Origin: an uncultured Spirochaetaceae bacterium
GTDB lineage: Bacteria; Spirochaetota; Spirochaetia; Sphaerochaetales; Sphaerochaetaceae
Assembly: GCA_944392965.1 (NCBI GenBank)
Contig: CALXYM010000002.1
Location: 248,001 to 312,000 of the forward strand
Length of the DNA stretch: 64,000 nucleotides
Reading direction: 5' to 3'
The translations under genes were made by a program, and so were the position numbers. Shown here piece after piece: positions 1 through 64,000 of this stretch. A model generated the notes under the pieces. The model did no database searches. It saw only the letters and a program-made list of their open reading frames with translations, and was not told the DNA's origin. Each line of letters opens with the position of its first letter. Position 1 is the first letter of the stretch.

Positions 1-430
1 CACGTGGAATATTATCCTGGCTTATCGTGTAAAACGGCCTACCCTTGTGATTTTCCATCAAAAAGAAACGGTTTATATCATCAACACTCACAAGTGCCTT
101 GTATTCACCCTTATCAATCACGGGGACTACCGATGGATGGTATACGTTCAAAAGGCTTATGAGTTCATACACTGGATCCGTCCCCGTTACCGTGAACGTC
201 GGGCTTTTCACTATGTCCCGGCATTTGGCTTTTACATCCTTCAGCAACTCAGGGATATCCACTCCAGCCCTGTTAAAAAGATATTTCACATTATCATTGA
301 CGTTTCCCAGTCTTACGGGAATATATTCATTGGCACTGTCCACCGTGCCCTTGAGCTTAGCATATGCCCATGCAGAGCATACTGAGTCCATGTCTGGATT
401 CCTGTGTCCTAAAACGTATACCTTGGCCAT
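1..430 (-). CDS. ppaC: Manganese-dependent inorganic pyrophosphatase, DHH family (partial, C-terminus outside window)
   Basis: This minus-strand frame begins at ATG 428-430 and runs off the left edge, giving 143 residues. The N-terminus reads MAKVYVLGHRNPDMDSVCSA, the metal-binding DHH signature of family II pyrophosphatases, which hydrolyse PPi to two phosphates in the cytoplasm. After about residue 70 the sequence resembles a CBS domain (…FTVTGTDPVYELISLLNVYH…), so this is probably the CBS-containing, nucleotide-regulated subtype rather than the short form. That subtype call is an inference because the middle and C-terminal DHHA2 domain are cut off. It is divergent from rpiB, with about 85 bp between the two starts. 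Only a weak ribosome-binding site is visible. Confidence 0.85.
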   Translation of the reverse strand, partial: MAKVYVLGHRNPDMDSVCSAWAYAKLKGTVDSANEYIPVRLGNVNDNVKYLFNRAGVDIPELLKDVKAKCRDIVKSPTFTVTGTDPVYELISLLNVYHPSVVPVIDKGEYKALVSVDDINRFFLMENHKGRPFYTISQDNIPR

Positions 431-479
431 AAGGAAATGTTACCCCAAAGAAGTGAAAATAGAAATATCTTTTCTCTGA

Positions 480-508
480 TTGCTTAACAATAGTTTTTCA
501 ATCATAAT
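480..508 (+). promoter_or_regulatory. Putative rpiB promoter
   Basis: A TTGCTT (-35) lies 17 nt before CATAAT (-10), and only 7 nt separate the -10 from the rpiB ATG at 516. The predicted transcription start therefore falls at or within a base of the ATG, and no Shine-Dalgarno sequence is visible. This suggests a leaderless mRNA. Confidence 0.45.
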
Positions 509-515
509 CTAAGAC

Positions 516-959
516 ATGAAATGTGTAATGGCTAATGATCACGGGGCTATTGAGCTTGCAAAGAAACTCAAGGCCCATCTTGAAGAAAGAGGAATTGAAG
601 TAAACTATCTTGGAACGGATAAAAATGAGAGTGTGGACTATCCTGACAAGGCTGTAGAGTGTGCAAAAGAATATCTGAAAGGAGGTTATGATTTCTCAAT
701 AGTCCTATGTGGTACAGGAATAGGAATTTCGATTGCTGCAAACAAGATAAAAGGAATACGCTGTGCTCTTGTAATGGACTCATACTCTGCAGAGATGTCG
801 AAGAGGCATAACAATGCCAACATGCTCTCATTCGGAGGAAGAGTCGAGTACAAAGAAGATCCTGTGAAGATTCTCGATGCATATATCGATGCAACCTTCG
901 AAGGAGGAAGACATCAAAAGAGGATAGATAAAATCACTGCTCTGGAGAACAATCAGTAA
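516..959 (+). CDS. rpiB: Ribose-5-phosphate isomerase B
   Basis: This 147-residue protein is a typical-length RpiB/LacAB family sugar-phosphate isomerase, interconverting ribose 5-phosphate and ribulose 5-phosphate in the non-oxidative pentose phosphate pathway. Visible family features are the N-terminal MANDHGAIELAKKL motif (cf. the usual SDHAG), a Cys at about position 69 in VLCGTGIGISIAANK, which is the catalytic cysteine and phosphate-binding stretch, and the RHNNANMLSFGGR segment. No Shine-Dalgarno precedes the ATG. Its 3' end overlaps the convergent gene at 953-1501 by a few bases. A RpiB-like allose or galactose isomerase cannot be excluded, but RpiB is the commonest assignment. Confidence 0.92.
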   Translation: MKCVMANDHGAIELAKKLKAHLEERGIEVNYLGTDKNESVDYPDKAVECAKEYLKGGYDFSIVLCGTGIGISIAANKIKGIRCALVMDSYSAEMSKRHNNANMLSFGGRVEYKEDPVKILDAYIDATFEGGRHQKRIDKITALENNQ

Positions 960-1501
960 TAATCCCGATAGGTGCCTCGGACATAGAAGTCAAACGTAAG
1001 TAGGGAGAAGGATACGATCACTCGATTATTGATGAAGTCATAACCGATATTGGTCTTTAAAATCCTCTCCCTGTGACCGGTTACCGGGCTACCTACGGTG
1101 AGGGGGGTTATTGAGAGATATGCCCCGGCTCCCTGATAATCACTGTTGAATACTCCCGTATAAAAGCCTCCTATTGAAATAAGAGTGTTTATACCGACAC
1201 CTGCGACCTTGCTGGCGGTACTCCGCTCTCCAAGAAGAGCATATGAGAACTCGAGGAAAGCGGTGTTCTCATTGAATATTGAAGGAGTAAGTTCCGTTAT
1301 CACACCGGCAGCCATCTCCAAATGAGAAGTAAGACCGATATTTATGGAAAGAGAAGCTCTTAGCGAGTCCTCTATACCATATTCACCATAATAACCGTAT
1401 GTGGATATCGATCCCAGGGATATGGAGATATCCTGATAGTCAGCAGCACCGAGAGGGGCGATGACCAGGAACATAATTAAAACGTAGATTATCTTTTTCA
1501 T
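953..1501 (-). CDS. Small exported protein, probable outer-membrane beta-barrel
   Basis: This 182-residue protein has an N-terminal signal peptide (MKKIIYVLIMFLVIAPLGAA) followed by alternating hydrophobic/polar strands rich in Tyr, Ser and Gly. The pattern suggests an eight-stranded or similar outer-membrane barrel. I recognise no specific family. The ATG at 1501 is preferred over an in-frame GTG at 1504 because AGGAGG ends too close to the GTG. It follows another small barrel-like protein and a phospholipase-D lipoprotein on the same strand, with 8 bp to the upstream gene, so the three probably form an operon. The function is unknown. Confidence 0.6.
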   Translation of the reverse strand: MKKIIYVLIMFLVIAPLGAADYQDISISLGSISTYGYYGEYGIEDSLRASLSINIGLTSHLEMAAGVITELTPSIFNENTAFLEFSYALLGERSTASKVAGVGINTLISIGGFYTGVFNSDYQGAGAYLSITPLTVGSPVTGHRERILKTNIGYDFINNRVIVSFSLLTFDFYVRGTYRDYY

Positions 1502-1509
1502 CACTCCTC

Positions 1510-1989
1510 CTAAATGAAATATGAGAATTTCATGATTCTTATCCCGTATCCAAGGGAGTAATCGGTAGCATCGACTGTAAGCATCGGCGTGAAGAACTCA
1601 TATTCAAAATCAGTTGATCTGAAATTGATAAGAGCGAGCTCAGCTCTGTAATACCATCCATCCTGATAGACATACTCCGCTCCCAGTTTTACCTTAGGAC
1701 TGTAAAGCACAGGATTTGCAAAGAGGAAATCAAGGTGCACGGGAGTAGAGAAAGGAGAAGATGAGAGATTCACCGCCACCGATTCAAAAAATGGTGAGAG
1801 TGCGACTTCCCCATCGAGCATGAGATAAGGTTCGGAGAAAAAGGAAAATCCCGCATTGACGGAAAGTCCGGCATAATGGCTTTCTCCATTGGCCTCCCCT
1901 ACACCTCCTACCCCATAAAAAAAGGAGAAAGCATAAAGCGGAGAGAGAAGTAGAATAATCAAGATAACAAGTAAAGCCCTTTTCACCAT
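1510..1989 (-). CDS. Small exported protein, probable outer-membrane beta-barrel
   Basis: About 159 residues, with a hydrophobic signal peptide (KRALLVILIILLLSPLYA) followed by alternating-pattern strands rich in Tyr, Phe and Gly, ending in FSYFI, an aromatic-rich C-terminus typical of outer-membrane barrels. Several starts are possible: GGAGG is followed directly by ATG-ATG-GTG, so a GTG at 1986 has the best spacing and the ATG at 1989 is the listed compromise. It overlaps the stop of the upstream phospholipase-D gene, so translational coupling is likely. I recognise no family. The next gene downstream (953-1501) has the same general design without obvious sequence identity. Confidence 0.55.
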   Translation of the reverse strand: MVKRALLVILIILLLSPLYAFSFFYGVGGVGEANGESHYAGLSVNAGFSFFSEPYLMLDGEVALSPFFESVAVNLSSSPFSTPVHLDFLFANPVLYSPKVKLGAEYVYQDGWYYRAELALINFRSTDFEYEFFTPMLTVDATDYSLGYGIRIMKFSYFI

Positions 1990-3248
1990 CATCCTCCGTA
2001 ATAAACCATGAGATAAGAGAGGAATGAACCATCATCATTCTTTCTCTCCTCTGCTTTTTTCAGATCAATCACATCAACACCATCAGAGCTCCTATCATCA
2101 ATATGGGCATTTGAAGAGATTGCAAAAGAAGAGCTGTCAAGCATCAGGGCAATCTCATTGCTCAGTCCCATCGACCGGTAATTGAAATTAGTTGAACCTA
2201 TGACAGTATATCTGTTATCGGTAATGAATAGCTTCTCATGAAGCAGCCTCCCCTTGCTATCCATAGAAAGATAGAACTCATCTGCGACAGCAACGAGATC
2301 TGGAAGTATGTAGGATACCCCGCCAAGCGCCCTGTCCTCAACAGAGGCGAGAATCTTTATATGCACCCCCCTCTCCTTCGCAGCTTTTAAAGCAGCCAGC
2401 ATATTATCATCAAAGACAGGGAGGAATGCGATCATGCTTATATCCTCCTTGGCACTGTTTATAAGAGTTGCATAGAGATTTGAAACCCTGCTCTCACCTC
2501 CAGGTCCCTGATTGAAAAGATACGCGGCAACATCCCCTTCCCGTTCGTCGATGTACGAAGAAAACGAGGCTCTGTCTATCTTCTCAACACTCACCCCGTT
2601 CCATATCGAGACAAACTCATCCGTAAGGGCAGAACAGAGTTCCTTTGAGGAGAAAAGGTACATGCTGTCCCTCTGATTTTCATCCCCTGCCCCCATAGAG
2701 ATATAGTTTATGTTCATTCCCCCGATGGCGCATGCCTTACCATCAAAGACAAAGAGTTTCCTATGATCTCTTATCATGAGAGTATTCGGTGCGATAAGGT
2801 GCATGGCGGACACAGGAGAGTATTCTATGAGATGGACTCCCCTGTCACGCAGGAAATAAAGCGGGGTCATGTGGTATCTTGATTCAGTCATATCATAGCT
2901 TGAGATACCGTCGATGATCATATATACATCCACTCCGCTCTCCGCTTTCTGACACAGAAGCTCATAAAAGGGCTCAAGAGCTTCACTTGAGGATCCCAGG
3001 AATGTGGAGATCAGAATATAATCATCACACTCTCTTGTGAGTTCCATCAGACGATCAAGCCACTCATCTCCATCATAGAAAGCCTCAGGCTCATTCACAT
3101 CAAGCCTTGTAGCTCCTAGGGCAATAAGTTTCTCATCTACTGATAAATCCTCACTAAATGTGAGATCGGAGACGAACACCTCCGTGTTCACACACGATGA
3201 GATGATTAATGCAGATACCAGAATAAATAATACTCCTACCTTCCTCAT
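1989..3248 (-). CDS. Phospholipase D-like lipoprotein (cardiolipin synthase-type)
   Basis: From ATG 3248 this is a 419-residue protein with a lipoprotein signal peptide ending in LIISSC, so it should be anchored in the periplasm or outer membrane. Two phospholipase-D catalytic motifs are visible: a first, HRKLFVFDGKACAIGG, and a second, HEKLFITDNRYTVIGSTNFN, each with the H-x-K and following D. The family transfers or hydrolyses phosphatidyl groups, and cardiolipin synthases and some secreted nucleases belong to it. The longer frame starting at 3347 is rejected because the signal peptide and the GAGAAGG ribosome-binding site fit ATG 3248. The lipid anchor differs from the usual transmembrane Cls topology. 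It overlaps the next gene downstream by stop/start. Confidence 0.85.
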   Translation of the reverse strand: MRKVGVLFILVSALIISSCVNTEVFVSDLTFSEDLSVDEKLIALGATRLDVNEPEAFYDGDEWLDRLMELTRECDDYILISTFLGSSSEALEPFYELLCQKAESGVDVYMIIDGISSYDMTESRYHMTPLYFLRDRGVHLIEYSPVSAMHLIAPNTLMIRDHRKLFVFDGKACAIGGMNINYISMGAGDENQRDSMYLFSSKELCSALTDEFVSIWNGVSVEKIDRASFSSYIDEREGDVAAYLFNQGPGGESRVSNLYATLINSAKEDISMIAFLPVFDDNMLAALKAAKERGVHIKILASVEDRALGGVSYILPDLVAVADEFYLSMDSKGRLLHEKLFITDNRYTVIGSTNFNYRSMGLSNEIALMLDSSSFAISSNAHIDDRSSDGVDVIDLKKAEERKNDDGSFLSYLMVYYGG

Positions 3249-3366
3249 GACCTTCTCATAGTGGAAAAGATGGAGTTTTTTTTCAAGAGGGTACTTGAAG
3301 TGATGAGAACTGATATTTCTACTCTTCAAGGAACTTTGCCATTTCAAAAGGAAGAAGGCCAGACAA

Positions 3367-4512
3367 TTACTTTCTCATAGAAGGAAAGATGAACGGATTT
3401 GGCAACAGATCAGAGAACACGTACTCCGTCCTTCTTCCTTCCGTATCCACAAGGATTACGGGAGTATCAGGGCGAGCGAATTCAGCTATGACCTGCAGGC
3501 ACAAGGCACAAGGAGGAGCAGGAGGATAGTCATCACTTGCCACCACAAGCAGATCAATACCGAGCTTGCCTTCCTCAGTAAGGGCGGTGGTTATCGCGTT
3601 GCGCTCTGCACATATCGTAGCCCCATAGGAAGAGTTTTCGATATTACAACCTCTGTAGATCCTGCCACTTGTCGCACTTAAGACAGCAGCTCCCACCTTA
3701 TATCCTGAATACGGGGCATAAGCGTTATCCCGAGCAGAGAGAGCCTCTTTCACAGCACGGTTTATAATCTCCTCCCTTAGAGGACATCCAGATGCCTTTA
3801 TATATGATGCTCCATAAAGAATCTCCTTATCACGGGTCCCAAAGAGATAATTCTCAAGCTCCTCCGGATTTCCTATATCCTTTAGCTCTGAAATATCTTT
3901 TATCACCCTGTCAGCTCCGGACTTCAGTGCATCTTCCCTCTTCATCGTAGTAGTCAGTGCAACCGTTCTTATTCCCGCATTGAGACCTGCGAGAACTCCT
4001 CCTGGACTGTCCTCTATCACGATGGCATCTGTTTTATCAACACCGAGTATGGAGATTGCAAGAAGGTAGATGTCAGGATTGCTCTTGTTTCTTCTTATCA
4101 TATCCTCTGCTATCACCAGATCAAAGAAATCCGGAGATACCCCGAGTGCGGATATGTTGGCATTGACCTTCCAGCGTTGGGCAGAGGAACAGATTGCGAT
4201 CTTCATTCCAGCTTTCCTGAAATTTCTTATAACCTCTCCCGCTCCCTTCATCGCAATATCATGGCTTTTAAGTTCGTCAGAATATATCTTCTGATAGAAT
4301 GCATCAGCATCCTCGACGGTGACATCATCAGCTCCAATCTCAGATGCTGTCCCATAGATGAAATCACTCATGCCCGTACCAAGGTGGGAAAGAAAGTTCT
4401 TTTTCTCAACCTTATAACCACGGCTTTCAAAATACTTTATACCGATACTGATAGATAAGTCCTCGCTATCAACGAGGACACCGTCCATATCAAATAAAAC
4501 AGCTTTAATCAT
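3367..4512 (-). CDS. HAD-superfamily phosphatase fused to cytidine deaminase
   Basis: This 381-residue protein has two enzyme domains. Residues 1 to about 220 are a beta-phosphoglucomutase-like HAD hydrolase, with motif I FDMDGVLVDSED (Asp8, Asp10), motif II at CSS (about 108-110), Lys about 143 and motif IV IEDSPGG (about 167-173). Residues 240-381 are a zinc cytidine deaminase with CAERNA (301-306, catalytic Glu303) and PPCALC (333-338), giving the three zinc cysteines. It overlaps the upstream dihydropyrimidinase stop by ATGA. The fusion suggests coupled dephosphorylation and deamination of pyrimidine nucleotides or nucleosides, but that coupling is inference. The HAD domain could instead act on a sugar phosphate. 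GGAG lies just upstream of the ATG. Confidence 0.85.
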   Translation of the reverse strand: MIKAVLFDMDGVLVDSEDLSISIGIKYFESRGYKVEKKNFLSHLGTGMSDFIYGTASEIGADDVTVEDADAFYQKIYSDELKSHDIAMKGAGEVIRNFRKAGMKIAICSSAQRWKVNANISALGVSPDFFDLVIAEDMIRRNKSNPDIYLLAISILGVDKTDAIVIEDSPGGVLAGLNAGIRTVALTTTMKREDALKSGADRVIKDISELKDIGNPEELENYLFGTRDKEILYGASYIKASGCPLREEIINRAVKEALSARDNAYAPYSGYKVGAAVLSATSGRIYRGCNIENSSYGATICAERNAITTALTEEGKLGIDLLVVASDDYPPAPPCALCLQVIAEFARPDTPVILVDTEGRRTEYVFSDLLPNPFIFPSMRK

Positions 4513-5876
4513 CTCTCCGCCTTTACATACTGACCATCTCCCTCGATTCCGAGGTAGATGCCGTCGCCCATGATGATACGGCCACGCAGGATTGTCATCA
4601 AGACCTTCCCCGTTACGGTCATACCGTCATATGCACTATAGCCAGAGGCACTATGGATGGTCTCACTGTTTATCTGCCAGGAGAGATCCGGATGGAAGAG
4701 GACGACATCAGCATCGCTTCCCTCCTGAAGCACCCCCTTTTTCGGATAGAGTCCGAAAGCTTTCGCCGGTCCGGTAGAAAGAAGGTTCACGATCTGGGAT
4801 AAAGAGAGGCATCCGCTGCTTATCGCGAATGTATGCAAGAGTGGCAGGAGCTCCTCTGTCCCCGGAATTCCCGGATAGATCGTACGGCAGTCAGAACTCT
4901 CAAGCTTCTGTTTTCTCGTAAATGCACAGTGATCTGTCGCCACAACCTGTATCTCACCCTCCAGAAGAGCGCTCTGGAGTGCCTTATTATCATCTTCGGT
5001 CCTAAGAGGAGGTGTCATAAGAAAGAGTGCTCCATCCTGACCTTCCAGTTTACTCCTATCTAAGAAAAGATAGTGAGGAGTCGTTTCAATGGTAAGGTGT
5101 ACACCCCTGTTCCTTAGCCTGCGAACCTCCTCAAGACCTTCTTTCGAAGAGAGATGCACGATGTAAAGACCCATATCGAGTTCTTTTGCAATCTCTCCGA
5201 CATATTTTATCGCCTCAGCCTCGGCCCTGGCGGGACGCAGATCTGGATGATCTTTCGGAAGGTAGGTACCTTTCCATCTTTTCTCGGTCTCCTCGATGAT
5301 CTTGTCATCCTCACAGTGGATGGATACCATGATTCCAAGCTCCTTGCAGGCTTTGAAGATCTCCTTGAGTTCCTCCCTCTTCTCGACCAGATATCCAACA
5401 TTCTTATAGGTGGTGAAGATCTTGATGGTACCGATTCCTTTTTTCTTCACATCCTCAAGTTCCTTCTTTATATCACCACGGAAAGAGTACACCCCCTGAT
5501 GGAGTGCATAGTCAATACCCATGGGTCTCATCTCCTTTCGTCGCGCCTCAAAGCTGGAGAGAAGGCTCTTCTTGTTGTCATCCGCGAAATCTACGACTGT
5601 GGTAACACCTCCGAAGGCTGCAAGCTTTGATGCCTCGCCAAAACTATCTGCGGTGACCGTTCCCCTGCTCACCAGATGGTAATGAGTGTGGGCATCTATA
5701 AGCCCGGGAAGGACACAGAGGCCATCAGCATTTATCACGGTAACGGGTCCTCTTATCTTTTCTGCATCTATATCCGGTGCGATTCTTATGATTTTTGATC
5801 CTTCAATCAGGATGTCCTGATGCCTTTTCCACTCTGTATCTATGAGTAATCCATCTTTAATCAACAATTTAGCCAT
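4509..5876 (-). CDS. Dihydropyrimidinase / hydantoinase family amidohydrolase
   Basis: This 455-residue cyclic amidohydrolase opens rings such as dihydrouracil, hydantoin or allantoin with a binuclear metal centre. Visible ligands are DAHTH (His63, His65), the probable carboxylated Lys152 in IGTIKIF, His187, His241, and Asp315 in VATDHCAF. The TTPHYLFLD segment and the C-terminal PKKGVLQEGSDADVVLF sequence are typical of dihydropyrimidinases. Overlap with the downstream HAD-cytidine deaminase gene supports a pyrimidine role over allantoin, although substrate cannot be fixed from sequence. No Shine-Dalgarno is seen; a candidate promoter lies only 9 nt upstream of the ATG. Confidence 0.85.
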   Translation of the reverse strand: MAKLLIKDGLLIDTEWKRHQDILIEGSKIIRIAPDIDAEKIRGPVTVINADGLCVLPGLIDAHTHYHLVSRGTVTADSFGEASKLAAFGGVTTVVDFADDNKKSLLSSFEARRKEMRPMGIDYALHQGVYSFRGDIKKELEDVKKKGIGTIKIFTTYKNVGYLVEKREELKEIFKACKELGIMVSIHCEDDKIIEETEKRWKGTYLPKDHPDLRPARAEAEAIKYVGEIAKELDMGLYIVHLSSKEGLEEVRRLRNRGVHLTIETTPHYLFLDRSKLEGQDGALFLMTPPLRTEDDNKALQSALLEGEIQVVATDHCAFTRKQKLESSDCRTIYPGIPGTEELLPLLHTFAISSGCLSLSQIVNLLSTGPAKAFGLYPKKGVLQEGSDADVVLFHPDLSWQINSETIHSASGYSAYDGMTVTGKVLMTILRGRIIMGDGIYLGIEGDGQYVKAER

Positions 5877-5885
5877 ATCTAAATG

Positions 5886-5914
5886 ATAATATCAGAGAAA
5901 ACAGCTTTCAAGAA
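5886..5914 (-). promoter_or_regulatory. Putative promoter of the dihydropyrimidinase operon
   Basis: On the minus strand, TTCTTG (-35) lies 17 nt from TATTAT (-10). The -10 ends 9 nt before the ATG at 5876, predicting a leader of about 0-3 nt and hence a leaderless or nearly leaderless transcript. Confidence 0.35.
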
Positions 5915-5923
5915 AAAAGCGAA

Positions 5924-6397
5924 TCAGCCATCATTCTCAAAAGCAATAAACTCAGAAGGAATGGAATCAGAAAAGAAGACATCCTCATTCCCTTTATAGA
6001 ATTTAACTCCTGCTTTAAAGGCATTCAAAGCATCTATCTTCAAGAGTATCGGATTCTTATCCCTTCTCCTTCCTGCCAATAGAGCCGTTTCTCTTGTAGC
6101 TGAGAGATGTACATGCTGTCTGGTCATCGGGAGAAGTCCCTCTTTCAAGATGTTCTCAATCGCATTATGACTTGTCGCATGAAAGAGTTTCAGAGGAGGG
6201 ACAACCTCTTCCCTTACAACCTCAGTCTTGACAGAATGTCCATAGTAAGCCATTATTCTGCCGTTTTCAAGTTTAAAGTGCTTCTTTCCCGGAAGTCTCA
6301 TCACACTCTCAATATCCTCATAGGTATAAGACTCACGATAAGACCTTTCTGAACGCAGAATAATTGACATCATTCTCATCTCTTGCATAGACGGCAT
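5924..6397 (-). CDS. RNA 2'-phosphotransferase (Tpt1/KptA) family protein with a reduced N-lobe
   Basis: At most 157 residues. The C-terminal lobe carries clear KptA/Tpt1 hallmarks: FKLENGRIMAYYGHS, LFHATSHNAIENILKEGL, the MTRQHVHLSATRE block and an SEFIAFEN end. This family uses NAD+ to remove an internal RNA 2'-phosphate, releasing ADP-ribose 1'',2''-cyclic phosphate. The N-terminal winged-helix lobe is short, and the usual L-R-H motif appears as ILRSER, so the conserved His seems to be missing. An ATG at 6370 (MSIILRSER) may be the true start. The gene overlaps the end of the upstream macro-type gene by about 65 bp in another frame. It could act as an ADP-ribosyltransferase rather than an RNA phosphotransferase. 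Confidence 0.75.
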   Translation of the reverse strand: MPSMQEMRMMSIILRSERSYRESYTYEDIESVMRLPGKKHFKLENGRIMAYYGHSVKTEVVREEVVPPLKLFHATSHNAIENILKEGLLPMTRQHVHLSATRETALLAGRRRDKNPILLKIDALNAFKAGVKFYKGNEDVFFSDSIPSEFIAFENDG

Positions 6398-7154
6398 ACT
6401 CGATCGTCTTGAAACATCTCATATAATCTTTCTGAACTTCCCTGAATATGGTGGCAACGACCTCAGGGGGATTCTCAAACACCCCGCAACCGAACGCACC
6501 AAGAATTATATTATCCGCCCCGGTTTCCTCCATCGCATTAAAAACACTTCTGATGCGACGTGTCATGATATCAATATATCGCTCCCTCTCCCTTTCAGAA
6601 AAAGCATCATAGCCTGCACCGTGTCTGAGGTTAGGTGCAGCAGATACGACGACATCAGCTTTCTTCCATTCTCTCTCAGGCAGGATGCTCATCCGCGCAT
6701 CATCTGAACGAAAGAATGTTACAGCAGGGACTATCAGTAAAGAATCTGAATAAAAATCATCTCCCCTATTCCCCTTATGGTAACTGTAATACGGCTGAGC
6801 CTGTTTACTTTCCAAGACGGGAAGAAGGGTTGAAATACGACATAGAGATTCCTCCTGTGCGCTTGAGCCTCTCCTAGTGCCACCTCCGGGAGTTCTGGCA
6901 GACGCGAAATCAAGAAGGGCTACACTCCCATCCATATATGAATATGCCGCTTCTGCAGTCTTTCTTCTTGTGACGATGATCCTCGCTTCAGAGGAGAACC
7001 TGGATTCTGCATTCTTCTGGCCCTTCCCACCAGGGAAGAATTTCAAATTACCTATTGAATCCCTCACGGAAAAAGAGAGGGATGATGAGTCTATGTATTC
7101 AAGTGTCTCAATCAATACTCTGCGGTTTCTTTCCCGCCTGTCCTCATAATACAT
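6333..7154 (-). CDS. TIGR02452-type macro/PARG-like protein
   Basis: 273 residues from the ATG at 7154, which follows a TGAGGTGG ribosome-binding site; an in-frame GTG at 7160 is less suitable. The N-terminal part (RNRRVLIETLEYIDSS…) and the core matching ALLDFASARTPGGGTRRGSS, then VVVSAAPNLRHG and ILGAFGCGVFENPPEVVA, are the signature of the microbial PARG-like family TIGR02452/DUF2263. This family has a macro fold and hydrolyses ADP-ribose derivatives. The GGGTRRG loop fits ADP-ribose phosphate binding and the GAFGCGVFxNPP motif is diagnostic. The KptA-family gene directly downstream makes NAD-derived ADP-ribose products, so the two are probably functionally linked. Confidence 0.82.
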   Translation of the reverse strand: MYYEDRRERNRRVLIETLEYIDSSSLSFSVRDSIGNLKFFPGGKGQKNAESRFSSEARIIVTRRKTAEAAYSYMDGSVALLDFASARTPGGGTRRGSSAQEESLCRISTLLPVLESKQAQPYYSYHKGNRGDDFYSDSLLIVPAVTFFRSDDARMSILPEREWKKADVVVSAAPNLRHGAGYDAFSERERERYIDIMTRRIRSVFNAMEETGADNIILGAFGCGVFENPPEVVATIFREVQKDYMRCFKTIEYAVYARDENDVNYSAFRKVLS

Positions 7155-7166
7155 TTCCACCTCAAC

Positions 7167-7192
7167 AAAAAAAAGGCCCTCTTAGAGAGCCT
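7167..7192 (-). terminator. Rho-independent terminator of glyA
   Basis: On the minus strand AGGCTCTC-TAA-GAGGGCCT forms an 8-bp stem with one G-T wobble and is followed by eight T. It begins 5 nt past the glyA stop and lies immediately ahead of the macro-type gene, so that pair relies on read-through or its own promoter. Confidence 0.85.
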
Positions 7193-7196
7193 ATGA

Positions 7197-8705
7197 TCAT
7201 TCCTCGATTGAGAATTCCTTTTCAAGAAAATCAAGATCAAGTTCTGGATATAGCAGATGTCTCTCCAAAAGGCTCTTCACCCTTGCTTTCGCATCTTCAA
7301 GAATCGTTTTCTCAACCTTTGCCTTGTTTTTTGACTCTTTACCGGCATTCTCCCCTTTTGTAAGAATGACAGGATGAGCATTTTTAAGTACGGTCGCGAT
7401 AATGGACGCGATCTCCTTCATATCGCTCTCCTCCATTCCCAAAGTGGTAACGGCAGGTGTACCAAGACGCAAACCAGAGGTATACCATGGACCATTTAAA
7501 TCAAATGGAAGTGCATTCCTGTTAAGAGTGATTCCTGCATCCCTCATCAGACTCTCAGCCATCCTTCCATTAAGGCCGAACGGCGTAACATCGATAAGCA
7601 TGAGATGGTTATCCGTTCCACCGGTCAAAACGGGAACACCTTCCTTTATAAGGGCATCAGCAAGAGCTCTGGCATTCTTTACGATTGAGTGCGCATATTT
7701 CTTGAACTCGGGGCGAAGTGCCTCCCTAAAGGCTATTGCCTTCGCAGCAAGTACATGTGGAAGAGGACCGCCTATCACAAGCGGACATCCTTTATCCACA
7801 CTTTCCGCGTATTCACTCTTACAGAGGATCAGGCCACCACGCGGACCACGAAGGGTCTTATGGGTGGTACTCGTGACGACATCCGCCCATTTCACAGGAT
7901 CGGCCTCATCCTGGAACACACCGCCTGCGACAAGCCCTGCGAAGTGTGCCATATCAACCATGAATACAGCACCGACTGAATGTGCAATCTCACTCATCCT
8001 CTTGAAATCTATCTTTCGCGGATATGCCGAGTAACCAGCAAGGAGAATAAGAGGTCTTACTTCCTTTGCCATGCGCTCTATCTCATCGTAATCGAGAAGT
8101 TTAGTATCCTCATTGACCGAATAGGAATAGGCATCGAACATCTGGGCCGATATATTCTGCCTGTAACCGTGGGTAAGATGTCCTCCTGAATAGTAATCAA
8201 GGCCAAGAAGCCTCTGGTTATGGCAAGCATTTCTTATCCTATCCCAGTCCTCTTTCCTGAGATTGCTCACATTCGTTATTCCAAGCTTTTCAAGAGAAGG
8301 TACCTGTACTTTATGATTCAGGATTGCCCAATAGGCACAAAGGTTCGCATCAGCCCCCGAATGAGGCTGGATGTAGGCATGCTCTGCCCCGAAAAGCTCC
8401 TCAGCCTTCTTTGCACCATATGCCTCTATCGCATCGACATTGTCACATCCGGCATAGAAACGATGCATGGGATAACCCTCTGCGTACTTGTCGGTCAGGA
8501 GGTTGCCCATCGCAGCCTGAGTAGCTATTGAAGAGTAGTTCTCACTGGCAATGAGCTTTAAATTACTCCTCTGATCTCTCAATTCCCTTACTATCTTAGA
8601 TGCGACAAACGGAGATACATCCCTTATAAGAGACAGGGATGATACATACTCGACCATCGCCGCATTTATATTTCCTCTTTCCAGATACCTTTCTAAAGTG
8701 CCCAT
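7197..8705 (-). CDS. glyA: Serine hydroxymethyltransferase, long form
   Basis: This 502-residue PLP enzyme interconverts serine and glycine with tetrahydrofolate, supplying one-carbon units. The PLP-lysine motif STTHKTLRGPRGG (Lys about 283), LIASENY near residue 51 and YAEGYPMHRFYAG are unmistakable. Bacterial GlyA is usually about 415-430 residues. The extra length includes an insertion at about residues 128-190 (…LNHKVQVPSLEKLGITNVSNL…) plus an N-terminal extension of about 25. From memory, long versions of this kind occur in spirochaetes and chlamydiae, which supports the lineage call. A good AGAAGGAGA ribosome-binding site precedes the ATG. It is divergent from infA. Confidence 0.95.
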   Translation of the reverse strand: MGTLERYLERGNINAAMVEYVSSLSLIRDVSPFVASKIVRELRDQRSNLKLIASENYSSIATQAAMGNLLTDKYAEGYPMHRFYAGCDNVDAIEAYGAKKAEELFGAEHAYIQPHSGADANLCAYWAILNHKVQVPSLEKLGITNVSNLRKEDWDRIRNACHNQRLLGLDYYSGGHLTHGYRQNISAQMFDAYSYSVNEDTKLLDYDEIERMAKEVRPLILLAGYSAYPRKIDFKRMSEIAHSVGAVFMVDMAHFAGLVAGGVFQDEADPVKWADVVTSTTHKTLRGPRGGLILCKSEYAESVDKGCPLVIGGPLPHVLAAKAIAFREALRPEFKKYAHSIVKNARALADALIKEGVPVLTGGTDNHLMLIDVTPFGLNGRMAESLMRDAGITLNRNALPFDLNGPWYTSGLRLGTPAVTTLGMEESDMKEIASIIATVLKNAHPVILTKGENAGKESKNKAKVEKTILEDAKARVKSLLERHLLYPELDLDFLEKEFSIEE

Positions 8706-8802
8706 TCCGACATCTCCTTCTCATTTATTGATAAAAGTATGGTGCTTTCTCAGCTTTTATACAATCAAAAAACAAATTATTTCCCTCCCCTGAACGTAAG
8801 AA

Positions 8803-8831
8803 TTGACAAAGATTTTCTATATTCCTATACT
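8803..8831 (+). promoter_or_regulatory. infA promoter (sigma-70 consensus-like)
   Basis: TTGACA at 8803-8808 and TATACT at 8826-8831 are separated by 17 nt. AGGAG lies at about 8849-8853, just before the ATG at 8858. Confidence 0.8.
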
Positions 8832-8857
8832 TTCAAAGGTTTTATTTAGGAGTCATA

Positions 8858-9076
8858 ATGGCAAAAGAAGAAGCAATTGAAGTTGAAGGAGTTGTAAAAG
8901 AGGCTCTTCCAAACACAATGTTCCGTGTAGAGCTTCAGAACAAGCTCGTAATCCTGGCCCATCTTTCAGGTAAGATGAGAAAGCACTACATCAGGATCGT
9001 TCCTGGCGATACTGTAAAAGTAGAGCTTTCACCCTATGACCTTACGAAAGGCAGGATTGTGTACAGGGAGCGTTAA
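8858..9076 (+). CDS. infA: Translation initiation factor IF-1
   Basis: A 72-residue single S1/OB-fold protein, the exact usual length of IF-1, which occupies the ribosomal A site during initiation. The motifs [36 protein letters not shown] and the GRIVYRER end are canonical. It stands alone rather than in a ribosomal protein cluster, with a strong promoter upstream and a terminator whose stem begins inside the last codons. Confidence 0.98.
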
Positions 9077-9093
9077 CAACTCCCTGTTTTTTT
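9063..9093 (+). terminator. infA terminator
   Basis: ACAGGGAG and CTCCCTGT form an 8-bp stem around a nine-base loop, followed by a run of T. The upstream arm overlaps the last four codons of infA, and the stop lies in the loop. Confidence 0.85.
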
Positions 9094-9144
9094 ATTGCTT
9101 TAATCATCCAAAGTGGCTATATTTTCCCCCTGAGGTGAAACCAG

Positions 9145-10479
9145 ATGGCACATCAGTTTTCAGCCAGATATCTTGTCGGTCTTATAATTCCCCTCATATT
9201 CGAGTCTCTGCTGAATATGATGATTGGTATGGCGGATACGATAATGGTATCATCCTGTGGGGAAGCAGCAGTATCGGCAGTCTCCCTTGTGGACTCAGTC
9301 TCCGTGCTTTTGATACAGCTCTTCACGGCATTCTCAACAGGAGGAGCAGTAATAGTTTCTCAGTACCTGGGAAGAAGGGACAAACCCAGCGCAGTTCTCA
9401 GTGCACGGAACCTGATCTACATATCCTTTTCAATAGCTCTTGTAATAAGTCTTCTGATGCTATGTTTCCGTAGCAGCGTCATAGATGCGATATTCGGAAG
9501 CATAGAAGCTGATGTAAGAACTTATACCGACGACTATTTCGTCCCCATCCTCATTTCCTACCCTGCACTTGCATTCTTCGAGGCACTGACCGCAATCTCG
9601 AGAAGTGAGGGAAAGACTGCACGTACGATGATGTCCGCAGTCCTCATGAATGGAATAAACATCTTCGGCAACGCCATGCTGATATACGTCTTTGACTTCG
9701 GGCCAAGGGGAGCCGGTATCGCATCACTCTCATCGCGCATAGCCGGATGCCTTTTGATGTTCTTCCTTATGTACAGAAAAGAGGAGGAGATCAGCATGAT
9801 AGGCATTACGAAGGGTCCCTTCGATCCCCAAATGGTCAAGAGAATCTTGAGAATCGCAATCCCGGCAGGTATTGAAAGCACTCTCTTTCATGTGGGGAAG
9901 ATCATAGTGCAGAGTATAATCACCACACTCGGAACGGCAAGCATCGCAATTAATGCGGTCGTGGGGAATTTCAATTCTTACTCAAATATCCCTGGGAACG
10001 GAATAAACCTTGCTCTCATCACGATAGTCGGACAATGCAGGGGGAAAGACAATTTCAAGGATATCTATTACTATACACGCCTGCTGATGGGAATCGTCTA
10101 CATCGCAACTCTCATAATATCGATTCCTCTTTACGTGCTTGCCCCTGTTGTAATTCAGCTTTACGGACTTGAGGCGGATACTGCGATAGAAGCTCTTCCG
10201 ATTGCAAGGGAGTGCCTGATCGCATGTCTTCTTGTATGGCCACTCGCATTCACCTTACCAAATACGTTGAAAGCAAGCGGGGATGTGAAATTCATAATGG
10301 TCACATCCCTTCTTTCAATGTGGATATTCCGTGTTGGACTATCCTATGTCCTTATCAGGATTCTCGGTTTCGGAGTAGAGGCTGTATGGTATTCGATGTA
10401 TGCCGACTGGACGGTGAGGGGGATTCTCTATCTCATACGTTACAATGGTGGCAAATGGAAGAAGATGGCTGTAATCTAG
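9145..10479 (+). CDS. MATE family efflux transporter
   Basis: A 444-residue polytopic inner-membrane protein with twelve predicted hydrophobic segments in two homologous halves, typical of the MATE/NorM-DinF family that exports cationic drugs or metabolites in exchange for H+ or Na+. The N-terminal RYLVGLIIPLIFESLLNMMIGMADTIMVS segment and the SQYLGRRD motif after helix 2 are characteristic. A GAGGTG ribosome-binding site precedes the ATG. Its 3' end overlaps the convergent Smr gene by 4 bp. The substrate cannot be inferred. Confidence 0.9.
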   Translation: MAHQFSARYLVGLIIPLIFESLLNMMIGMADTIMVSSCGEAAVSAVSLVDSVSVLLIQLFTAFSTGGAVIVSQYLGRRDKPSAVLSARNLIYISFSIALVISLLMLCFRSSVIDAIFGSIEADVRTYTDDYFVPILISYPALAFFEALTAISRSEGKTARTMMSAVLMNGINIFGNAMLIYVFDFGPRGAGIASLSSRIAGCLLMFFLMYRKEEEISMIGITKGPFDPQMVKRILRIAIPAGIESTLFHVGKIIVQSIITTLGTASIAINAVVGNFNSYSNIPGNGINLALITIVGQCRGKDNFKDIYYYTRLLMGIVYIATLIISIPLYVLAPVVIQLYGLEADTAIEALPIARECLIACLLVWPLAFTLPNTLKASGDVKFIMVTSLLSMWIFRVGLSYVLIRILGFGVEAVWYSMYADWTVRGILYLIRYNGGKWKKMAVI

Positions 10480-11852
10480 CCTTCCTTCTTCAAAATCACC
10501 CACAGAGCTCCAGCTCCCCCGTATTGAAGAGGAGCACTGCTTCGCTCTGTAATTCCTCCATCGGAGTCTAAAATGCGGGACACGGTGTCTCTAAGAACCC
10601 CTACTCCCCCCTCCGAATGCAGTCCCTTTCCCGTGATGATGCTTATCTTTCTTATCTTATGGCCACGACAGTCATTAAGGAAATCCTTGACAGCCGCTTC
10701 CGCCTCTTCCTGAGTCTTGCCATGAAGATCAAGGGTGGCCTGAGGGAGCATCGTCCTGAGCTGACTTATCGTGTACTCCCTCTTTTCAGGGACATCACCC
10801 TTTTCCTTGATGATCTCCTCAAAGGTTTTCACTTCTGCCTTCTCTTTCTTCTTAGCATCAAAAGAGTCGAGAATAGTTGAAAATTCCTTCTTCCCCTTAT
10901 ATCCCTTTCTTTTCACTTCGTTCGGAACTGCAGGCTCTGCAGCATTCCCTTTCGGAGGCTCCACTTTTCTTATAAAACTCTCGTTGTTACCATATATCGA
11001 CCATGACGCCTCGGGACTCCTTGACTCATCATCACTCTCTTTTCTGAAAAAGGAACCGTCTTCGTCTTCTATCTCAGTCTCTACGTTCTTTATCTCCTCC
11101 GCGATGTTGGAAGAGGGAATATCGTCATGATTCTCATAAAAGCCCCTCAATATCTCACCGAAATCCTTCGTGGCTTTATAAGTGCTCTTTGGACTAATAT
11201 CTTCCTTCTTCTCCCTGCTACTCTCCTCTACGATCGGTTTCTTCTCCTCAGCATCATTCTTTCTTTCAAAGCTCTCATTGTTTCCATATATCGACCAAGA
11301 TGCTTCGGGACTTCTCACCTCGTCATCGCTCTCCTTCTTAAAGAGGGGACTAGACTCCGTCTTCTTCTCTTCAAGAACAACCTCCACCACCTCGTCTACC
11401 ACGGTCTTTGTAGCAACAGGGGATGCCTGTGGTACTCCTTCATATTCGGAGAGTATATCGGCAAAAGACCTGGTAGCTTTATAAGAGCTTTTCTCCCTCT
11501 CCACCTCAGGCTTTTTCTTCTTTTTATCCTTACCTTCCCACTTATCTAGGATGTCTCCAAATGACATCGGCGTGGAGACGGAGGCCTTCTTCTTCGGCAT
11601 GGCATATGGGTTGCCCGTCCTCTCATAGTTGGCAAGGATATCAGCAAAAGACGCATTCGGGTCATACCCCTGTACGACCTCGCTCACCTTTTTTCGCTGA
11701 GATGAATTTCCGTTATTTGCTGTTTTTTTCTTATCTTCGGTCTTTTCCTTGAGTACTATCGAAGAAAACGGGCTTTCCTTACGCCTCTCCTCCTCTTCCT
11801 TCCTCTTTGAAAAGTCCTGTGTCCTAGCGTATTTCTTAACTTTTTTCCCCAT
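10476..11852 (-). CDS. Smr-domain protein with a long low-complexity repeat region
   Basis: 458 residues. The C-terminus (about 374-456) is an Smr domain with LDLHGKTQEEA, IITGKGLHSEGG and GAGALWVILK; Smr domains of the MutS2 type bind or nick DNA, and stand-alone versions cut mRNA on collided ribosomes. The preceding 370 residues are charged and probably disordered. They carry at least five copies of a short motif [S/D/E]-F-x-x-I-L-x-x-[Y/W/F] at about 68, 97, 129, 230 and 333. A near-identical 25-residue block containing SPEASWSIYGNNESF occurs at about 173-196 and 271-294. The start overlaps the upstream CBS-ACT stop (TAATG), implying coupled translation. Confidence 0.82.
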   Translation of the reverse strand: MGKKVKKYARTQDFSKRKEEEERRKESPFSSIVLKEKTEDKKKTANNGNSSQRKKVSEVVQGYDPNASFADILANYERTGNPYAMPKKKASVSTPMSFGDILDKWEGKDKKKKKPEVEREKSSYKATRSFADILSEYEGVPQASPVATKTVVDEVVEVVLEEKKTESSPLFKKESDDEVRSPEASWSIYGNNESFERKNDAEEKKPIVEESSREKKEDISPKSTYKATKDFGEILRGFYENHDDIPSSNIAEEIKNVETEIEDEDGSFFRKESDDESRSPEASWSIYGNNESFIRKVEPPKGNAAEPAVPNEVKRKGYKGKKEFSTILDSFDAKKKEKAEVKTFEEIIKEKGDVPEKREYTISQLRTMLPQATLDLHGKTQEEAEAAVKDFLNDCRGHKIRKISIITGKGLHSEGGVGVLRDTVSRILDSDGGITERSSAPLQYGGAGALWVILKKEG

Positions 11853-12496
11853 TACTCTTCTCCCTCATCGACAATGGCAATTGTGAGAGGGCTTAGAAGA
11901 TGCCTGAGAGTTTCCTTATCCGTTCCTTCAACTTTCAGCGTACAGATGACCTTTCCACTCTCATCATCACTGAAATTACAGAAACTGATTATCGAGATGT
12001 TGTTATCTGCAAGGACTTTAGATATCTTGGCAACCATTCCGACCTTGTCATCAAGAGCGAGGGTTATACGTGCTCCATACTGTCTGGCACCGAAAAGATC
12101 CATGAGGATTTTGAACATGTCAGACTTGGATACGACTCCCTCGAGTTTACCATCCTTCACAACAGGCAGAAATGATAAGTCCTGCATCACCATGATACGC
12201 GCTGCCTCTTCTATTCCTGTCTCAGGGGTTATCGAGATTACATCACGCGTCATGATACTCTCTATGCTCGTTATTCCAACATTATATGCCATCTCAAGAA
12301 GGGAGAGCTGCTTCACATCAGGTACATTCGCCCTGAGGATGTCCTTCTCTGTAAGAATTCCGACCAGGTTCATGTTATCATCAAGTACTGGAAGTTTAGC
12401 GACCCCTTTCCTTCTCATCAGATCTAGCGCTTCAAGGGTGCTCATATGCTGATTAGCCACTACCGGATGTTTCGTCATTCTTCTTGCGATTATCAT
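11852..12496 (-). CDS. Tandem CBS domain plus ACT domain protein (AcuB-like)
   Basis: 214 residues from the ATG at 12496; an upstream TTG at 12517 is possible, but GGGAG fits the ATG. Two CBS domains are visible (MTKHPVVANQHMSTLEALDL…VGILTEKDIL and MTRDVISITPETGIEEAARI…GVVSKSDMFKIL), followed by an ACT domain (ITLALDDKVGMVAKISKVLADNNISIISF). CBS pairs bind adenine nucleotides and ACT domains bind amino acids, so this is probably a small-molecule sensor. Its target is not evident. It sits immediately before the Smr gene with stop/start overlap. Confidence 0.85.
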   Translation of the reverse strand: MIIARRMTKHPVVANQHMSTLEALDLMRRKGVAKLPVLDDNMNLVGILTEKDILRANVPDVKQLSLLEMAYNVGITSIESIMTRDVISITPETGIEEAARIMVMQDLSFLPVVKDGKLEGVVSKSDMFKILMDLFGARQYGARITLALDDKVGMVAKISKVLADNNISIISFCNFSDDESGKVICTLKVEGTDKETLRHLLSPLTIAIVDEGEE

Positions 12497-12572
12497 AGTT
12501 GTCTCCCTAAAGACCAATGCATTGTCTATCTTAGAAAAATATAGCTTTAAATCATCTGATTTTCAATTAATA

Positions 12573-12601
12573 TTGTTGCGTGAGGAAAAAATTGATATCT
12601 T
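12573..12601 (+). promoter_or_regulatory. Putative promoter of NusG-like gene
   Basis: TTGTTG and TATCTT are 17 nt apart; the -10 ends 9 nt before the ATG at 12611. No Shine-Dalgarno is present, so a nearly leaderless transcript is predicted. Confidence 0.35.
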
Positions 12602-12610
12602 ATTAGAACG

Positions 12611-13162
12611 ATGCCGTATTACATACTCTTCAGCAAGAGCGCGAAAGAGAAAAAGACTGTTGACAGTCTCAAGCGTATTGCTAAGAAAAACGACATAGAT
12701 ATTGAATTCCGTATCCAGGAGAAGGAGATGGTCAACCACTCCAGAAACGGTAAGGTCTTGAAGAAATACAACCTTATCCCCGGATACATCTTCGCCCGTT
12801 CTGCTAAGGCTATCCCCCCGAAGCTCTTAGCCGAGCTTACATATGCGAACGACTTCTTCTTTTTCCTTACCTATGGCGACAAGACCTACACCATGAGAGG
12901 CGATGATGAGGCATACTGCTCACAGCTTTTCGATTTTCCGCAGGTGATACGTCAGCGTAACGTCTTTATAAAAGCGGGAGAGGTCGTGATAGTCACGCGA
13001 GGTGCGTTCACATCTATAAAGGGAAAAATACTCAAAATAGACATGAAAAGAGAAAGAGTGGACGTCGAGATAACCCTGCTCGGAAAGCCTACGAGAATTT
13101 CTCTTCCTGTGGATCATGTTGAAGGAACTGGGGAAGAGATAAAAGACGAAAAAACAACTTGA
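12611..13162 (+). CDS. NusG-family transcription elongation factor (orphan paralogue)
   Basis: 183 residues with an N-terminal NGN domain (MPYYILFSKSAKEKKTVDSL…KYNLIPGYIFARSA) and a C-terminal KOW domain (GEVVIVTRGAFTSIKGKILKI). NusG proteins bind RNA polymerase and modulate pausing and termination; the KOW domain contacts Rho or ribosomal protein S10. The housekeeping nusG normally sits with secE and rplK, so this isolated, divergent copy beside tRNA-Arg is more likely a specialised paralogue of the LoaP/RfaH type. I cannot exclude that it is the genome's main NusG. No ribosome-binding site is visible. Confidence 0.75.
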   Translation: MPYYILFSKSAKEKKTVDSLKRIAKKNDIDIEFRIQEKEMVNHSRNGKVLKKYNLIPGYIFARSAKAIPPKLLAELTYANDFFFFLTYGDKTYTMRGDDEAYCSQLFDFPQVIRQRNVFIKAGEVVIVTRGAFTSIKGKILKIDMKRERVDVEITLLGKPTRISLPVDHVEGTGEEIKDEKTT

Positions 13163-13187
13163 TAGAAAGTAAAAAATTCTTTACACT
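13159..13187 (+). promoter_or_regulatory. tRNA-Arg promoter
   Basis: TTGATA and TACACT are separated by 17 nt. The predicted start, about 13194, lies a few bases before the mature tRNA 5' end at 13200. The -35 box overlaps the stop region of the NusG-like gene. Confidence 0.65.
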
Positions 13188-13199
13188 ACCTTAGTGCGT

Positions 13200-13273
13200 G
13201 ATCCTGTAGCTCAGCTGGATAGAGCGTCCGCCTCCTAAGCGGAAGGTCAGCAGTTCGAATCTGCTCAGGGTCA
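13200..13273 (+). tRNA. tRNA-Arg (anticodon CCT)
   Basis: A 74-nt cloverleaf. The acceptor arm GATCCTG pairs with CAGGGTC, the D arm contains AGCTCAGCTGGATAGAGC, the anticodon stem TCCGC/GCGGA encloses loop CTCCTAA with anticodon CCT at 13234-13236, and the T arm contains GTTCGAATC. The discriminator is A at 13273 and the CCA end is not encoded. It decodes AGG. Confidence 0.97.
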
Positions 13274-13344
13274 TTTATCAAAAAATATCGAGAAGGCTCC
13301 ATATCTCTATAGAATGGAGATGAATCGTAAGGAATACTTCAATT

Positions 13345-13492
13345 AGCTGCTTGCAGGGCAGGAAAATCTCTGCACGTATGTGGGACGCATATGTACTCCG
13401 GTGGAGCTAACGTAAGACTTGAGCAGGTTTTCCTGAGCAAGCAGCTGGCGCTGAAGCCGGAAGCCCGCTCTTCTTAAGTGTGGGTAGTTCAC
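13345..13492 (+). ncRNA. IS200/IS605-type omega-RNA-like structured RNA (no tnpB alongside)
   Basis: The region ends in GGAAGCCCGCTCTTC… …GTGGGTAGTTCAC, closely resembling the right-end omega-RNA scaffold of IS605-family TnpB elements, whose final hairpin closes with GGGTAGTTCAC before the guide. Strong long-range pairing supports a folded RNA: AGCTGCTTGC (13345-13354) with GCAAGCAGCT (13437-13446), CAGGAAAA (13359-13366) with TTTTCCTG (13428-13435), and internal hairpins GTATGTG/CGCATAT and CTCC/GGAG. No tnpA or tnpB frame is present nearby, so this is either a relic or a stand-alone guide RNA. The putative guide would begin at 13493. The family assignment is from memory of motif similarity, not a search. 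Confidence 0.55.
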
Positions 13493-13512
13493 ACATAAAA
13501 GGCGATACAAGC

Positions 13513-13549
13513 AAGGAGCGGTATTTGAAGTACTCGCTCCTTATTTTAT
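13513..13549 (+). terminator. Terminator-like hairpin after the omega-RNA-like element
   Basis: AAGGAGCG (13513-13520) pairs perfectly with CGCTCCTT (13535-13542) and is followed by ATTTTAT. It could end the structured RNA or be the imperfect palindrome of an IS605 right end. Confidence 0.5.
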
Positions 13550-13596
13550 GATCAGCTTAATACCCCCCCCCCTGGAACCTTAGATCCATAGAATGA

Positions 13597-13624
13597 CCAA
13601 AAATCAAAACCTATCAAAGGTTTT
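13597..13624 (-). terminator. Terminator-like hairpin downstream of the DUF2798 pseudogene
   Basis: On the minus strand AAAACCT-TTGAT-AGGTTTT forms a 7-bp stem followed by GATTTTT. A run of ten C lies just beyond at 13563-13572 on the plus strand. Confidence 0.45.
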
Positions 13625-13675
13625 CTGAGGCTATCCTTTGCAACGTATTCATCTTATGCTTTTCTGAAGATACAT

Positions 13676-14116
13676 CTAAAAAGAAAACGTACCAGAGGAC
13701 CGCAGAACAGAATCTGCCAGAAAAAAAGCCATCGGCAGATTCTTTGCCACGGTCGTCAGCCAGGCTGGTATAAAATCCACAAAGTCTGGCTTCTGGAATA
13801 TGAGAGTTGCCCAGAAGCTCATGATCGGGCACATCATCGAAACTGTAACAGCCGCCCTGAATGCGATTCTGAGTACTCTGTCAGAGTTCTCTTCCATATT
13901 GCGCATAGTTATTCTGGATGCTATTGGATCTGCTATGAAGAATGACATGACGAAACAGATAGGTATCATGAATTTCATTTCATGAATGGACCTTTCCATC
14001 GCAGCCCACGATAATCTCCCATCCATAAGTCCCTAGTTGTAGAACTCCATTGCCACAACCATGAAAAATACCATCAGTAAAGCAAACACTATGTTCTCAG
14101 TTCTTGTTTTCGGCAC
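13676..14116 (-). pseudogene. DUF2798-family membrane protein interrupted by an amber codon
   Basis: A GTG at 14116, preceded by GGAGGG, opens VPKTRTENIVFALLMVFFMV…EFYN, the usual N-terminus of DUF2798 small membrane proteins. A TAG at 14033-14035 interrupts it after 27 codons, and the same frame continues with GLMDGRLSWAAMERSIHEMK and the remaining helices to 13676. The total is about 145 residues, close to the expected family length, with no frameshift. It is therefore either a recent nonsense mutation or a readthrough case. The family has no firmly known function. Confidence 0.6.
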
Positions 14117-14228
14117 TATTCCCTCCAAAAGAAAAAAGGCGGGTACCCCGGCTGGATTTACATCCTCTGGAATACTCGCCAGTAAGAAAAATACCACATA
14201 CGTAGATATGAAATCAATCACTTCATAT

Positions 14229-14465
14229 TCAGATATAATCACCTGTCGGTGCAGTATTGTATTGTTTCTTGACTTCGATGATGGTTGCTCCATCACTGTC
14301 TGTATTCCTGGACAGGATCGAGAACTTTAAACCGCTTTTCTCAAGCTGATGCACATAATCATCGGCCTCTTTTGAAGAATACTCAACAGCCTGGGAATGA
14401 CTGAGCTTATCGCTCAGAACGAACTTCAGAGTCTGCTGAAGCATTGCACTCTGAACTCTTTTCAT
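14229..14465 (-). CDS. Small hypothetical protein
   Basis: 78 residues beginning MKRVQSAMLQQTLKFVLSDK, charged and without signal peptide or membrane segment. I recognise no family. The start is supported by GAGGTGATAAT directly before the ATG; this leader is identical to that of the CarD-like gene upstream, with which it forms a probable operon (9 bp gap). Confidence 0.5.
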   Translation of the reverse strand: MKRVQSAMLQQTLKFVLSDKLSHSQAVEYSSKEADDYVHQLEKSGLKFSILSRNTDSDGATIIEVKKQYNTAPTGDYI

Positions 14466-14474
14466 ATTATCACC

Positions 14475-14987
14475 TCATTTCTGCCTTACGGCAGTTTTTA
14501 CCATTTCGTGTATGACACCGGGCACATCAGAAGCGCTGCAGCCAAGCGCATGCCCCATCTCGGAATTGAACATCAGCTCAGCTTCTCTGAATATGGTGGC
14601 CTCTGTGATTCTGCTTATCGGCCTGCCTTTCCTGATTGTCTCTTCGTTCATCTGCCATATTTCCATGATGACTGGTAGCAGCATGGCAGGATTGCAGGAA
14701 GCTACCGCATCCTTATAACGCTGTGTTCTCTGCTTGTCCTTAACCTTTTTGATTTTGATAGCAGGTATGCTCTTTATCAGATCCAGTGCCTGTTCTTTTG
14801 TAATTACAGGTCTAAGATGCTCGCTAGATATACTGCACGGAATATAAATCACGCAATCCTCGCTGACAGGACAAAGTGTATAATAATCCACAGATGGATC
14901 AGCACATGAAAGAGATAGATGCCCTACGGAATCGATTCGGCAGATACCATACCTGGATACCACGACATAGTCCCCAGGATTGTACAT
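14475..14987 (-). CDS. CarD-family transcription regulator
   Basis: 170 residues. The N-terminal ~60 residues (MYNPGDYVVVSRYGICRIDS…DYYTLCPVSEDCVIYIPCS) match the CarD/TRCF RNA-polymerase interaction domain, and the rest is helical (…KDAVASCNPAMLLPVIMEIW…), as in CarD/CdnL proteins that stabilise open promoter complexes by contacting the RNAP beta subunit. A GAGGTGAT ribosome-binding site is clear. Its location in a small accessory patch next to tRNA-Arg, rather than a conserved housekeeping context, suggests an additional rather than the principal CarD. Confidence 0.8.
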   Translation of the reverse strand: MYNPGDYVVVSRYGICRIDSVGHLSLSCADPSVDYYTLCPVSEDCVIYIPCSISSEHLRPVITKEQALDLIKSIPAIKIKKVKDKQRTQRYKDAVASCNPAMLLPVIMEIWQMNEETIRKGRPISRITEATIFREAELMFNSEMGHALGCSASDVPGVIHEMVKTAVRQK

Positions 14988-15332
14988 ATTATCACCTCAA
15001 ATAAGATGTGATAATTTTAATTGATTTTATTTGAAAAATCAAGTTCAATGAAGATATCTCTATATTATATATGTATATATTAGAATACATGATAAGCTGA
15101 TATAGTCATAGAAAACGCAGAATAACTGGTTTGAAAATTATCTTTGCACCTCCCAGAATTTCTACTCAGGATTTTAGCAGCAACACGCTGAATCTCGCCC
15201 GATTGTATCATTGAGTGAGAACAGACACATTTTTATTTCTCAACAGAAGATGCATCGCCTTCCGCTTTATCCGTATGTCATGATATGAAGAAAATTTCAT
15301 CCCTGCTCGTTTTAAATCACAGAATATGAAGA
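14988..15332. other. Intergenic region upstream of the CarD-like gene
   Basis: 345 bases without a convincing gene. An alternating A/T stretch with TATATATGTATATA lies at about 15062-15080. From 15140 to 15310 the composition becomes more gene-like on the minus strand, but all frames contain stops, so it may be decayed coding sequence. Nothing could be identified. Confidence 0.4.
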
Positions 15333-15992
15333 TTATCTATTCTGAGACAAACGTATTCTGATCCCCTCTTTCACATATGAAAGATCTCCAGATGTCAGTA
15401 AAGGAAGGAGCTCTGTAACCTCCTCGGGAGACTTATCCCACCACTTGAAAGCTAAAAGAAGTTCTATCATCTCATCATCGAATCTTTTCTTGATCAGCCT
15501 CGCAGGATTTCCCCCGACAACACTATAAGGAGGAAAGCTTTTCGTAACTACCGAGTAAGCGGCGACAATCGATCCCTCTCCAAGCCTTACCCCTGGCATT
15601 ATCACGCACTCATGTCCAAGCCATACATCGCTGCCGATCACGGTATCTCCCTTGTGTGGAAGTTCCTCTATATGAGGTGTACTGTTTTCCCTCCACACCC
15701 CTCCCATGACGTTGAACGGATAGGTAGTAACACTTGAAAGCCTATGATTCGCAGCTCCCATTATGAATGTGGACCCTTCTGCAAGAGAACAGTAATTTCC
15801 TATGATCAGCTTCTCTCCAAAGAAAGGATAGTTGAAAAGAACATTATTCTTTTCCCAGGACAAGGAATCCTTGCTGTCATCATAATAGGTATAATCCCCC
15901 ACTATTATGTTCTCAGCCTTGACGATGTTCTTAAGAAACACGGTTGTACCATATTCATTGGGCATGACGGTCTTCGAATCAGGAATTTCCAT
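15333..15992 (-). CDS. Vat/CatB-type xenobiotic O-acetyltransferase
   Basis: 219 residues of left-handed beta-helix (hexapeptide repeat) fold: GDTVIGSDVWLGHECVIMPG and VRLGEGSIVAAYSVVTKSFP. The MGAANHRLSSVTTYPFN segment, with the catalytic His of the NH motif and YPF, and VGGNPARLIKKRFDDE near the end, match the virginiamycin (streptogramin) and CatB chloramphenicol acetyltransferase group. Family members acetylate hydroxyl groups of antibiotics with acetyl-CoA in the cytoplasm. Many chromosomal homologues have unknown substrates, so resistance should not be assumed. It is divergent from brnQ across a 24-bp palindrome. Confidence 0.85.
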   Translation of the reverse strand: MEIPDSKTVMPNEYGTTVFLKNIVKAENIIVGDYTYYDDSKDSLSWEKNNVLFNYPFFGEKLIIGNYCSLAEGSTFIMGAANHRLSSVTTYPFNVMGGVWRENSTPHIEELPHKGDTVIGSDVWLGHECVIMPGVRLGEGSIVAAYSVVTKSFPPYSVVGGNPARLIKKRFDDEMIELLLAFKWWDKSPEEVTELLPLLTSGDLSYVKEGIRIRLSQNR

Positions 15993-16047
15993 GATTCCAA
16001 TTTATAATAAAAGAGGAATAATTGGTAGAGATCCAATCATATCAACT

Positions 16048-16071
16048 ATGTCATATTAGACAATATGACAT
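16048..16071. promoter_or_regulatory. Perfect inverted repeat (candidate operator) between vat-like gene and brnQ
   Basis: ATGTCATATT and AATATGACAT form a perfect 10-bp inverted repeat around AGAC. It overlaps the -35 box of the brnQ promoter, as expected for a repressor site. Confidence 0.55.
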
Positions 16072-16085
16072 ATACATGGTATAAA
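16057..16085 (+). promoter_or_regulatory. Putative brnQ promoter
   Basis: TAGACA and TATAAA are spaced 17 nt apart. The -35 box lies within the inverted repeat at 16048-16071. Confidence 0.5.
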
Positions 16086-16124
16086 TAAGTTACATACTTA
16101 ATATCTTTTGTGAATAATACATCG

Positions 16125-17369
16125 ATGAGTACCTTAAAAAGAAGATTAGTGTTGTCGTTTACCGTTTTTGCTATGTTTTTCGGAGCAGGAAATCTCATCT
16201 TCCCCCCTTTACTCGCTTACATGTCTGGGGATAACATAGTCCTCTCTTTCCTTGGATTCGTATCTACTGCAATAGGACTGCCCGTCATAGCAGTCATCGC
16301 AATAGGCAGGGTTGGATCGGCTGAAAAACTAGCATCCAGGGTACACCCTGTATTCGGAACCATATTCACTATTACCATATATCTTGCAATCGGACCATGT
16401 CTGGCAATTCCCAGAACAGCAAGTACCAGTTATGAGATGCTGATAAACGCATATGATCCTTCAATATCACTATTCCGTGTGATCTATTCGGCACTGTTCT
16501 TCATTATTGGAGGAATTCTGGCATTAAATCCGGAAAAGCTTACAAAACGTCTTGGCAGGGTACTTTCCCCTATCCTTGTCACTTTGATAGCTGTACTCTT
16601 CATCTTCTCCCTCTTCTGCCAGGAGAATACAATGCTAGAGGCATCAGATGCATATAAGACGCATCCATTTCAGAGAGGATTCCAAGAAGGCTATCAGACA
16701 ATGGATGCCTTAGCCGGTCTTGTTTTCGGAATCATAATATCTTTGAATGTGAGAACCATGGGAGTGAGAGAGGAAGAGGAAAGAAAGGAATGTGCAATAG
16801 CAGCCCTTGGAGGAGGATTGTTATTACTCATCATATACCTGATGATAGTCTTTGTAGGTATCGCGGCAAGGGGACTGGCAGTAGATGTGACAAACGGGGC
16901 CGAAGTACTGTCGATCGTGGCTTACCACATATCACCCAAATATGGAAGAACAGTGCTTGCACTTATCTTCATGATCGCATGTCTGAATACCGCTATAAGT
17001 CTTCTTTCCTCCTGTGGAGAGTATTTCAACTCCCTCATGCCCCGTATATCACGTACAGGATGGATAGCGATATTCTCCACACTCTCCTTTTTGATCTCGA
17101 ATATAGGGTTAGATGAGATAATCAGCATCTCTTCTCCTATCCTCAGCCTGCTCTACCCTGCGGCAATAATTTTAATTGCGCTGTCATTCCTTCCAGATTC
17201 TGATAAACTGAGATATACATATATTATCAGCGTGACTCTCGCGATACTATCATCACTGCTTATGATAACAGGGGTATTCAGTTCAGCTTTCAGTTGGATT
17301 CCATCATCCCTTCTGGGAGCCCTGATAGGCTTAATCATTGACAGGAAAAAACCTTCCATGCCATCCTGA
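16125..17369 (+). CDS. brnQ: Branched-chain amino acid transporter, LIVCS family
   Basis: 414 residues from the ATG at 16125; a GTG at 16110 is also in frame and neither has a ribosome-binding site. It is a twelve-helix membrane protein of the BrnQ (LIV-II) family, cation-coupled carriers for Leu, Ile and Val. The start (FTVFAMFFGAGNLIFPPLL) and AIGPCLAIPRTASTSYEM are characteristic. It stands as a single gene, with its own promoter under a palindromic operator, and converges on rbsK. Confidence 0.9.
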   Translation: MSTLKRRLVLSFTVFAMFFGAGNLIFPPLLAYMSGDNIVLSFLGFVSTAIGLPVIAVIAIGRVGSAEKLASRVHPVFGTIFTITIYLAIGPCLAIPRTASTSYEMLINAYDPSISLFRVIYSALFFIIGGILALNPEKLTKRLGRVLSPILVTLIAVLFIFSLFCQENTMLEASDAYKTHPFQRGFQEGYQTMDALAGLVFGIIISLNVRTMGVREEEERKECAIAALGGGLLLLIIYLMIVFVGIAARGLAVDVTNGAEVLSIVAYHISPKYGRTVLALIFMIACLNTAISLLSSCGEYFNSLMPRISRTGWIAIFSTLSFLISNIGLDEIISISSPILSLLYPAAIILIALSFLPDSDKLRYTYIISVTLAILSSLLMITGVFSSAFSWIPSSLLGALIGLIIDRKKPSMPS

Positions 17370-17376
17370 ACTAGTT

Positions 17377-18249
17377 TTATAGAACTTCTGTTTTAAGAGG
17401 AATGGCACGCATCGCACCTTTCCTCGATACTGCGATGGCGGATGCTTTTGTCGCGGTGAGAAGACTCTTTTCCGCACTCTCCCCTCTAAGGAAAGATGAG
17501 AGGAAGAAACCTAGGAACGTGTCCCCGGCTCCAGTAGTATCCACGACGGGATAATCTATAATCTCCTGATAACAGATATCACCTCCGACCATGGCATAAG
17601 CACCCTTCTTACCGCAGGTGAGTACTATCGATGCTCCTGGATAGAGCTTCTTGAACGCATTAAGAATCTCATCAAAGCCATCTTCTCCTGTCAAGGCTTT
17701 TCCCTCTATCTCATTCACGAAGAACCAGTCCACAGAATCAAGAGGAAGAGAACTTATGGCGTTATCGAACGGGGAAGGATTCAGAACGACTATCATACCC
17801 CTCCTCTTCGCCTCTTCTATTATGAGGGGAAGAAGATTTATCTCATTCTGAAGGACTATCACGTCACCTTCATTAAATGAGGAGAGAATTGTTTTTACCT
17901 CATCCTCCTGCCATAACCTGTTCCCACCTGCGTCCAGAACGATCGAGTTCTGCCCCTTATCATCAACCTGGATCATCGCCATACCTGTATTGCACTCTCC
18001 CACAATGGAAAGAGAGACATCAACACCATATGTTTTTAATAAATCCAGAATCCATCTTCCATCTGAACCGCACTTTCCTGCAAAACATACATTAGCCCCC
18101 GCCTTAGCAAGAGATGCAGACTGATTGGCACCTTTTCCCCCCGCACTTCTACTCATGCCATGAGAGGATATGGTCTCCCCTTCTCTCACGATATGTTCAA
18201 CGGAAAACGTATTGTCAATATTCATTGAACCAAGTACAAGAAATCTCAT
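17377..18249 (-). CDS. rbsK: Ribokinase (PfkB family)
   Basis: 290 residues. The PfkB sugar-kinase features are the N-terminal VLGSMNIDNTFSVEHIVREG, the substrate-binding SAGGKGANQSASLAKAG and the catalytic DTTGAGDTFLGFF with its Asp base. Together with the nucleoside hydrolase two genes upstream, it should phosphorylate released ribose to ribose 5-phosphate. It is the last gene of the operon that starts at 22786 and overlaps the previous gene by 4 bp. Another pentose or deoxyribose substrate is possible. Confidence 0.88.
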   Translation of the reverse strand: MRFLVLGSMNIDNTFSVEHIVREGETISSHGMSRSAGGKGANQSASLAKAGANVCFAGKCGSDGRWILDLLKTYGVDVSLSIVGECNTGMAMIQVDDKGQNSIVLDAGGNRLWQEDEVKTILSSFNEGDVIVLQNEINLLPLIIEEAKRRGMIVVLNPSPFDNAISSLPLDSVDWFFVNEIEGKALTGEDGFDEILNAFKKLYPGASIVLTCGKKGAYAMVGGDICYQEIIDYPVVDTTGAGDTFLGFFLSSFLRGESAEKSLLTATKASAIAVSRKGAMRAIPLKTEVL

Positions 18250-18734
18250 AGCGCCTCCTTCTCAATACGGACCGGTTCTTCAAGCTTAACAATCCTGCAG
18301 TCGTTCAAATAAGTCAAAGGTGGAAGTACTACAAGTGAATGAACTGTCCCCGATAATGGATATGGCGCTTTATGCCATACCCCTTTTTCAAAAACAACCA
18401 TTGTGAGAGCAGGAACCAAGAACGCACTCCAGGAAGAAGGAGGACAGGCTCCTGCCTCACCTGCGAAAAGGACAACAGGACCATCCAGCGGCATTATTGC
18501 CTCTTCCGTCCGGGTATGCTGTTCCACCTCATCGATAAACATCTCTCTTTTCTCCGTAGTTACAACCGAATAAGAGGCCTCATTGCCATCGAGAAGAGAA
18601 AAAACAATATCTCGGAAAAAGGCTACAGGCTTTTCTCCGATAACGGAAGTATCATCAGCGATCAGACTCCGGTATCGGAACAGTCCAAAAGAATCTGTAT
18701 CTTTCAAAGCTTTGTACACGATACTTCCGCTCAT
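18246..18734 (-). CDS. AllA (ureidoglycolate lyase)-fold protein
   Basis: 162 residues resembling the AllA/ureidoglycolate lyase cupin family: HTRTEEAIMPLDGPVVLFAG corresponds to the family's H…TEQxFIPL block, and AFLVPALTMVVFEKGVWHKAPYPL to the conserved GVWH segment. In purine degradation this family splits ureidoglycolate, but no other allantoin pathway gene is adjacent. Here it sits between nucleoside hydrolase and ribokinase with 4-bp overlaps on both sides. I infer a role in sugar or nucleoside processing, for example as an isomerase or mutarotase-like cupin, but the actual reaction is unknown. Confidence 0.62.
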   Translation of the reverse strand: MSGSIVYKALKDTDSFGLFRYRSLIADDTSVIGEKPVAFFRDIVFSLLDGNEASYSVVTTEKREMFIDEVEQHTRTEEAIMPLDGPVVLFAGEAGACPPSSWSAFLVPALTMVVFEKGVWHKAPYPLSGTVHSLVVLPPLTYLNDCRIVKLEEPVRIEKEAL

Positions 18735-19663
18735 TCTTCCTCCGGATAATTTATTCTCAGTTTTGCAAACAGATCTTCTAACACATATCTTCCATCAATC
18801 TCATCAAAGACCTTAATCGTTCTGTTCTCTCCTGATCCCCTGTAAAACATGTCATCTCCAATATATGGAGCCCTGACCAGCTTATAACAGTATCTGTGCT
18901 CTTCCATTAACAGGGCAATCACCGTCTCATCGCAAATATCAATCGATTCCGGTCTCGGCCATCCTCCTGAGTTTTTCATCTCTTCAAAGAATTCAAGAGT
19001 CTGTTCAAATAAGAACCTTCCGATCCTTCCACAAGGTCGGACTTTTAATTGAAGCTCAGCAAGAGATACCCTGGGAACGGCATATGTTTTTGTGGGAACC
19101 TGCCACAACTCGACTTTCGAGGAGAAAACAACATTAGCTGCGACAATGTCATTCACAAGGTTGAATTCAGGTCCTCCATCCGGGTACAAGCCACCACCAT
19201 TCCATATGACAATGAGTTTTTCCGCGATCCGGGGATCATGTAAAAGCGCAGATGCCACGTTAGTCAGAGGGCCAAGGACACCGACATATAACTTTCTTCC
19301 GACAGGAAGGGAAAGTGCTGTATCTATGATAAGCCTGCTTCCATCGGATAGAATTGGTTCCACGTTACCGAAATAGCCAGTCTCCGCTTTTTTCAAATAC
19401 GTAGGAGCCCCTTTAGCTATCTTAACCTTACCAGCGAAACCGGAATATTCCATGATCTTCAGAAGTTCCTGCCAACTCGCCTCGAGACTGTCTTTTATCC
19501 TATCGTGTCCGAAATGAGATGCAATTATTCCATGAAGACGGAACATCGGCGTCAATAAAGCATGGGTAAGCGCATACTGATCATCCGCTTCGTTCTTAAC
19601 ATCTGAATCTAAGATAACATCTATTTTTTTCTCTTCTACTACATCAAACTTATAATTGAGCAT
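18731..19663 (-). CDS. Nucleoside hydrolase (inosine/uridine-preferring family)
   Basis: 310 residues. The metal-binding N-terminal motif appears as DSDVKNEADDQYAL, a variant of the common DTDPGxDDA. The family pattern continues with IGVLGPLTNVASAL and GPEFNLVNDIVAANVVF, which include the ribose-contacting Asn/Glu/Asp residues. The enzyme cleaves the N-glycosidic bond of ribonucleosides to base and ribose. The NExDDQ variant occurs in a subgroup whose substrate preference I cannot state. It follows the permease gene by 4 bp and overlaps the AllA-like gene. Confidence 0.87.
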   Translation of the reverse strand: MLNYKFDVVEEKKIDVILDSDVKNEADDQYALTHALLTPMFRLHGIIASHFGHDRIKDSLEASWQELLKIMEYSGFAGKVKIAKGAPTYLKKAETGYFGNVEPILSDGSRLIIDTALSLPVGRKLYVGVLGPLTNVASALLHDPRIAEKLIVIWNGGGLYPDGGPEFNLVNDIVAANVVFSSKVELWQVPTKTYAVPRVSLAELQLKVRPCGRIGRFLFEQTLEFFEEMKNSGGWPRPESIDICDETVIALLMEEHRYCYKLVRAPYIGDDMFYRGSGENRTIKVFDEIDGRYVLEDLFAKLRINYPEEE

Positions 19664-19667
19664 ATTA

Positions 19668-20504
19668 TCATCCTTTCACGGCACCCGCCGCGACTCCTTC
19701 TATAAAACTCTTCTGACATATCACATAGATCACTATCACTGGTAAAGTAGCTATTGAGAGGGCAGCAAACAATACAGGATAATCCGTAGTATGCTGGCCT
19801 GTAAAATTTGCAATCGCAAGAGGTAGCGTCTGCAAATGCTGGCTCGTTATCATGATATTCGCCATGAAATATTCATTCCAGATCGTGAGTCCATTGAATA
19901 TGACCTGGGTCACGACACCAGCTTTCGCAAGGGGCAGTATGATTTTCACAAAGCTTCCAAACCGTGTGCAACCATCAACGATTGCAGCCTCCTCCAAAGC
20001 CTTTGGAAGGGTTACGAAGAATGAACGCATTATGAAGACACCCATGGCGATGGACTGTGCCGCATATACCAGTATCAAACCAAGATGGCTGTTATTCAGT
20101 CCCATGTTGAGAGCAACGGTAAAAGTCGGGATACCTAGGACTCCAGTAGGAATCATGATACCGAGTAATAGATACATGTATATCCATCTCTTCCCTTTGA
20201 ACTTCAACCTTGCTATCGCATAGGATGCGAAACTGTTAACAGGAATTAGCACAAGAAGAGAACCGACTGTCACGATTATATTGTTTATCAGCTTCTCTCC
20301 AAGGGCCGCATTATTCCATGCCTTAGCATAATTCGACCAGGAGGGATTCGTACTGAATCCCCATATGTTCGTATAGAATTCATTCGTATCCTTCAATGAA
20401 CCGAAGAACATCCACACCACAGGATATACGGATATCACGAAGAAAATCAGGAGAATGAACGTCCATAGACATTTCCATAGGGTCCGCCTTGTTTTAAACG
20501 TCAT
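19668..20504 (-). CDS. ABC transporter permease, MalG-like (nucleoside operon)
   Basis: About 278 residues with six transmembrane segments and the EAA loop EEAAIVDGCTRFGSFVKIILPLA that contacts the ATPase. Carbohydrate-uptake CUT1 family. The ATG at 20504 is favoured because GGGAGG abuts the other ATG at 20510. It overlaps the upstream permease stop. With the preceding permease and the binding lipoprotein it should import a nucleoside or a nucleoside-like sugar; the ATPase is not in the window. Confidence 0.9.
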   Translation of the reverse strand: MTFKTRRTLWKCLWTFILLIFFVISVYPVVWMFFGSLKDTNEFYTNIWGFSTNPSWSNYAKAWNNAALGEKLINNIIVTVGSLLVLIPVNSFASYAIARLKFKGKRWIYMYLLLGIMIPTGVLGIPTFTVALNMGLNNSHLGLILVYAAQSIAMGVFIMRSFFVTLPKALEEAAIVDGCTRFGSFVKIILPLAKAGVVTQVIFNGLTIWNEYFMANIMITSQHLQTLPLAIANFTGQHTTDYPVLFAALSIATLPVIVIYVICQKSFIEGVAAGAVKG

Positions 20505-21384
20505 AACCATCCTCCCTGCTCATTATCCTGAGCTGAATAAAGCCAAATACAAATACGAACGCAAAAAGGATCATACTCATGGCGTTCGCCTTTCCCATGT
20601 TACTATAGCGGAAAGCATTACTTACTATATAAGTAAGAGATACCTCAGTACTGTTCGCAGGTCCTCCTCCCGTCATAACATTTACAATATCGTAGTTAGA
20701 TGCAAAAGCACCGGTAAGAGACATGAGGACATTTACGACTATGGTGCTGTTAAGCTGAGGAATCGTTATATGTATCAGCTGCTTAAAACCGTTCGCTCCG
20801 TCAATGGATGCCGCCTCATAATAGTCCTTACTTATTGCCTGCATTCCAGCTAGATACAGAACCATGTGGTATCCAAGCCATTTCCATACATCTACGACAA
20901 CGACACTGTAAAGAGCGATATCAGGATCGGAAAGCCATCCTAAAATCCACTCCTCCTTACCGATCATTGTAAGGAACGAGTTTATCAAGCCGAAGGTTGG
21001 ATTGTAGACCCATGACCACAGGACACCGATGACAACATATGACAGTGTAACAGGAAGATATATACCTGTCCTGAACAGCGTCTGGAAAGGAACCTTCCTT
21101 ACGAGGATGTAAGCAAGTAAGAAAGCTAATACATTCTTTATTACCGTCACCAGTATCGCATAGATGAACGTATGCTTCATGGACAGCCAGAAAAGGCTGT
21201 CATGAATAGAATTACTATAGTTTCTTAATCCAATGAACTCAGGTTCGGAGAATCCATCCCATTTGAAGAAACTCATATATAAGCCATCGAAAAACGGCAG
21301 GATGATGAATATCGTAAAAAGGATGATCGCCGGTAGACACATGAGATAAGGAAACGTATCAATCTTTCTCTTCCCTATTCTCAC
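20494..21384 (-). CDS. ABC transporter permease, MalF-like (nucleoside operon)
   Basis: 296 residues starting at a GTG with GGGAGG six bases upstream. Six hydrophobic segments and the EAA loop YEAASIDGANGFKQLIHITIPQL identify the CUT1 family inner-membrane subunit. It lies one base after the binding-protein stop. Confidence 0.9.
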   Translation of the reverse strand: MRIGKRKIDTFPYLMCLPAIILFTIFIILPFFDGLYMSFFKWDGFSEPEFIGLRNYSNSIHDSLFWLSMKHTFIYAILVTVIKNVLAFLLAYILVRKVPFQTLFRTGIYLPVTLSYVVIGVLWSWVYNPTFGLINSFLTMIGKEEWILGWLSDPDIALYSVVVVDVWKWLGYHMVLYLAGMQAISKDYYEAASIDGANGFKQLIHITIPQLNSTIVVNVLMSLTGAFASNYDIVNVMTGGGPANSTEVSLTYIVSNAFRYSNMGKANAMSMILFAFVFVFGFIQLRIMSREDGYDV

Positions 21385-21385
21385 T

Positions 21386-22786
21386 CTATACCTCCCAAGC
21401 TGTCACGTCTGGAATCGTTGCCGGTGTGACTTCCTGCCAATCCTCCTCACTCCAGGAATCCCACCATGCATATACATAGTCTTCCTGGGAAACCAGTGTA
21501 TCGAGTTGATCCTGCACATAAGAAGCAGCATCCTCTGCACTCATTCTTCCACCAACAACCTGAGACATCACAGAACAGATCGCATCATTTATCTGAGTAG
21601 GCCAGATCCAGTCAAGGTATGTGACAGAATGAGGAACGGATACTTCATTTAAGAATTCCGTTACGACATCAGATTCTCCTATCGCACCATTTACAACCTC
21701 GAATATAGGATTGCCTCCGGCATTAGCGCAGATTATCGCCTTTGCGTTTTCCGGTCTCAATATGTATTCCACAAACCTCATCACATTCTCAAGATTGTCA
21801 TCACTTATCCATGATGGTATAGCAAGAGCGCCATCTCCTGTAGCAAATGCATGAACAGGTTCAGCCCCTTCTATAAGGACAGGGAACTCCGTAGCTCTGA
21901 TTTCAAAACCGGGATTCATACTCTTCAAAGATGCATATATCCATGTTCCACCAAATATCATCGCAGTACGTCCCTGAACGAAATTAGCAAGCATCGCATC
22001 CTCATCTGTAGCGAATGATTCACTTGTGAGGATTCCGTTATCAAAAAGAGCTTTAAGAGCGTTCATCGCCTCATAGACCTCAGGATCGTTAAAACTTCTT
22101 TCTCCTGATAGCCATTCCTCAACCCTTTCCACCGACTCGCCTCCAGTAGCCTGTCCATACGTATCAAAGAAAGGCATTGCCCATGCCCAGTTATCTCCAC
22201 CCTGGATCATAAAAGGAATGATACCGTTTGCTGAAAAAACTTCTGCAACATCGATCCATTCTGCCAACGTGGTAGGAACGGAGAGTCCATACTGCTCAAA
22301 TAAATCGGGATTATAGAAACAGGAGGTTCCAGAAGCATCCTGATAAGGAATTACCCATAAATGTCCGCCAAGAGTACAGGAGTCAAGAACACCTTCAGGG
22401 AATCTATCGTAAAGAGGCCTCATAAGTTCAGTCAAATCCATTACCTGTCCAGCTGGAGCCAATGATGCGGAGACAGTCCCCATTCCCACAACGATAAGAT
22501 CAACCTGTTCTCCAGAAATCCTTCTTGTCTGAAGTCTCTGTAACGTGTCATCCCAAGTGCCCTGCCTCTGCTGCTCAACCTCTATTCCAGTTTCCGCAGT
22601 AAAAGAAGCAATGACCTGATCCCATGCAGCCTGTTCTTCCGCAAGCGTACAAGCAGGACCTAATATTACGATTTTTTCCTTTTCTGCTGTTGCTGTTTGT
22701 GACGTCGAAGCACTCTCTTCCTTAGAACAAGAAGCAAACAAAATACAAATAATGGATATAATGGCAATGACTAAACTTTTACGCAT
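21386..22786 (-). CDS. ABC transporter substrate-binding lipoprotein (nucleoside operon)
   Basis: 466 residues from the ATG at 22786, which follows AAAGGAGGG; the longer frame to 22888 lacks support. The lipoprotein signal MRKSLVIAIISIICILFASC ends in a lipobox. The body (IVILGPACTLAEEQAAWDQV…) is a family-1 extracellular solute-binding protein of the CUT1 type. First gene of an operon continuing through two permeases, nucleoside hydrolase, AllA-like protein and ribokinase, so a ribonucleoside or ribose conjugate is the likely ligand. This is inferred from context alone. Confidence 0.88.
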   Translation of the reverse strand: MRKSLVIAIISIICILFASCSKEESASTSQTATAEKEKIVILGPACTLAEEQAAWDQVIASFTAETGIEVEQQRQGTWDDTLQRLQTRRISGEQVDLIVVGMGTVSASLAPAGQVMDLTELMRPLYDRFPEGVLDSCTLGGHLWVIPYQDASGTSCFYNPDLFEQYGLSVPTTLAEWIDVAEVFSANGIIPFMIQGGDNWAWAMPFFDTYGQATGGESVERVEEWLSGERSFNDPEVYEAMNALKALFDNGILTSESFATDEDAMLANFVQGRTAMIFGGTWIYASLKSMNPGFEIRATEFPVLIEGAEPVHAFATGDGALAIPSWISDDNLENVMRFVEYILRPENAKAIICANAGGNPIFEVVNGAIGESDVVTEFLNEVSVPHSVTYLDWIWPTQINDAICSVMSQVVGGRMSAEDAASYVQDQLDTLVSQEDYVYAWWDSWSEEDWQEVTPATIPDVTAWEV

Positions 22787-22807
22787 TATTTCCCTCCTTT
22801 TTATTTC

Positions 22808-22837
22808 ATTATTCAGCCTGTTTTTTTCTATTGTCAA
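22808..22837 (-). promoter_or_regulatory. Promoter of the nucleoside uptake operon
   Basis: On the minus strand TTGACA (22832-22837) and AATAAT (22808-22813) are 18 nt apart. A TTTGCAAA-type half operator like that in the large palindrome lies just upstream, at about 22857-22864. Confidence 0.55.
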
Positions 22838-22979
22838 ATCATAATAATTCACATTTTTTGCAAATAAAAAATCAAAATATGAAAACAAATTTTTATAAAT
22901 ATTTATTTATATATAAAACTATTATTTTAAATACATTTATCGTAAATAAAAGATTTATTTCCAGAATTAGGAAAATTAT

Positions 22980-23011
22980 ATTTGCAATATTTTTGCAAAA
23001 ATATTGCAAAT
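22980..23011. promoter_or_regulatory. Perfect 32-bp palindrome, candidate LacI-family operator
   Basis: ATTTGCAATATTTTTG is followed immediately by its exact reverse complement. The centre TTTTGCAAAA has the central CpA/TpG-like symmetry of LacI-family sites. It overlaps the -35 region of the adjacent LacI-family gene and lies within the divergent region to the transporter operon, so it probably mediates autoregulation and operon control. Confidence 0.7.
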
Positions 23012-23032
23012 TAAGCACCAATAAAATAATAT
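23004..23032 (+). promoter_or_regulatory. Putative LacI-family gene promoter
   Basis: TTGCAA and TAATAT are 17 nt apart, with the -35 lying in the right arm of the palindrome. The -10 ends 6 nt before the ATG at 23039, which predicts a leaderless transcript. Confidence 0.45.
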
Positions 23033-23038
23033 TTTCCT

Positions 23039-24031
23039 ATGGATACAAAACCAACGCTAAAGGAAATCGCGGCAATCGCCGAGGTTTCAATAACGACAGC
23101 ATCCAGAGCATTAAGTCACCCAGAAAGAGTAAGATATTCAACAAGACGGAAAATAGAAAGAGCCATAGAAGAATGCTCAATAAAAGCTAGGAAGAAAGGA
23201 TCAGGAACAATCGGACTGGTAGTTCCGAATTTAACAAACCAGTTTTTCCCAATGATGCTGACAGGCCTTGACCTGGTTGCGAAATCCAATTCTTATACAA
23301 TTCTAATAGTGAACTCCGATGCGGACAGCAGCAGGGAGGATGAACTTGTAAGGACTCTCGTAGACAACGGTGTCGACGGTATAATAATAATTCCCAGCGG
23401 TGGAAATGTTGGGAAATATATCAGGCAGACATTGAAAGACAATATAATCCCCATCGTTTTTCTTGACAGGAATCCAGATCTCGAGAATATAAACTTGGTA
23501 ACAACAGATAATTATTCGGGGATGTACCAGGCGACAAAATATCTTCTCACCCTTGGTCATAGGAAGATTCTGTATCTAGACGGAACGGAAGGGACAAGTA
23601 CCGCAATCGACAGATACAAGGGTTTTCTTGATGCGGTAGATAAAAATATAGAAATAAAGAAAGTGACGGCAGATTTCAATTTTGAAAAGGCAAGAAACGA
23701 AATGGAAAAATTACTGCACACCCCGGACTTTCCTTATACGGCGATATTATCTGCCAACGATACAATGGCCCTTGCCGCGATGGAGATTTTAAAAGAAAAG
23801 AATATAAACGTCCCAGAAACGGTATCAATACTGGGCTATGATGATATTCCACAAGCAAGAGCATCGGGACTGACCACAATAAAACAACCATTTATAGAGA
23901 TGGGAATGAATGCAATGTACATCCTGCTTGCGAATATAAACAACCCTATAGCGGCAAAGAAGACAATCGTACTGCCATCAAATATAATATTCAGGACATC
24001 CTGTGCAGTTGCTACGGGCCTCAGGTCATAA
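23039..24031 (+). CDS. LacI-family transcriptional regulator
   Basis: 330 residues: an N-terminal helix-turn-helix with hinge (TLKEIAAIAEVSITTASRAL) and a periplasmic-binding-protein-like sensor domain (GTIGLVVPNLTNQFFPMML onwards). It is divergent from the nucleoside uptake operon, with a 32-bp palindrome in the shared region, and is thus the likely repressor, with nucleoside or ribose as effector. No Shine-Dalgarno precedes the ATG, in keeping with a predicted leaderless mRNA. It converges with the heavy-metal ATPase. Confidence 0.9.
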   Translation: MDTKPTLKEIAAIAEVSITTASRALSHPERVRYSTRRKIERAIEECSIKARKKGSGTIGLVVPNLTNQFFPMMLTGLDLVAKSNSYTILIVNSDADSSREDELVRTLVDNGVDGIIIIPSGGNVGKYIRQTLKDNIIPIVFLDRNPDLENINLVTTDNYSGMYQATKYLLTLGHRKILYLDGTEGTSTAIDRYKGFLDAVDKNIEIKKVTADFNFEKARNEMEKLLHTPDFPYTAILSANDTMALAAMEILKEKNINVPETVSILGYDDIPQARASGLTTIKQPFIEMGMNAMYILLANINNPIAAKKTIVLPSNIIFRTSCAVATGLRS

Positions 24032-24046
24032 GCCCCGAGGCTCTCA

Positions 24047-25930
24047 TCATAAATTCTTTACAAACAAAGCTCTTATCGCATTCAGGACCGCTATTATCAT
24101 GACACCCACATCCGCAAATATAGCCAGCCACATGTTTGCAATTCCCAACGCACCAAGGAGCAGGCAGATGAGTTTTACCCCGATTGCAAAGACTATGTTC
24201 TGATAGACAATCCCCATGCATTTACGGGATATTTTTATCGCCTTCACGATCTTCATTGGATCATCATCCATCAGGACGACATCAGATGCCTCTATGGCAG
24301 CATCGGACCCCATCGCACCCATCGCAATTCCGATATCAGCACGTCCAAGAACGGGAGCATCATTTATACCATCTCCAACGAAAGCAAGACTCTCTCCTTT
24401 CGCCTTTTCCTCGATAAGGGTCTCGACCTTGGAAACCTTGTCAGCAGGAAGGAGCTCAGAATAAACCTCATCTACTCCCAGGGTACGGGCGACAGATTCT
24501 GCGACTTTTTTTGAATCGCCTGTAAGCATGACGATCTTCTTCATTCCAATGTTCTTAAGAGCCTTCACCGCTTCTGCCGAATGAGATTTCAGAACATCGG
24601 AAATTACAATATGTCCAGCATACCTCCCATCCACAGCAACATGGATTATCGTTCCAATGCTATGGCAGGGAACAGGATCCAGACCAAGACGGCACATGAG
24701 CTTATCATTGCCACAGGCGACGGGAAGTCCATCAACCTTAGCCATGATTCCATTGCCACTTATCTCTTCAACATCCTTTACCCTGTTCCTGTCTATCTCC
24801 TTTCCATATGCTCTCTGGAGGCTCTTGCTTATCGGGTGAGAAGAAGAACTCTCGGCAAGAGCTGCGAACTCTATGAGCTTCTCATTCTCGTATATGTTAT
24901 GATGTATGCCGTTCACCTCGAACACTCCCTCAGTCAGTGTTCCGGTCTTATCGAATACGACGATCTTCGTCTTTGAAAGGGTCTCAAGATAATTGGATCC
25001 CTTTACAAGGATACCTGCGTTGCTCGCACCTCCGATACCGGCAAAGAAACTTAAAGGAATGCTTATGACAAGGGCACAGGGACAGCTTATAACGAGGAAT
25101 GTAAGGGCACGATAAACCCACACCTCCCACATTGCACTCACCCCACTTAAGAGATTTATTACGGGCGGTAACAGAGCAAGAAGCAGAGCTGCTATACAGA
25201 CAGCGGGAGTATATACCCTTGCAAACTTGGAGATGAAATCCTCAGATCTGGATTTTCTAGAGCTCGCATTCTCCACCAGATCAAGAATCTTGGAAACCGT
25301 GGACTCCCCGAACTCCTTTTCCGTCCGAACTCTGAGCAATCCTGTCATGTTTATACTGCCACTGATGATCTCCTCCCCCTCATGCACCTCTCTCGGAAGA
25401 CTTTCTCCTGTCAAGGCACTGGTATTGAGAGTGGAATACCCTTCTATGACCACACCATCGATAGGGACCTTCTCACCGGGTTGAACTACTATCACAGAAC
25501 CTATCTCAACATCATCAGGATCCACCTTTTCCAATTTCCCATCCTTTTCCACGTTCGCATAATCGGGGCGGATATCCATCAGCTCTGTTATGTTCTTCCT
25601 GCTTTTACCGACGGCATAACTCTGGAAAAGCTCTCCTATCTGATAAAATAGCATTACAGCGATCGCCTCAGTGTAATCCCCACTTTTCTCATAAATTGCA
25701 AGTGCTATGGCTCCGGCGGTTGCAAGCGCCATGAGGAAACACTCATCAAAAACCTGTCCGTTGGCAATTCCCCTTCCCGCTTTTAAGAGTATGTCGTATC
25801 CGACGACAAGATAAGCAATCATGTAAAGAATGAATCTCAGAGCCCCCTTGGCAGGAATAAATGAGAGGATTACCATCATCAATGCTGATATGATTATCCT
25901 TATCAGCATTATCCTCTGTTTTCTATTCAT
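24047..25930 (-). CDS. Heavy-metal translocating P1B-type ATPase (Zn/Cd/Co type)
   Basis: 627 residues. The ion-transport motif CPCALVIS, phosphorylation motif DKTGTLTEG, the SSSHPISKSL (HP) motif of P1B ATPases and GDGINDAPVLGRADIGIAMG are all visible. It lacks an N-terminal metal-binding domain; that is encoded by the separate overlapping gene just upstream (TGATG junction). Metal identity is inferred from CPC plus the operator, closest to Zn2+/Cd2+ exporters (ZntA/CadA), rather than Cu+. Confidence 0.9.
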   Translation of the reverse strand: MNRKQRIMLIRIIISALMMVILSFIPAKGALRFILYMIAYLVVGYDILLKAGRGIANGQVFDECFLMALATAGAIALAIYEKSGDYTEAIAVMLFYQIGELFQSYAVGKSRKNITELMDIRPDYANVEKDGKLEKVDPDDVEIGSVIVVQPGEKVPIDGVVIEGYSTLNTSALTGESLPREVHEGEEIISGSINMTGLLRVRTEKEFGESTVSKILDLVENASSRKSRSEDFISKFARVYTPAVCIAALLLALLPPVINLLSGVSAMWEVWVYRALTFLVISCPCALVISIPLSFFAGIGGASNAGILVKGSNYLETLSKTKIVVFDKTGTLTEGVFEVNGIHHNIYENEKLIEFAALAESSSSHPISKSLQRAYGKEIDRNRVKDVEEISGNGIMAKVDGLPVACGNDKLMCRLGLDPVPCHSIGTIIHVAVDGRYAGHIVISDVLKSHSAEAVKALKNIGMKKIVMLTGDSKKVAESVARTLGVDEVYSELLPADKVSKVETLIEEKAKGESLAFVGDGINDAPVLGRADIGIAMGAMGSDAAIEASDVVLMDDDPMKIVKAIKISRKCMGIVYQNIVFAIGVKLICLLLGALGIANMWLAIFADVGVMIIAVLNAIRALFVKNL

Positions 25931-26148
25931 CAGATATATACCTCACAGTCACGTTCAACTTTTTTGCAGTTCGCCCTCACCTTTTCCATGACGGCCTTCC
26001 TGTCCGATCCCTCTTCAAACTCCACAATCATCCTCTGCATCATGAAATTGACTGTACAGTTATTGACCCCTTCGGTCTTTCTCGCGGCATCTTCCATTTT
26101 ATTCGCACAGGCAGCACAATCAACATCGATGTTGTAAGTTTTCTTCAT
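25930..26148 (-). CDS. Stand-alone heavy-metal-associated (HMA) domain protein
   Basis: 72 residues from the ATG at 26148, preceded by GGAGG; the frame extends to 26172 but the ribosome-binding site supports 26148. The sequence MKKTYNIDVDCAACANKMED is a ferredoxin-like HMA fold with the metal-binding C-A-A-C pair. It probably delivers or senses metal for the ATPase whose start codon overlaps its stop, replacing the fused N-terminal domain of ZntA/CadA proteins. Confidence 0.88.
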   Translation of the reverse strand: MKKTYNIDVDCAACANKMEDAARKTEGVNNCTVNFMMQRMIVEFEEGSDRKAVMEKVRANCKKVERDCEVYI

Positions 26149-26175
26149 AGTTTTCCTCCAATATTTAAACATATG

Positions 26176-26193
26176 AACATTTGCTTAAATGTT
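26176..26193. promoter_or_regulatory. Inverted repeat, candidate ArsR/SmtB-type metal operator
   Basis: AACATTT-GCTT-AAATGTT is a perfect 7-bp inverted repeat, just upstream of the HMA-ATPase operon, flanked by ATATG. It resembles the AT-rich 12-2-12 sites of ArsR/SmtB repressors. No such regulator gene is in the window. Confidence 0.45.
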
Positions 26194-26354
26194 AAATCAA
26201 ATATACACTGGCATTTTTATTATGTCAATATGGCAAGTGAAGCGAAGAATGACATATCGCAGAAAAAAACTGAAAAAACTATGAAAAGAAACGAATTCAA
26301 CAATTTATTTTAAATATAATGGTCAAACAGGAATAAAAGAATTATATTATACGT

Positions 26355-26450
26355 TATAGAGAGGGATGACTTCCTACCTTGTTTTACATCTCATAGGCAT
26401 CGCCTATTCCCTCTTAACCCCTTAGGGCATTCGCCTTAAGGGGTTCTTAA
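26355..26450 (+). ncRNA. Candidate small structured RNA
   Basis: In the gap between the HMA gene and the flavin-type oxidase gene, AGAGGGA (26360-26366) pairs with TCCCTCT (26408-26414) and encloses hairpin ATAGGC-ATC-GCCTAT (26393-26407). Then comes a strong hairpin AACCCCTTA (26416-26424) with TAAGGGGTT (26437-26445), followed by CTTAATT. A possible promoter TGGTCA-17-TATATT (26320-26348) would start transcription near 26355. No coding frame. It matches no RNA family that I recognise, and could also be a bidirectional terminator region. Confidence 0.35.
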
Positions 26451-26514
26451 TTCGGTGAGCCAGAAAAGGTTTAACAGATAACGTGAGGGTTGATTCTTAC
26501 ATCAGGGCCTTCCC

Positions 26515-26973
26515 CTATTTTCCCGTAATATGTTCGATATCCAAAGCGAATACGCTCACACCGTTCCATTCATCATCGATTGCTCTCTCCCTGCCCTCTG
26601 GAGAATCAAGCGGATGATATTTCTCTGCAAGGGCTCTTATCGCGTTCCTTGCATCTCCATCATTGAGGAAAGATATCTTTCCGAAAGCTATGACGCTCAT
26701 AAAAGCCGTGGTGTATTCTTCAGGAATGACATCATCCCTGTCCACGACACAGAAAGAGGCTTTCGCATTTCTATTAATACTGTCGATCTTATGACCTTTT
26801 CTTGCAGAATGGAATATTATCCGACCATCTGAATACACATAGCTTAAAGGAACAGCATATGGATAGCCATCATCACCTGAGAGGGCAAGAACGCCATGAG
26901 TATTATTCTCAAGAATCCTCATGCACTCTTTCTCATCAAGCTGCTGTCTGATCCTCCTCATAGCACGGAACAT
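26515..26973 (-). CDS. Pyridoxamine 5'-phosphate oxidase-fold flavoprotein (NimA-like)
   Basis: 152 residues with the split-barrel FMN-binding fold: CMRILENNTHGVLALSGDDG, YPYAVPLSYVY and GRIIFHSARKGHKIDSI, which are diagnostic for the PPOX/NimA family. Family members reduce or bind small substrates using FMN or heme, and some reduce nitroimidazoles. The specific substrate is unknown. AGGAGGGG precedes the ATG. It lies 9 bp after the GNAT gene, likely in one transcription unit with topA. Confidence 0.82.
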   Translation of the reverse strand: MFRAMRRIRQQLDEKECMRILENNTHGVLALSGDDGYPYAVPLSYVYSDGRIIFHSARKGHKIDSINRNAKASFCVVDRDDVIPEEYTTAFMSVIAFGKISFLNDGDARNAIRALAEKYHPLDSPEGRERAIDDEWNGVSVFALDIEHITGK

Positions 26974-26982
26974 AATCCCCTC

Positions 26983-27465
26983 CTATAATTCTTTCTTCAA
27001 ATAGATAACCTGATCCTCTATGGGGTTATCATTGTATCTAGGAATCTCTGTAAAACCGTTCTTCTTGTAAAGACCAATCGCACTTTTTAATTCAGGAAGG
27101 GTATCAAGGTATATGGCCTCATATCCAAGTTCTCTTGCAGAAGAGAGACACTTATCGAGCATGATCTGAGAGTAATGATGTCCACGGAATGCGGGACGGA
27201 GGAACATTCTCTTAAGCTCAGCATCATTTCCCCTCAACCTTTTAAAACCGCAGCAACCTGCGCTCATCCCATCCACTTTGAAAATGAACATCCTTCCCCC
27301 TTCCGCGTACTTGCGCTCAGGATGAGAAAGCTCATCATCCCAGTTCTGAATGGTAAGGTATTTACCGAAATCACTATTAACGGAGACGAGAAGAGATGCG
27401 TATTCACTGAAAAGCTCCTTCAGTGTGTCCAGATCCTCGAAAGCGTCAATAAATGTGACATCCAT
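26983..27465 (-). CDS. GNAT-family N-acetyltransferase
   Basis: 160 residues. The acetyl-CoA binding region is visible at MFLRPAFRGHHYSQIMLDK (the R/Q-x-x-G-x-G/A equivalent is RGHHYS), followed by AIGLYKKNGFTEIPRY, the classic C-terminal beta-strand/helix of GNATs. The ATG overlaps the topA stop (TGATG). The acceptor substrate is not predictable. Confidence 0.85.
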   Translation of the reverse strand: MDVTFIDAFEDLDTLKELFSEYASLLVSVNSDFGKYLTIQNWDDELSHPERKYAEGGRMFIFKVDGMSAGCCGFKRLRGNDAELKRMFLRPAFRGHHYSQIMLDKCLSSARELGYEAIYLDTLPELKSAIGLYKKNGFTEIPRYNDNPIEDQVIYLKKEL

Positions 27466-29993
27466 CAGCTCTTTCTCCTGCGGAACGTCCTCTTCTTCTC
27501 TGGAGCATTCAGTGCAAGCTCCTTCGCCCTCTCCTCGCTCACCTTCTCAGGCTCCGCCTTCTCTTCCCGGCTCAGAGCTATGTTCTTATCTCCCCATTTG
27601 AGATATGCCCCATAGCGACCCGAGATTATCTCCAGAGGCTTCCCTTCCAGGTCAGGGAACACTTTTACAGAGACCTTCTCCTGCGTCTCGCTTTTCTTTT
27701 CCGTATCGGCCTTGAAGGATTCAAACGTGATCTCTCTTGGATTCTTTATGCCCGTGTTCTTTCCACCATACGAGACATAATATCCGTATGGACCGATACG
27801 CAGCTCGGCTTTTCCTCCCTCATCCTCACCAAGAAGCTTCGGAAGGCTGAAAAGGAAATCGACATCATCCTTTCCCAGGTTCTCCACCTTCATACCTCTC
27901 GGGAGGCTGACACTCTTTCCATCACTCTCCCTGTAAAGATACGTCCCGTTTCTCGATGTCCTTATCTCCACATCGGTCCCCTCGATTACATCAGCCTTCT
28001 TATTCTTTGCCTCAAAAATCTTCCTTGCATCCTCATCAGTGAATGTTCCAGGATAATATATGTTCTGATCTATTGAAGCGTATTCCACATTCTCCGATCC
28101 ATCCTTCTTAACCTCAATATAAGGACCGTATTTTCCGTTCTTGATGGAATAGGCATAGACTCCCTCTTCCGTGGAGAAAGTGTAGCTGAGCTTTGAGAGA
28201 TGAAGGGTCTTAGCCTCGCTTATTCTCACTCCCCTGCTCACGGATCCAACCTCATTCTTCAATCCGTTGAATCCCTCATGTCCGTTCCAGAAAGCATTCA
28301 GATAGCTGATCTTGTCCTCTTCTCCACTGGCTATCTTATCCAGCCCTTCCTCCATGTGAGATGTGAAATCATAACCTACATAGAGGGGAAATGCGGAATC
28401 CAGGAAATCGGCGACGAAGAATCCGAGGAATGTGGGAACAAGGGATGACTTCACCTTATTGGCATATCCCTTGGTCAGGATCGTGGAGATTATCTGAGCA
28501 TACGTACTCGGTCTTCCGATTCCCTTCTCCTCCAGAGTCTTTACAAGACTTGCCTCATTATAACGGAAAGGAGGTTCCGTCGTATGAGAGACTTCCGCAG
28601 CATCGGTTATAAGGCGTTCCTGTCCCTCCTGCAAAGGTGGAAGAAGCCTGGAGTTCTCACCCTCATCCACATCGTTTATATTCTCATCGATAGATTCAGA
28701 ATAGAGCTTCAAGAAGCCGTCGAAAAGTATCTCAGTACCACTTGCCGAGAGCTTGTATTCCCCACATTCGAGCTTTACGGAAGTGATGGCACGAAGCGCA
28801 TCCTTCATCTGCGTGGAGAGTGTTCTCTTCCATATGAGGGTATAAAGTTTAAGTTCATCACCGCTTAAGCCTGTCTCCTTTGGAGTACGGAAGGTATCTC
28901 CTGCAGGACGTATCGCCTCATGCGCTTCCTGAGCTGACTCGCTTTTCGCCTTATAATTTCTTTCCCTAGACGATAGATATCCATCGCCGAAAAGTTTCCT
29001 AATCTGCTCACGAGATGCCTTTATACACTCTGCAGAGAGGTTCGGGCTGTCGGTACGCATATATGTTATGAAACCTTTCTCATAAAGGCTCTGTGCGATA
29101 CTCATTATCTCCCTCACACTCTTATTGAGTTTGCGGGAGGCATCCTGCTGAAGGGTACTTGTAGTAAATGGATATGAGGGACTGGTCTTCTTCTCTTGAC
29201 GTGTTACGGAACGCACTAGTGCGGATTTTCCTCTCAGATCCTTTATGACGGAAGCTGCCTCAAGGGTGCTTAAAGCAATATGTCCATTTTTGATCTTTCC
29301 CGTCTTTCCATCAAAACTCGATTTACCTGCGACAATCTTATCTCCGATCATATCAAGCTTCGCCTTGAAATCCTCGAAAAACACGTTGACACTCGTATAA
29401 TCGTTTGAGATGAATGCACGGCGCTCTTTTTCCCTGTCTACTATGATCTTCAGCCCCGGAGACTGCACCCGTCCTGCAGAAGCCTTCGTAAAACCGATTT
29501 TACGGGCAAGTATTGGACTGATCTCATATCCCTGGAGGCGATCTATGGCACGACGGGCCTCCTGAGCAGAGACAAGATTCATATCGATCTCACGACAGTT
29601 GTTGAAAGCATTGGTTATCGCCTGCTTAGTTATCTCATGGAACACCATCCGGAAACAAGGACATGTTGGCTTGAGATTGTTATATAAGTGCCATGCGATG
29701 GACTCTCCCTCGCGGTCCTCATCACTTGCGAGAATGAGCTGATCAACCTTTTTCAACTCCTTTTTCATTTCATTAAGGAGCTTCTTCTTGTCATCGCTCA
29801 TCTCATATTCCAATTCATAGCCATCATCGACCATGACACCATGGACGCCCGTCTTCGGCTGTACTGCCAGATCTTCTATATGTCCAAGGCTTGCCATGAC
29901 AGTACAGTTAGGCCCTAAATACCTTTTTATCGTCCTCGCTTTTGTCGGGGACTCCACGATGATAAGACTCTTCTTATTCGGATCAGCTTTCAT
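27465..29993 (-). CDS. topA: DNA topoisomerase I
   Basis: 842 residues from the ATG at 29993, chosen because GAGG precedes it and the Toprim domain (KKSLIIVESPTKARTIKRYL) starts just after. The Toprim acidic triad is at ASDEDREGESIAWH and the active-site Tyr is about residue 311 in FITYMRTDSPNLS. The C-terminal third has no cysteine zinc fingers but several glycine/lysine-rich repeats of the form GRYGAYLKWGDKNIAL and a basic tail RTFRRRKS, a zinc-finger-free arrangement of Toprim_C repeats. It relaxes negative supercoils. Confidence 0.95.
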   Translation of the reverse strand: MKADPNKKSLIIVESPTKARTIKRYLGPNCTVMASLGHIEDLAVQPKTGVHGVMVDDGYELEYEMSDDKKKLLNEMKKELKKVDQLILASDEDREGESIAWHLYNNLKPTCPCFRMVFHEITKQAITNAFNNCREIDMNLVSAQEARRAIDRLQGYEISPILARKIGFTKASAGRVQSPGLKIIVDREKERRAFISNDYTSVNVFFEDFKAKLDMIGDKIVAGKSSFDGKTGKIKNGHIALSTLEAASVIKDLRGKSALVRSVTRQEKKTSPSYPFTTSTLQQDASRKLNKSVREIMSIAQSLYEKGFITYMRTDSPNLSAECIKASREQIRKLFGDGYLSSRERNYKAKSESAQEAHEAIRPAGDTFRTPKETGLSGDELKLYTLIWKRTLSTQMKDALRAITSVKLECGEYKLSASGTEILFDGFLKLYSESIDENINDVDEGENSRLLPPLQEGQERLITDAAEVSHTTEPPFRYNEASLVKTLEEKGIGRPSTYAQIISTILTKGYANKVKSSLVPTFLGFFVADFLDSAFPLYVGYDFTSHMEEGLDKIASGEEDKISYLNAFWNGHEGFNGLKNEVGSVSRGVRISEAKTLHLSKLSYTFSTEEGVYAYSIKNGKYGPYIEVKKDGSENVEYASIDQNIYYPGTFTDEDARKIFEAKNKKADVIEGTDVEIRTSRNGTYLYRESDGKSVSLPRGMKVENLGKDDVDFLFSLPKLLGEDEGGKAELRIGPYGYYVSYGGKNTGIKNPREITFESFKADTEKKSETQEKVSVKVFPDLEGKPLEIISGRYGAYLKWGDKNIALSREEKAEPEKVSEERAKELALNAPEKKRTFRRRKS

Positions 29994-30065
29994 TTGTGCC
30001 TCTATTCCCTTCGTATTAAAGGAAAATAAAAGCATAAAATCAGTTTGTCAACCTTTCAGAGGGCT

Positions 30066-30872
30066 TTATTTGTCCGATAGATTTTCCAAAATGAACGCCC
30101 CGTCAGGAGATTCCCCGTTAGGGGAATAGAAGAAGAAAGAACGCAAAATCTCAGGTCCCGTGATTAAGAAGGAAATATGCCGATTGCCATCCTCATCGAG
30201 GAAAAACGAGAAACTCGTGTCACATGCGATTGAAAAGCCGAATGCTCTGGTATCGACATGAGTAACGGAAGAAAGAGGAGATACTTCCATTCTCTCAAGC
30301 CTCCATCGGCTTGGCTTTATGCTGCTCTTGTTGAACAACTCCGCATTCGTCCTATAACATATCGCCTGAGGTGTCATATCATCATACTCGACCCATGTGA
30401 CAGGGGAACCGAGATCGAACAGCGGGAAGAGACGGTATTCCTTTCCGTCAATATCAAAATAGATCTCGTTGTACTGTCCGTACCTGTCATCATGAACAGT
30501 CTTTGCACGGAGCCTTATCTCTCTTACCTTTCCATTATTGTCATTATCAGTATTGTTGACCCAAAGATATTCCCCGTTCCAGTTGGTAGTATTGAAATGT
30601 TCGAATTCTGCACTGAGATTCCTGTTCTCCGCATCCCGGTATGCAATGGAGAGCAGATACTCCCCGTCGGCTTCCAGTCCCGTTATCTCATAGGAGGTCT
30701 CCATTTCCCCGAGGCGGACTACGAAGCCGTTATTGATATAGATGTCAGTATAAACTGTCCCCTCAGGAGGGGAAAAAACAAGTCTCGCTCCGTAAGGAGT
30801 AGGTTCTACAGATACCGCCGACATAGAAAAAACAACAAAAACAAATATTGCTACGGCTATGATCTTCCTCAC
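30066..30872 (-). CDS. Exported protein of unknown function
   Basis: 268 residues from a GTG at 30872 with GGAGG upstream. A signal peptide (RKIIAVAIFVFVVFSMSAVS) is followed by beta-rich sequence, beginning with GARLVFSPPEGTVYTDIYI and GLEADGEYLLSIAYRD, which resembles a fibronectin-like or PEGA-like domain. I recognise no family. It is upstream of topA with 72 bp between the stop and the topA ATG. Confidence 0.55.
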   Translation of the reverse strand: MRKIIAVAIFVFVVFSMSAVSVEPTPYGARLVFSPPEGTVYTDIYINNGFVVRLGEMETSYEITGLEADGEYLLSIAYRDAENRNLSAEFEHFNTTNWNGEYLWVNNTDNDNNGKVREIRLRAKTVHDDRYGQYNEIYFDIDGKEYRLFPLFDLGSPVTWVEYDDMTPQAICYRTNAELFNKSSIKPSRWRLERMEVSPLSSVTHVDTRAFGFSIACDTSFSFFLDEDGNRHISFLITGPEILRSFFFYSPNGESPDGAFILENLSDK

Positions 30873-30877
30873 TTTAC

Positions 30878-30907
30878 TTGCTCCTCCATGGATAAAAAGT
30901 GTATCCT
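30878..30907 (+). promoter_or_regulatory. Putative promoter of lipoprotein–NusG_II–Gx operon
   Basis: TTGCTC and TATCCT are 18 nt apart; the -10 ends 6 nt before the ATG at 30914. No Shine-Dalgarno is seen, so a leaderless transcript is possible. Confidence 0.3.
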
Positions 30908-30913
30908 TATTTT

Positions 30914-31621
30914 ATGAATAAAATATTAACGTTCCTAGTTCTTATATTAGTAATACTATTTCCTTCTTGTCAGGTTACAGAGAAAATTACACTATCAGAG
31001 GATGGAAATACAAGTGAGAGCAACATCCAGGTCTATGATTTTTTTCTCGCCGTACTTAATGACTTTTCAGCGTTCCTGACAGAGGAGACCTCCGTAGACA
31101 GCATCATGGACAATGCCGTAAGAGATTTTGCGAACGGATTATCCTCAAATCCGAACAACAGCAACGTATTCTATACAAGGGGAGAAAACGGCGAATACAT
31201 GGTCTCCTTCGATTTTGAAAGCATCAGCAACGCGCTTTCGACCCTCAGTGGAGGAAGAGAGACAACCATTTTAAAAGAGGACGGGAATTCAATTTCATTC
31301 TATCTCGACATAAACAACTACCCAGAACTGAAAGAGATGATACCGTTCTTATCCGATCCCAATTTCGAGGTCTACGGTCCGGAGTACAATCAGGGAATGA
31401 GCGAGACGGATTATCTCGATATGATCTATTACCTCTTAGGAGAGGAAGCTCCCGATGCGATAAGAAACAGTCTTATTTCTATAGACATAACGGTTCCTGG
31501 AAAATTCACGGCAACAGAGGGTGTTACAGTCACTAGTTCCAATACCTGTACCTACTCCTTCCACCTGATCGATTTCCTACTGCTTGCATCCCCGATGAGC
31601 TTCTCAATCAGCTGGAATTGA
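30914..31621 (+). CDS. Lipoprotein of unknown function
   Basis: 235 residues with a lipoprotein signal, MNKILTFLVLILVILFPSC, the conserved lipid-bearing Cys following. No recognised domain; the mature part has a mix of helix and strand (…SEDGNTSESNIQVYDFFLAV…). An upstream in-frame GTG at 30899 is less likely because it would shift the signal peptide. Its stop overlaps the TTG start of the NusG_II gene, so it belongs to the same operon. Confidence 0.6.
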   Translation: MNKILTFLVLILVILFPSCQVTEKITLSEDGNTSESNIQVYDFFLAVLNDFSAFLTEETSVDSIMDNAVRDFANGLSSNPNNSNVFYTRGENGEYMVSFDFESISNALSTLSGGRETTILKEDGNSISFYLDINNYPELKEMIPFLSDPNFEVYGPEYNQGMSETDYLDMIYYLLGEEAPDAIRNSLISIDITVPGKFTATEGVTVTSSNTCTYSFHLIDFLLLASPMSFSISWN

Positions 31622-31953
31622 AAATAGCAGACGCAGTAATAGCATTCTTATTCGTATTACTTATAATCCTCTCCCTCTGTCTTTTCGAAGGCGGGGGAAA
31701 CGAGGTACTCATCAATGCAAGCGGAAGGGAATACCGCTATCCCCTCTCTGAGAACAGGATAATTAATGTCGAGGGGCCACTAGGAATTACCACTATAGAG
31801 ATAAAAGACGGGGATGCACATATCATATCATCCCCGTGTCCAAATAAGACATGTCTTGACACTCGGATGGGCAACACAGTCTGCTGTCTTCCCAACCGTG
31901 TTCTTCTTACAATCGGAGAAAGCGATTCAGAGGTGGATGCGTATGCTTACTAA
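31618..31953 (+). CDS. NusG domain II-containing membrane-anchored protein
   Basis: 111 residues from a TTG start overlapping the previous stop (TTGA). An N-terminal transmembrane segment (IADAVIAFLFVLLIILSLCLF) is followed by a NusG_II-type domain ending in SSPCPNKTCLDTRMGNTVCC with four cysteines, and LPNRVLLTIGES. The equivalent motif in the family is C-P-x-K-x-C…V-C-L-P-N. This family is commonly encoded next to Gx/heptaprenyl-diphosphate-synthase-component-I transporters, as here. The function is not firmly known; a redox or flavin-related role has been suggested by neighbourhood. Confidence 0.78.
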   Translation: MKIADAVIAFLFVLLIILSLCLFEGGGNEVLINASGREYRYPLSENRIINVEGPLGITTIEIKDGDAHIISSPCPNKTCLDTRMGNTVCCLPNRVLLTIGESDSEVDAYAY

Positions 31954-32986
31954 GAGGGTCATAAACCTTACAGCACTTGCACTCCTTCTCTCCCTTGCAG
32001 AGACGTTTATTCCCCGTCCCTTACCATTCTTTCGTCTCGGACTGGCGAATATAGTACTTCTCCTGGCACTAGGAAAGCTGGGGGCAAAAGAGTACTTCTC
32101 CCTTGTTCTTCTGAAAGCCGTATCCACGTCATACATATCAGGGACGCTCCTTTCTCCATTCTTTCTGATTTCTCTCAGTCAGAGCCTTGCCAGTGGACTT
32201 GTGATGTACATTTTAAAAACTCTGTTAAAAAACAGGGTAAGCCTGTATGGACTCTCGATGGCGGGAGCCGCACTATCTGCACTCACGCAGATGTTCATGG
32301 CATCCCTCTTTCTGGGAGAAGGATTGTTAAACCTCCTTTTTCTTATGCTCATCTTCTCTTTCCTGGCATCTCTGATCACGGCATATCTGGCAGTACATAT
32401 CCCCTTCGATATGGAAAAGGAAGTACTACTGGAAAAAGAGGAGACACACTGGGAGAAAACCCTTACCCTGACACTGTTCCTCATGATCCTGATCGTCATG
32501 CTGCTTGACAACCTTCTCCTCCTTCTTCTTTCTTTCCTGTTGATGGTCTATGTCAGTCATAAGCTGAAAAGGAGGTTCAAAGCGGGAAACTACATCACAT
32601 TAATGATGATATCGATCATATCATCCATCCTCGTTCCACGAGGCAAGACGCTTATCACACTTCTCTACTTTCCTATAACAGAGCTTTCACTCATTCAGGG
32701 ATTAAGACAGGGCCTCCGCCTCTCGCTCATAGTCATTATAAGTCTCACTTTCTCCCGCTTCCTCTTCCATGGAGGTCCCGTTTCTCTGATTTTAAAGAGA
32801 TTCTTTATGATGGAAACCTCTTTCTATAAAGCAAAAGGTGGATTAAAGCACAGACTTCTATGTGCCCTGAACACAGATGATGTAAATGAAATACAGAACA
32901 GGCCTGTTAAAGTACCATATTTCACATCAATAATGGTTCTCTACGTTTTTATTGCATTTAAAATCATGGAATGGAAAGTATTATAA
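31943..32986 (+). CDS. Gx transporter (HepS/S-component-like) fused to EcfT-like membrane protein
   Basis: 347 residues from the ATG at 31943, 6 bases after AGAGGTGG; an ATG at 31937 sits too close. The N-terminal half (LTKRVINLTALALLLSLAET, then FRLGLANIVLLLALGKLGAKEYF) is the Gx transporter / heptaprenyl diphosphate synthase component I family, an ECF S-component relative. The C-terminal half, from about residue 180, has helices resembling the EcfT/CbiQ transmembrane protein (LIQGLRQGLRLSLIVIISLTF). The fused S-T arrangement is unusual and no ECF ATPase is nearby. It overlaps the NusG_II stop. Confidence 0.7.
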   Translation: MLTKRVINLTALALLLSLAETFIPRPLPFFRLGLANIVLLLALGKLGAKEYFSLVLLKAVSTSYISGTLLSPFFLISLSQSLASGLVMYILKTLLKNRVSLYGLSMAGAALSALTQMFMASLFLGEGLLNLLFLMLIFSFLASLITAYLAVHIPFDMEKEVLLEKEETHWEKTLTLTLFLMILIVMLLDNLLLLLLSFLLMVYVSHKLKRRFKAGNYITLMMISIISSILVPRGKTLITLLYFPITELSLIQGLRQGLRLSLIVIISLTFSRFLFHGGPVSLILKRFFMMETSFYKAKGGLKHRLLCALNTDDVNEIQNRPVKVPYFTSIMVLYVFIAFKIMEWKVL

Positions 32987-33015
32987 GAATGTTATCGGCT
33001 TTCGTCCCATTTCTA

Positions 33016-33044
33016 TTGACATCCGATAAATAATTATATATAAA
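33016..33044 (+). promoter_or_regulatory. adhE promoter
   Basis: TTGACA and TATAAA with a 17-nt spacer, a near-consensus promoter. CGATAAATA is repeated at 33024-33032 and 33052-33060, around the -10. AAGGAG at 33062-33067 precedes the ATG at 33074. Confidence 0.75.
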
Positions 33045-33073
33045 TTTTTATCGATAAATATAAGGAGAACAAA

Positions 33074-35734
33074 ATGGCTGAAATCAATGAGCAGTTTGCT
33101 GGAGAGAAAGAGCTTGAGGCCCTGATTGAGAGGGTAAAAAGAGCTCAGCGCATTTATGCCAACTTTCCACAGGAAAAAGTTGACGAGATTTTCCGTGCAG
33201 CCAGTATTGCAGCTAACAACGCAAGAATAAGCCTGGCACAGGATGCCGTTGAGGAAACCGGCATGGGTATTGTGGAGGACAAGGTCATAAAGAACCACTT
33301 CGCAGCTGAATACATCTTCCATAAATACAAGGATGATAAGACATGCGGAATCATCGAGGAGGACCCGGGATTCGGCATCAAGAAGATTGCAGAACCAAAA
33401 GGAGTAATCTGTGGAATTATTCCGACTACAAACCCGACAAGTACGGCGATCTTCAAATCACTCATCGCACTCAAGACGAGGAACGCCATCATTTTCAGCC
33501 CACATCCAAGGGCAAAGAAGTGCACATGTGATGCGGCCCGCATAGTACTGGAGGCGGCAGTCGCAGCAGGAGCACCTCAGGATATAATCGGATGGATTGA
33601 AGAGCCAACGATGGAAAAGACCAACTATCTGATGCACCATCCGCATGTGAACCTCATACTCGCAACAGGTGGGCCGGGCATGGTCAAATCGGCATACTCA
33701 TCAGGTAAGCCCGCAATCGGCGTAGGAGCTGGTAATACCCCTGCCCTACTCGACAAGAGCTGCAACATCAAGATGGCGGTCGCATCCATCCTCATGAGTA
33801 AGACCTTCGACAACGGTGTTGTATGTGCTTCCGAGCAGTGCATCATCGCACATAAGGATATCTACAGTGAGGTAAAGAAGGAGCTTAAGGAACAGGGTGC
33901 ACACTTCCTTACAAAGGATGAGATGACAAAACTCAGCCCGATTATTCTCGACCCACAGAGGGGTTCGGTAAACCCAAAGATCGTAGGACAGCCTGCATAT
34001 AAGATTGCAGAGATCGCAGGATTCTCCGTTCCTAAGAACACAAAGGTCCTCATTGGAGAGGTCAAGAAAGTCGCAGCTGATGAGCCGTTCGCACACGAGA
34101 AACTCTCTCCCGTACTCGGCATGTACTCATGCGACAACTACGGAGAAGGCTGCATGATGGCTGCCCAGCTCATCGCTCTCGGTGGTTTTGGACACACCTC
34201 CGTACTCTATGTTGACGAGAAGGAGCAGGATAAGATCGACAACTATGGCAAGACAGTGAAAACTAGCAGAGTTCTCATCAACATGCCTGCAAGCCAGGGT
34301 GCCATCGGAGACATCTACAACTTCCGTCTTGAACCGTCCCTTACCCTCGGATGCGGTTCATGGGGAAACAACAGCATAAGCGAAAACGTAGGTCCAAAGC
34401 ACCTTTTGAACATAAAGACAGTAGCGGAGAGGAGGGAGAACATGCTCTGGTTCAAGTTGCCACCAAAAATCTATTTCAAGTACGGTTGTCTTCCTGTGGC
34501 ACTGCAGGAGCTCGAGGGCAAGAAGAGGGCATTCATCGTCACAGACAGCTTCCTCTTCTCTTCCGGCATGATTGACAAGATCCAGGATACCCTTACTCAG
34601 ATCGGTGTTGAGACAGAGGTATTCCATCAGGTAAAACCGGACCCGACGCTTGGAACAATCAACACGGCAATGCAGCTTGTGAACGCATACAATCCTGACG
34701 TGATCATTGCAGTAGGTGGTGGTTCCCCGATGGATGCAGCGAAGATCATCTGGCTTCTCTATGAGCACCCAGAAGTACAGTTTGAAGGCCTTGCACTCAG
34801 ATTCATGGATATAAGAAAGAGAATCTACGCTTTCCCGAACATGGGTAAGAAGGCTCAGCTTGTATGTATTCCGACAACAAGTGGAACGGGAAGTGAGGTT
34901 ACGCCATTTGCCATCATCACAGATGAGAAGACAGGTATGAAGTGGGCTATTGCAGACTATGCACTCACTCCAAGCATGGCTATCGTCGACAGTGAACTTG
35001 CAATGGGACAGCCTAAGGGACTTACCGCAAGCTGTGGTGTTGACGTACTTACACATGCACTTGAGGCACTTGTATCATCGATGAGTACCGATTATACGAA
35101 TGCACTCTCACTTGAGGCAGCAAGAATAATCTTCAAATACCTTCCTCAGGCATATGCTGACGGAACGAATAAGAAGGCAAGGGAAAAGGTGCATGATGCA
35201 TCCACGATGGCAGGTATGGCATTCAGCAACGCTTTCCTTGGAGTATGTCACTCCATGGCTCATAAGCTCGGTGCCCGTTTCCACGTACCACACGGAATGG
35301 CTAACGCCCTGCTCCTGACGAACGTCATCCGTTTCAATGCGAATGACAACCCGACAAAGCAGGCATCTTTCCCACAGTATGAGTTCCCGTCTGTCATAAG
35401 CAGATATGCCCGTGTTGCTGATTACATCTCAACACCGGTCAACAATGCTAAGAATACTGATCTGATGGACAGTAGGAATGCGAAGACACTTGAGGAAAAG
35501 GTGGAAATTCTCATCGATGGAATCGAGAAGCTCAAGAAAGAACTCGGAGTTCCTGCATCCATCAAGGAATGGGGAGTCGATGAGGCTGAGTTCCTCGCAG
35601 CAGTGGACGAGCTTGCTGTAAAGGCATTCGACGACCAGTGCACAGGAAGCAACCCACGCTATCCGCTCATCAGTCAGATCAAGCAGCTCTATCTTGATTC
35701 CTACTATGGAAGACCATGGAAGGAAGAGGTATAA
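33074..35734 (+). CDS. adhE: Bifunctional acetaldehyde-CoA/alcohol dehydrogenase
   Basis: 886 residues, the usual AdhE length. The N-terminal ~440 residues are CoA-acylating aldehyde dehydrogenase: GIIPTTNPTSTAIFKSLIAL and the catalytic Cys in FDNGVVCASEQ. The remainder is an iron-dependent alcohol dehydrogenase with GGGSPMDAAK and the metal-binding ACHSMAHKLGARFHVPHG region (ligand histidines). Together they convert acetyl-CoA to ethanol and regenerate NAD+, a marker of anaerobic mixed-acid fermentation; AdhE often assembles into spirosomes. Codon usage is strikingly regular, and the strong promoter implies high expression. Confidence 0.97.
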   Translation: MAEINEQFAGEKELEALIERVKRAQRIYANFPQEKVDEIFRAASIAANNARISLAQDAVEETGMGIVEDKVIKNHFAAEYIFHKYKDDKTCGIIEEDPGFGIKKIAEPKGVICGIIPTTNPTSTAIFKSLIALKTRNAIIFSPHPRAKKCTCDAARIVLEAAVAAGAPQDIIGWIEEPTMEKTNYLMHHPHVNLILATGGPGMVKSAYSSGKPAIGVGAGNTPALLDKSCNIKMAVASILMSKTFDNGVVCASEQCIIAHKDIYSEVKKELKEQGAHFLTKDEMTKLSPIILDPQRGSVNPKIVGQPAYKIAEIAGFSVPKNTKVLIGEVKKVAADEPFAHEKLSPVLGMYSCDNYGEGCMMAAQLIALGGFGHTSVLYVDEKEQDKIDNYGKTVKTSRVLINMPASQGAIGDIYNFRLEPSLTLGCGSWGNNSISENVGPKHLLNIKTVAERRENMLWFKLPPKIYFKYGCLPVALQELEGKKRAFIVTDSFLFSSGMIDKIQDTLTQIGVETEVFHQVKPDPTLGTINTAMQLVNAYNPDVIIAVGGGSPMDAAKIIWLLYEHPEVQFEGLALRFMDIRKRIYAFPNMGKKAQLVCIPTTSGTGSEVTPFAIITDEKTGMKWAIADYALTPSMAIVDSELAMGQPKGLTASCGVDVLTHALEALVSSMSTDYTNALSLEAARIIFKYLPQAYADGTNKKAREKVHDASTMAGMAFSNAFLGVCHSMAHKLGARFHVPHGMANALLLTNVIRFNANDNPTKQASFPQYEFPSVISRYARVADYISTPVNNAKNTDLMDSRNAKTLEEKVEILIDGIEKLKKELGVPASIKEWGVDEAEFLAAVDELAVKAFDDQCTGSNPRYPLISQIKQLYLDSYYGRPWKEEV

Positions 35735-35758
35735 CACTCTAATCATCGATTGACATCC

Positions 35759-35788
35759 GGCCCACTCTCATGTGGGCCATTTTTATTT
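35759..35788 (+). terminator. adhE terminator
   Basis: GGCCCAC-TCTCAT-GTGGGCC stem followed by ATTTTTATTT. Confidence 0.85.
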
Positions 35789-35826
35789 CCTCGAAGATAT
35801 TCAAAATGAAAGAAAACAAATAATAT

Positions 35827-35875
35827 GTAGTTTTAAACTACAAAATATCTACAAAATTGTAGTTTCAAACTACAA
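35827..35875. promoter_or_regulatory. Two GTAGTTT-x-AAACTAC palindromes upstream of the AAA ATPase gene
   Basis: GTAGTTT-T-AAACTAC at 35827-35841 and TTGTAGTTT-C-AAACTACAA at 35857-35875 share the same core. Their centres are 32 bp apart, about three helical turns, and the second ends just before the -35 box. This geometry suits cooperative binding by a dimeric regulator. Confidence 0.6.
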
Positions 35876-35877
35876 AC

Positions 35878-35905
35878 TTGTAATATTAGTGAAATACACT
35901 ATAAT
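35878..35905 (+). promoter_or_regulatory. Putative promoter of the AAA ATPase gene
   Basis: TTGTAA and TATAAT are 16 nt apart. The -10 ends 7 nt before the ATG at 35913, implying a leaderless mRNA. Confidence 0.5.
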
Positions 35906-35912
35906 ATGAGAC

Positions 35913-37082
35913 ATGAACAAAGATTTGATAGAAAAACTTGAATCCACCATGAATAGAATCTTAGGCAACAAGTTAATGTATCCTACAAGACCTGTCATAG
36001 ATGAGATGTTGTCACTTGATATGCATTCAATAATAATAGGCTCCCGAGGAACGGGAAAAACTACGTTATTACTAAAAGAGGCTAGAAAAAAACGAATCCT
36101 ATATTTTTCTGTGGATGATTTTGACGTTCCTTCCAATTCTATCCATGATATAGCAGTGGATGCATTCTCCCTTGGATATGAGGGGGTGTTCATAGATGAG
36201 ATACATTTTGACGCCAATTGGGAACGAGCTCTTAAAAGCTTATATGATAAATATGAAGATAAAATCATCTGGGCAAGCGACTCCTCATCTCTTCGACTAC
36301 GTTCAAAAATAGGAGATACCGCAAGGCGATACATATATAAGACTCTTCCTTTGATGTCGTTCAGGGAGTATCTTTATCTGAAAGCAGGAAAAACATATCC
36401 CAAAATAGAAGATCCTTTTAACTATGAAATATCATTCAAAATAGATTCTGATTTTCTCTTTCTTTTTGAGGAATACAAAAAAGAAGGTTTTTTACCTATT
36501 TTCCTGTTAGGAAATTACAATGAAAGGCTAAAAGATATAATCGCAAAAATAATCACATCCGACATTCCATTCTTTGTTCCTGAAATAAGGAGTGTTCATA
36601 TCCAGTTAATGAAGGAAGTACTACGCTATCTTGCCTTAGGAAGCGTTCCTCGAATAGAAACAGAAAACCTTACGAGACAATGGAATATAAGTTATGAAAA
36701 ACTTATTCAATTAGTACGGGTAATGGAAGAGACGGGATTAATTACACTCATCCCCCAATATGGCGATAATAAAGAAAAATTCAGTAGGGCGAAAATCTTT
36801 TTTACAAATCCTTCAATGTATCATGTTCTAGGAGGAAGAGAAGGAAATCTAAGAGAGGCTTTAACCGTCCTTGCTTTTCAATCCTCAGGAATGGAAATCT
36901 ATGCAAGTAAAAAGGAGGAAAGCGGAGATTTTATCGTTTCTAAGGGAAATGGAGAAATCACATCTATTGAAGTTGGAGGGAAAAAGAAAAAAGGAAAAGA
37001 AAGTGATTACGTGATTCGAGATAATATAGACTACCCTTCTTCTCACGTGATACCGTTATGGGTCCTGGCGATGATGTGGTAG
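35913..37082 (+). CDS. AAA-type ATPase, DUF4143-like family
   Basis: 389 residues. Walker A is IIGSRGTGKTTLL (about 43-51) and Walker B GVFIDEIHFD (about 92-98), with DFDVPSNSIHDI between, as in the bacterial AAA_14/DUF4143 family. The C-terminal part (about 300-389) resembles a DUF4143/nuclease-like domain, with EITSIEVGGKKKKGKESDY as a possible E-x-K motif. The function of these proteins is uncertain; some behave as mobile or defence-linked modules. The gene has higher A+T content than its neighbours, a sign of possible transfer. No Shine-Dalgarno. Confidence 0.75.
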   Translation: MNKDLIEKLESTMNRILGNKLMYPTRPVIDEMLSLDMHSIIIGSRGTGKTTLLLKEARKKRILYFSVDDFDVPSNSIHDIAVDAFSLGYEGVFIDEIHFDANWERALKSLYDKYEDKIIWASDSSSLRLRSKIGDTARRYIYKTLPLMSFREYLYLKAGKTYPKIEDPFNYEISFKIDSDFLFLFEEYKKEGFLPIFLLGNYNERLKDIIAKIITSDIPFFVPEIRSVHIQLMKEVLRYLALGSVPRIETENLTRQWNISYEKLIQLVRVMEETGLITLIPQYGDNKEKFSRAKIFFTNPSMYHVLGGREGNLREALTVLAFQSSGMEIYASKKEESGDFIVSKGNGEITSIEVGGKKKKGKESDYVIRDNIDYPSSHVIPLWVLAMMW

Positions 37083-37261
37083 GCATGAGAATTATTCTAG
37101 AATCCCCCTATTTTTCCAAAAGGAAAATTCCAAGGGAATATGCCCATACAGTTTTTTGCTCACTATTAAAAAATGGAGATAAGTTACACTGCATGGGCAT
37201 CTCTTCTGTCCTAAAAAACACTCAAATCATTAAGAATGACATTATCGGTCAATCTTATTAT

Positions 37262-37846
37262 CTAAAGAATAGCTGCAGCAGAAGTTGTATATGACTCCTG
37301 TGCATTATCATAATTCTCTCCTGAGTATTCTAACTCTACAGTTGCAAAAACAGGAGAAACAGAGTCAACATGAAGAATCAACATGGAAACCCCGTTTATT
37401 GGCTCTGCCAAAAGCCAGTACGAACTCAATTCCCTGTCTCCATAATAGAGTGATTCTACAAAATAATTTGGCTCATCCCATATGCTATCCGAGTCGATAT
37501 GGTCTATTTCAAAATATGGATTCCCATATGCTACTATGAGCTGCTGTCTCAAGGCATTATATGTATTACGGATAACAGACTCATTCGTAAAGAAATCAGA
37601 ATATGCACGCATCATATACAACCCATAAGTATCTTCAAAATATCCCAAATAAATTGTTAACCGAGATGTTATATTGGGCGGTGTAATATTGCAGGCTACA
37701 ATACTAGCATCTCTATTAGTATCTAATATTATAGTCCCTTTCGCCTCAGCTTCTTCTATAGAATCACCAAAGTTCATTCCAAAGGGTCCTGCAAACAATA
37801 ATGAAGATACAATAAATAAAACTATTAATAACAAAACCTTTTTCAT
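37262..37846 (-). CDS. Exported protein of unknown function
   Basis: 194 residues from the ATG at 37846, which follows TTGGAGGTTAC; the frame is open to 37966 but no support exists for that start. Signal peptide MKKVLLLIVLFIVSSLLFAG, then FGMNFGDSIEEAEAKGTI, a start reminiscent of small spirochaetal periplasmic proteins. No named domain is recognised. It lies downstream of the porin-type gene, separated by a terminator, so it is probably transcribed separately. Confidence 0.55.
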   Translation of the reverse strand: MKKVLLLIVLFIVSSLLFAGPFGMNFGDSIEEAEAKGTIILDTNRDASIVACNITPPNITSRLTIYLGYFEDTYGLYMMRAYSDFFTNESVIRNTYNALRQQLIVAYGNPYFEIDHIDSDSIWDEPNYFVESLYYGDRELSSYWLLAEPINGVSMLILHVDSVSPVFATVELEYSGENYDNAQESYTTSAAAIL

Positions 37847-37896
37847 GTAACCTCCAATTTTTAGTATAACATGAATAGCTTTATCTTCCGCATTAC

Positions 37897-37934
37897 AAAA
37901 AAAGGCTGCAGAAAGATTATCTCTTTCCACAGCC
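37897..37934 (-). terminator. Terminator after the porin-type gene (end of the second polysaccharide operon)
   Basis: On the minus strand GGCTGTGGAAAGA and TCTTTCTGCAGCC form a 13-bp stem with two G-T wobbles and a 5-nt loop, then seven T. It marks the end of the operon that begins at 47247. Confidence 0.85.
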
Positions 37935-37955
37935 ATGAAAATCATTGAATACATC

Positions 37956-39305
37956 TTACCATTCAATCATACAGGAAAGACTGAGAGCACCAAGATCTCC
38001 ATTTTCCGTAGAATCGGAAGAAGCATGAGTAAGATCATCCGCATCATAACGAAGTTTAAGCTCCGCTCCTGAGATAATAGCCTTTGAAGAGACTTCCCCG
38101 TATGCAGAAAGTATAATCTCACTATCATCAAGAATCTGTTCCAAGTCAATTCCAGCCTCAGCGGTCATCAGTGTATCATCTTCAAATGATACGGAGGCTC
38201 CAGCACTCCATGCACCTATTCTCTTATAATAAGAGTTGAATCCCTGAATCATGTCACCGACACGACCGTTTGAAGCAATGGTATAGCCTCCATGAACTTC
38301 CGCAAGGAAATTCTTACTAATAGCGTATCCAATACTGAGCTCCATATCTTGTTTTGCCAGAATATCCTTGATTGTGAAGCCAAGACGGACAGGAAGGCCA
38401 GCAGAATCAAGATCAGCCGTGATACGCCCTGACAAATACTGTTGCTGACTTCCAACACCGGGAACATCTGCTGTCGTAGCATAGTAGGCATCAATTCCTA
38501 TAAAACCGAAATACGCACTTCCCATAATATCAGCTTTGAAATCTACGGTATCATCAAGAAAAGTAAAGCCTGTATCTGCAGCAAGATAGAGCTGGAAAAG
38601 ATTACCATAGTATCCTATCTTTCCTGAAGCTCCAAGAGCGGGAGACTGAGTCATGCCATTATAGTTAGCTGAACTGTAGAATCCTCCGAAACGCATAGCA
38701 AGTCCGTTTGAAAAAAGGAATCTTTGAGTCTGACCATAAACGGTTATGTTGTAATTATCAGAATCCCCCTCAATGCCGAATCCAACCTCATTATCATGCC
38801 ACTTAAAATAAACTCCAGGAGCTTTATTATAGAGCATTGTAGCGGTTGCATTATTGAGAGTATCATCTTCATTAACCGTATAGTCTATCGGAGACTTCGC
38901 ATAATCAAGTTGTCCTGGGATCCAGACTAAACTGAACTCCCAACCAGGCCCATAAATACTAGCATCCTCAAGACGGAACTGACCTGTAAGATTATCAAGG
39001 TTAAATGTAAAGCCATCTTTTCCGGAGAATCCCGTATTTTCAAAGTTATAATAGAGAGTCAAATATGCTTCTACCTGTGCTTTTACCGAACCATCCCCCC
39101 CACTTATATCAGAAACACCAAGAAGATTGAAATCAAACTTTGCACTGGTATTATTTCTATTGAATCCATAACTATTATCATCAAAATTATAAGATAACGT
39201 CATGCCCGTGGATCCAGAGAATCCCGCAAAAAGTCCTGTAGACAGAGTGAGAAGCACAAAGAGAACGCACACTGCCCTTTTAATAAACAAATTAACGTTT
39301 TTCAT
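37956..39305 (-). CDS. Outer-membrane porin-like beta-barrel
   Basis: 449 residues with a signal peptide (…AVCVLFVLLTLSTGLFAG) followed by regularly spaced amphipathic strands of alternating Tyr, Phe, Gly and Asp/Asn. The C-terminus, LSCMIEW, has the terminal aromatic residue of outer-membrane proteins. The length fits a 16-18-strand porin. As the last gene of the second polysaccharide operon, it probably provides glycan or oligosaccharide entry, perhaps a spirochaetal counterpart of SusC-like porins, although it lacks any plug/TonB domain. The specific family was not recognised. Confidence 0.65.
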   Translation of the reverse strand: MKNVNLFIKRAVCVLFVLLTLSTGLFAGFSGSTGMTLSYNFDDNSYGFNRNNTSAKFDFNLLGVSDISGGDGSVKAQVEAYLTLYYNFENTGFSGKDGFTFNLDNLTGQFRLEDASIYGPGWEFSLVWIPGQLDYAKSPIDYTVNEDDTLNNATATMLYNKAPGVYFKWHDNEVGFGIEGDSDNYNITVYGQTQRFLFSNGLAMRFGGFYSSANYNGMTQSPALGASGKIGYYGNLFQLYLAADTGFTFLDDTVDFKADIMGSAYFGFIGIDAYYATTADVPGVGSQQQYLSGRITADLDSAGLPVRLGFTIKDILAKQDMELSIGYAISKNFLAEVHGGYTIASNGRVGDMIQGFNSYYKRIGAWSAGASVSFEDDTLMTAEAGIDLEQILDDSEIILSAYGEVSSKAIISGAELKLRYDADDLTHASSDSTENGDLGALSLSCMIEW

Positions 39306-39311
39306 ATGCCA

Positions 39312-41459
39312 TCACTCCCATGCAAGTACCAATGTCTCAGGCTCTTCCTCAGTTTCTGCTAATGTCAAAGAGAAATTATCAAGATATACGGATCCCACAC
39401 CTGAGCCCATATCAACAATCACATCATATTGAAGCACTTCTACCGGTGCGGGAGTCGGAGAAATAGAATAGGTGTTCCACCCCCCTGCAGTTTCATCAAT
39501 TCGGAAATACTCGTTGTATTCATTTCCATCAACACCTCTGCGTTTTACTCCAATTGTGACACCTCTTCCATCAAGAGTAACGACACCTTCACACTTTATA
39601 TCGCAACTGAAAGTATAGTCCTGATCGAAATCAAACTTTCCTGCAGTATCGCCAACACAGTACTGATAGACTGCCTGAGCATTGCTTGTCAGAAGATTCA
39701 CCTTCAGGACATTTCCATGCCCTTCTTCCTCTATGACCTCACTATCCCTGATACCTTCAGCAGGATTTCCAGGCCAGACATCCCAGTGAGTTGTTGTTCC
39801 GTCAGGATTCAATTCATCAAGATTAGAATTTCTAAGAACATTTCCTCCCGTCTGAACAATATTTTCAGAAGATGTCACAGGAGCAGTTTCATCAGTAAGC
39901 TCACATGTAAGATCATCAATAGTTACGGAACCTTCTCCTGGAGAGACGACTACATCCCAAAGTATTTCTTTAAAAGAAATATCAGAAGGCTCTATATAAG
40001 CCTCAAGCTCTACCCAACCATCAGTTGTTCCAGTAACAGCTTCACTTGTGGAGAAGAGTACCTGTTCAGCACCATTGGCATCATATTTTCGCTCAACACG
40101 GAGATAGACACCATCCCCTGTGATATTCTCAGCTTTTATCCATGCCTTGAATACCATCGGTTTGGTCGCATCATATTCCTTTGTTGTTCCTCTGTCTTGC
40201 CAGCCATTTGCCTGCAGGAAAACCTGCTCAATGGATGGAAGCTGCTGTACGAAAACCGCCCCATTGCCGCTTCTTGCCTCAATCCCCTCGTTTGTCCAAT
40301 AGGAATCAGGAAGAACTTCCCATCCTGGAGCTAATCCCCAGTTGTTTGAAATACCATTGTTTCCTCCTTCCAAATCCCCGTTCGTGAGATATGGTTTGAC
40401 AATAGCATCCGGGCTCATCATTTGAGGGACAGAGGAAGAAGCACCATTAAAATCAGTGCCAAAATTTGCAATAGTGACAAAAGCATCATCGACAAGGACC
40501 TTTCCAGATCCACTTACAGGCTCGATATAGAATACGGCTTCATTACAAGCAATTTCAGAAGCAGGGATATCAACTGAAATCTTCTGCCATCCTGTACCGG
40601 AACTAACTTTGAAATCCTTATAATAAATACCCAAATCTGGAATACGTTCAACCCTGAGTCTTACCACGCCTTCCGCATCCCCAACAGGAGCAACATATGC
40701 AGAGAACGTCACGTCAATTGTTCCATCATATTTCAAAGACCACCCAGCAGGGAGGAATCCCGTGGACTGATTGAGAGGCTTCGTCGTCTCAGAAAGATCA
40801 ATCATCGCACCGAGCTCATCACGGCCGAACGACTCTACATAATTACTCCAAGAATCAGAGCGATATGTAAATTTTCCGTTCTTAAGATAATTTATGTTCT
40901 CTGACCCTAATGAAATGACCTCATAATCATCGATATATACAGGGCCACGAACACTATTGACTTCCGCTTTTATAACAAAATCCTGTACACTACCAGAGAA
41001 CGTCGGCTCAACATACATATGGACTTGCTGCCATTCGCTTGTTCTTTCAGGATGCACTTCCGTATAACTGTTGAGTCCGCCGTTCATCTGCTTTTCAACG
41101 ATGATACGAACTTTATCAGCCTCAAAAGCACTTGGGAGTTTTACCCATGCGGATACAATTGCCCCAGCATCTTTATCGAACTCCTGCTTAGGTAATACGT
41201 TATACGTGTATTCAACACCTGCAGTCGGGTAGAAGCAGAGTGAATACTTACCCGTATGTGCAGTAGCGGAAGAAACCGCAACTCCATCACTACCTCCCCA
41301 TTCGGTAAGATCACCCATCTCAAAACCACTGTTTCTTACAATATTGGGAGATGACCCCGCAGCTAATACCAATTTCTCATCCTGCAGTGCCTCATATGAA
41401 GAGGCACAGCTGGAAAGAAGCATCAGCACAGCTAAAAGCACTAATGCTAGTTTTTTCAT
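39312..41459 (-). CDS. Multi-module carbohydrate-binding lipoprotein
   Basis: 715 residues. Lipoprotein signal MKKLALVLLAVLMLLSSC. The mature protein has about four tandem jelly-roll modules resembling CBM4/9: each begins with a pattern such as NIVRNSGFEMGDLTEWGGSD, INYLKNGKFTYRSDSW, YLTNGDLEGGNNGIS and NVLRNSNLDELNPDG, and ends with a phrase like GSVYIDDxxL. No catalytic domain is visible. It is most likely a surface glycan-binding protein that concentrates polysaccharide near the porin encoded next. The module boundaries are read by eye, not by search. Confidence 0.7.
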   Translation of the reverse strand: MKKLALVLLAVLMLLSSCASSYEALQDEKLVLAAGSSPNIVRNSGFEMGDLTEWGGSDGVAVSSATAHTGKYSLCFYPTAGVEYTYNVLPKQEFDKDAGAIVSAWVKLPSAFEADKVRIIVEKQMNGGLNSYTEVHPERTSEWQQVHMYVEPTFSGSVQDFVIKAEVNSVRGPVYIDDYEVISLGSENINYLKNGKFTYRSDSWSNYVESFGRDELGAMIDLSETTKPLNQSTGFLPAGWSLKYDGTIDVTFSAYVAPVGDAEGVVRLRVERIPDLGIYYKDFKVSSGTGWQKISVDIPASEIACNEAVFYIEPVSGSGKVLVDDAFVTIANFGTDFNGASSSVPQMMSPDAIVKPYLTNGDLEGGNNGISNNWGLAPGWEVLPDSYWTNEGIEARSGNGAVFVQQLPSIEQVFLQANGWQDRGTTKEYDATKPMVFKAWIKAENITGDGVYLRVERKYDANGAEQVLFSTSEAVTGTTDGWVELEAYIEPSDISFKEILWDVVVSPGEGSVTIDDLTCELTDETAPVTSSENIVQTGGNVLRNSNLDELNPDGTTTHWDVWPGNPAEGIRDSEVIEEEGHGNVLKVNLLTSNAQAVYQYCVGDTAGKFDFDQDYTFSCDIKCEGVVTLDGRGVTIGVKRRGVDGNEYNEYFRIDETAGGWNTYSISPTPAPVEVLQYDVIVDMGSGVGSVYLDNFSLTLAETEEEPETLVLAWE

Positions 41460-41481
41460 AGATTTTCCCCTAAAGAATCAA

Positions 41482-42567
41482 TTAATCAACGAGTTTTAAA
41501 GAGGCTCTATTAATAGTGACTTCTCCTGAATTGCAGGTCACATGTACGACTGTCTCGTTATGTTCTTCACCCTGTCGAGGAATATCAATAGAGAAAGTAC
41601 CAGAACCGCTAACAGTGTAATCTTTTGTAATATCAAGCGTTGTCAAATTATCCTGTGTATACTTTGAAGCTGGACGCTTAATTTCAACTCTGAGTGTAAT
41701 ATTACCATTACCTTCTGCTTCCACACTGAAAGTTCCATCATAGATATTTGGATAATCAGCAGCATTAAGAGGATAATCCACATTATTTGATCCACCAGCG
41801 AACCATTCATTAGCCGTTTCCAATGTCTGTCCTGTTGTAAGAGTTACTGCTTCTTCTGTTGCAGGAAATTCATATCCTTCTGTTCCCACATCAGCTCCAG
41901 CAAGTTTCCACTTCTGTGAATTTCCATTATTTTTCAAATCACCAGCTGCAAAGTTTGCACTTCCAAGAAAATTTACAGCTGTAGGATCATCGACAATGAA
42001 CTTTACATCATCGACATAGACGACCCCCTCGGCTCCAGATTCCACTTTTACTTGAAAAACAGAATTAAAGATATTAGAATCGGTCTTGTCAACATTAACA
42101 GAAATAGTCTGCCATTCAGTAGTTTCTTTTGCTTCTCCTCCGATTGTAGCATCTTCAATAAGCTGATCCTGATTATTCTTTTTTTCTACAATAAGTCTTA
42201 CTTTTGAAGCATCGGCTTCATTTGCGAGCTTTATTTTTGCTGAGAAAACTCCACTTGTACCTGAGAAATCGAAAGGATTGGCTCTAAATATATTAGCCTC
42301 TCCCTCTTGAGCATTAAGCACTATATAATTTCCTTCACCTTCATCGGCTGCTATGGAATAGCCTCCTGCTACGCCCCCCCATCCAAGATTAAGGTTTCCA
42401 TTCTCATCAACTTTTACACCTTCGAAATCTCCATGAACAATGAGGTTAATTTCCGCATCTTGCAAACCTCCTTCCGGTGGCTGAACGACAGAACCACCAT
42501 CCGCACAACCTACGCCTAAGGCCATTACTGCGATTAAGATAAAACCAATAAACCAATTCCTTTTCAT
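41482..42567 (-). CDS. Carbohydrate-binding lipoprotein, two CBM4/9-like modules
   Basis: 361 residues with lipoprotein signal MKRNWFIGFILIAVMALGVG followed by Cys. Two modules start at EINLIVHGDFEGVKVDENGN and AVNFLGSANFAAGDLKNNGN, with GVVYVDDVKFIV ending the first. It looks like a shorter relative of the next gene downstream; the two probably bind the same glycan. No catalytic residues are recognisable. GGAGG precedes the ATG. Confidence 0.65.
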   Translation of the reverse strand: MKRNWFIGFILIAVMALGVGCADGGSVVQPPEGGLQDAEINLIVHGDFEGVKVDENGNLNLGWGGVAGGYSIAADEGEGNYIVLNAQEGEANIFRANPFDFSGTSGVFSAKIKLANEADASKVRLIVEKKNNQDQLIEDATIGGEAKETTEWQTISVNVDKTDSNIFNSVFQVKVESGAEGVVYVDDVKFIVDDPTAVNFLGSANFAAGDLKNNGNSQKWKLAGADVGTEGYEFPATEEAVTLTTGQTLETANEWFAGGSNNVDYPLNAADYPNIYDGTFSVEAEGNGNITLRVEIKRPASKYTQDNLTTLDITKDYTVSGSGTFSIDIPRQGEEHNETVVHVTCNSGEVTINRASLKLVD

Positions 42568-42576
42568 ATTTCCTCC

Positions 42577-43863
42577 TTATTTGATTGGTGTTGTTGCTGT
42601 AGCTATTGCGCTATCAACCTTGCCAGACATTGAAGCAGCAAGTGTTGTCCATGGTGTAACCATAGCGCTATATTCAATATTCCCATCCTGTATAGGAATA
42701 GAACGAGACCATATAATCTTATGCGGCATACTGTTTATCTCGGCAACAGCAGCAGCGGCTTCTTCCATAAAGCCTCTTTCCATAAAATCAATTCTTACAG
42801 AATCTTTATAATCCTTAGCCCCAGGAGCGACATTCAGAAGAGTGTCATATCGCTGAGCTAAGGCAAGAAGTGCTGCACCTTCTGGATTTTCAGCACCCTT
42901 CATAAGATAGAAATAATCTACCAACGATGCCTGATACTGAGGTACATCATCCCTGTATTTCGGAAAAGGAACAACTCCAAGACCATCGGTTTCCCACATC
43001 TTTCCGAAATCTATGTAACCTCTGTAATCATTCGTATAAATGAATGCGGCCTTTCCTGACTGGAAAATTGATGTGGGATCTCCTGTACTCATTACACGAG
43101 GATTGGAATTCATCATACTATAAAGGAAATCACCTGCATCTTTCTGAGTCGGGCTATTCAGGTTGTTATAGAATTTTCCATCCTTATACTCTATCGGAGT
43201 CTCACCTGTTGAACAAAAAACAGCAATTGGGAAATCACCGGTGTTGACGATACCATAGATGTCCGTTATTCCATCACCGTCCACATCCTGAGTGAGCTCT
43301 TCAAGATAGTAATAGAAGTTTTCCCAGTTCCATTCTCCCGCCTTCTGAAGTTCCATCGGATCATCAAGCCCTGCATCTTCTATCAAACGCTTATTATAGA
43401 ACATGACACCAAGGACATGGCTGTTGCCGGTGATGTTGTAGATATGCCCATCACTCCATCTCATCTCCTCAATCTCATCCCTAGCATCGACTGCATCCCA
43501 GACAGGGTCATCGAAATCGACATATTCATCCCATGGCTGAACAAGGTCGCGCATGATGAATGCAGGAAAACTTTGAGCCTCTGCAACCGAAGCATCAATC
43601 ATTTCACCCGCAGAAATCAACTTATACAGGTTCTGATAATAATCACCAGTTGCAACAATGGTATCTATATTACCACCGTAGTAGTCTTCAAATCGAAAAC
43701 CGGACCAGTCATAAACTTTCTCTGGAACAAATTCGCTCCAGCAATAAACGACTACATTCTTGTTTTCTAATCCTGCCTCAGGCATTCCCGTACAGTCGAT
43801 ATCCGCCCAAACGGGAGAGAATAAGGCAAGAAGCAAAAAGAACAAAATAACCGTTTTCTTCAT
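42577..43863 (-). CDS. ABC transporter substrate-binding protein (operon 2)
   Basis: 428 residues with a cleavable signal peptide MKKTVILFFLLLALFSPVWA and no lipobox. The mature part has the family-1 extracellular solute-binding fold, including NKNVVVYCWSEFVPEKVYDW, …LQKAGEWNWENFYYYLEELT, and DGDGITDIYGIVN. It sits with no permease of its own in the same operon, so its partners are probably the two permeases at 47890-49725. This pairing is inferred from gene order. Confidence 0.8.
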   Translation of the reverse strand: MKKTVILFFLLLALFSPVWADIDCTGMPEAGLENKNVVVYCWSEFVPEKVYDWSGFRFEDYYGGNIDTIVATGDYYQNLYKLISAGEMIDASVAEAQSFPAFIMRDLVQPWDEYVDFDDPVWDAVDARDEIEEMRWSDGHIYNITGNSHVLGVMFYNKRLIEDAGLDDPMELQKAGEWNWENFYYYLEELTQDVDGDGITDIYGIVNTGDFPIAVFCSTGETPIEYKDGKFYNNLNSPTQKDAGDFLYSMMNSNPRVMSTGDPTSIFQSGKAAFIYTNDYRGYIDFGKMWETDGLGVVPFPKYRDDVPQYQASLVDYFYLMKGAENPEGAALLALAQRYDTLLNVAPGAKDYKDSVRIDFMERGFMEEAAAAVAEINSMPHKIIWSRSIPIQDGNIEYSAMVTPWTTLAASMSGKVDSAIATATTPIK

Positions 43864-43922
43864 TGATATAACCTCCTATTTATGTTTTCAGCACATTAAC
43901 CGCATGTTAGAAACATGTAATT

Positions 43923-46103
43923 TCAATCAGTCAAGATTACTGTTTTCTTAATTAAATCCTCATCCTTGGAACTCAGTCCGATGAAAAAATCAAATTCTCC
44001 TTTTTCCAGTTGGAAATTAAAATCAGTATCATAAAAGCCAAGTTCTTTGACATCCAAATCAAAGCTCAAGACCTTTTTCTCTCCTGCAGCCAATTGAACC
44101 CTTTTGAACCCTTTCAGCTCTTTTTTGGGCCGAGCAATCAATGCAACCTTATCTCTCATATAAAGCTGAACTACGACATCCCCTGATACAGTTCCAATAT
44201 TCTCAACGGTTAGAGAAACAGAGAAAGCTTTATCTTTTATCGATATGTTCATGGGAACATTGAAGTCCTCTACCTTGAAATCTGAATAGCTCAAGCCATA
44301 TCCAAACGGATAAAGAGGTTCAACTGGCCCATCTAAGTATTTAGATTCAAAATGTTCCGTACTGCCGGGAAAAGTTGGCCGGCCTGTGTTTAGAGCGTTA
44401 TAGTATACGGGAATCTGGCCAATAGAATAAGGGAAGGACATCGTCAATCTACCTGAGGGATTCGCTTTTCCCGAAAGAAGCTTAGCAATAGCACTTCCAG
44501 CCATACTGCCAAGATCCCAAGCAAGAAGGATTGCATCAAGTCTATCCTTGTATTCAGTAAGAATTAACGGCCTTCCTGTTACAAGTACCATTATCGTGGG
44601 TTTTCCAACTTTCAGAATTTCCTCAATGAGTTTTTTCTGCATTCCAGGAATGGTTATATCCAGTCTGGAGCAGGCCTCTCCACTTATGACACTGCTTTCA
44701 CCAACAGCAAGGACTACAAAATCAGATGTCTTTGCAATATTAACAGCCCTTTCAATACCACCATCGAGTTCATCAAATATCTCTGTAGCTTTCTCTACTG
44801 TGACATTCTTAAAACCTTCTTTTAAAAGACCATCATAAATTGTCACCGTATCTCCACGATGATGGGTAAAGCTCCAAGCCCCGGCATGATCAGGATCTGT
44901 CGCATATGGGCCAACAAGGGCAATCTTACTGTCTCTGTCCAACAGCGGCAAAACGCCATTGTTCTCTAACAAGACTGCACTTTGTAATGCAATCTCCTCC
45001 GCTTTGGCTAAATGCTTCACCGAAAATATGTCTGTCTTGATTTTCTCTGGATTGATGTGCAAGAAAGGATCATCCATCAATCCAATCTCATACTTCTTAG
45101 TAAGAATTCTTGCAACAGACTCATCAAGAAGTTTTTCATCAAGTATTCCTTTTCTCACTAAGTCTGGAATGAAAGAGATATAATAATTGGTGGTCATCTC
45201 AATATCCATGGTAGTGTTGAAACAGCGGATTGCCGCCTCTTTCTCATCAGAAGCAACACCATGTTTCATAGTCTCCATAAACGCACTGTAATCTGAAATA
45301 AGGAGACCAGAGAACCCTAATCTATCGCGGAGGAGATGACGGGTATATTTCTCATTACATACCATAGGAATACCGTCTATAACATTGAAAGAGGTCATGA
45401 CAGAATCAGCACCAGATTCAATCCCCTTCCTAAATGGAGACAAATATGTGTTATAAAGTGTGGTAGGAGAGAGTTCAACAGTATTATAATCTCTACCAGC
45501 TTCGGCAGCTCCATAGCCCATAAAATGTTTCAGGCAACTCAGAAGATGCCCATCACGGAACCCTTTTACCTGGGCTTCTGCTATCTGTGCCCCAAGGAAA
45601 GGATCCTCTCCGGCACTTTCACATACCCGCCCCCATCTGGGATCCCTCACGATATCAACCATCGGGGAAAAGGCAAGATCAACACCGGAGCACCCAGCTT
45701 CTTCAGCAGATATAGCAACACACTCCCGTATCAGTTCAGGATTGAATGAGCAGGACCAAGCAAGAGGAATCGGGAATACCGTCTCAAATCCATGTATCAC
45801 ATCCTGACAGATTAGCAAAGGGATTCCTAACCGGGATTCATTTACGGCAATTTCCTGCAATCTTCTGACCTTCATCGCCAGTTTCTCTGGTTCGTCTACC
45901 TGAATCATTGAACCTACAAACCCCTTGCGGATAAGCGCCTCTGTATCCAGAACAACACTGCTAGCTCCTATTGCAGTTATATCTGCCCCCACAGACTGAA
46001 AAAGCTGCCCTGCCTTCTCTTCCAATGTCATCTTGGAAATCAACTCGGAAACCGCCTGCTTTATTTCTTTTTCTGATTTCAGATTCGTCCTATATGCCTT
46101 CAT
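43923..46103 (-). CDS. Glycoside hydrolase family 3 beta-glycosidase (BglX-like, cytoplasmic)
   Basis: 726 residues and no signal peptide. The GH3 N-terminal domain contains GIPLLICQDVIHGFETVFPI, KHFMGYGAAEAGRDYN and the nucleophile Asp about 271 in LLISDYSAFMETMKHG. The alpha/beta sandwich follows, and then a fibronectin-III-like domain (…YPFGYGLSYSDFKVEDF… to the end). Most enzymes with this architecture release glucose or xylose from the non-reducing ends of beta-linked oligosaccharides. AGGGAG precedes the ATG. It follows the TIM-barrel gene by 19 bp, in the same operon. Confidence 0.92.
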   Translation of the reverse strand: MKAYRTNLKSEKEIKQAVSELISKMTLEEKAGQLFQSVGADITAIGASSVVLDTEALIRKGFVGSMIQVDEPEKLAMKVRRLQEIAVNESRLGIPLLICQDVIHGFETVFPIPLAWSCSFNPELIRECVAISAEEAGCSGVDLAFSPMVDIVRDPRWGRVCESAGEDPFLGAQIAEAQVKGFRDGHLLSCLKHFMGYGAAEAGRDYNTVELSPTTLYNTYLSPFRKGIESGADSVMTSFNVIDGIPMVCNEKYTRHLLRDRLGFSGLLISDYSAFMETMKHGVASDEKEAAIRCFNTTMDIEMTTNYYISFIPDLVRKGILDEKLLDESVARILTKKYEIGLMDDPFLHINPEKIKTDIFSVKHLAKAEEIALQSAVLLENNGVLPLLDRDSKIALVGPYATDPDHAGAWSFTHHRGDTVTIYDGLLKEGFKNVTVEKATEIFDELDGGIERAVNIAKTSDFVVLAVGESSVISGEACSRLDITIPGMQKKLIEEILKVGKPTIMVLVTGRPLILTEYKDRLDAILLAWDLGSMAGSAIAKLLSGKANPSGRLTMSFPYSIGQIPVYYNALNTGRPTFPGSTEHFESKYLDGPVEPLYPFGYGLSYSDFKVEDFNVPMNISIKDKAFSVSLTVENIGTVSGDVVVQLYMRDKVALIARPKKELKGFKRVQLAAGEKKVLSFDLDVKELGFYDTDFNFQLEKGEFDFFIGLSSKDEDLIKKTVILTD

Positions 46104-46122
46104 CTCAAACTCCCTGTCAATT

Positions 46123-47247
46123 TCAATCTGTATATTTCAAACACCAGTCCATTACTGCGTTCTCTGACCCCTCTCTTTTGTATAAGTTGTACCCAAAATA
46201 TTGGAAGCCCTGAACAAAATCGTATTTTTCTCTATAAAATTCATAAGTTGCAGAAAGAGCTTCTCTTTTTGCGACCATATCTTTTACAAGTCCTGCAGAC
46301 TGCTGCGTTGGTTTTTTATTGTTGTATTCTGCTGTATGAATACCCCACTCCATAACCAGAGGCGGAATACTTCCATCCTCATTTTCATATTGCTTTATGA
46401 ATGTATTCATACTGATTGAAAGTCGATCCGCATTAATAAGATCCTGATGGGTCCACGATGAATCAGGGAGTTCTTCATATTTTGAACTAGCCCAATCATT
46501 AAAATTATATCCTCTTAGTGGATATGAATAGTTATTCATAAAATACCCATCAGCTCCGGCACTTCTGTAGCTGGGAATATTGAAATCGTTCTGCCACCCA
46601 TAGAACACGCTCAAATAAAGAGGAATATCTGCCCCATATTTAGCCATCTCATTCCTCATAAGACGGACCAATTCCTCTGCATATTCAACTTGAGCATCAA
46701 TCCAGGCTTCAGAATTAAGGCCTCCCGCATTTTCCTGCACATTCCCATCGTCAACAGGCATGTTCAAAGCAAAATACGCAACTTGGTTTCTACGCTCTGG
46801 GGCACTTGTATATTCAATCAAGTCCTTATAGCTATCAAGTACTTTCCTTGCATCACTAAGGCTGAAAGCAAAATCTGAATCGTAGCCTTCTATTCTCACT
46901 GCAATTTTCATATCCAGATCATCCAGAGCTGAAAAAAGTGCATCCTTTACAGAATTTGATGTATTTTCAAGACCATAAACGGTGATTGTATTCAAATGGG
47001 CTTCTGTTTTTGCTTTCCTCAATTCACTGAAAATGGCAGAATGAGCACTTGGCAACTCATATGTCGCACCACAGAGAAACTCCTCATAATTTAAATTCTG
47101 AGGATATGGCGTGTAAATTTCAACCTCATCTCCATCATAATCCCCGCCTGGAGGGATAACTACATCATTATTACCATTTATTGAAATATCGCATGCCATA
47201 AGAATCAGTAAAAGTGAAAACGCCATAATACTCAGCAGTTTTCGCAT
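46123..47247 (-). CDS. Lipoprotein with TIM-barrel domain; unrecognised putative glycoside hydrolase
   Basis: 374 residues from the ATG at 47247, preceded by AAAGGAGGAG. Lipoprotein signal …LLSIMAFSLLLILMAC. The catalytic-type core reads as eight beta-strands alternating with helices: …TITVYGLEN, …KIAVRIEGY, …VAYFALNMPVDD, …LYLSVFYGWQNDF, …GADGYFMNNYSYP, …PLVMEWGIHTAEYN and …GFQYFGYNLYK. The Glu in VMEWG sits where clan GH-A nucleophiles lie. I recognise no known family. A paralogue opens the other operon at 62149. It leads a likely operon with GH3, binding protein, CBM lipoproteins and porin. Confidence 0.7.
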   Translation of the reverse strand: MRKLLSIMAFSLLLILMACDISINGNNDVVIPPGGDYDGDEVEIYTPYPQNLNYEEFLCGATYELPSAHSAIFSELRKAKTEAHLNTITVYGLENTSNSVKDALFSALDDLDMKIAVRIEGYDSDFAFSLSDARKVLDSYKDLIEYTSAPERRNQVAYFALNMPVDDGNVQENAGGLNSEAWIDAQVEYAEELVRLMRNEMAKYGADIPLYLSVFYGWQNDFNIPSYRSAGADGYFMNNYSYPLRGYNFNDWASSKYEELPDSSWTHQDLINADRLSISMNTFIKQYENEDGSIPPLVMEWGIHTAEYNNKKPTQQSAGLVKDMVAKREALSATYEFYREKYDFVQGFQYFGYNLYKREGSENAVMDWCLKYTD

Positions 47248-47283
47248 TTTCTCCTCCTTTTTTATAGTCATATTAAATGCAAA

Positions 47284-47337
47284 ATCTTGTACCCGAAACG
47301 GCGAAAATCGACGAATATTTCTCAGATTTTGACTTTT
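47284..47337 (-). promoter_or_regulatory. Conserved ~55-bp element upstream of operon 2 (candidate AraC-type activator site)
   Basis: The block runs, on the plus strand, from AATCTTGTACCCGA through AACGGCGAAAATCGAC to TTCTCAGATTTTGACTTTT and is closely matched at 62225-62279. On the minus strand it ends 12 nt upstream of a TAATAT (-10-like, 47270-47275). No good -35 box is seen, as expected for activator-dependent promoters. Confidence 0.6.
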
Positions 47338-47889
47338 TTATTTTAGAGTTTGGAATAACATGTATTTAATTTCTAAACAACTATAGTCACAAACAGAGAA
47401 GCATATCACTCAGCCATATTACTCCTCTTAAACAACTTTTAAATAGTCCTACTTACTTCTATTCCAATTCTGAATAGTACCATCGACAAAAATAAGAGTG
47501 TTTTTGTCCATGTAGCTCGGATACAATAGAATCACCTTAGAGATTCTGCAAAAGAAAATGCAACATAGACTAAATGATCTAATAGTCAAAAACTATTATC
47601 GAATAACGGCTCACATGTACCAACAGAATTAAAAGTCTTGAATATCCTCAATTCTCTTTACATGACATAAAAGCATAACTGAAGTAATCCACAACCATTT
47701 ACTTAGGGGCATAGGAAATAATATGGCAATAAAAAACTACTTTTTAGGAATTTATCTTTTATACTAATACGAAATCTCCTCTATCCTAGTGATATTCTTA
47801 ACACCATGCTACCAGAACCAGCTTTTATAAGGCAGCAGAAACATATTCACTATTTCAACATACAAAATGCTGAAACCTCCTTTTTTGAA
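47338..47889. other. Intergenic region between the two polysaccharide operons
   Basis: About 550 bases, A+T rich, between the operon 2 leader and the stop of the last operon 1 permease. I find no convincing gene on either strand, no clear RNA fold and no strong terminator for operon 1. The region may hold decayed sequence. Confidence 0.5.
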
Positions 47890-48831
47890 TCAGCCAACAA
47901 TACCTGAGCGTTCAATACTCTGTGTGAATTGACGCTGAAATACAAGATACAGAATCAATACAGGTATTATGGAAAGGAGCACACCTGACTGAAGTAGCAA
48001 TATTCCCTCATAAGGATTTGAATTCTGCTCGTACTGCATTATATAGCTAATATTGTTGAAAAGTATTGAAAGCTGATTCATGACGGTCTTTGCCCTTGGC
48101 ATTAAAGATGATGTATATACATAATCATTCCAATACCATACAAAAGATAGCAGGAATGATGTCACAAGCGAGGCTTTCGAGTTTGGAAGCATAATCCTGT
48201 AATACGTTCTGAAAAAAGACAAACCATCAATATATGCGGCCTCTTCAAGCTCTTTTGGCATTCCTCTGAAAAACTGTCTAAACATGAATATAATAATTCC
48301 AGAACGTATTCCTAGTCCCAAAACCGCAGGAAGAAAAAACGCCAGATTACTATCAATCAGATTTATATTAATATCATTCCCAGATATTAGGCTTACAAGA
48401 GATGAAAATCCAAATGGATTGAAATACCTGAACTCAATATAATTTGGAATCACATAAGTCTGAGGGGGAACGATGATGATTGCAAACATAAGTGCCGATA
48501 TAATCTTTTTTCCTTTAAAATTGAATCTAGCAAGACCGTATCCAGTGAGAGAACATGAGGCTATCTGTAGAAGGCAGGATACGCCATCTCTAAAAAACGA
48601 TCCAAGTAATGATCTCCCATAATCCATTCTTTCCATAACATTTCGAATGTTATCCAATGTGAAATGCCTCGGAACAAGAATCACAAGAGGATCATATAAA
48701 TCCTGAACATCCCTCAAGGCAACAGAGAGCGAATAGAAAAAAGGATAGACGATAATAACACTCAATCCAGCAAGAAACATGAAACGAAATAGCGTTTTTA
48801 CAAAATTCAATACCACCTTTTTGCTCTTCAT
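47890..48831 (-). CDS. ABC transporter permease, MalG-like (polysaccharide locus, second pair)
   Basis: 313 residues with six membrane segments. The EAA loop LEEAAYIDGLSFFRTYYRIM is typical of CUT1 permeases. Last gene of operon 1. AGGAGGGG precedes the ATG. Together with the upstream permease it probably works with the binding protein at 42577-43863. Confidence 0.9.
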   Translation of the reverse strand: MKSKKVVLNFVKTLFRFMFLAGLSVIIVYPFFYSLSVALRDVQDLYDPLVILVPRHFTLDNIRNVMERMDYGRSLLGSFFRDGVSCLLQIASCSLTGYGLARFNFKGKKIISALMFAIIIVPPQTYVIPNYIEFRYFNPFGFSSLVSLISGNDININLIDSNLAFFLPAVLGLGIRSGIIIFMFRQFFRGMPKELEEAAYIDGLSFFRTYYRIMLPNSKASLVTSFLLSFVWYWNDYVYTSSLMPRAKTVMNQLSILFNNISYIMQYEQNSNPYEGILLLQSGVLLSIIPVLILYLVFQRQFTQSIERSGIVG

Positions 48832-48840
48832 TTCCCCCTC

Positions 48841-49725
48841 CTATTCAACCGTATAAACAACATGCTTATCGATAAAGATAAGGACCAAAGCGACTATGGC
48901 GCCCACAACAATAAAGTACATCCAAGAAAGGCCAGCTGCATATTCAAACCGCATATTACCAGTCTGTTGGTTTATGAGTTTTATTACAGGATTGGTTGAT
49001 GTCGTAAAATAATCTGCAAGTATATATATAGTGTTCATAAGAATCATCGGAGATATTGAAGGAAATGTTATCTTCCAAAACTGTTCCCATCCTGTTGCCC
49101 CCTCAATTCTTGCTACCTCATATAATGCTTCCGGTACCGTCTGGAGTGCGGCCAGAAACATTAGAATAGGGACCCCTGAACTCCAGGCAAGGTTGAATAT
49201 GGAATGGGCAAAAGGTATCAAGACCTCTATCAAGTCAGGGGAAAATCCTATCGACAAAAGCATCTCAGAACTGTCTACGGTCGCAAAAAGACTAGACCCA
49301 GCATCTCCTGCCATTATCCGACTTGAGAGGAAATCACTTTGAAGAATTTCCATTATTATTCCATTAACCACAATCACAGGAAGAAAAAAGACTGCTCTGA
49401 AAAACAACCTGCCTTTGAATTTCTGGTTCAGTATTACAGCTACAAAAAGACTGAGCATGAGAAGAACGGGAACCCTTAATACCATATCACGTACAGATTC
49501 AACAATTGTCCGCACATATGTTGGATCAACAAATAATGCCTGTCTGAAATTTCTGAACCCAACAAACGTCGTCTCAAGCCCCTCAGGTGTAAAGGTGAGT
49601 ACGGAAAAAGCATAAATGATTGAAGTCAATGCTGGTTTAAGGAAAAATAGGAATATTCCAATCAAAAAAGGAATACAGAACAGAAATCCTGCTCTGCTTT
49701 TCTTTGCCTGTAAGTTTCTATTCAT
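48841..49725 (-). CDS. ABC transporter permease, MalF-like (polysaccharide locus, second pair)
   Basis: 294 residues with six transmembrane segments, and the cytoplasmic loop LYEVARIEGATGWEQFWKIT, the CUT1 EAA motif. It overlaps the DUF5696 stop by ATGA with GAGGAGGT in the overlap region. Confidence 0.9.
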   Translation of the reverse strand: MNRNLQAKKSRAGFLFCIPFLIGIFLFFLKPALTSIIYAFSVLTFTPEGLETTFVGFRNFRQALFVDPTYVRTIVESVRDMVLRVPVLLMLSLFVAVILNQKFKGRLFFRAVFFLPVIVVNGIIMEILQSDFLSSRIMAGDAGSSLFATVDSSEMLLSIGFSPDLIEVLIPFAHSIFNLAWSSGVPILMFLAALQTVPEALYEVARIEGATGWEQFWKITFPSISPMILMNTIYILADYFTTSTNPVIKLINQQTGNMRFEYAAGLSWMYFIVVGAIVALVLIFIDKHVVYTVE

Positions 49726-51680
49726 CGTACCTCCTCAATTGAATAAGAAAGAGAAGCATAATCTGTCGTGACTACATATCCATTATCAAATACAGTTCTT
49801 GACAAATTATCGTTGATCCGCTCATGAGAAACTATCTTCACGGAACTTATCAATGAAATATCACCAATATAGGAATCAAGAGAATTAATGATATATTTTA
49901 TATCATCATCACTTGAGATCTCATAATTCAGACACGCTCCTGTCTCCATTGATTTCAAAATCAAATACATTGGATTATCGGATCTGTTTATCGCATCAAA
50001 GGAATAAGATACCAACCCGCTTAAAACGATTTCATAAAAAGGTATTTCATAATCGAAGATGTTCGCCCTACTTGAAATATATGGAGCGGAAAGGACAGCA
50101 ATCGCATTAGCCAAGCTGTAATAGTTTCCTCCATAAACAAGGTAAGATTCTATTTCATTGAGCTTATCTTCTACAACAGACGTATAACTATCTTTGGACA
50201 TCTGTTGTTCATCACTGAAATCGGAATATATGAAGTTCCCTACATCGATATAGCTGGACAGGAAATGAGCCCCCTCGTCAAAAACAAAATCCACATTTCT
50301 GACATTAAGCAGATACTCCGCACTATCCTGATCAGCAATAGAACTTGCAGGATTGTATTCATAAATTCTTGAAGGCCTTCCTGAAAGATCCCTAACAGAA
50401 CCCTTCTCCCTTGATGTTGTCCTTATAGGAGATACGCAGGCAGATAGTAGTATTCCATGCTGGCTTGCATATTCAACCAACTTTTCCATCTCTTTTTTCC
50501 TCCCAAGTGATGGAACAAATTTAAAATTCTCCTGATTATGTCCTCTTAATACACGACTATTCCAATCCTCAAAATTTACAATTAAAGAGGACGGATCTGA
50601 AACAGAAAGAAGGAAATCGAGAATATCTGAATAACCGATAACACGATGATTAAGAGAAAACGGCATAGGAATACCTAAAACTTCCATATCCTTGTTTTCT
50701 GCACATTTAACAGTGATCACAGCAGCCTTGTTATCTGCTTTATTGTAATCAAGATATAGATCCTTGAATGTCTCTGCCATTGATGCATATCCATCTTCCC
50801 CACATGCTGTATATGTAACCTCAAACATACCGTCAAAAACACGAGGGCTTTCATAAACTATCTGTGAAGCATCGGAAGCGATACTCTCCTCTATACTTGT
50901 TCTTATATTGAACTGGAAAAAGGCAATATTATATGGATTATTGGTATTTGCCGTGCTACATACGATATTCGCCATGGCTGCAGAGGATGAAGCGACCGCG
51001 ATCATACAACCATAGCCCTCTTTATCAATACCTATCATAGGAAGGATAACAGGAAGAGAAGAAGTCACGCGGACCTCCCTGGAATCAACCATATCATCTC
51101 CATAGACCGATTTGTTATATGTACCACCCTTTCCGTTATTAAAATTCACAACTGCACCACATCCATCAGGAATCACGAAATAACCTTTATCCTCCACACT
51201 ACTTGCAGAGAAAAAAGGAAGAAACTGAATGGAAGTGATAAAAAGTTCTTCACTTTCTACAAATGATTCGGTGTCAATACTTACATGAAGGCCGTCTTCA
51301 CGAAGAAATATTGAAGAAGAAAAACCTATGCCATCATCAAAAGAATAGGTTATCGTAATTCCGTTATCGATTTTAGAATAGGAAACTTCATCCGCTACAT
51401 CAGAGTTAAGTGTTATTATACGGTTGGACTGAGGAGCAATCGCAGTAACAGAGAACAGACTCTGGGAACGTACTCTCTGAGCACCTCTTAATCTGAAGGA
51501 ACCTATCATCGCCCTATCAGCAACCAATGGCCACTCGGCAGAGGAATAAGAAAAGAGCATCTCATAATTTCCATCATTAAATGTCAGTTTGTAATCACCA
51601 CATTCGAAATCAAGGACAGCAGCAGAGACCAAAGAAATAGAAAGAATAAAAAAACAAAACAAAAATATCATCTTTTTCAT
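49722..51680 (-). CDS. DUF5696-type secreted protein
   Basis: 652 residues with signal peptide MKKMIFLFCFFILSISLVSA. A long N-terminal beta-sandwich region (…VITLNSDVADEVSYSKIDNG…) is followed by an alpha/beta stretch (…GIPMPFSLNHRVIGYSDILD…, FDYEIPFYEIVLSG…). It resembles the DUF5696 proteins found, from memory, next to Yip1 proteins and paired ABC importers in glycan-utilisation clusters of Paenibacillus and relatives. The N-terminal sandwich plus probable (beta/alpha)8 portion suggests a glycoside-hydrolase-like architecture, but no catalytic assignment is made. Confidence 0.65.
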   Translation of the reverse strand: MKKMIFLFCFFILSISLVSAAVLDFECGDYKLTFNDGNYEMLFSYSSAEWPLVADRAMIGSFRLRGAQRVRSQSLFSVTAIAPQSNRIITLNSDVADEVSYSKIDNGITITYSFDDGIGFSSSIFLREDGLHVSIDTESFVESEELFITSIQFLPFFSASSVEDKGYFVIPDGCGAVVNFNNGKGGTYNKSVYGDDMVDSREVRVTSSLPVILPMIGIDKEGYGCMIAVASSSAAMANIVCSTANTNNPYNIAFFQFNIRTSIEESIASDASQIVYESPRVFDGMFEVTYTACGEDGYASMAETFKDLYLDYNKADNKAAVITVKCAENKDMEVLGIPMPFSLNHRVIGYSDILDFLLSVSDPSSLIVNFEDWNSRVLRGHNQENFKFVPSLGRKKEMEKLVEYASQHGILLSACVSPIRTTSREKGSVRDLSGRPSRIYEYNPASSIADQDSAEYLLNVRNVDFVFDEGAHFLSSYIDVGNFIYSDFSDEQQMSKDSYTSVVEDKLNEIESYLVYGGNYYSLANAIAVLSAPYISSRANIFDYEIPFYEIVLSGLVSYSFDAINRSDNPMYLILKSMETGACLNYEISSDDDIKYIINSLDSYIGDISLISSVKIVSHERINDNLSRTVFDNGYVVTTDYASLSYSIEEVR

Positions 51681-51683
51681 CGC

Positions 51684-53717
51684 TTACCTCCTTAACGTGA
51701 TCTCATTGAAAATAATCGAAAAAATATTCACAGTGTTCTCCATCAAAATCACGAAGAGGAACATAAGGAACAGGACAAAAGCCATACCTATAAGTGTTAT
51801 GAAAAAATTCTTCATCATTTTGCCTGCCGTATATTCATGTACTGTAGCAACTGAAAGTAATAGGATTATCAAAGCATAGAGATAAGAGAACGCTTCAATC
51901 CAATATATGAATGCACCTTCCTCTAATGTAAGAATCCAAGAAAAAATAAGGTTTACAATGGAAGCAATTTCAACAGGAATAAGTGCGTAGGACGAGGCAC
52001 AATAGATATCCTTATATGTACCCTTTCCATCAGATATCGTACTCACCGCCCAGTTGATAGTCACCCATAGGAAAAAAAGTCCAATGGTATTCATTAAGCT
52101 GACAAGAATATTGAACTCATCCCTTACATTTTTATTGAACGCATATCCTGTCGAGAAATAACTGATGACATTCAAAAAGAAGAAGATTATAACAAAAGTT
52201 GAAGCCAATACTGTCGAAAATTTCTTTTTTACTTTCATTTCCCACATCAAATCGGAAGGATGGAGCATGGGAGAAAAGACATTCCTAATCCTCGATAGGA
52301 AACTGAAATGGAAACTTGTTTTTCTTTTCACTACCTGATAAACAAACAATAAAAGCAGGATAAACCCAATAATCAAAGAGAGATTACGCCTAGCCCATTC
52401 CAGACGAATCATATCAAAGACATTTGAATACTGTTCCCTGTCTCCAGACCTTCTAAGTTCTTGAAGGGCCAATGAAGTCTCCCCCATCTTCTGATATGCC
52501 TTGCCAAGACCAAGATGAGCAAACTCCAAATTAGGATTAATTCTCAAAACTTCTTCAAAATAAGGCATGGCTTCCGTATACAGTCCATCAGAGAACAAAG
52601 CTGAAGCGGAAAAAAGGCAACTTCCATAATAGTTTTTCTCGAATACCGTTACGCTTGAGTCCCCTTCATCAAGAACATAGATATGATCATCATCACTCTC
52701 AATATGCTGGGGATCGGTAAACGTACCCCACTGATTTCCTTTTCCTCCGATTATACTCAGAAGCTTTCCATCCCTATCATAAGTGAAAATCCTTCCTCTT
52801 GCGGCATCGAGAGCACACAGGAAACCATTATGTATGTCAACGTCGATAAACCGACTAGAAGATTCAAGACCTTCCACAACTTCATCCGCAGGAATAATAT
52901 CACCAAAGGTCAGATTATCATCATCCCAAATCCCTTTTCCAGATGGATTTATCTTCCTTATCTTCATCGATTCGTTTGCGATATTGAAAGAACAGGTATA
53001 AACAAAGTCCTCTTCATCTATATCAAAAGATGAATATGCAACAGGAACAAAACGTTCCATGGCATCTCTCTGAGTTCGATTCAAAAGTTTTTTCCAGTTC
53101 TGGTCAAGACGTTCTGCAAGCGTCAGCTCGGTTGGATTCGCCCCATAATACCCAAGAAACGTCACATCTCCTCCCGATGAATCAGATACAGGACTGAATA
53201 GCAGAGCTCCATAATAAAGATCATCCACCAGTACATATATGTTTCCTGCACTATCGACAATTACTTTGGATGGAACAAAAGGAATGTTTACTCCCAAACT
53301 GGAGGTATCAGGATTTTCAATTTCAATCGCCAGAGAAAGATCCTTCTTGCTGAAAGCAAGAACCTTTCCTGCGCCTCTATCAGCAATATAATAGTATTCA
53401 TCCGAGATAAACAAACCGGAAGGTTCAGAAAAGAGATAAGGTGATCCGTCACTATTGAGAAAACTTATAACATCGCCATCCTCAGTTCTAACGTTCTTCA
53501 GCCCTGAATCAAGGATATAGAGATGATTTTCAAAAATGAATATGTCCGTATAGAGACTCTCTTTCTCTGTTGGATATATTTTCTTTTTAAAATCATAAGG
53601 AGAAGGACTTCCTACAGCTTCATCATCGCTGGTATATATGTACGAAGAAGTTGGAATCTGAACTGCGTAAACGGATGAGAGAACCAATAAGAATAGAATG
53701 AATAGTACCTTACGCAT
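51684..53717 (-). CDS. NHL-propeller, TPR and Yip1-domain membrane protein
   Basis: 677 residues: signal peptide (MRKVLFILFLLVLSSVYA), an NHL-type beta-propeller (about 45-370) with repeats such as GLFISDEYYYIADRGAGKV and HIYVLDEGDSSVTVF, a TPR-like helical segment (about 380-435, including YTEAMPYFEEVLRINPNLEF), and a membrane domain with about six segments resembling Yip1 (about 455-677). The propeller is extracytoplasmic and could bind glycan or proteins. It appears beside DUF5696 and two importers and probably organises the import machinery; this is inference. Start supported by CAAGGAG. Confidence 0.75.
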   Translation of the reverse strand: MRKVLFILFLLVLSSVYAVQIPTSSYIYTSDDEAVGSPSPYDFKKKIYPTEKESLYTDIFIFENHLYILDSGLKNVRTEDGDVISFLNSDGSPYLFSEPSGLFISDEYYYIADRGAGKVLAFSKKDLSLAIEIENPDTSSLGVNIPFVPSKVIVDSAGNIYVLVDDLYYGALLFSPVSDSSGGDVTFLGYYGANPTELTLAERLDQNWKKLLNRTQRDAMERFVPVAYSSFDIDEEDFVYTCSFNIANESMKIRKINPSGKGIWDDDNLTFGDIIPADEVVEGLESSSRFIDVDIHNGFLCALDAARGRIFTYDRDGKLLSIIGGKGNQWGTFTDPQHIESDDDHIYVLDEGDSSVTVFEKNYYGSCLFSASALFSDGLYTEAMPYFEEVLRINPNLEFAHLGLGKAYQKMGETSLALQELRRSGDREQYSNVFDMIRLEWARRNLSLIIGFILLLLFVYQVVKRKTSFHFSFLSRIRNVFSPMLHPSDLMWEMKVKKKFSTVLASTFVIIFFFLNVISYFSTGYAFNKNVRDEFNILVSLMNTIGLFFLWVTINWAVSTISDGKGTYKDIYCASSYALIPVEIASIVNLIFSWILTLEEGAFIYWIEAFSYLYALIILLLSVATVHEYTAGKMMKNFFITLIGMAFVLFLMFLFVILMENTVNIFSIIFNEITLRR

Positions 53718-53720
53718 AGC

Positions 53721-54593
53721 TCACTCCTTGATTCCTGAAGCTGCCATGGTTTCAAGAACTTGACGTTGAGTCAAAAAGAAGATTATAACAGGTGGCAACA
53801 TTAGAAGTATTGTAGCAGCCGCTCCCTCCCCTGCACGGGAAATTCCTCCGGCAATAAGCTCATTCATAACAGATGGAAGAACTTTATGGCTTTCATCATA
53901 AATAAATCCAGCTCCCGTATTATTCCATAAGTTCTGGAATGTAAAAAGTATGAGTGTCATGATAGCCGGTTTTACGACGGGTATCACAACTGACCACAGG
54001 AGTCGGAATTCACTACACCCATCTATTCTTGATGCTTCAATGAGGGAAACAGGTATCATCTGTATGAGAAACTGACGCATCAGGAATACACCAAATGGCA
54101 TTGCTAGTATTGGAAGAAGTAACGCGAAATAAGTGTTGAGCATATGAAGTTTCGCAATTATGAGATACTGTGCAACCGCAGTCACAGGACTCGTAAAAAG
54201 AAGCGCCTTAACGATGAGATCAGATATGATATTTTTCCCTTTAAAACATCCAAAAGCCAAGGAATAAGATGCCATAGAAGCAATAATGACATATACTACA
54301 GTACCAATTACAGCTACAGAAACGCTATTGAATACATATCGGCTGAAAGGGACAAATAAAGAATCTGCTAAACGAAACAGGTTTCTATAGTTATCAAAAG
54401 AAGGATTATGAACAAAGAAGCGAGGTGGAAAAGCAAATATCTCCTCATATGGTTTCAATGACTGCATTATCGAATAGACCAATGGGAACATCATGAAAAT
54501 GCTTAACACAATAAGAAAAAGGAAAATCATAGATGTCCCAAACTTAGATCTATTTACTCCGTTACCGACCTGCGCCTTAAAAAAATTCTTCAT
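53721..54593 (-). CDS. ABC transporter permease, MalG-like (polysaccharide locus, first pair)
   Basis: 290 residues with six membrane segments. The EAA loop is LIEASRIDGCSEFRLLWSVV. It begins 10 bp after the upstream permease and ends 3 bp before the Yip1 protein gene. Confidence 0.9.
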   Translation of the reverse strand: MKNFFKAQVGNGVNRSKFGTSMIFLFLIVLSIFMMFPLVYSIMQSLKPYEEIFAFPPRFFVHNPSFDNYRNLFRLADSLFVPFSRYVFNSVSVAVIGTVVYVIIASMASYSLAFGCFKGKNIISDLIVKALLFTSPVTAVAQYLIIAKLHMLNTYFALLLPILAMPFGVFLMRQFLIQMIPVSLIEASRIDGCSEFRLLWSVVIPVVKPAIMTLILFTFQNLWNNTGAGFIYDESHKVLPSVMNELIAGGISRAGEGAAATILLMLPPVIIFFLTQRQVLETMAASGIKE

Positions 54594-54603
54594 AATCCTA
54601 TCC

Positions 54604-55512
54604 TCAAGCAGAATGCCTTTTCAGAAAGGCCTGAATTACATGATTAAAAGAAAGCATCATAATAAAAAGAAAAACAGCAATGGCACACGCATACCCCATT
54701 TCCATACGTGTAGTCCCAACATCGGTCATATGCGTAACAATTGTTGTCGCAGCATTATCAGTGGCGATACCATCAATTGCCGTACCTGCGGAAATAAGCA
54801 GCTGCTGCCCTACTGCACCAGCAGCAAAACTTGCCCCAATCTGCATTACAGCACCAAACAAAAGTTGAGGCCCCATATTGGGAACAGTAATAAACCAGAA
54901 CTCCTGAAACCTGTTTGAAATTCCATCAATTGCAGCAGCCTCATACTGTTGTCTGTCAATTCCCTGAAATCCAGCAAGGAAAGAGAGAAATGCAGTTCCC
55001 AAACTCAGCCAGAGCTGAATTATGATTATCACAGGCATGATATAGGCCGTATCAGAGAGCCATTGTACCGGTTCGTTAATAAAACCAAACTTGATAAACA
55101 AGTTGTTAATGAATCCATATTGATCGCCCGAAAAGACATAAGCCCATACTGTGTAGGCACCAGTAAACATGGATGGCACATATAGACAGAAAGTAAAAAG
55201 CGATCGAACTTTTGGATTTAACTCATTTACTAGCCATGCGAGAAAAAGACATGCAATATAGCTTATCGGCCCAGTAATAAGGGCAAAAAGAAGTGTATTC
55301 TTGAATGCGGTAAGAAATACATCATCATCCAAAAACATCCTGATATAGTTATCCAGCCCTACAAAGGATGGAAACTGCACAAGATTGAAATCAGTAAAAC
55401 TCAACACAACTGCAAGTAGAACTGGAATAACTATGAAGAGCAGAAAAAGTGAAAGAAACGGAATGAGCATAATCACATGTTCTGTCGCCATTGATAACCT
55501 TTTGTCTTTCAT
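54604..55512 (-). CDS. ABC transporter permease, MalF-like (polysaccharide locus, first pair)
   Basis: 302 residues, six transmembrane segments, and the EAA loop QQYEAAAIDGISNRFQEFWF. It overlaps the stop of the large binding protein (ATGA), with which it should form a complete importer apart from the ATPase. Confidence 0.9.
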   Translation of the reverse strand: MKDKRLSMATEHVIMLIPFLSLFLLFIVIPVLLAVVLSFTDFNLVQFPSFVGLDNYIRMFLDDDVFLTAFKNTLLFALITGPISYIACLFLAWLVNELNPKVRSLFTFCLYVPSMFTGAYTVWAYVFSGDQYGFINNLFIKFGFINEPVQWLSDTAYIMPVIIIIQLWLSLGTAFLSFLAGFQGIDRQQYEAAAIDGISNRFQEFWFITVPNMGPQLLFGAVMQIGASFAAGAVGQQLLISAGTAIDGIATDNAATTIVTHMTDVGTTRMEMGYACAIAVFLFIMMLSFNHVIQAFLKRHSA

Positions 55513-58139
55513 TTCTTCACCTCTAATCCGATTTCCGTTCTTTTCCTCTGTATTTCCCTATCTATAACAGAAACATATCTCTCAAGCATTTCCCTTGCAT
55601 TCTTTCCATCAAGGACAACACTACGGAAAGCACTGACTATGTTCCGCTGCGTATAGTAAGAACCGGGTATCTGCTCAATTTGAACAAGATTCTCTCTTGC
55701 TGCAAGAATCAGATCAGTCTCTTCTGGAAGCCAAGGAAGATTTACTATGACATCATCACTGGCAGAAGAATATCGTCCTGCTGGTCCTAATAGGCTTTCA
55801 ATCCTGTTCCCATATTCCTGCTGCACATCTACAGAAACAAACCACTTCAAGAATTCCCATGAAGCATAAATATTCTCTGAATCCTTTAAAATCACGGCTC
55901 CCTGCCCTGATGACACAGCAGTTGCACCATTTTCCCCATTACTGGGAATCTTCGCCACTCCATACAACCCCCTCAGTTCAGGTGCAGCAAACGCAAGCTT
56001 GCCATATTCGGTATAATCAGCAATGGCAAGTGGCATCTCCCCCGACCTGAACCTATTGAAGAAATCATAAGATAGGCTCAGCCCATAATCGCTGAATAAC
56101 CTCGTATAGAGAAGAAAAGCATTATAGCTCTCATTACTCGAAAGAACAGTAGAAGTCTTATCAGCAGAATATATTTGCCCACCATTTTGGAACAACAAAG
56201 TAAGAAAAGTTGTCCAAGAGGATGGCACCCCGACCTCCATATTGTTACGTTGAATTATCGGGATAATCGAAAGAAATTCCTTCCATGTTTTCGGGACCTC
56301 TATTCCCAGCTCTTCAAACACATCCAATCTGTAAAACATGAGAGGAAAAACTTCCGTCAAAGGTAATCCATAAATCTTATCAAGATAAGAGTAAGGAATA
56401 AGAGAAGATCTGTCAGAGTAAGAATCTACAATCTGATAGAAATCAGGAAACTCACTGAGAGGATATAATGCATCCCGCATGGCAAGAGTAACGGGAATCG
56501 TATTTCCAAGAAACAAGACAACATCGGGGCCAGCACCAGCAAGAATAGCCTGTTCTATTCCTGTCTGTACAAGATTAATATCCACTTCAATTCCCGTCTC
56601 AGGGGTAAAATACTCATCGATAAGGGCAGATACGACCTCCATCTGATCTCTTCCCGCCGATACCCAGACCGTTATATCTCCTCCTTCTTTTTCATCAGAT
56701 TCAAAAGAGTGAATCAAAGTACGGATTGAATAGACTAAATTGTTAAACCAGCTTTTATGAGGTTCCGTAGCAACAGCATCTCCCGAGGTCAGTTCAATCC
56801 AATCGAGATCTAGAGGTTGTTCTTGACTCTGATATACCCAACTTGACAAAGAGGAAATATTACCTCTGAATGTTGCAATCCTTGATGGAATTGATTCAGG
56901 TTCTTCATTAAATGACTTAATTTGTTCAATCAACGCACTTATCTGAGAATAAGATGCCTCCGAACCAGAAAAATCCTGAAGCATTCTCTCTGCTTCTACA
57001 AGAGAGGAAAGAGCTGAATTAAACTCGTCCATTATTCCAGGAATTTCCCTGTCTATATTATATTCCCGATTCAAGTCTGGACTAGTTCCCGTTACCATGA
57101 TAATTCTGCGATATATTGAATTAAGCTCATCAACAATATCAAGGATATCAGAAAGGACATATGCATATGGCCCTGATATGACTTCAAGAGTTAAAATATG
57201 CTCACCTTTCTCAAGATATACTCTCTCTCCACCCACATCATTTATAGACCAGATATCAGTATAAGGAAATTCAACCATATCAAACTTTTGGGAATAAACA
57301 GCTGAATCAACTATTACTCTACGGTATACCGAAAATCCCTTTTTTAAATTTTGTCTGTATTTAAAGTTCAGTGTATAGTAAGCTGATTCAGGAATTTCCA
57401 CTTTCCAAGACATGATATCACCATCGGAATTCCAAGACGAACCACCAGCGATATTCAGTACTATAGAATCTGGATTACTTGGACTCGTATCTGCACTGCT
57501 CCGGTCCATCTGACTTGTCAAAGTTGTGGAAGAAGTTGCATAGATGTCTTCTGCCTCTATATGGATAAGCCTGTCCGTTCCTTTCGATAGAGGTATCTCT
57601 GAGGAAGGATAAATTTCTTGTACAGTATTGAAAGAAACAGAAATAAGAGAAAAATCCGTTCTTCTCGCAACTATCTCCAAGGAATGTTCTCCTTCTTCAA
57701 GAACAACAGAATAATTTGAGTTCTCAGAATTATTCTTCACCCGTAAATACGCACTTTGTGCATCTTCAGAAATCCACGTCAAAGCCCGCTGCTCATCTCC
57801 ATTATCATCTACTCGGATAGGTCCATACTCGTATATCCTGTTTATGGAGAAAAAAGATTCCGAAAGGAGTTCACCATCAAGGATGAAAAAAAGCTCTATA
57901 TCATCATATCTACCTTTACCTGAGATATAACTTAAAACTATATTGTACTCATTTGTTTCAGGTATGTTGAACTCTGCCTTTACCGCTCCTCCGTATTCTT
58001 CCCATACAAGATAATCTGAATCCATATAAATTCCAGATTTCGCATCATATGTAAAATCGGAAGCGTTCAGATTAATACTTTCTGCAAAAAGCAGGGAAAC
58101 AGAAATACCTAAGAACAGAAGGACAAGCAACCTTTTCAC
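55509..58139 (-). CDS. Very large substrate-binding protein with N-terminal carbohydrate-binding-like domains
   Basis: 876 residues from a GTG at 58139 that follows GGAGG by 7 nt; a TTG at 58145 is too close to the ribosome-binding site. Signal peptide (KRLLVLLFLGISVSLLFAES). Two beta-rich modules occupy about 20-195 and 205-340; the second has IHIEAEDIYATSSTTLT, a CBM6/35-like start. A helical stalk (about 350-460) is followed by a family-1 solute-binding domain from about 485 (DITVWVSAGRDQMEVVSALI). The usual length of this family is 400-450, so this doubles it. The start overlaps the GH3 stop (GTGA). Confidence 0.82.
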   Translation of the reverse strand: MKRLLVLLFLGISVSLLFAESINLNASDFTYDAKSGIYMDSDYLVWEEYGGAVKAEFNIPETNEYNIVLSYISGKGRYDDIELFFILDGELLSESFFSINRIYEYGPIRVDDNGDEQRALTWISEDAQSAYLRVKNNSENSNYSVVLEEGEHSLEIVARRTDFSLISVSFNTVQEIYPSSEIPLSKGTDRLIHIEAEDIYATSSTTLTSQMDRSSADTSPSNPDSIVLNIAGGSSWNSDGDIMSWKVEIPESAYYTLNFKYRQNLKKGFSVYRRVIVDSAVYSQKFDMVEFPYTDIWSINDVGGERVYLEKGEHILTLEVISGPYAYVLSDILDIVDELNSIYRRIIMVTGTSPDLNREYNIDREIPGIMDEFNSALSSLVEAERMLQDFSGSEASYSQISALIEQIKSFNEEPESIPSRIATFRGNISSLSSWVYQSQEQPLDLDWIELTSGDAVATEPHKSWFNNLVYSIRTLIHSFESDEKEGGDITVWVSAGRDQMEVVSALIDEYFTPETGIEVDINLVQTGIEQAILAGAGPDVVLFLGNTIPVTLAMRDALYPLSEFPDFYQIVDSYSDRSSLIPYSYLDKIYGLPLTEVFPLMFYRLDVFEELGIEVPKTWKEFLSIIPIIQRNNMEVGVPSSWTTFLTLLFQNGGQIYSADKTSTVLSSNESYNAFLLYTRLFSDYGLSLSYDFFNRFRSGEMPLAIADYTEYGKLAFAAPELRGLYGVAKIPSNGENGATAVSSGQGAVILKDSENIYASWEFLKWFVSVDVQQEYGNRIESLLGPAGRYSSASDDVIVNLPWLPEETDLILAARENLVQIEQIPGSYYTQRNIVSAFRSVVLDGKNAREMLERYVSVIDREIQRKRTEIGLEVKK

Positions 58140-60406
58140 CTGCAAGCCTCCAGATTTTTTGTATTTACGGTTGCTATCAGCTCATCCATTATATCGTTAT
58201 TCAAAACATTATCAGTCAAAACAGTAATCATACGAAGGGGAATCTTATTGACCTGCTCATCGCTTTCCCCATTCTTCTTAAATATTGGAAGCTTCTGAGC
58301 CTGCATGTTTCCACTCTCTACAAGAATCCTTTTTATTTCCTTATAAGCCTCTTCGCCCGCCACTGTCGCTCTCAGTTCACCAACCGAACTCCAACCGGTT
58401 ACTTCTTCATACTTCATCTTTTTCGGAATGATATTAATTGCTATTGATGTGACATCATCTACTGAACTTGTCGCTATGATAATCTTGTACTCCCCTTCTG
58501 AGGCATACCAGTCTTTTAAATCTGGATCAAAATATTCAAAAGCCTTTTCCGTTAAAGAGAAATTAATACCTTTTTCCTCTCCTGCTGCGAGGTATACACG
58601 TTTAAATGCAACAAGAACACGTTTAGGTCGAGGAATTCGTGACAGAGGAGGTTCCACATATATCTGAACAGTCTCACTGGCATCGACATCTCCCGTATTT
58701 TTCACGCTGATATTGAGATCCGCATTATTTCCTTTTATCCTATATCCCTTGACATGTATGTCAAATCGTGAATAAGAAAGACCATATCCAAACGGATATT
58801 TCATACTGATTTTCTTTGAAAGGTAATACCTATATCCAACAAAAACTCCCTCGGAATAATTAACCGTACCAGAATATCCTGGGTAATATAAATAAGCAGG
58901 AGTCTGCTCGATAGAATAAGGGAATGTCATGGGGAGCTTTCCTCCTGGGCTGACAATTCCATATAGAAGATTTGTAACTGCACCTCCGATACACTGACCA
59001 GCAAGGAACATCTCAAGAACAGCGGAAGAACTAGAATCCCAACTGGTATCAACAGGAGAACCATTAAGAAGAACCACAACCAAATTATGATTAGCCTCAT
59101 AGAGCCGCTCAATAACACTTATATGAGATTGTGGAATGAACAGATTCTTCCTGTCTTTTCCTTCCGCCTCTATCCCATCAGGAAGCCCAGCAAATACAAC
59201 TATCTTATCTACCTTAGCTGCTTTCTCGATAGCTTCATTCAATGAGAAATCCAGAATATTTGATTTAGAATCATAACATTCGGAGAAGTATACATTTTCT
59301 CCTCCGATTTTCTTCATCTCCTCAAGAGGGATCTCAAAGCTTGTAGGATTTACAAGAGCACTGCCTTCCATTTTAAATCGTGGGTTAATTGCAAAATTTC
59401 CACAGACAAGAACCCTTTCCGACTTTTTCAGAGGCAAGACACAATTGTCATTCTTCAGCAAAACTGCACTTTTCTGAGCCATCTCTCTAGAAAATGAATT
59501 ATGATCAGCCTCAATGTAGCAAGGAATCCTTTTTCTTCCTTCATGTACTCTTTCAAGTGTTTTAAGGATATGAGAACAAGCAGTATCTATAACGTTCATG
59601 GAAAGAGTTCCATCCTCATAAGCCTTCATAAGTCTCTGCTCGCTAACACCATAATTATAAGGCATCTCAAGATCCAAACCAGCCTTCAATGCCCTTTCCC
59701 TATTGTTAACCCCACTCCAATCACTCATCACCAAGCCATCGAATTTCCATTCATTCCTTAAAATCTCATTGATCAAGTGCTCGTTCTCAGAACAGTAAGA
59801 TCCATTGACTTTATTCAATGCAGTCATGATTGCCCACGGATGAGATTTCTCATTTGCAATCTCAAACACCCTGAGATAGATTTCCCTAAGAGTTCTCTCT
59901 TCAACTACAGCATCAATATATTCCCTGTCTATTTCTTGGTTATTTGCAGCAAAATGTTTAAGGCAGGTACCGACACCTTGACTCTGCACCCCATTTATAT
60001 AGGAAGCAGCTATTTCCCCAGCCAAAACAGGGTCTTCAGAATAATACTCAAATGTCCTGCCACATAAAGGAGTACGTATGATATTAACAGCAGGGCCCAA
60101 AAGAATATCAACACCAAGTTCTCTAGCTTCTGCTGCCAAATGCTTTCCCATCTCCTCTGCTAAATCGACATCAAACGAGGATGCAAGTCCTGGACCAGAT
60201 ACATACGCAGTAGCGGGAACACTCTTATTCCACCCCATGTGATCACATAGCCCAGTCTGTTTTCTAACACCATAAGGACCATCTGCAACCTCAAATGAGT
60301 CTATGTCTTTTTCTGGATAATCCTTTGTTCTCCAGAAATCCTTTCCACTCAGCATTTTTATTTTCTCTTCCACGGTAAGAGACTCAAGTATCTTTTCTAT
60401 ATCCAT
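58136..60406 (-). CDS. Glycoside hydrolase family 3 beta-glycosidase
   Basis: 756 residues from the ATG at 60406; the frame extends to a TTG at 60436. No signal peptide, so probably cytoplasmic. The nucleophile is Asp about 229 in LVMSDWSGVNNRERAL, with KHFAANNQEIDREYI and the VADGPYGVRKQ substrate loop. The C-terminus has a fibronectin-III-like domain (…YPFGYGLSYSRFDIHVKGYR onward) plus ~90 further residues. The arrangement resembles ExoP/bacterial beta-glucosidase subgroups. The protein differs strongly from the other GH3 in the locus, so the two probably cleave different linkages. Confidence 0.92.
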   Translation of the reverse strand: MDIEKILESLTVEEKIKMLSGKDFWRTKDYPEKDIDSFEVADGPYGVRKQTGLCDHMGWNKSVPATAYVSGPGLASSFDVDLAEEMGKHLAAEARELGVDILLGPAVNIIRTPLCGRTFEYYSEDPVLAGEIAASYINGVQSQGVGTCLKHFAANNQEIDREYIDAVVEERTLREIYLRVFEIANEKSHPWAIMTALNKVNGSYCSENEHLINEILRNEWKFDGLVMSDWSGVNNRERALKAGLDLEMPYNYGVSEQRLMKAYEDGTLSMNVIDTACSHILKTLERVHEGRKRIPCYIEADHNSFSREMAQKSAVLLKNDNCVLPLKKSERVLVCGNFAINPRFKMEGSALVNPTSFEIPLEEMKKIGGENVYFSECYDSKSNILDFSLNEAIEKAAKVDKIVVFAGLPDGIEAEGKDRKNLFIPQSHISVIERLYEANHNLVVVLLNGSPVDTSWDSSSSAVLEMFLAGQCIGGAVTNLLYGIVSPGGKLPMTFPYSIEQTPAYLYYPGYSGTVNYSEGVFVGYRYYLSKKISMKYPFGYGLSYSRFDIHVKGYRIKGNNADLNISVKNTGDVDASETVQIYVEPPLSRIPRPKRVLVAFKRVYLAAGEEKGINFSLTEKAFEYFDPDLKDWYASEGEYKIIIATSSVDDVTSIAINIIPKKMKYEEVTGWSSVGELRATVAGEEAYKEIKRILVESGNMQAQKLPIFKKNGESDEQVNKIPLRMITVLTDNVLNNDIMDELIATVNTKNLEACR

Positions 60407-60451
60407 GTTACAAATATCTCTCCATTCTCTGAGCAAGTTTCTCTGATTCTA

Positions 60452-62149
60452 TTATCTAACTGATGGAATTCCTGAGAACCAAATCTGATCAAGAATAAAA
60501 CCATCGTTATTCACATAGATGGAAATGTCAGCATTTCTATAAACAGGAATACTAACCGATACACTTTTGAATTCATCGTCAGTTGGATCTACTTTGAATG
60601 ATGCGGTCTTTCCATCCAACATCAGTGTGATAATCGTCTCCTCATCAGCCTTGTAAGAAAGGGTAAGGCCATCTCCTCCCCTGACTCTCTTAAAAGTCAC
60701 TGCATTTTCAATTCCATTAATAAATTCTGCCGCATAACCATTGGAAGCCTCAACATCTTCAACAGGCAATGAATTGATTGAATATTCTGCTTCCATTTTA
60801 GATGAGAATAATATACTTTTAATCGTGATGACTCCCTGCTGTAATTCAACGGAGAAAGAAGCGTCATCTGCACCAATTACAGGAAGTCCCACAATACCGC
60901 CATCAGGATTTGCAGAGATATCGAAAGAACCTCTGCTTCTTCCATCTGAATAGAGTTTAATTACAGAATCAACGTCAGATTTATATTCTATGGATACCAT
61001 CTGTATTTCAGGACAGCTATCAAACCCAAGAGAAGCACCACCTTCAGATAATACAGCATTTCCATCTTCGTCCAATTGAACATTTCCGCTGAAAACTGCA
61101 TTTGAAACATCTGTCCATCCTTCCTGCAAGGGATAAGTAAGACACCAATCCAAAAGAGATGGAGGGTTACCTTCTTCTTTCAGAAGATTATAACCAAAGT
61201 ACAGACATCCTCTTACTTGAGGATAATTAGTCTTGTAGAAATCCACAGTTGCTTTAATTGCAATTTCTTTCATTGCTTTATCTTGTACGAGTCCTGCGGT
61301 CTGGTTAGGTCGTATACCATCATTAAATTCTATCGTATGAAATCCCCATTCCATGACGACAGGGGCATCACCATACTGCTTCTCATATGTCTTCATACTT
61401 ATGGCCAGACGTTCTGCATTTATAATATCTAACGGATTAGAAGATAAAAGGCTTTTATTATCTGGATACGTATAGTTATTTATAAAATATCCATCCGCTC
61501 CTGCATCTGTATAGGCAGGTGTTTTGAATGTATTATCCCATCCATAAAACACACTAAGATACAATTCTGCATCATTCCAACCATTATCAGCACATTCCTC
61601 TCTCATAAGTGCCACAATGCTTTTTGCATATTCCTTTTGAGAGTCAATCCAGTTCCTTGAATTAAGACCACCAGCATTTTTTTGTACGGATATATCGTCA
61701 ACAGGCATGTTTATAGCAAAATATGCAACCCTGTCACGTCTATCAGCATCAGAACAAAAAGCAATTAATTGAGAATAAGTATCAACAACCGTTCTGGCAT
61801 CTTTTTCTGAAAAAGAAAAATCTTGTGGATACGCCTCTATTCTTATAACTATTTTCATATCTAGACGTTCAAGTTCTTCAAATATATACTGCTGTACATT
61901 TTGAGAGAGACCCTCAAATCCATAAATTGTAATAGTGTTTATGTTGTATAATTTATTAGCCTTTTCCAGTTCTTGACTAAATTTTTCTTCATTAAAATTG
62001 CCTGTTCCCAGATCAAATGTCGCACCGTTATAAAATTCACAAGTGTCCACCTTTTCCGCATAAGGGGTCATTACCGATGCATAAACAGAAAATGATAAAA
62101 AACAAATAAGAAAAAAAACAAAAAGTCTCCTAATCCTGGATAACAGCAT
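60452..62149 (-). CDS. Secreted TIM-barrel protein plus C-terminal beta-domains; unrecognised putative glycoside hydrolase
   Basis: 565 residues with a signal peptide (…RLFVFFLICFLSFSVYA). Residues about 35-340 form a paralogue of the 46123-47247 protein, sharing RIEAYP, YFAINMPVDD, LYLSVFYGWDN, GADGYFINNYTYP, VVMEWGFHT (Glu about 267) and YFGYNLL. These map on eight (beta/alpha) strands. Residues 345-565 appear to be two beta-sandwich modules that may bind carbohydrate. First gene of operon 1, directly downstream of araC. TAAAAGGAG precedes the ATG. I know no family that matches. Confidence 0.7.
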   Translation of the reverse strand: MLLSRIRRLFVFFLICFLSFSVYASVMTPYAEKVDTCEFYNGATFDLGTGNFNEEKFSQELEKANKLYNINTITIYGFEGLSQNVQQYIFEELERLDMKIVIRIEAYPQDFSFSEKDARTVVDTYSQLIAFCSDADRRDRVAYFAINMPVDDISVQKNAGGLNSRNWIDSQKEYAKSIVALMREECADNGWNDAELYLSVFYGWDNTFKTPAYTDAGADGYFINNYTYPDNKSLLSSNPLDIINAERLAISMKTYEKQYGDAPVVMEWGFHTIEFNDGIRPNQTAGLVQDKAMKEIAIKATVDFYKTNYPQVRGCLYFGYNLLKEEGNPPSLLDWCLTYPLQEGWTDVSNAVFSGNVQLDEDGNAVLSEGGASLGFDSCPEIQMVSIEYKSDVDSVIKLYSDGRSRGSFDISANPDGGIVGLPVIGADDASFSVELQQGVITIKSILFSSKMEAEYSINSLPVEDVEASNGYAAEFINGIENAVTFKRVRGGDGLTLSYKADEETIITLMLDGKTASFKVDPTDDEFKSVSVSIPVYRNADISIYVNNDGFILDQIWFSGIPSVR

Positions 62150-62224
62150 TTAAACACTCCTTTTACTGTTTATTCACCTGAGAGATTATATTTCCATTCA
62201 AGTTTAATAAAATAATAAAAGTAG

Positions 62225-62279
62225 AATCTGTACCACGATACGGCAAATATCGACAAGAAATTCTCAGATATTGACTTTT
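62225..62279 (-). promoter_or_regulatory. Conserved ~55-bp element upstream of operon 1 (candidate AraC-type activator site)
   Basis: On the plus strand AATCTGTACCACGATACGGC… CGACAAGAAATTCTCAGATA matches the element at 47284-47337. On the minus strand it ends 11 nt upstream of TATTAT (62212-62217). It partly overlaps the stop codon of the AraC-family gene, so araC's 3' end carries the site. Confidence 0.6.
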
Positions 62280-63121
62280 CTGAATTTCGTTGGTGGAATT
62301 TTCACAAATTTCAGGAATGAACGGTTGAAAGTTTTTATACTATTAAAACCGCAGGCTTCAGCAACCTCTCCTACAGTAAGATCTGGGCTTTGAACAAGCA
62401 TATACTGAGCTTTGCTTATTCTATAATTTGTCAGATAATCATAAAAAGTAACATTAGTCAAAGATTTGAAAAACCTAGTAAAATAACTAGGCTCAAAACC
62501 CGCAACATCCGCAATCTCATTAAGGGTTACTGGATTCTTATAGTTTTGTTCTATATAAAAAAAGACTTTTTGAAGCCTGTGCATTGCCTTGTTCTCAGTC
62601 TGAGAAGTTATGACATCATTCTCTTTTCTCTTGTATTCTTCTTTTGTAAAAAGGAATAACAGTTCAAACACAAGAGAACGTATTAATAAATCCCTTGAAA
62701 AAAAGGATTGGTTATTAATTCTTTCCAATCGGATGATTATCTCTCGTAAAACAGTTTTATCCTGTCCTGTCCATTCTCTGCTGGTCTTGGAGTTCATAGT
62801 GAGATGTTCATAAATCCCCTTTTTCAGCTCTACGGATTTATGTGAGCCATCTATGATATCTAAATTAAAGATTATTACAAGACGTTTATGATGGGAAGAG
62901 GAGAAATAGAAATGAGAATCTCCTCCATTGATCATAATTGCTTCATGCTCGTTTACAACATACATCTCGTCATTCACAATTAATCTTGTACTACCTTCCA
63001 TTACATAGACAAGTTCTATTTCCCTATGCCAATGCGTGGGTACTACTTGATCCCCATTGTCGTAAAAAAGAATATAAGGTAAATCCTGTTCTGTAGTATT
63101 GAACTGAAAAGGTGCACTCAT
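62264..63121 (-). CDS. AraC-family transcriptional regulator of the polysaccharide locus
   Basis: 285 residues from the ATG at 63121 (GGAG about 12 nt upstream); longer in-frame extension has no support. An N-terminal cupin-type sensor (QVVPTHWHREIELVYVMEGS) is followed by two helix-turn-helix motifs (VTLNEIADVAGFEPSYFTRF and LTVGEVAEACGFNSIKTFNR). The family activates sugar-utilisation operons. It lies directly ahead of operon 1, and the conserved element in front of each operon is the likely target. Its own promoter is not evident. Confidence 0.9.
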   Translation of the reverse strand: MSAPFQFNTTEQDLPYILFYDNGDQVVPTHWHREIELVYVMEGSTRLIVNDEMYVVNEHEAIMINGGDSHFYFSSSHHKRLVIIFNLDIIDGSHKSVELKKGIYEHLTMNSKTSREWTGQDKTVLREIIIRLERINNQSFFSRDLLIRSLVFELLFLFTKEEYKRKENDVITSQTENKAMHRLQKVFFYIEQNYKNPVTLNEIADVAGFEPSYFTRFFKSLTNVTFYDYLTNYRISKAQYMLVQSPDLTVGEVAEACGFNSIKTFNRSFLKFVKIPPTKFRKVNI

Positions 63122-63227
63122 AATTTCACGTCTCCAGCTTTCATTATAACCTAAATTAATCAGAAATCGGATATACAGAAATTTAACAAATTCAGAACTT
63201 TCGACCATTAATAAGTAAGAGGACTTA

Positions 63228-64000
63228 ATGAACATAAGAGAAAAGGTAAGAAGGATGATGGAGGAACAGCATCTTCTGGATAACGAACCGTTTGAGTTCG
63301 CCTCCAGACGATTTCCTGAATTTCCCGTATCGATAGCATCCGCGATTATCAAAGAAGATATTATCGCGACAAATGTTGAGATACAGAAAAAGTTCCTTAA
63401 TCCGAACCAGAAGGGAAGGGCAATAATAACCGATGTGATTATACGTACTAAGGATGGCAGAATATTCAATCTGGAACCCAATACTTATCGAAAAGGAGCT
63501 ATTTTAGAACGGGGATTGTTCCATTCATACATGATAGGAACAACACTGTTAAAGAAGGGAGAGGATTGGAAGAATCTGAGGAAAGGAGGAATCATACTGC
63601 TGAACCAATATGATATCCTTAAGGATGGGAATGCCTTATCAAAATTCAGAATGCAGGATGAAATAACAGGAAGACTTGCGTCAGAAAAAGGAATAACACT
63701 TTATGTGGCGAACTGCTCTTATCGGGGAAATGGCCCACTCTCTTTACTCTATGAGGATCTAATGACAAACTATATCAAGGAAGAAACACGTTTGCCGATT
63801 AACAGGAATGTAGTAAAATATTTATTAGGAGAAGAGGTTCAGATAGAAATGACAGAAAGACAGGAAAAGATAATGAGGGAAGTAAGAGAAGAGGCTTCTA
63901 GAGAAGCGGCGCAAAAAGCAACATTAAAAAGTGCTAAAGCAATGATTAATGATGGCATATCAGCTGAAAGAGTTTACAGGATCTTACAGCTCTCAGAAAA
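63228..64000 (+). CDS. PD-(D/E)XK nuclease-family 'transposase' (partial, right end outside window)
   Basis: The frame opens at ATG 63228 (AGAGG at 63218-63222) and stays open for 257 codons to the end of the window. The N-terminus MNIREKVRRMMEEQHLLDNE… has IITDVIIRTKDGRIFNLEPN, matching the D…E-x-Q core of the Rpn/PDDEXK_2 family with Asn in place of Gln, and ALSKFRMQDEI. The later part (about 215 on) is charged and helical (EMTERQEKIMREVREEASRE). These proteins are abundant in spirochaete genomes. Rpn proteins promote RecA-independent recombination; whether this one moves itself is unknown. Confidence 0.75.
   Translation, partial: MNIREKVRRMMEEQHLLDNEPFEFASRRFPEFPVSIASAIIKEDIIATNVEIQKKFLNPNQKGRAIITDVIIRTKDGRIFNLEPNTYRKGAILERGLFHSYMIGTTLLKKGEDWKNLRKGGIILLNQYDILKDGNALSKFRMQDEITGRLASEKGITLYVANCSYRGNGPLSLLYEDLMTNYIKEETRLPINRNVVKYLLGEEVQIEMTERQEKIMREVREEASREAAQKATLKSAKAMINDGISAERVYRILQLSE

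Follow-up and report, generated by a model that had tools for sequence, protein, structure and literature searches.

A rare family of predicted exported proteins with a predicted clan GH-A type barrel and no β4 acid/base glutamate, with β-1,2-glucan as the leading candidate substrate

Two paralogous proteins encoded in the window, the whole stretch of 64,000 nucleotides that we analysed from an uncultured Spirochaetaceae bacterium, belong to a real and rare protein family which, as judged by sequence searches, is unrecognised by Pfam, NCBIfam and the PDB sequences. Their shared domain has a predicted (β/α)8 fold of the clan GH-A type, in which the glutamate at the nucleophile position is invariant and the usual acid/base glutamate is replaced. 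The function is likely to be that of a hydrolase or transglycosylase, and the neighbours of the homologues point to β-1,2-glucan as the most likely substrate.

The paralogues and their gene cluster

The two barrel genes lie in a cluster with the following genes (positions in the window).

42577..43863, minus strand: second solute-binding protein
43923..46103, minus strand: GH3 β-glucosidase of the BglX/Lin1840/JMB19063 clade
46123..47271, minus strand: short paralogue, 382 aa, with lipobox LMAC and a single predicted (β/α)8 domain
47890..49725, minus strand: another pair of ABC permease genes, assigned from the translated ORFs
49722..51680, minus strand: DUF5696 protein with an N-terminal hydrophobic segment
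51684..53717, minus strand: NHL/TPR/Yip1 membrane protein
53721..55512, minus strand: pair of ABC sugar permease genes, assigned from the translated ORFs
55509..58145, minus strand: solute-binding protein with an extra N-terminal region
58136..60436, minus strand: second GH3 β-glucosidase, best solved relative thermostable β-glucosidase B (7ms2)
60452..62149, minus strand: long paralogue, 565 aa, with a signal peptide, a predicted (β/α)8 domain at about 31-340 and a C-terminal β-rich part at about 345-565
62264..63481, minus strand: AraC-type regulator upstream of the long paralogue, found upstream of the pair also in relatives L007-L010

The genome that contains the window (2.43 Mb in 38 contigs, 95% complete) holds exactly two copies of the barrel protein. 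They are 53% identical over about 316 residues (residues 25-340) with an E value of 6e-92, which rules out a chance resemblance and bears out the initial annotation, according to which the two are paralogues with conserved blocks in common; the blocks that it quoted (NMPVDD, FYGW, ADGYF, MEWG and YFGYN) were all found. The long paralogue exceeds the short one by about 220 residues. The start of the short one is at 47271 or at an ATG at 47247 (374 aa), and the latter, which fits the lipobox LMAC better, is the likely start. Both proteins had been described as exported, and this agrees with the predictions, the short copy having its lipobox and the long copy its signal peptide in addition to the extra residues.

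Each gene had also been said to head an operon with a GH3 and an ABC importer. This is the case for the long paralogue, downstream of which are a GH3, a binding protein and two permeases; for the short paralogue a GH3 and a binding protein do lie downstream, but the nearest permeases are upstream (47890-49725). Also downstream of 46123-47271 are three genes whose putative products are two exported proteins of carbohydrate-binding type and one outer-membrane protein. GH3s and ABC importers were found near the barrel genes both in the window and in its spirochaete relatives. The binding protein at 55509-58145 is 878 aa long, with a long N-terminal extension and its SBP match at residues 505-775.

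The view that the pair comprises the sole possible exported depolymerases of the locus had to be given up, since the DUF5696 protein of the same cluster (49722-51680) has an N-terminal hydrophobic segment and could be an exported enzyme in its own right. The barrel pair has this protein as a companion in the window and at Oscillospiraceae-type loci (4052-6670 of L012), and none turned up among the neighbours examined in Paenibacillus and Micromonosporaceae. A literature search found no paper on DUF5696. Elsewhere in the window, one ORF (3367-4512, minus strand) fuses a HAD hydrolase with a cytidine deaminase domain, and a gene for a KptA/Tpt1 RNA 2'-phosphotransferase overlaps one for a microbial-type PARG (5924-7160, minus strand).

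Sequence novelty and distribution

Pfam gave no match for any of 20 family members, NCBIfam none for the two window proteins, and the PDB sequences none for either protein or profile, in line with the earlier opinion that the family is unrecognised; no significant sequence homology to any member family of clan GH-A was met in these searches. Alignment by hhalign to GH5 and GH2 profiles built from spirochaete relatives was not significant either (best E 0.12). Because Pfam often lags behind new CAZy families, the proteins could belong to a CAZy family, either distant or with a number already assigned, for which Pfam and NCBIfam have no model. We regard this as unlikely, as the PDB sequences were also without a match and the papers on β-1,2-glucan that we consulted describe no such protein.

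We scanned 84,980 species genomes with a profile of the family and obtained 10 loci, in two spirochaetes, three Ruminococcaceae/Avimonas, three Paenibacillus, Actinoplanes and Planosporangium. The two spirochaetes were, by identical sequences, the same-genus members of our sample of relatives, where the family is present in 2 of 59 genomes besides that of the window. It occurs in four of the 346 genomes of the Paenibacillus family, in 1 of 345 of the order of UBA5396, in six of 251 sampled Micromonosporaceae and in 1 of 395 genomes of the wider class; viral contigs and plasmids contained no relatives. The family is rare and patchy, being spread over Spirochaetota, Oscillospiraceae, Paenibacillus and Micromonosporaceae.

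The usual arrangement is two copies per locus, one short and often lipoprotein-like and one long and multidomain; the short copy stands alone in three Micromonosporaceae. The spirochaete relatives have a tandem pair, preceded by an AraC gene and followed by one GH3 gene, or by two in L009, and in the window the paralogues are about 13 kb apart within the same cluster. All six spirochaete proteins group in a single clade of the tree (100/99), and therefore the window pair stems from a duplication inside that lineage. The tree requires four changes between short and long forms, and the hypothesis that all long forms make up one clade of single origin was rejected (p-AU 0.00025), so the short-plus-long arrangement arose on several occasions. 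This points to a benefit from having an anchored and a multidomain copy side by side, with long branches and gene conversion as cautions on the tree. Paenibacillus loci also encode giant proteins that adjoin or are fused with the barrel domain (L041, 4478-12274, minus strand; L013, 13062-18743, plus strand; L050, 3398-11920, minus strand), and those scanned (L041 and L013) contain SLH, CBM35, CBM6 and alpha-1,3-glucanase D1 modules.

Predicted fold

We used two structural models. The first, of the whole long protein, was of middling confidence (pLDDT 74). The second, an AlphaFold model of the shared domain based on 27 aligned homologues (model residue n is protein residue n+23), reached a pLDDT of 93 and a pTM of 0.91, and its eight alternating strands and helices make up a complete (β/α)8 barrel. 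The TIM-barrel fold foreseen from the order of the conserved blocks is upheld by this confident prediction, in which NMPVDD, FYGW, ADGYF, MEWG and YFGYN match β4, β5, β6, β7 and β8, respectively.

Structure comparison with VIA listed 50 matches which, going by their titles, are clan GH-A glycosidases (GH5, GH2, GH164, GH1 and GH42), with Z scores of 18.8-20.2 and an rmsd of 3.2-4.5 Å over 245-290 residues. Matches of the same type were obtained with the first model, and Foldseek alone returned mixed TIM barrels with GH1, GH5 and GH26 prominent; the structural match lists cover the families that Foldseek ranked high. The proposed resemblance to clan GH-A is borne out among the matches listed (Z about 19-20). 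Since the VIA ranking is flat, no single GH family is favoured, and flat fold matches of this kind are by themselves no proof of common descent.

The candidate active site

The residues discussed here are encoded at the following positions.

46342..46353, minus strand: MEWG of the short paralogue, residues 307-310, with Glu308 as candidate nucleophile
46747..46764, minus strand: NMPVDD of the short paralogue, residues 170-175
61349..61351, minus strand: Glu267 codon of the long paralogue (VMEWG of β7), candidate nucleophile, invariant in 27 of 27
61694..61711, minus strand: NMPVDD of the long paralogue, residues 147-152, at the Asn-Glu-Pro position of β4 with Met for Glu; Asp151 invariant
61835..61837, minus strand: Glu105 codon of the long paralogue (RIE, end of β3), invariant in 27 of 27, candidate alternative catalytic carboxylate

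Invariance was counted over 27 homologues. The residues kept in all of them are Arg103 and Glu105 on β3, Pro149 and Asp151 at the end of β4, Tyr202-Gly203-Trp204 on β5, Asp219-Gly220-Tyr221 and Tyr226 on β6, Glu267, Gly269 and Thr272 on β7, Tyr317-Phe318 on β8, Glu326 and Asp334. The invariant glutamate that the initial annotation had placed on a β7-like strand is this Glu267, at the C-terminal end of predicted β7, where clan GH-A has its nucleophile; that role is putative here. NMPVDD had been placed at the β4 acid/base site without the Asn-Glu pair, and this too was confirmed: Asn is present in 26 of 27 sequences, followed at position 148 by Met (24) or Ile (3) and never by Glu, and then by Pro in all. 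This mapping is based on the predicted strand end and on the local alignment to the GH5 profile, non-significant at E 0.12, that sets Asn-Met/Ile-Pro (NMP) on Asn-Glu-Pro (NEP).

The family is like clan GH-A (GH5, GH2, GH164, GH1, GH42) in its predicted (β/α)8 barrel, its Glu at the end of β7, its Asn-x-Pro at the end of β4 and its VIA Z scores, and unlike it in having Met or Ile for the acid/base Glu throughout and no significant sequence similarity. With β4 Glu in none of the homologues and Glu267 in every one, the family retains the nucleophile site and either lacks the usual acid/base or has it elsewhere. As candidate replacements we name Asp151 and Glu105, and which of them, if either, serves as acid/base we can only infer. 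A literature search for clan GH-A enzymes without the Asn-Glu pair found none.

The loss of the canonical acid/base in all 27 homologues could mean that there is no catalysis, and other catalytic candidates (the GH3s and the DUF5696 protein) are close by, so that the barrel might be a glycan-binding pseudoenzyme that captures polysaccharide for the importers. We consider this quite improbable: the nucleophile-position Glu, Asp151, Glu105, Arg103 and many strand-end aromatics are strictly invariant, and because they are so across four lineages and in short and long copies alike, catalysis fits better than binding alone.

Gene neighbours and the candidate substrate

In the Micromonosporaceae a processive GT2 is present in exactly the same 6 of 251 genomes as the barrel family, neither occurs alone, and the two genes are divergent at all six loci (L042, L043, L044, L045, L046 and L047). 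Such co-occurrence would have a chance of about 3e-12 for independent genomes, which these are not. The divergent pair is possibly an exopolysaccharide synthesis module. The scores do not single out a product for the GT2: OpgH-type and PgaC-type models tie, with about equal scores, and cellulose synthase is likewise close. Among spirochaetes, Oscillospiraceae-type bacteria and Paenibacillus, the genomes with the barrel family lack this GT2, so the link is limited to Micromonosporaceae.

Opposite the pair at L042, and likewise at the counterpart locus L047, is an operon of the order SBP-ABC-ABC-GH1-GH3. The best PDB relative of the L042 GH1 is the sophorose-specific SGR_2426 (450 bits vs 364 for the next protein), and the features tied to sophorose preference are conserved in it, with Gln229, Trp291 and, at position 171, a hydrophobic residue (PMC12369401). 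For the L042 binding protein the best PDB relative is, narrowly, Lin1841 (228 vs 217 bits), a binder of sophorooligosaccharides. In S. griseus the SGR_2426 cluster includes a GH193 β-1,2-glucanase adjoining SGR_2426, and several related clusters are without one (PMC12369401); by analogy, the barrel pair would occupy the place expected of the β-1,2-glucanase in such a cluster.

In the window, the GH3 at 43923-46103 groups with JMB19063, Lin1840 and BT_3567 and keeps the equivalent of Lin1840 Arg572 and the subsite +1 aromatics. GH3s of the Lin1840 clade accept sophorose, and they also hydrolyse laminaribiose (PMC4757417). The latter activity would equally suit the same fold and catalytic role on another glycan (β-1,3-glucan, mixed-linkage glucan or an exopolysaccharide made by the GT2), as would the position of the GT2 equally near PgaC and cellulose synthase and the other carbohydrate-binding and SLH modules of the Paenibacillus relatives. 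We hold another glycan to be somewhat unlikely, because the L042 GH1 and binding protein, which have counterparts in L047/L015, both indicate β-1,2-glucan proteins.

The known β-1,2-glucanases of GH144, GH162 and GH192-194 (clan GH-S) share with the barrel family the proposed substrate and a gene context of GH1/GH3 and an ABC importer, but are inverting (α/α)6 barrels (PMC12102758), whereas the window proteins are predicted (β/α)8 barrels. PF10091, the Pfam family taken to represent GH144, was not found in the window genome. GH186 OpgG/OpgD, which stand beside OpgH, resemble the family at the Micromonosporaceae loci in pairing an exported glucan hydrolase/transglycosylase with a GT2 synthase; no sequence match to them was found, and the GH186 fold differs from the (β/α)8 barrel predicted for the window proteins.

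Discussion

We propose, at about even chances, that the barrel proteins are extracytoplasmic hydrolases or transglycosylases of the clan GH-A type that act on a β-glucan, most likely β-1,2-glucan, with Glu267 as nucleophile and a displaced acid/base. Glu267 on β7 would be the nucleophile, and the proton donor would have shifted to Asp151, three residues further along the β4 loop, or to Glu105 at the end of β3. The enzymes would cut the glucan outside the cytoplasmic membrane, the short copy being anchored to it and the long copy bearing extra β-rich domains; in some relatives the extra domains of the long copies are carbohydrate-binding or S-layer modules. The ABC importers would then take up the oligosaccharides, and the GH3 β-glucosidases would split them. 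A counterweight is that the β-1,2 clues come mostly from two Actinoplanes-type loci, and within the window from the GH3 alone.

A more far-reaching reading, which we put forward tentatively and with the chances against it, is that of a new GH family with a TIM-barrel β-1,2-glucanase whose acid/base is off the β4 Glu, and of an actinobacterial two-gene module of barrel and GT2 that works like OpgH with OpgG. If true, an unrecognised family would join a very large glycosidase clan with the conserved acid/base lost in every member, and concrete proteins are named here as candidates for testing. A TIM-barrel β-1,2-glucanase would be convergent with the (α/α)6 barrels of GH144, GH162 and GH192-194, and it would provide a candidate glucanase for the actinobacterial clusters that have an SGR_2426-like GH1 and no GH193.
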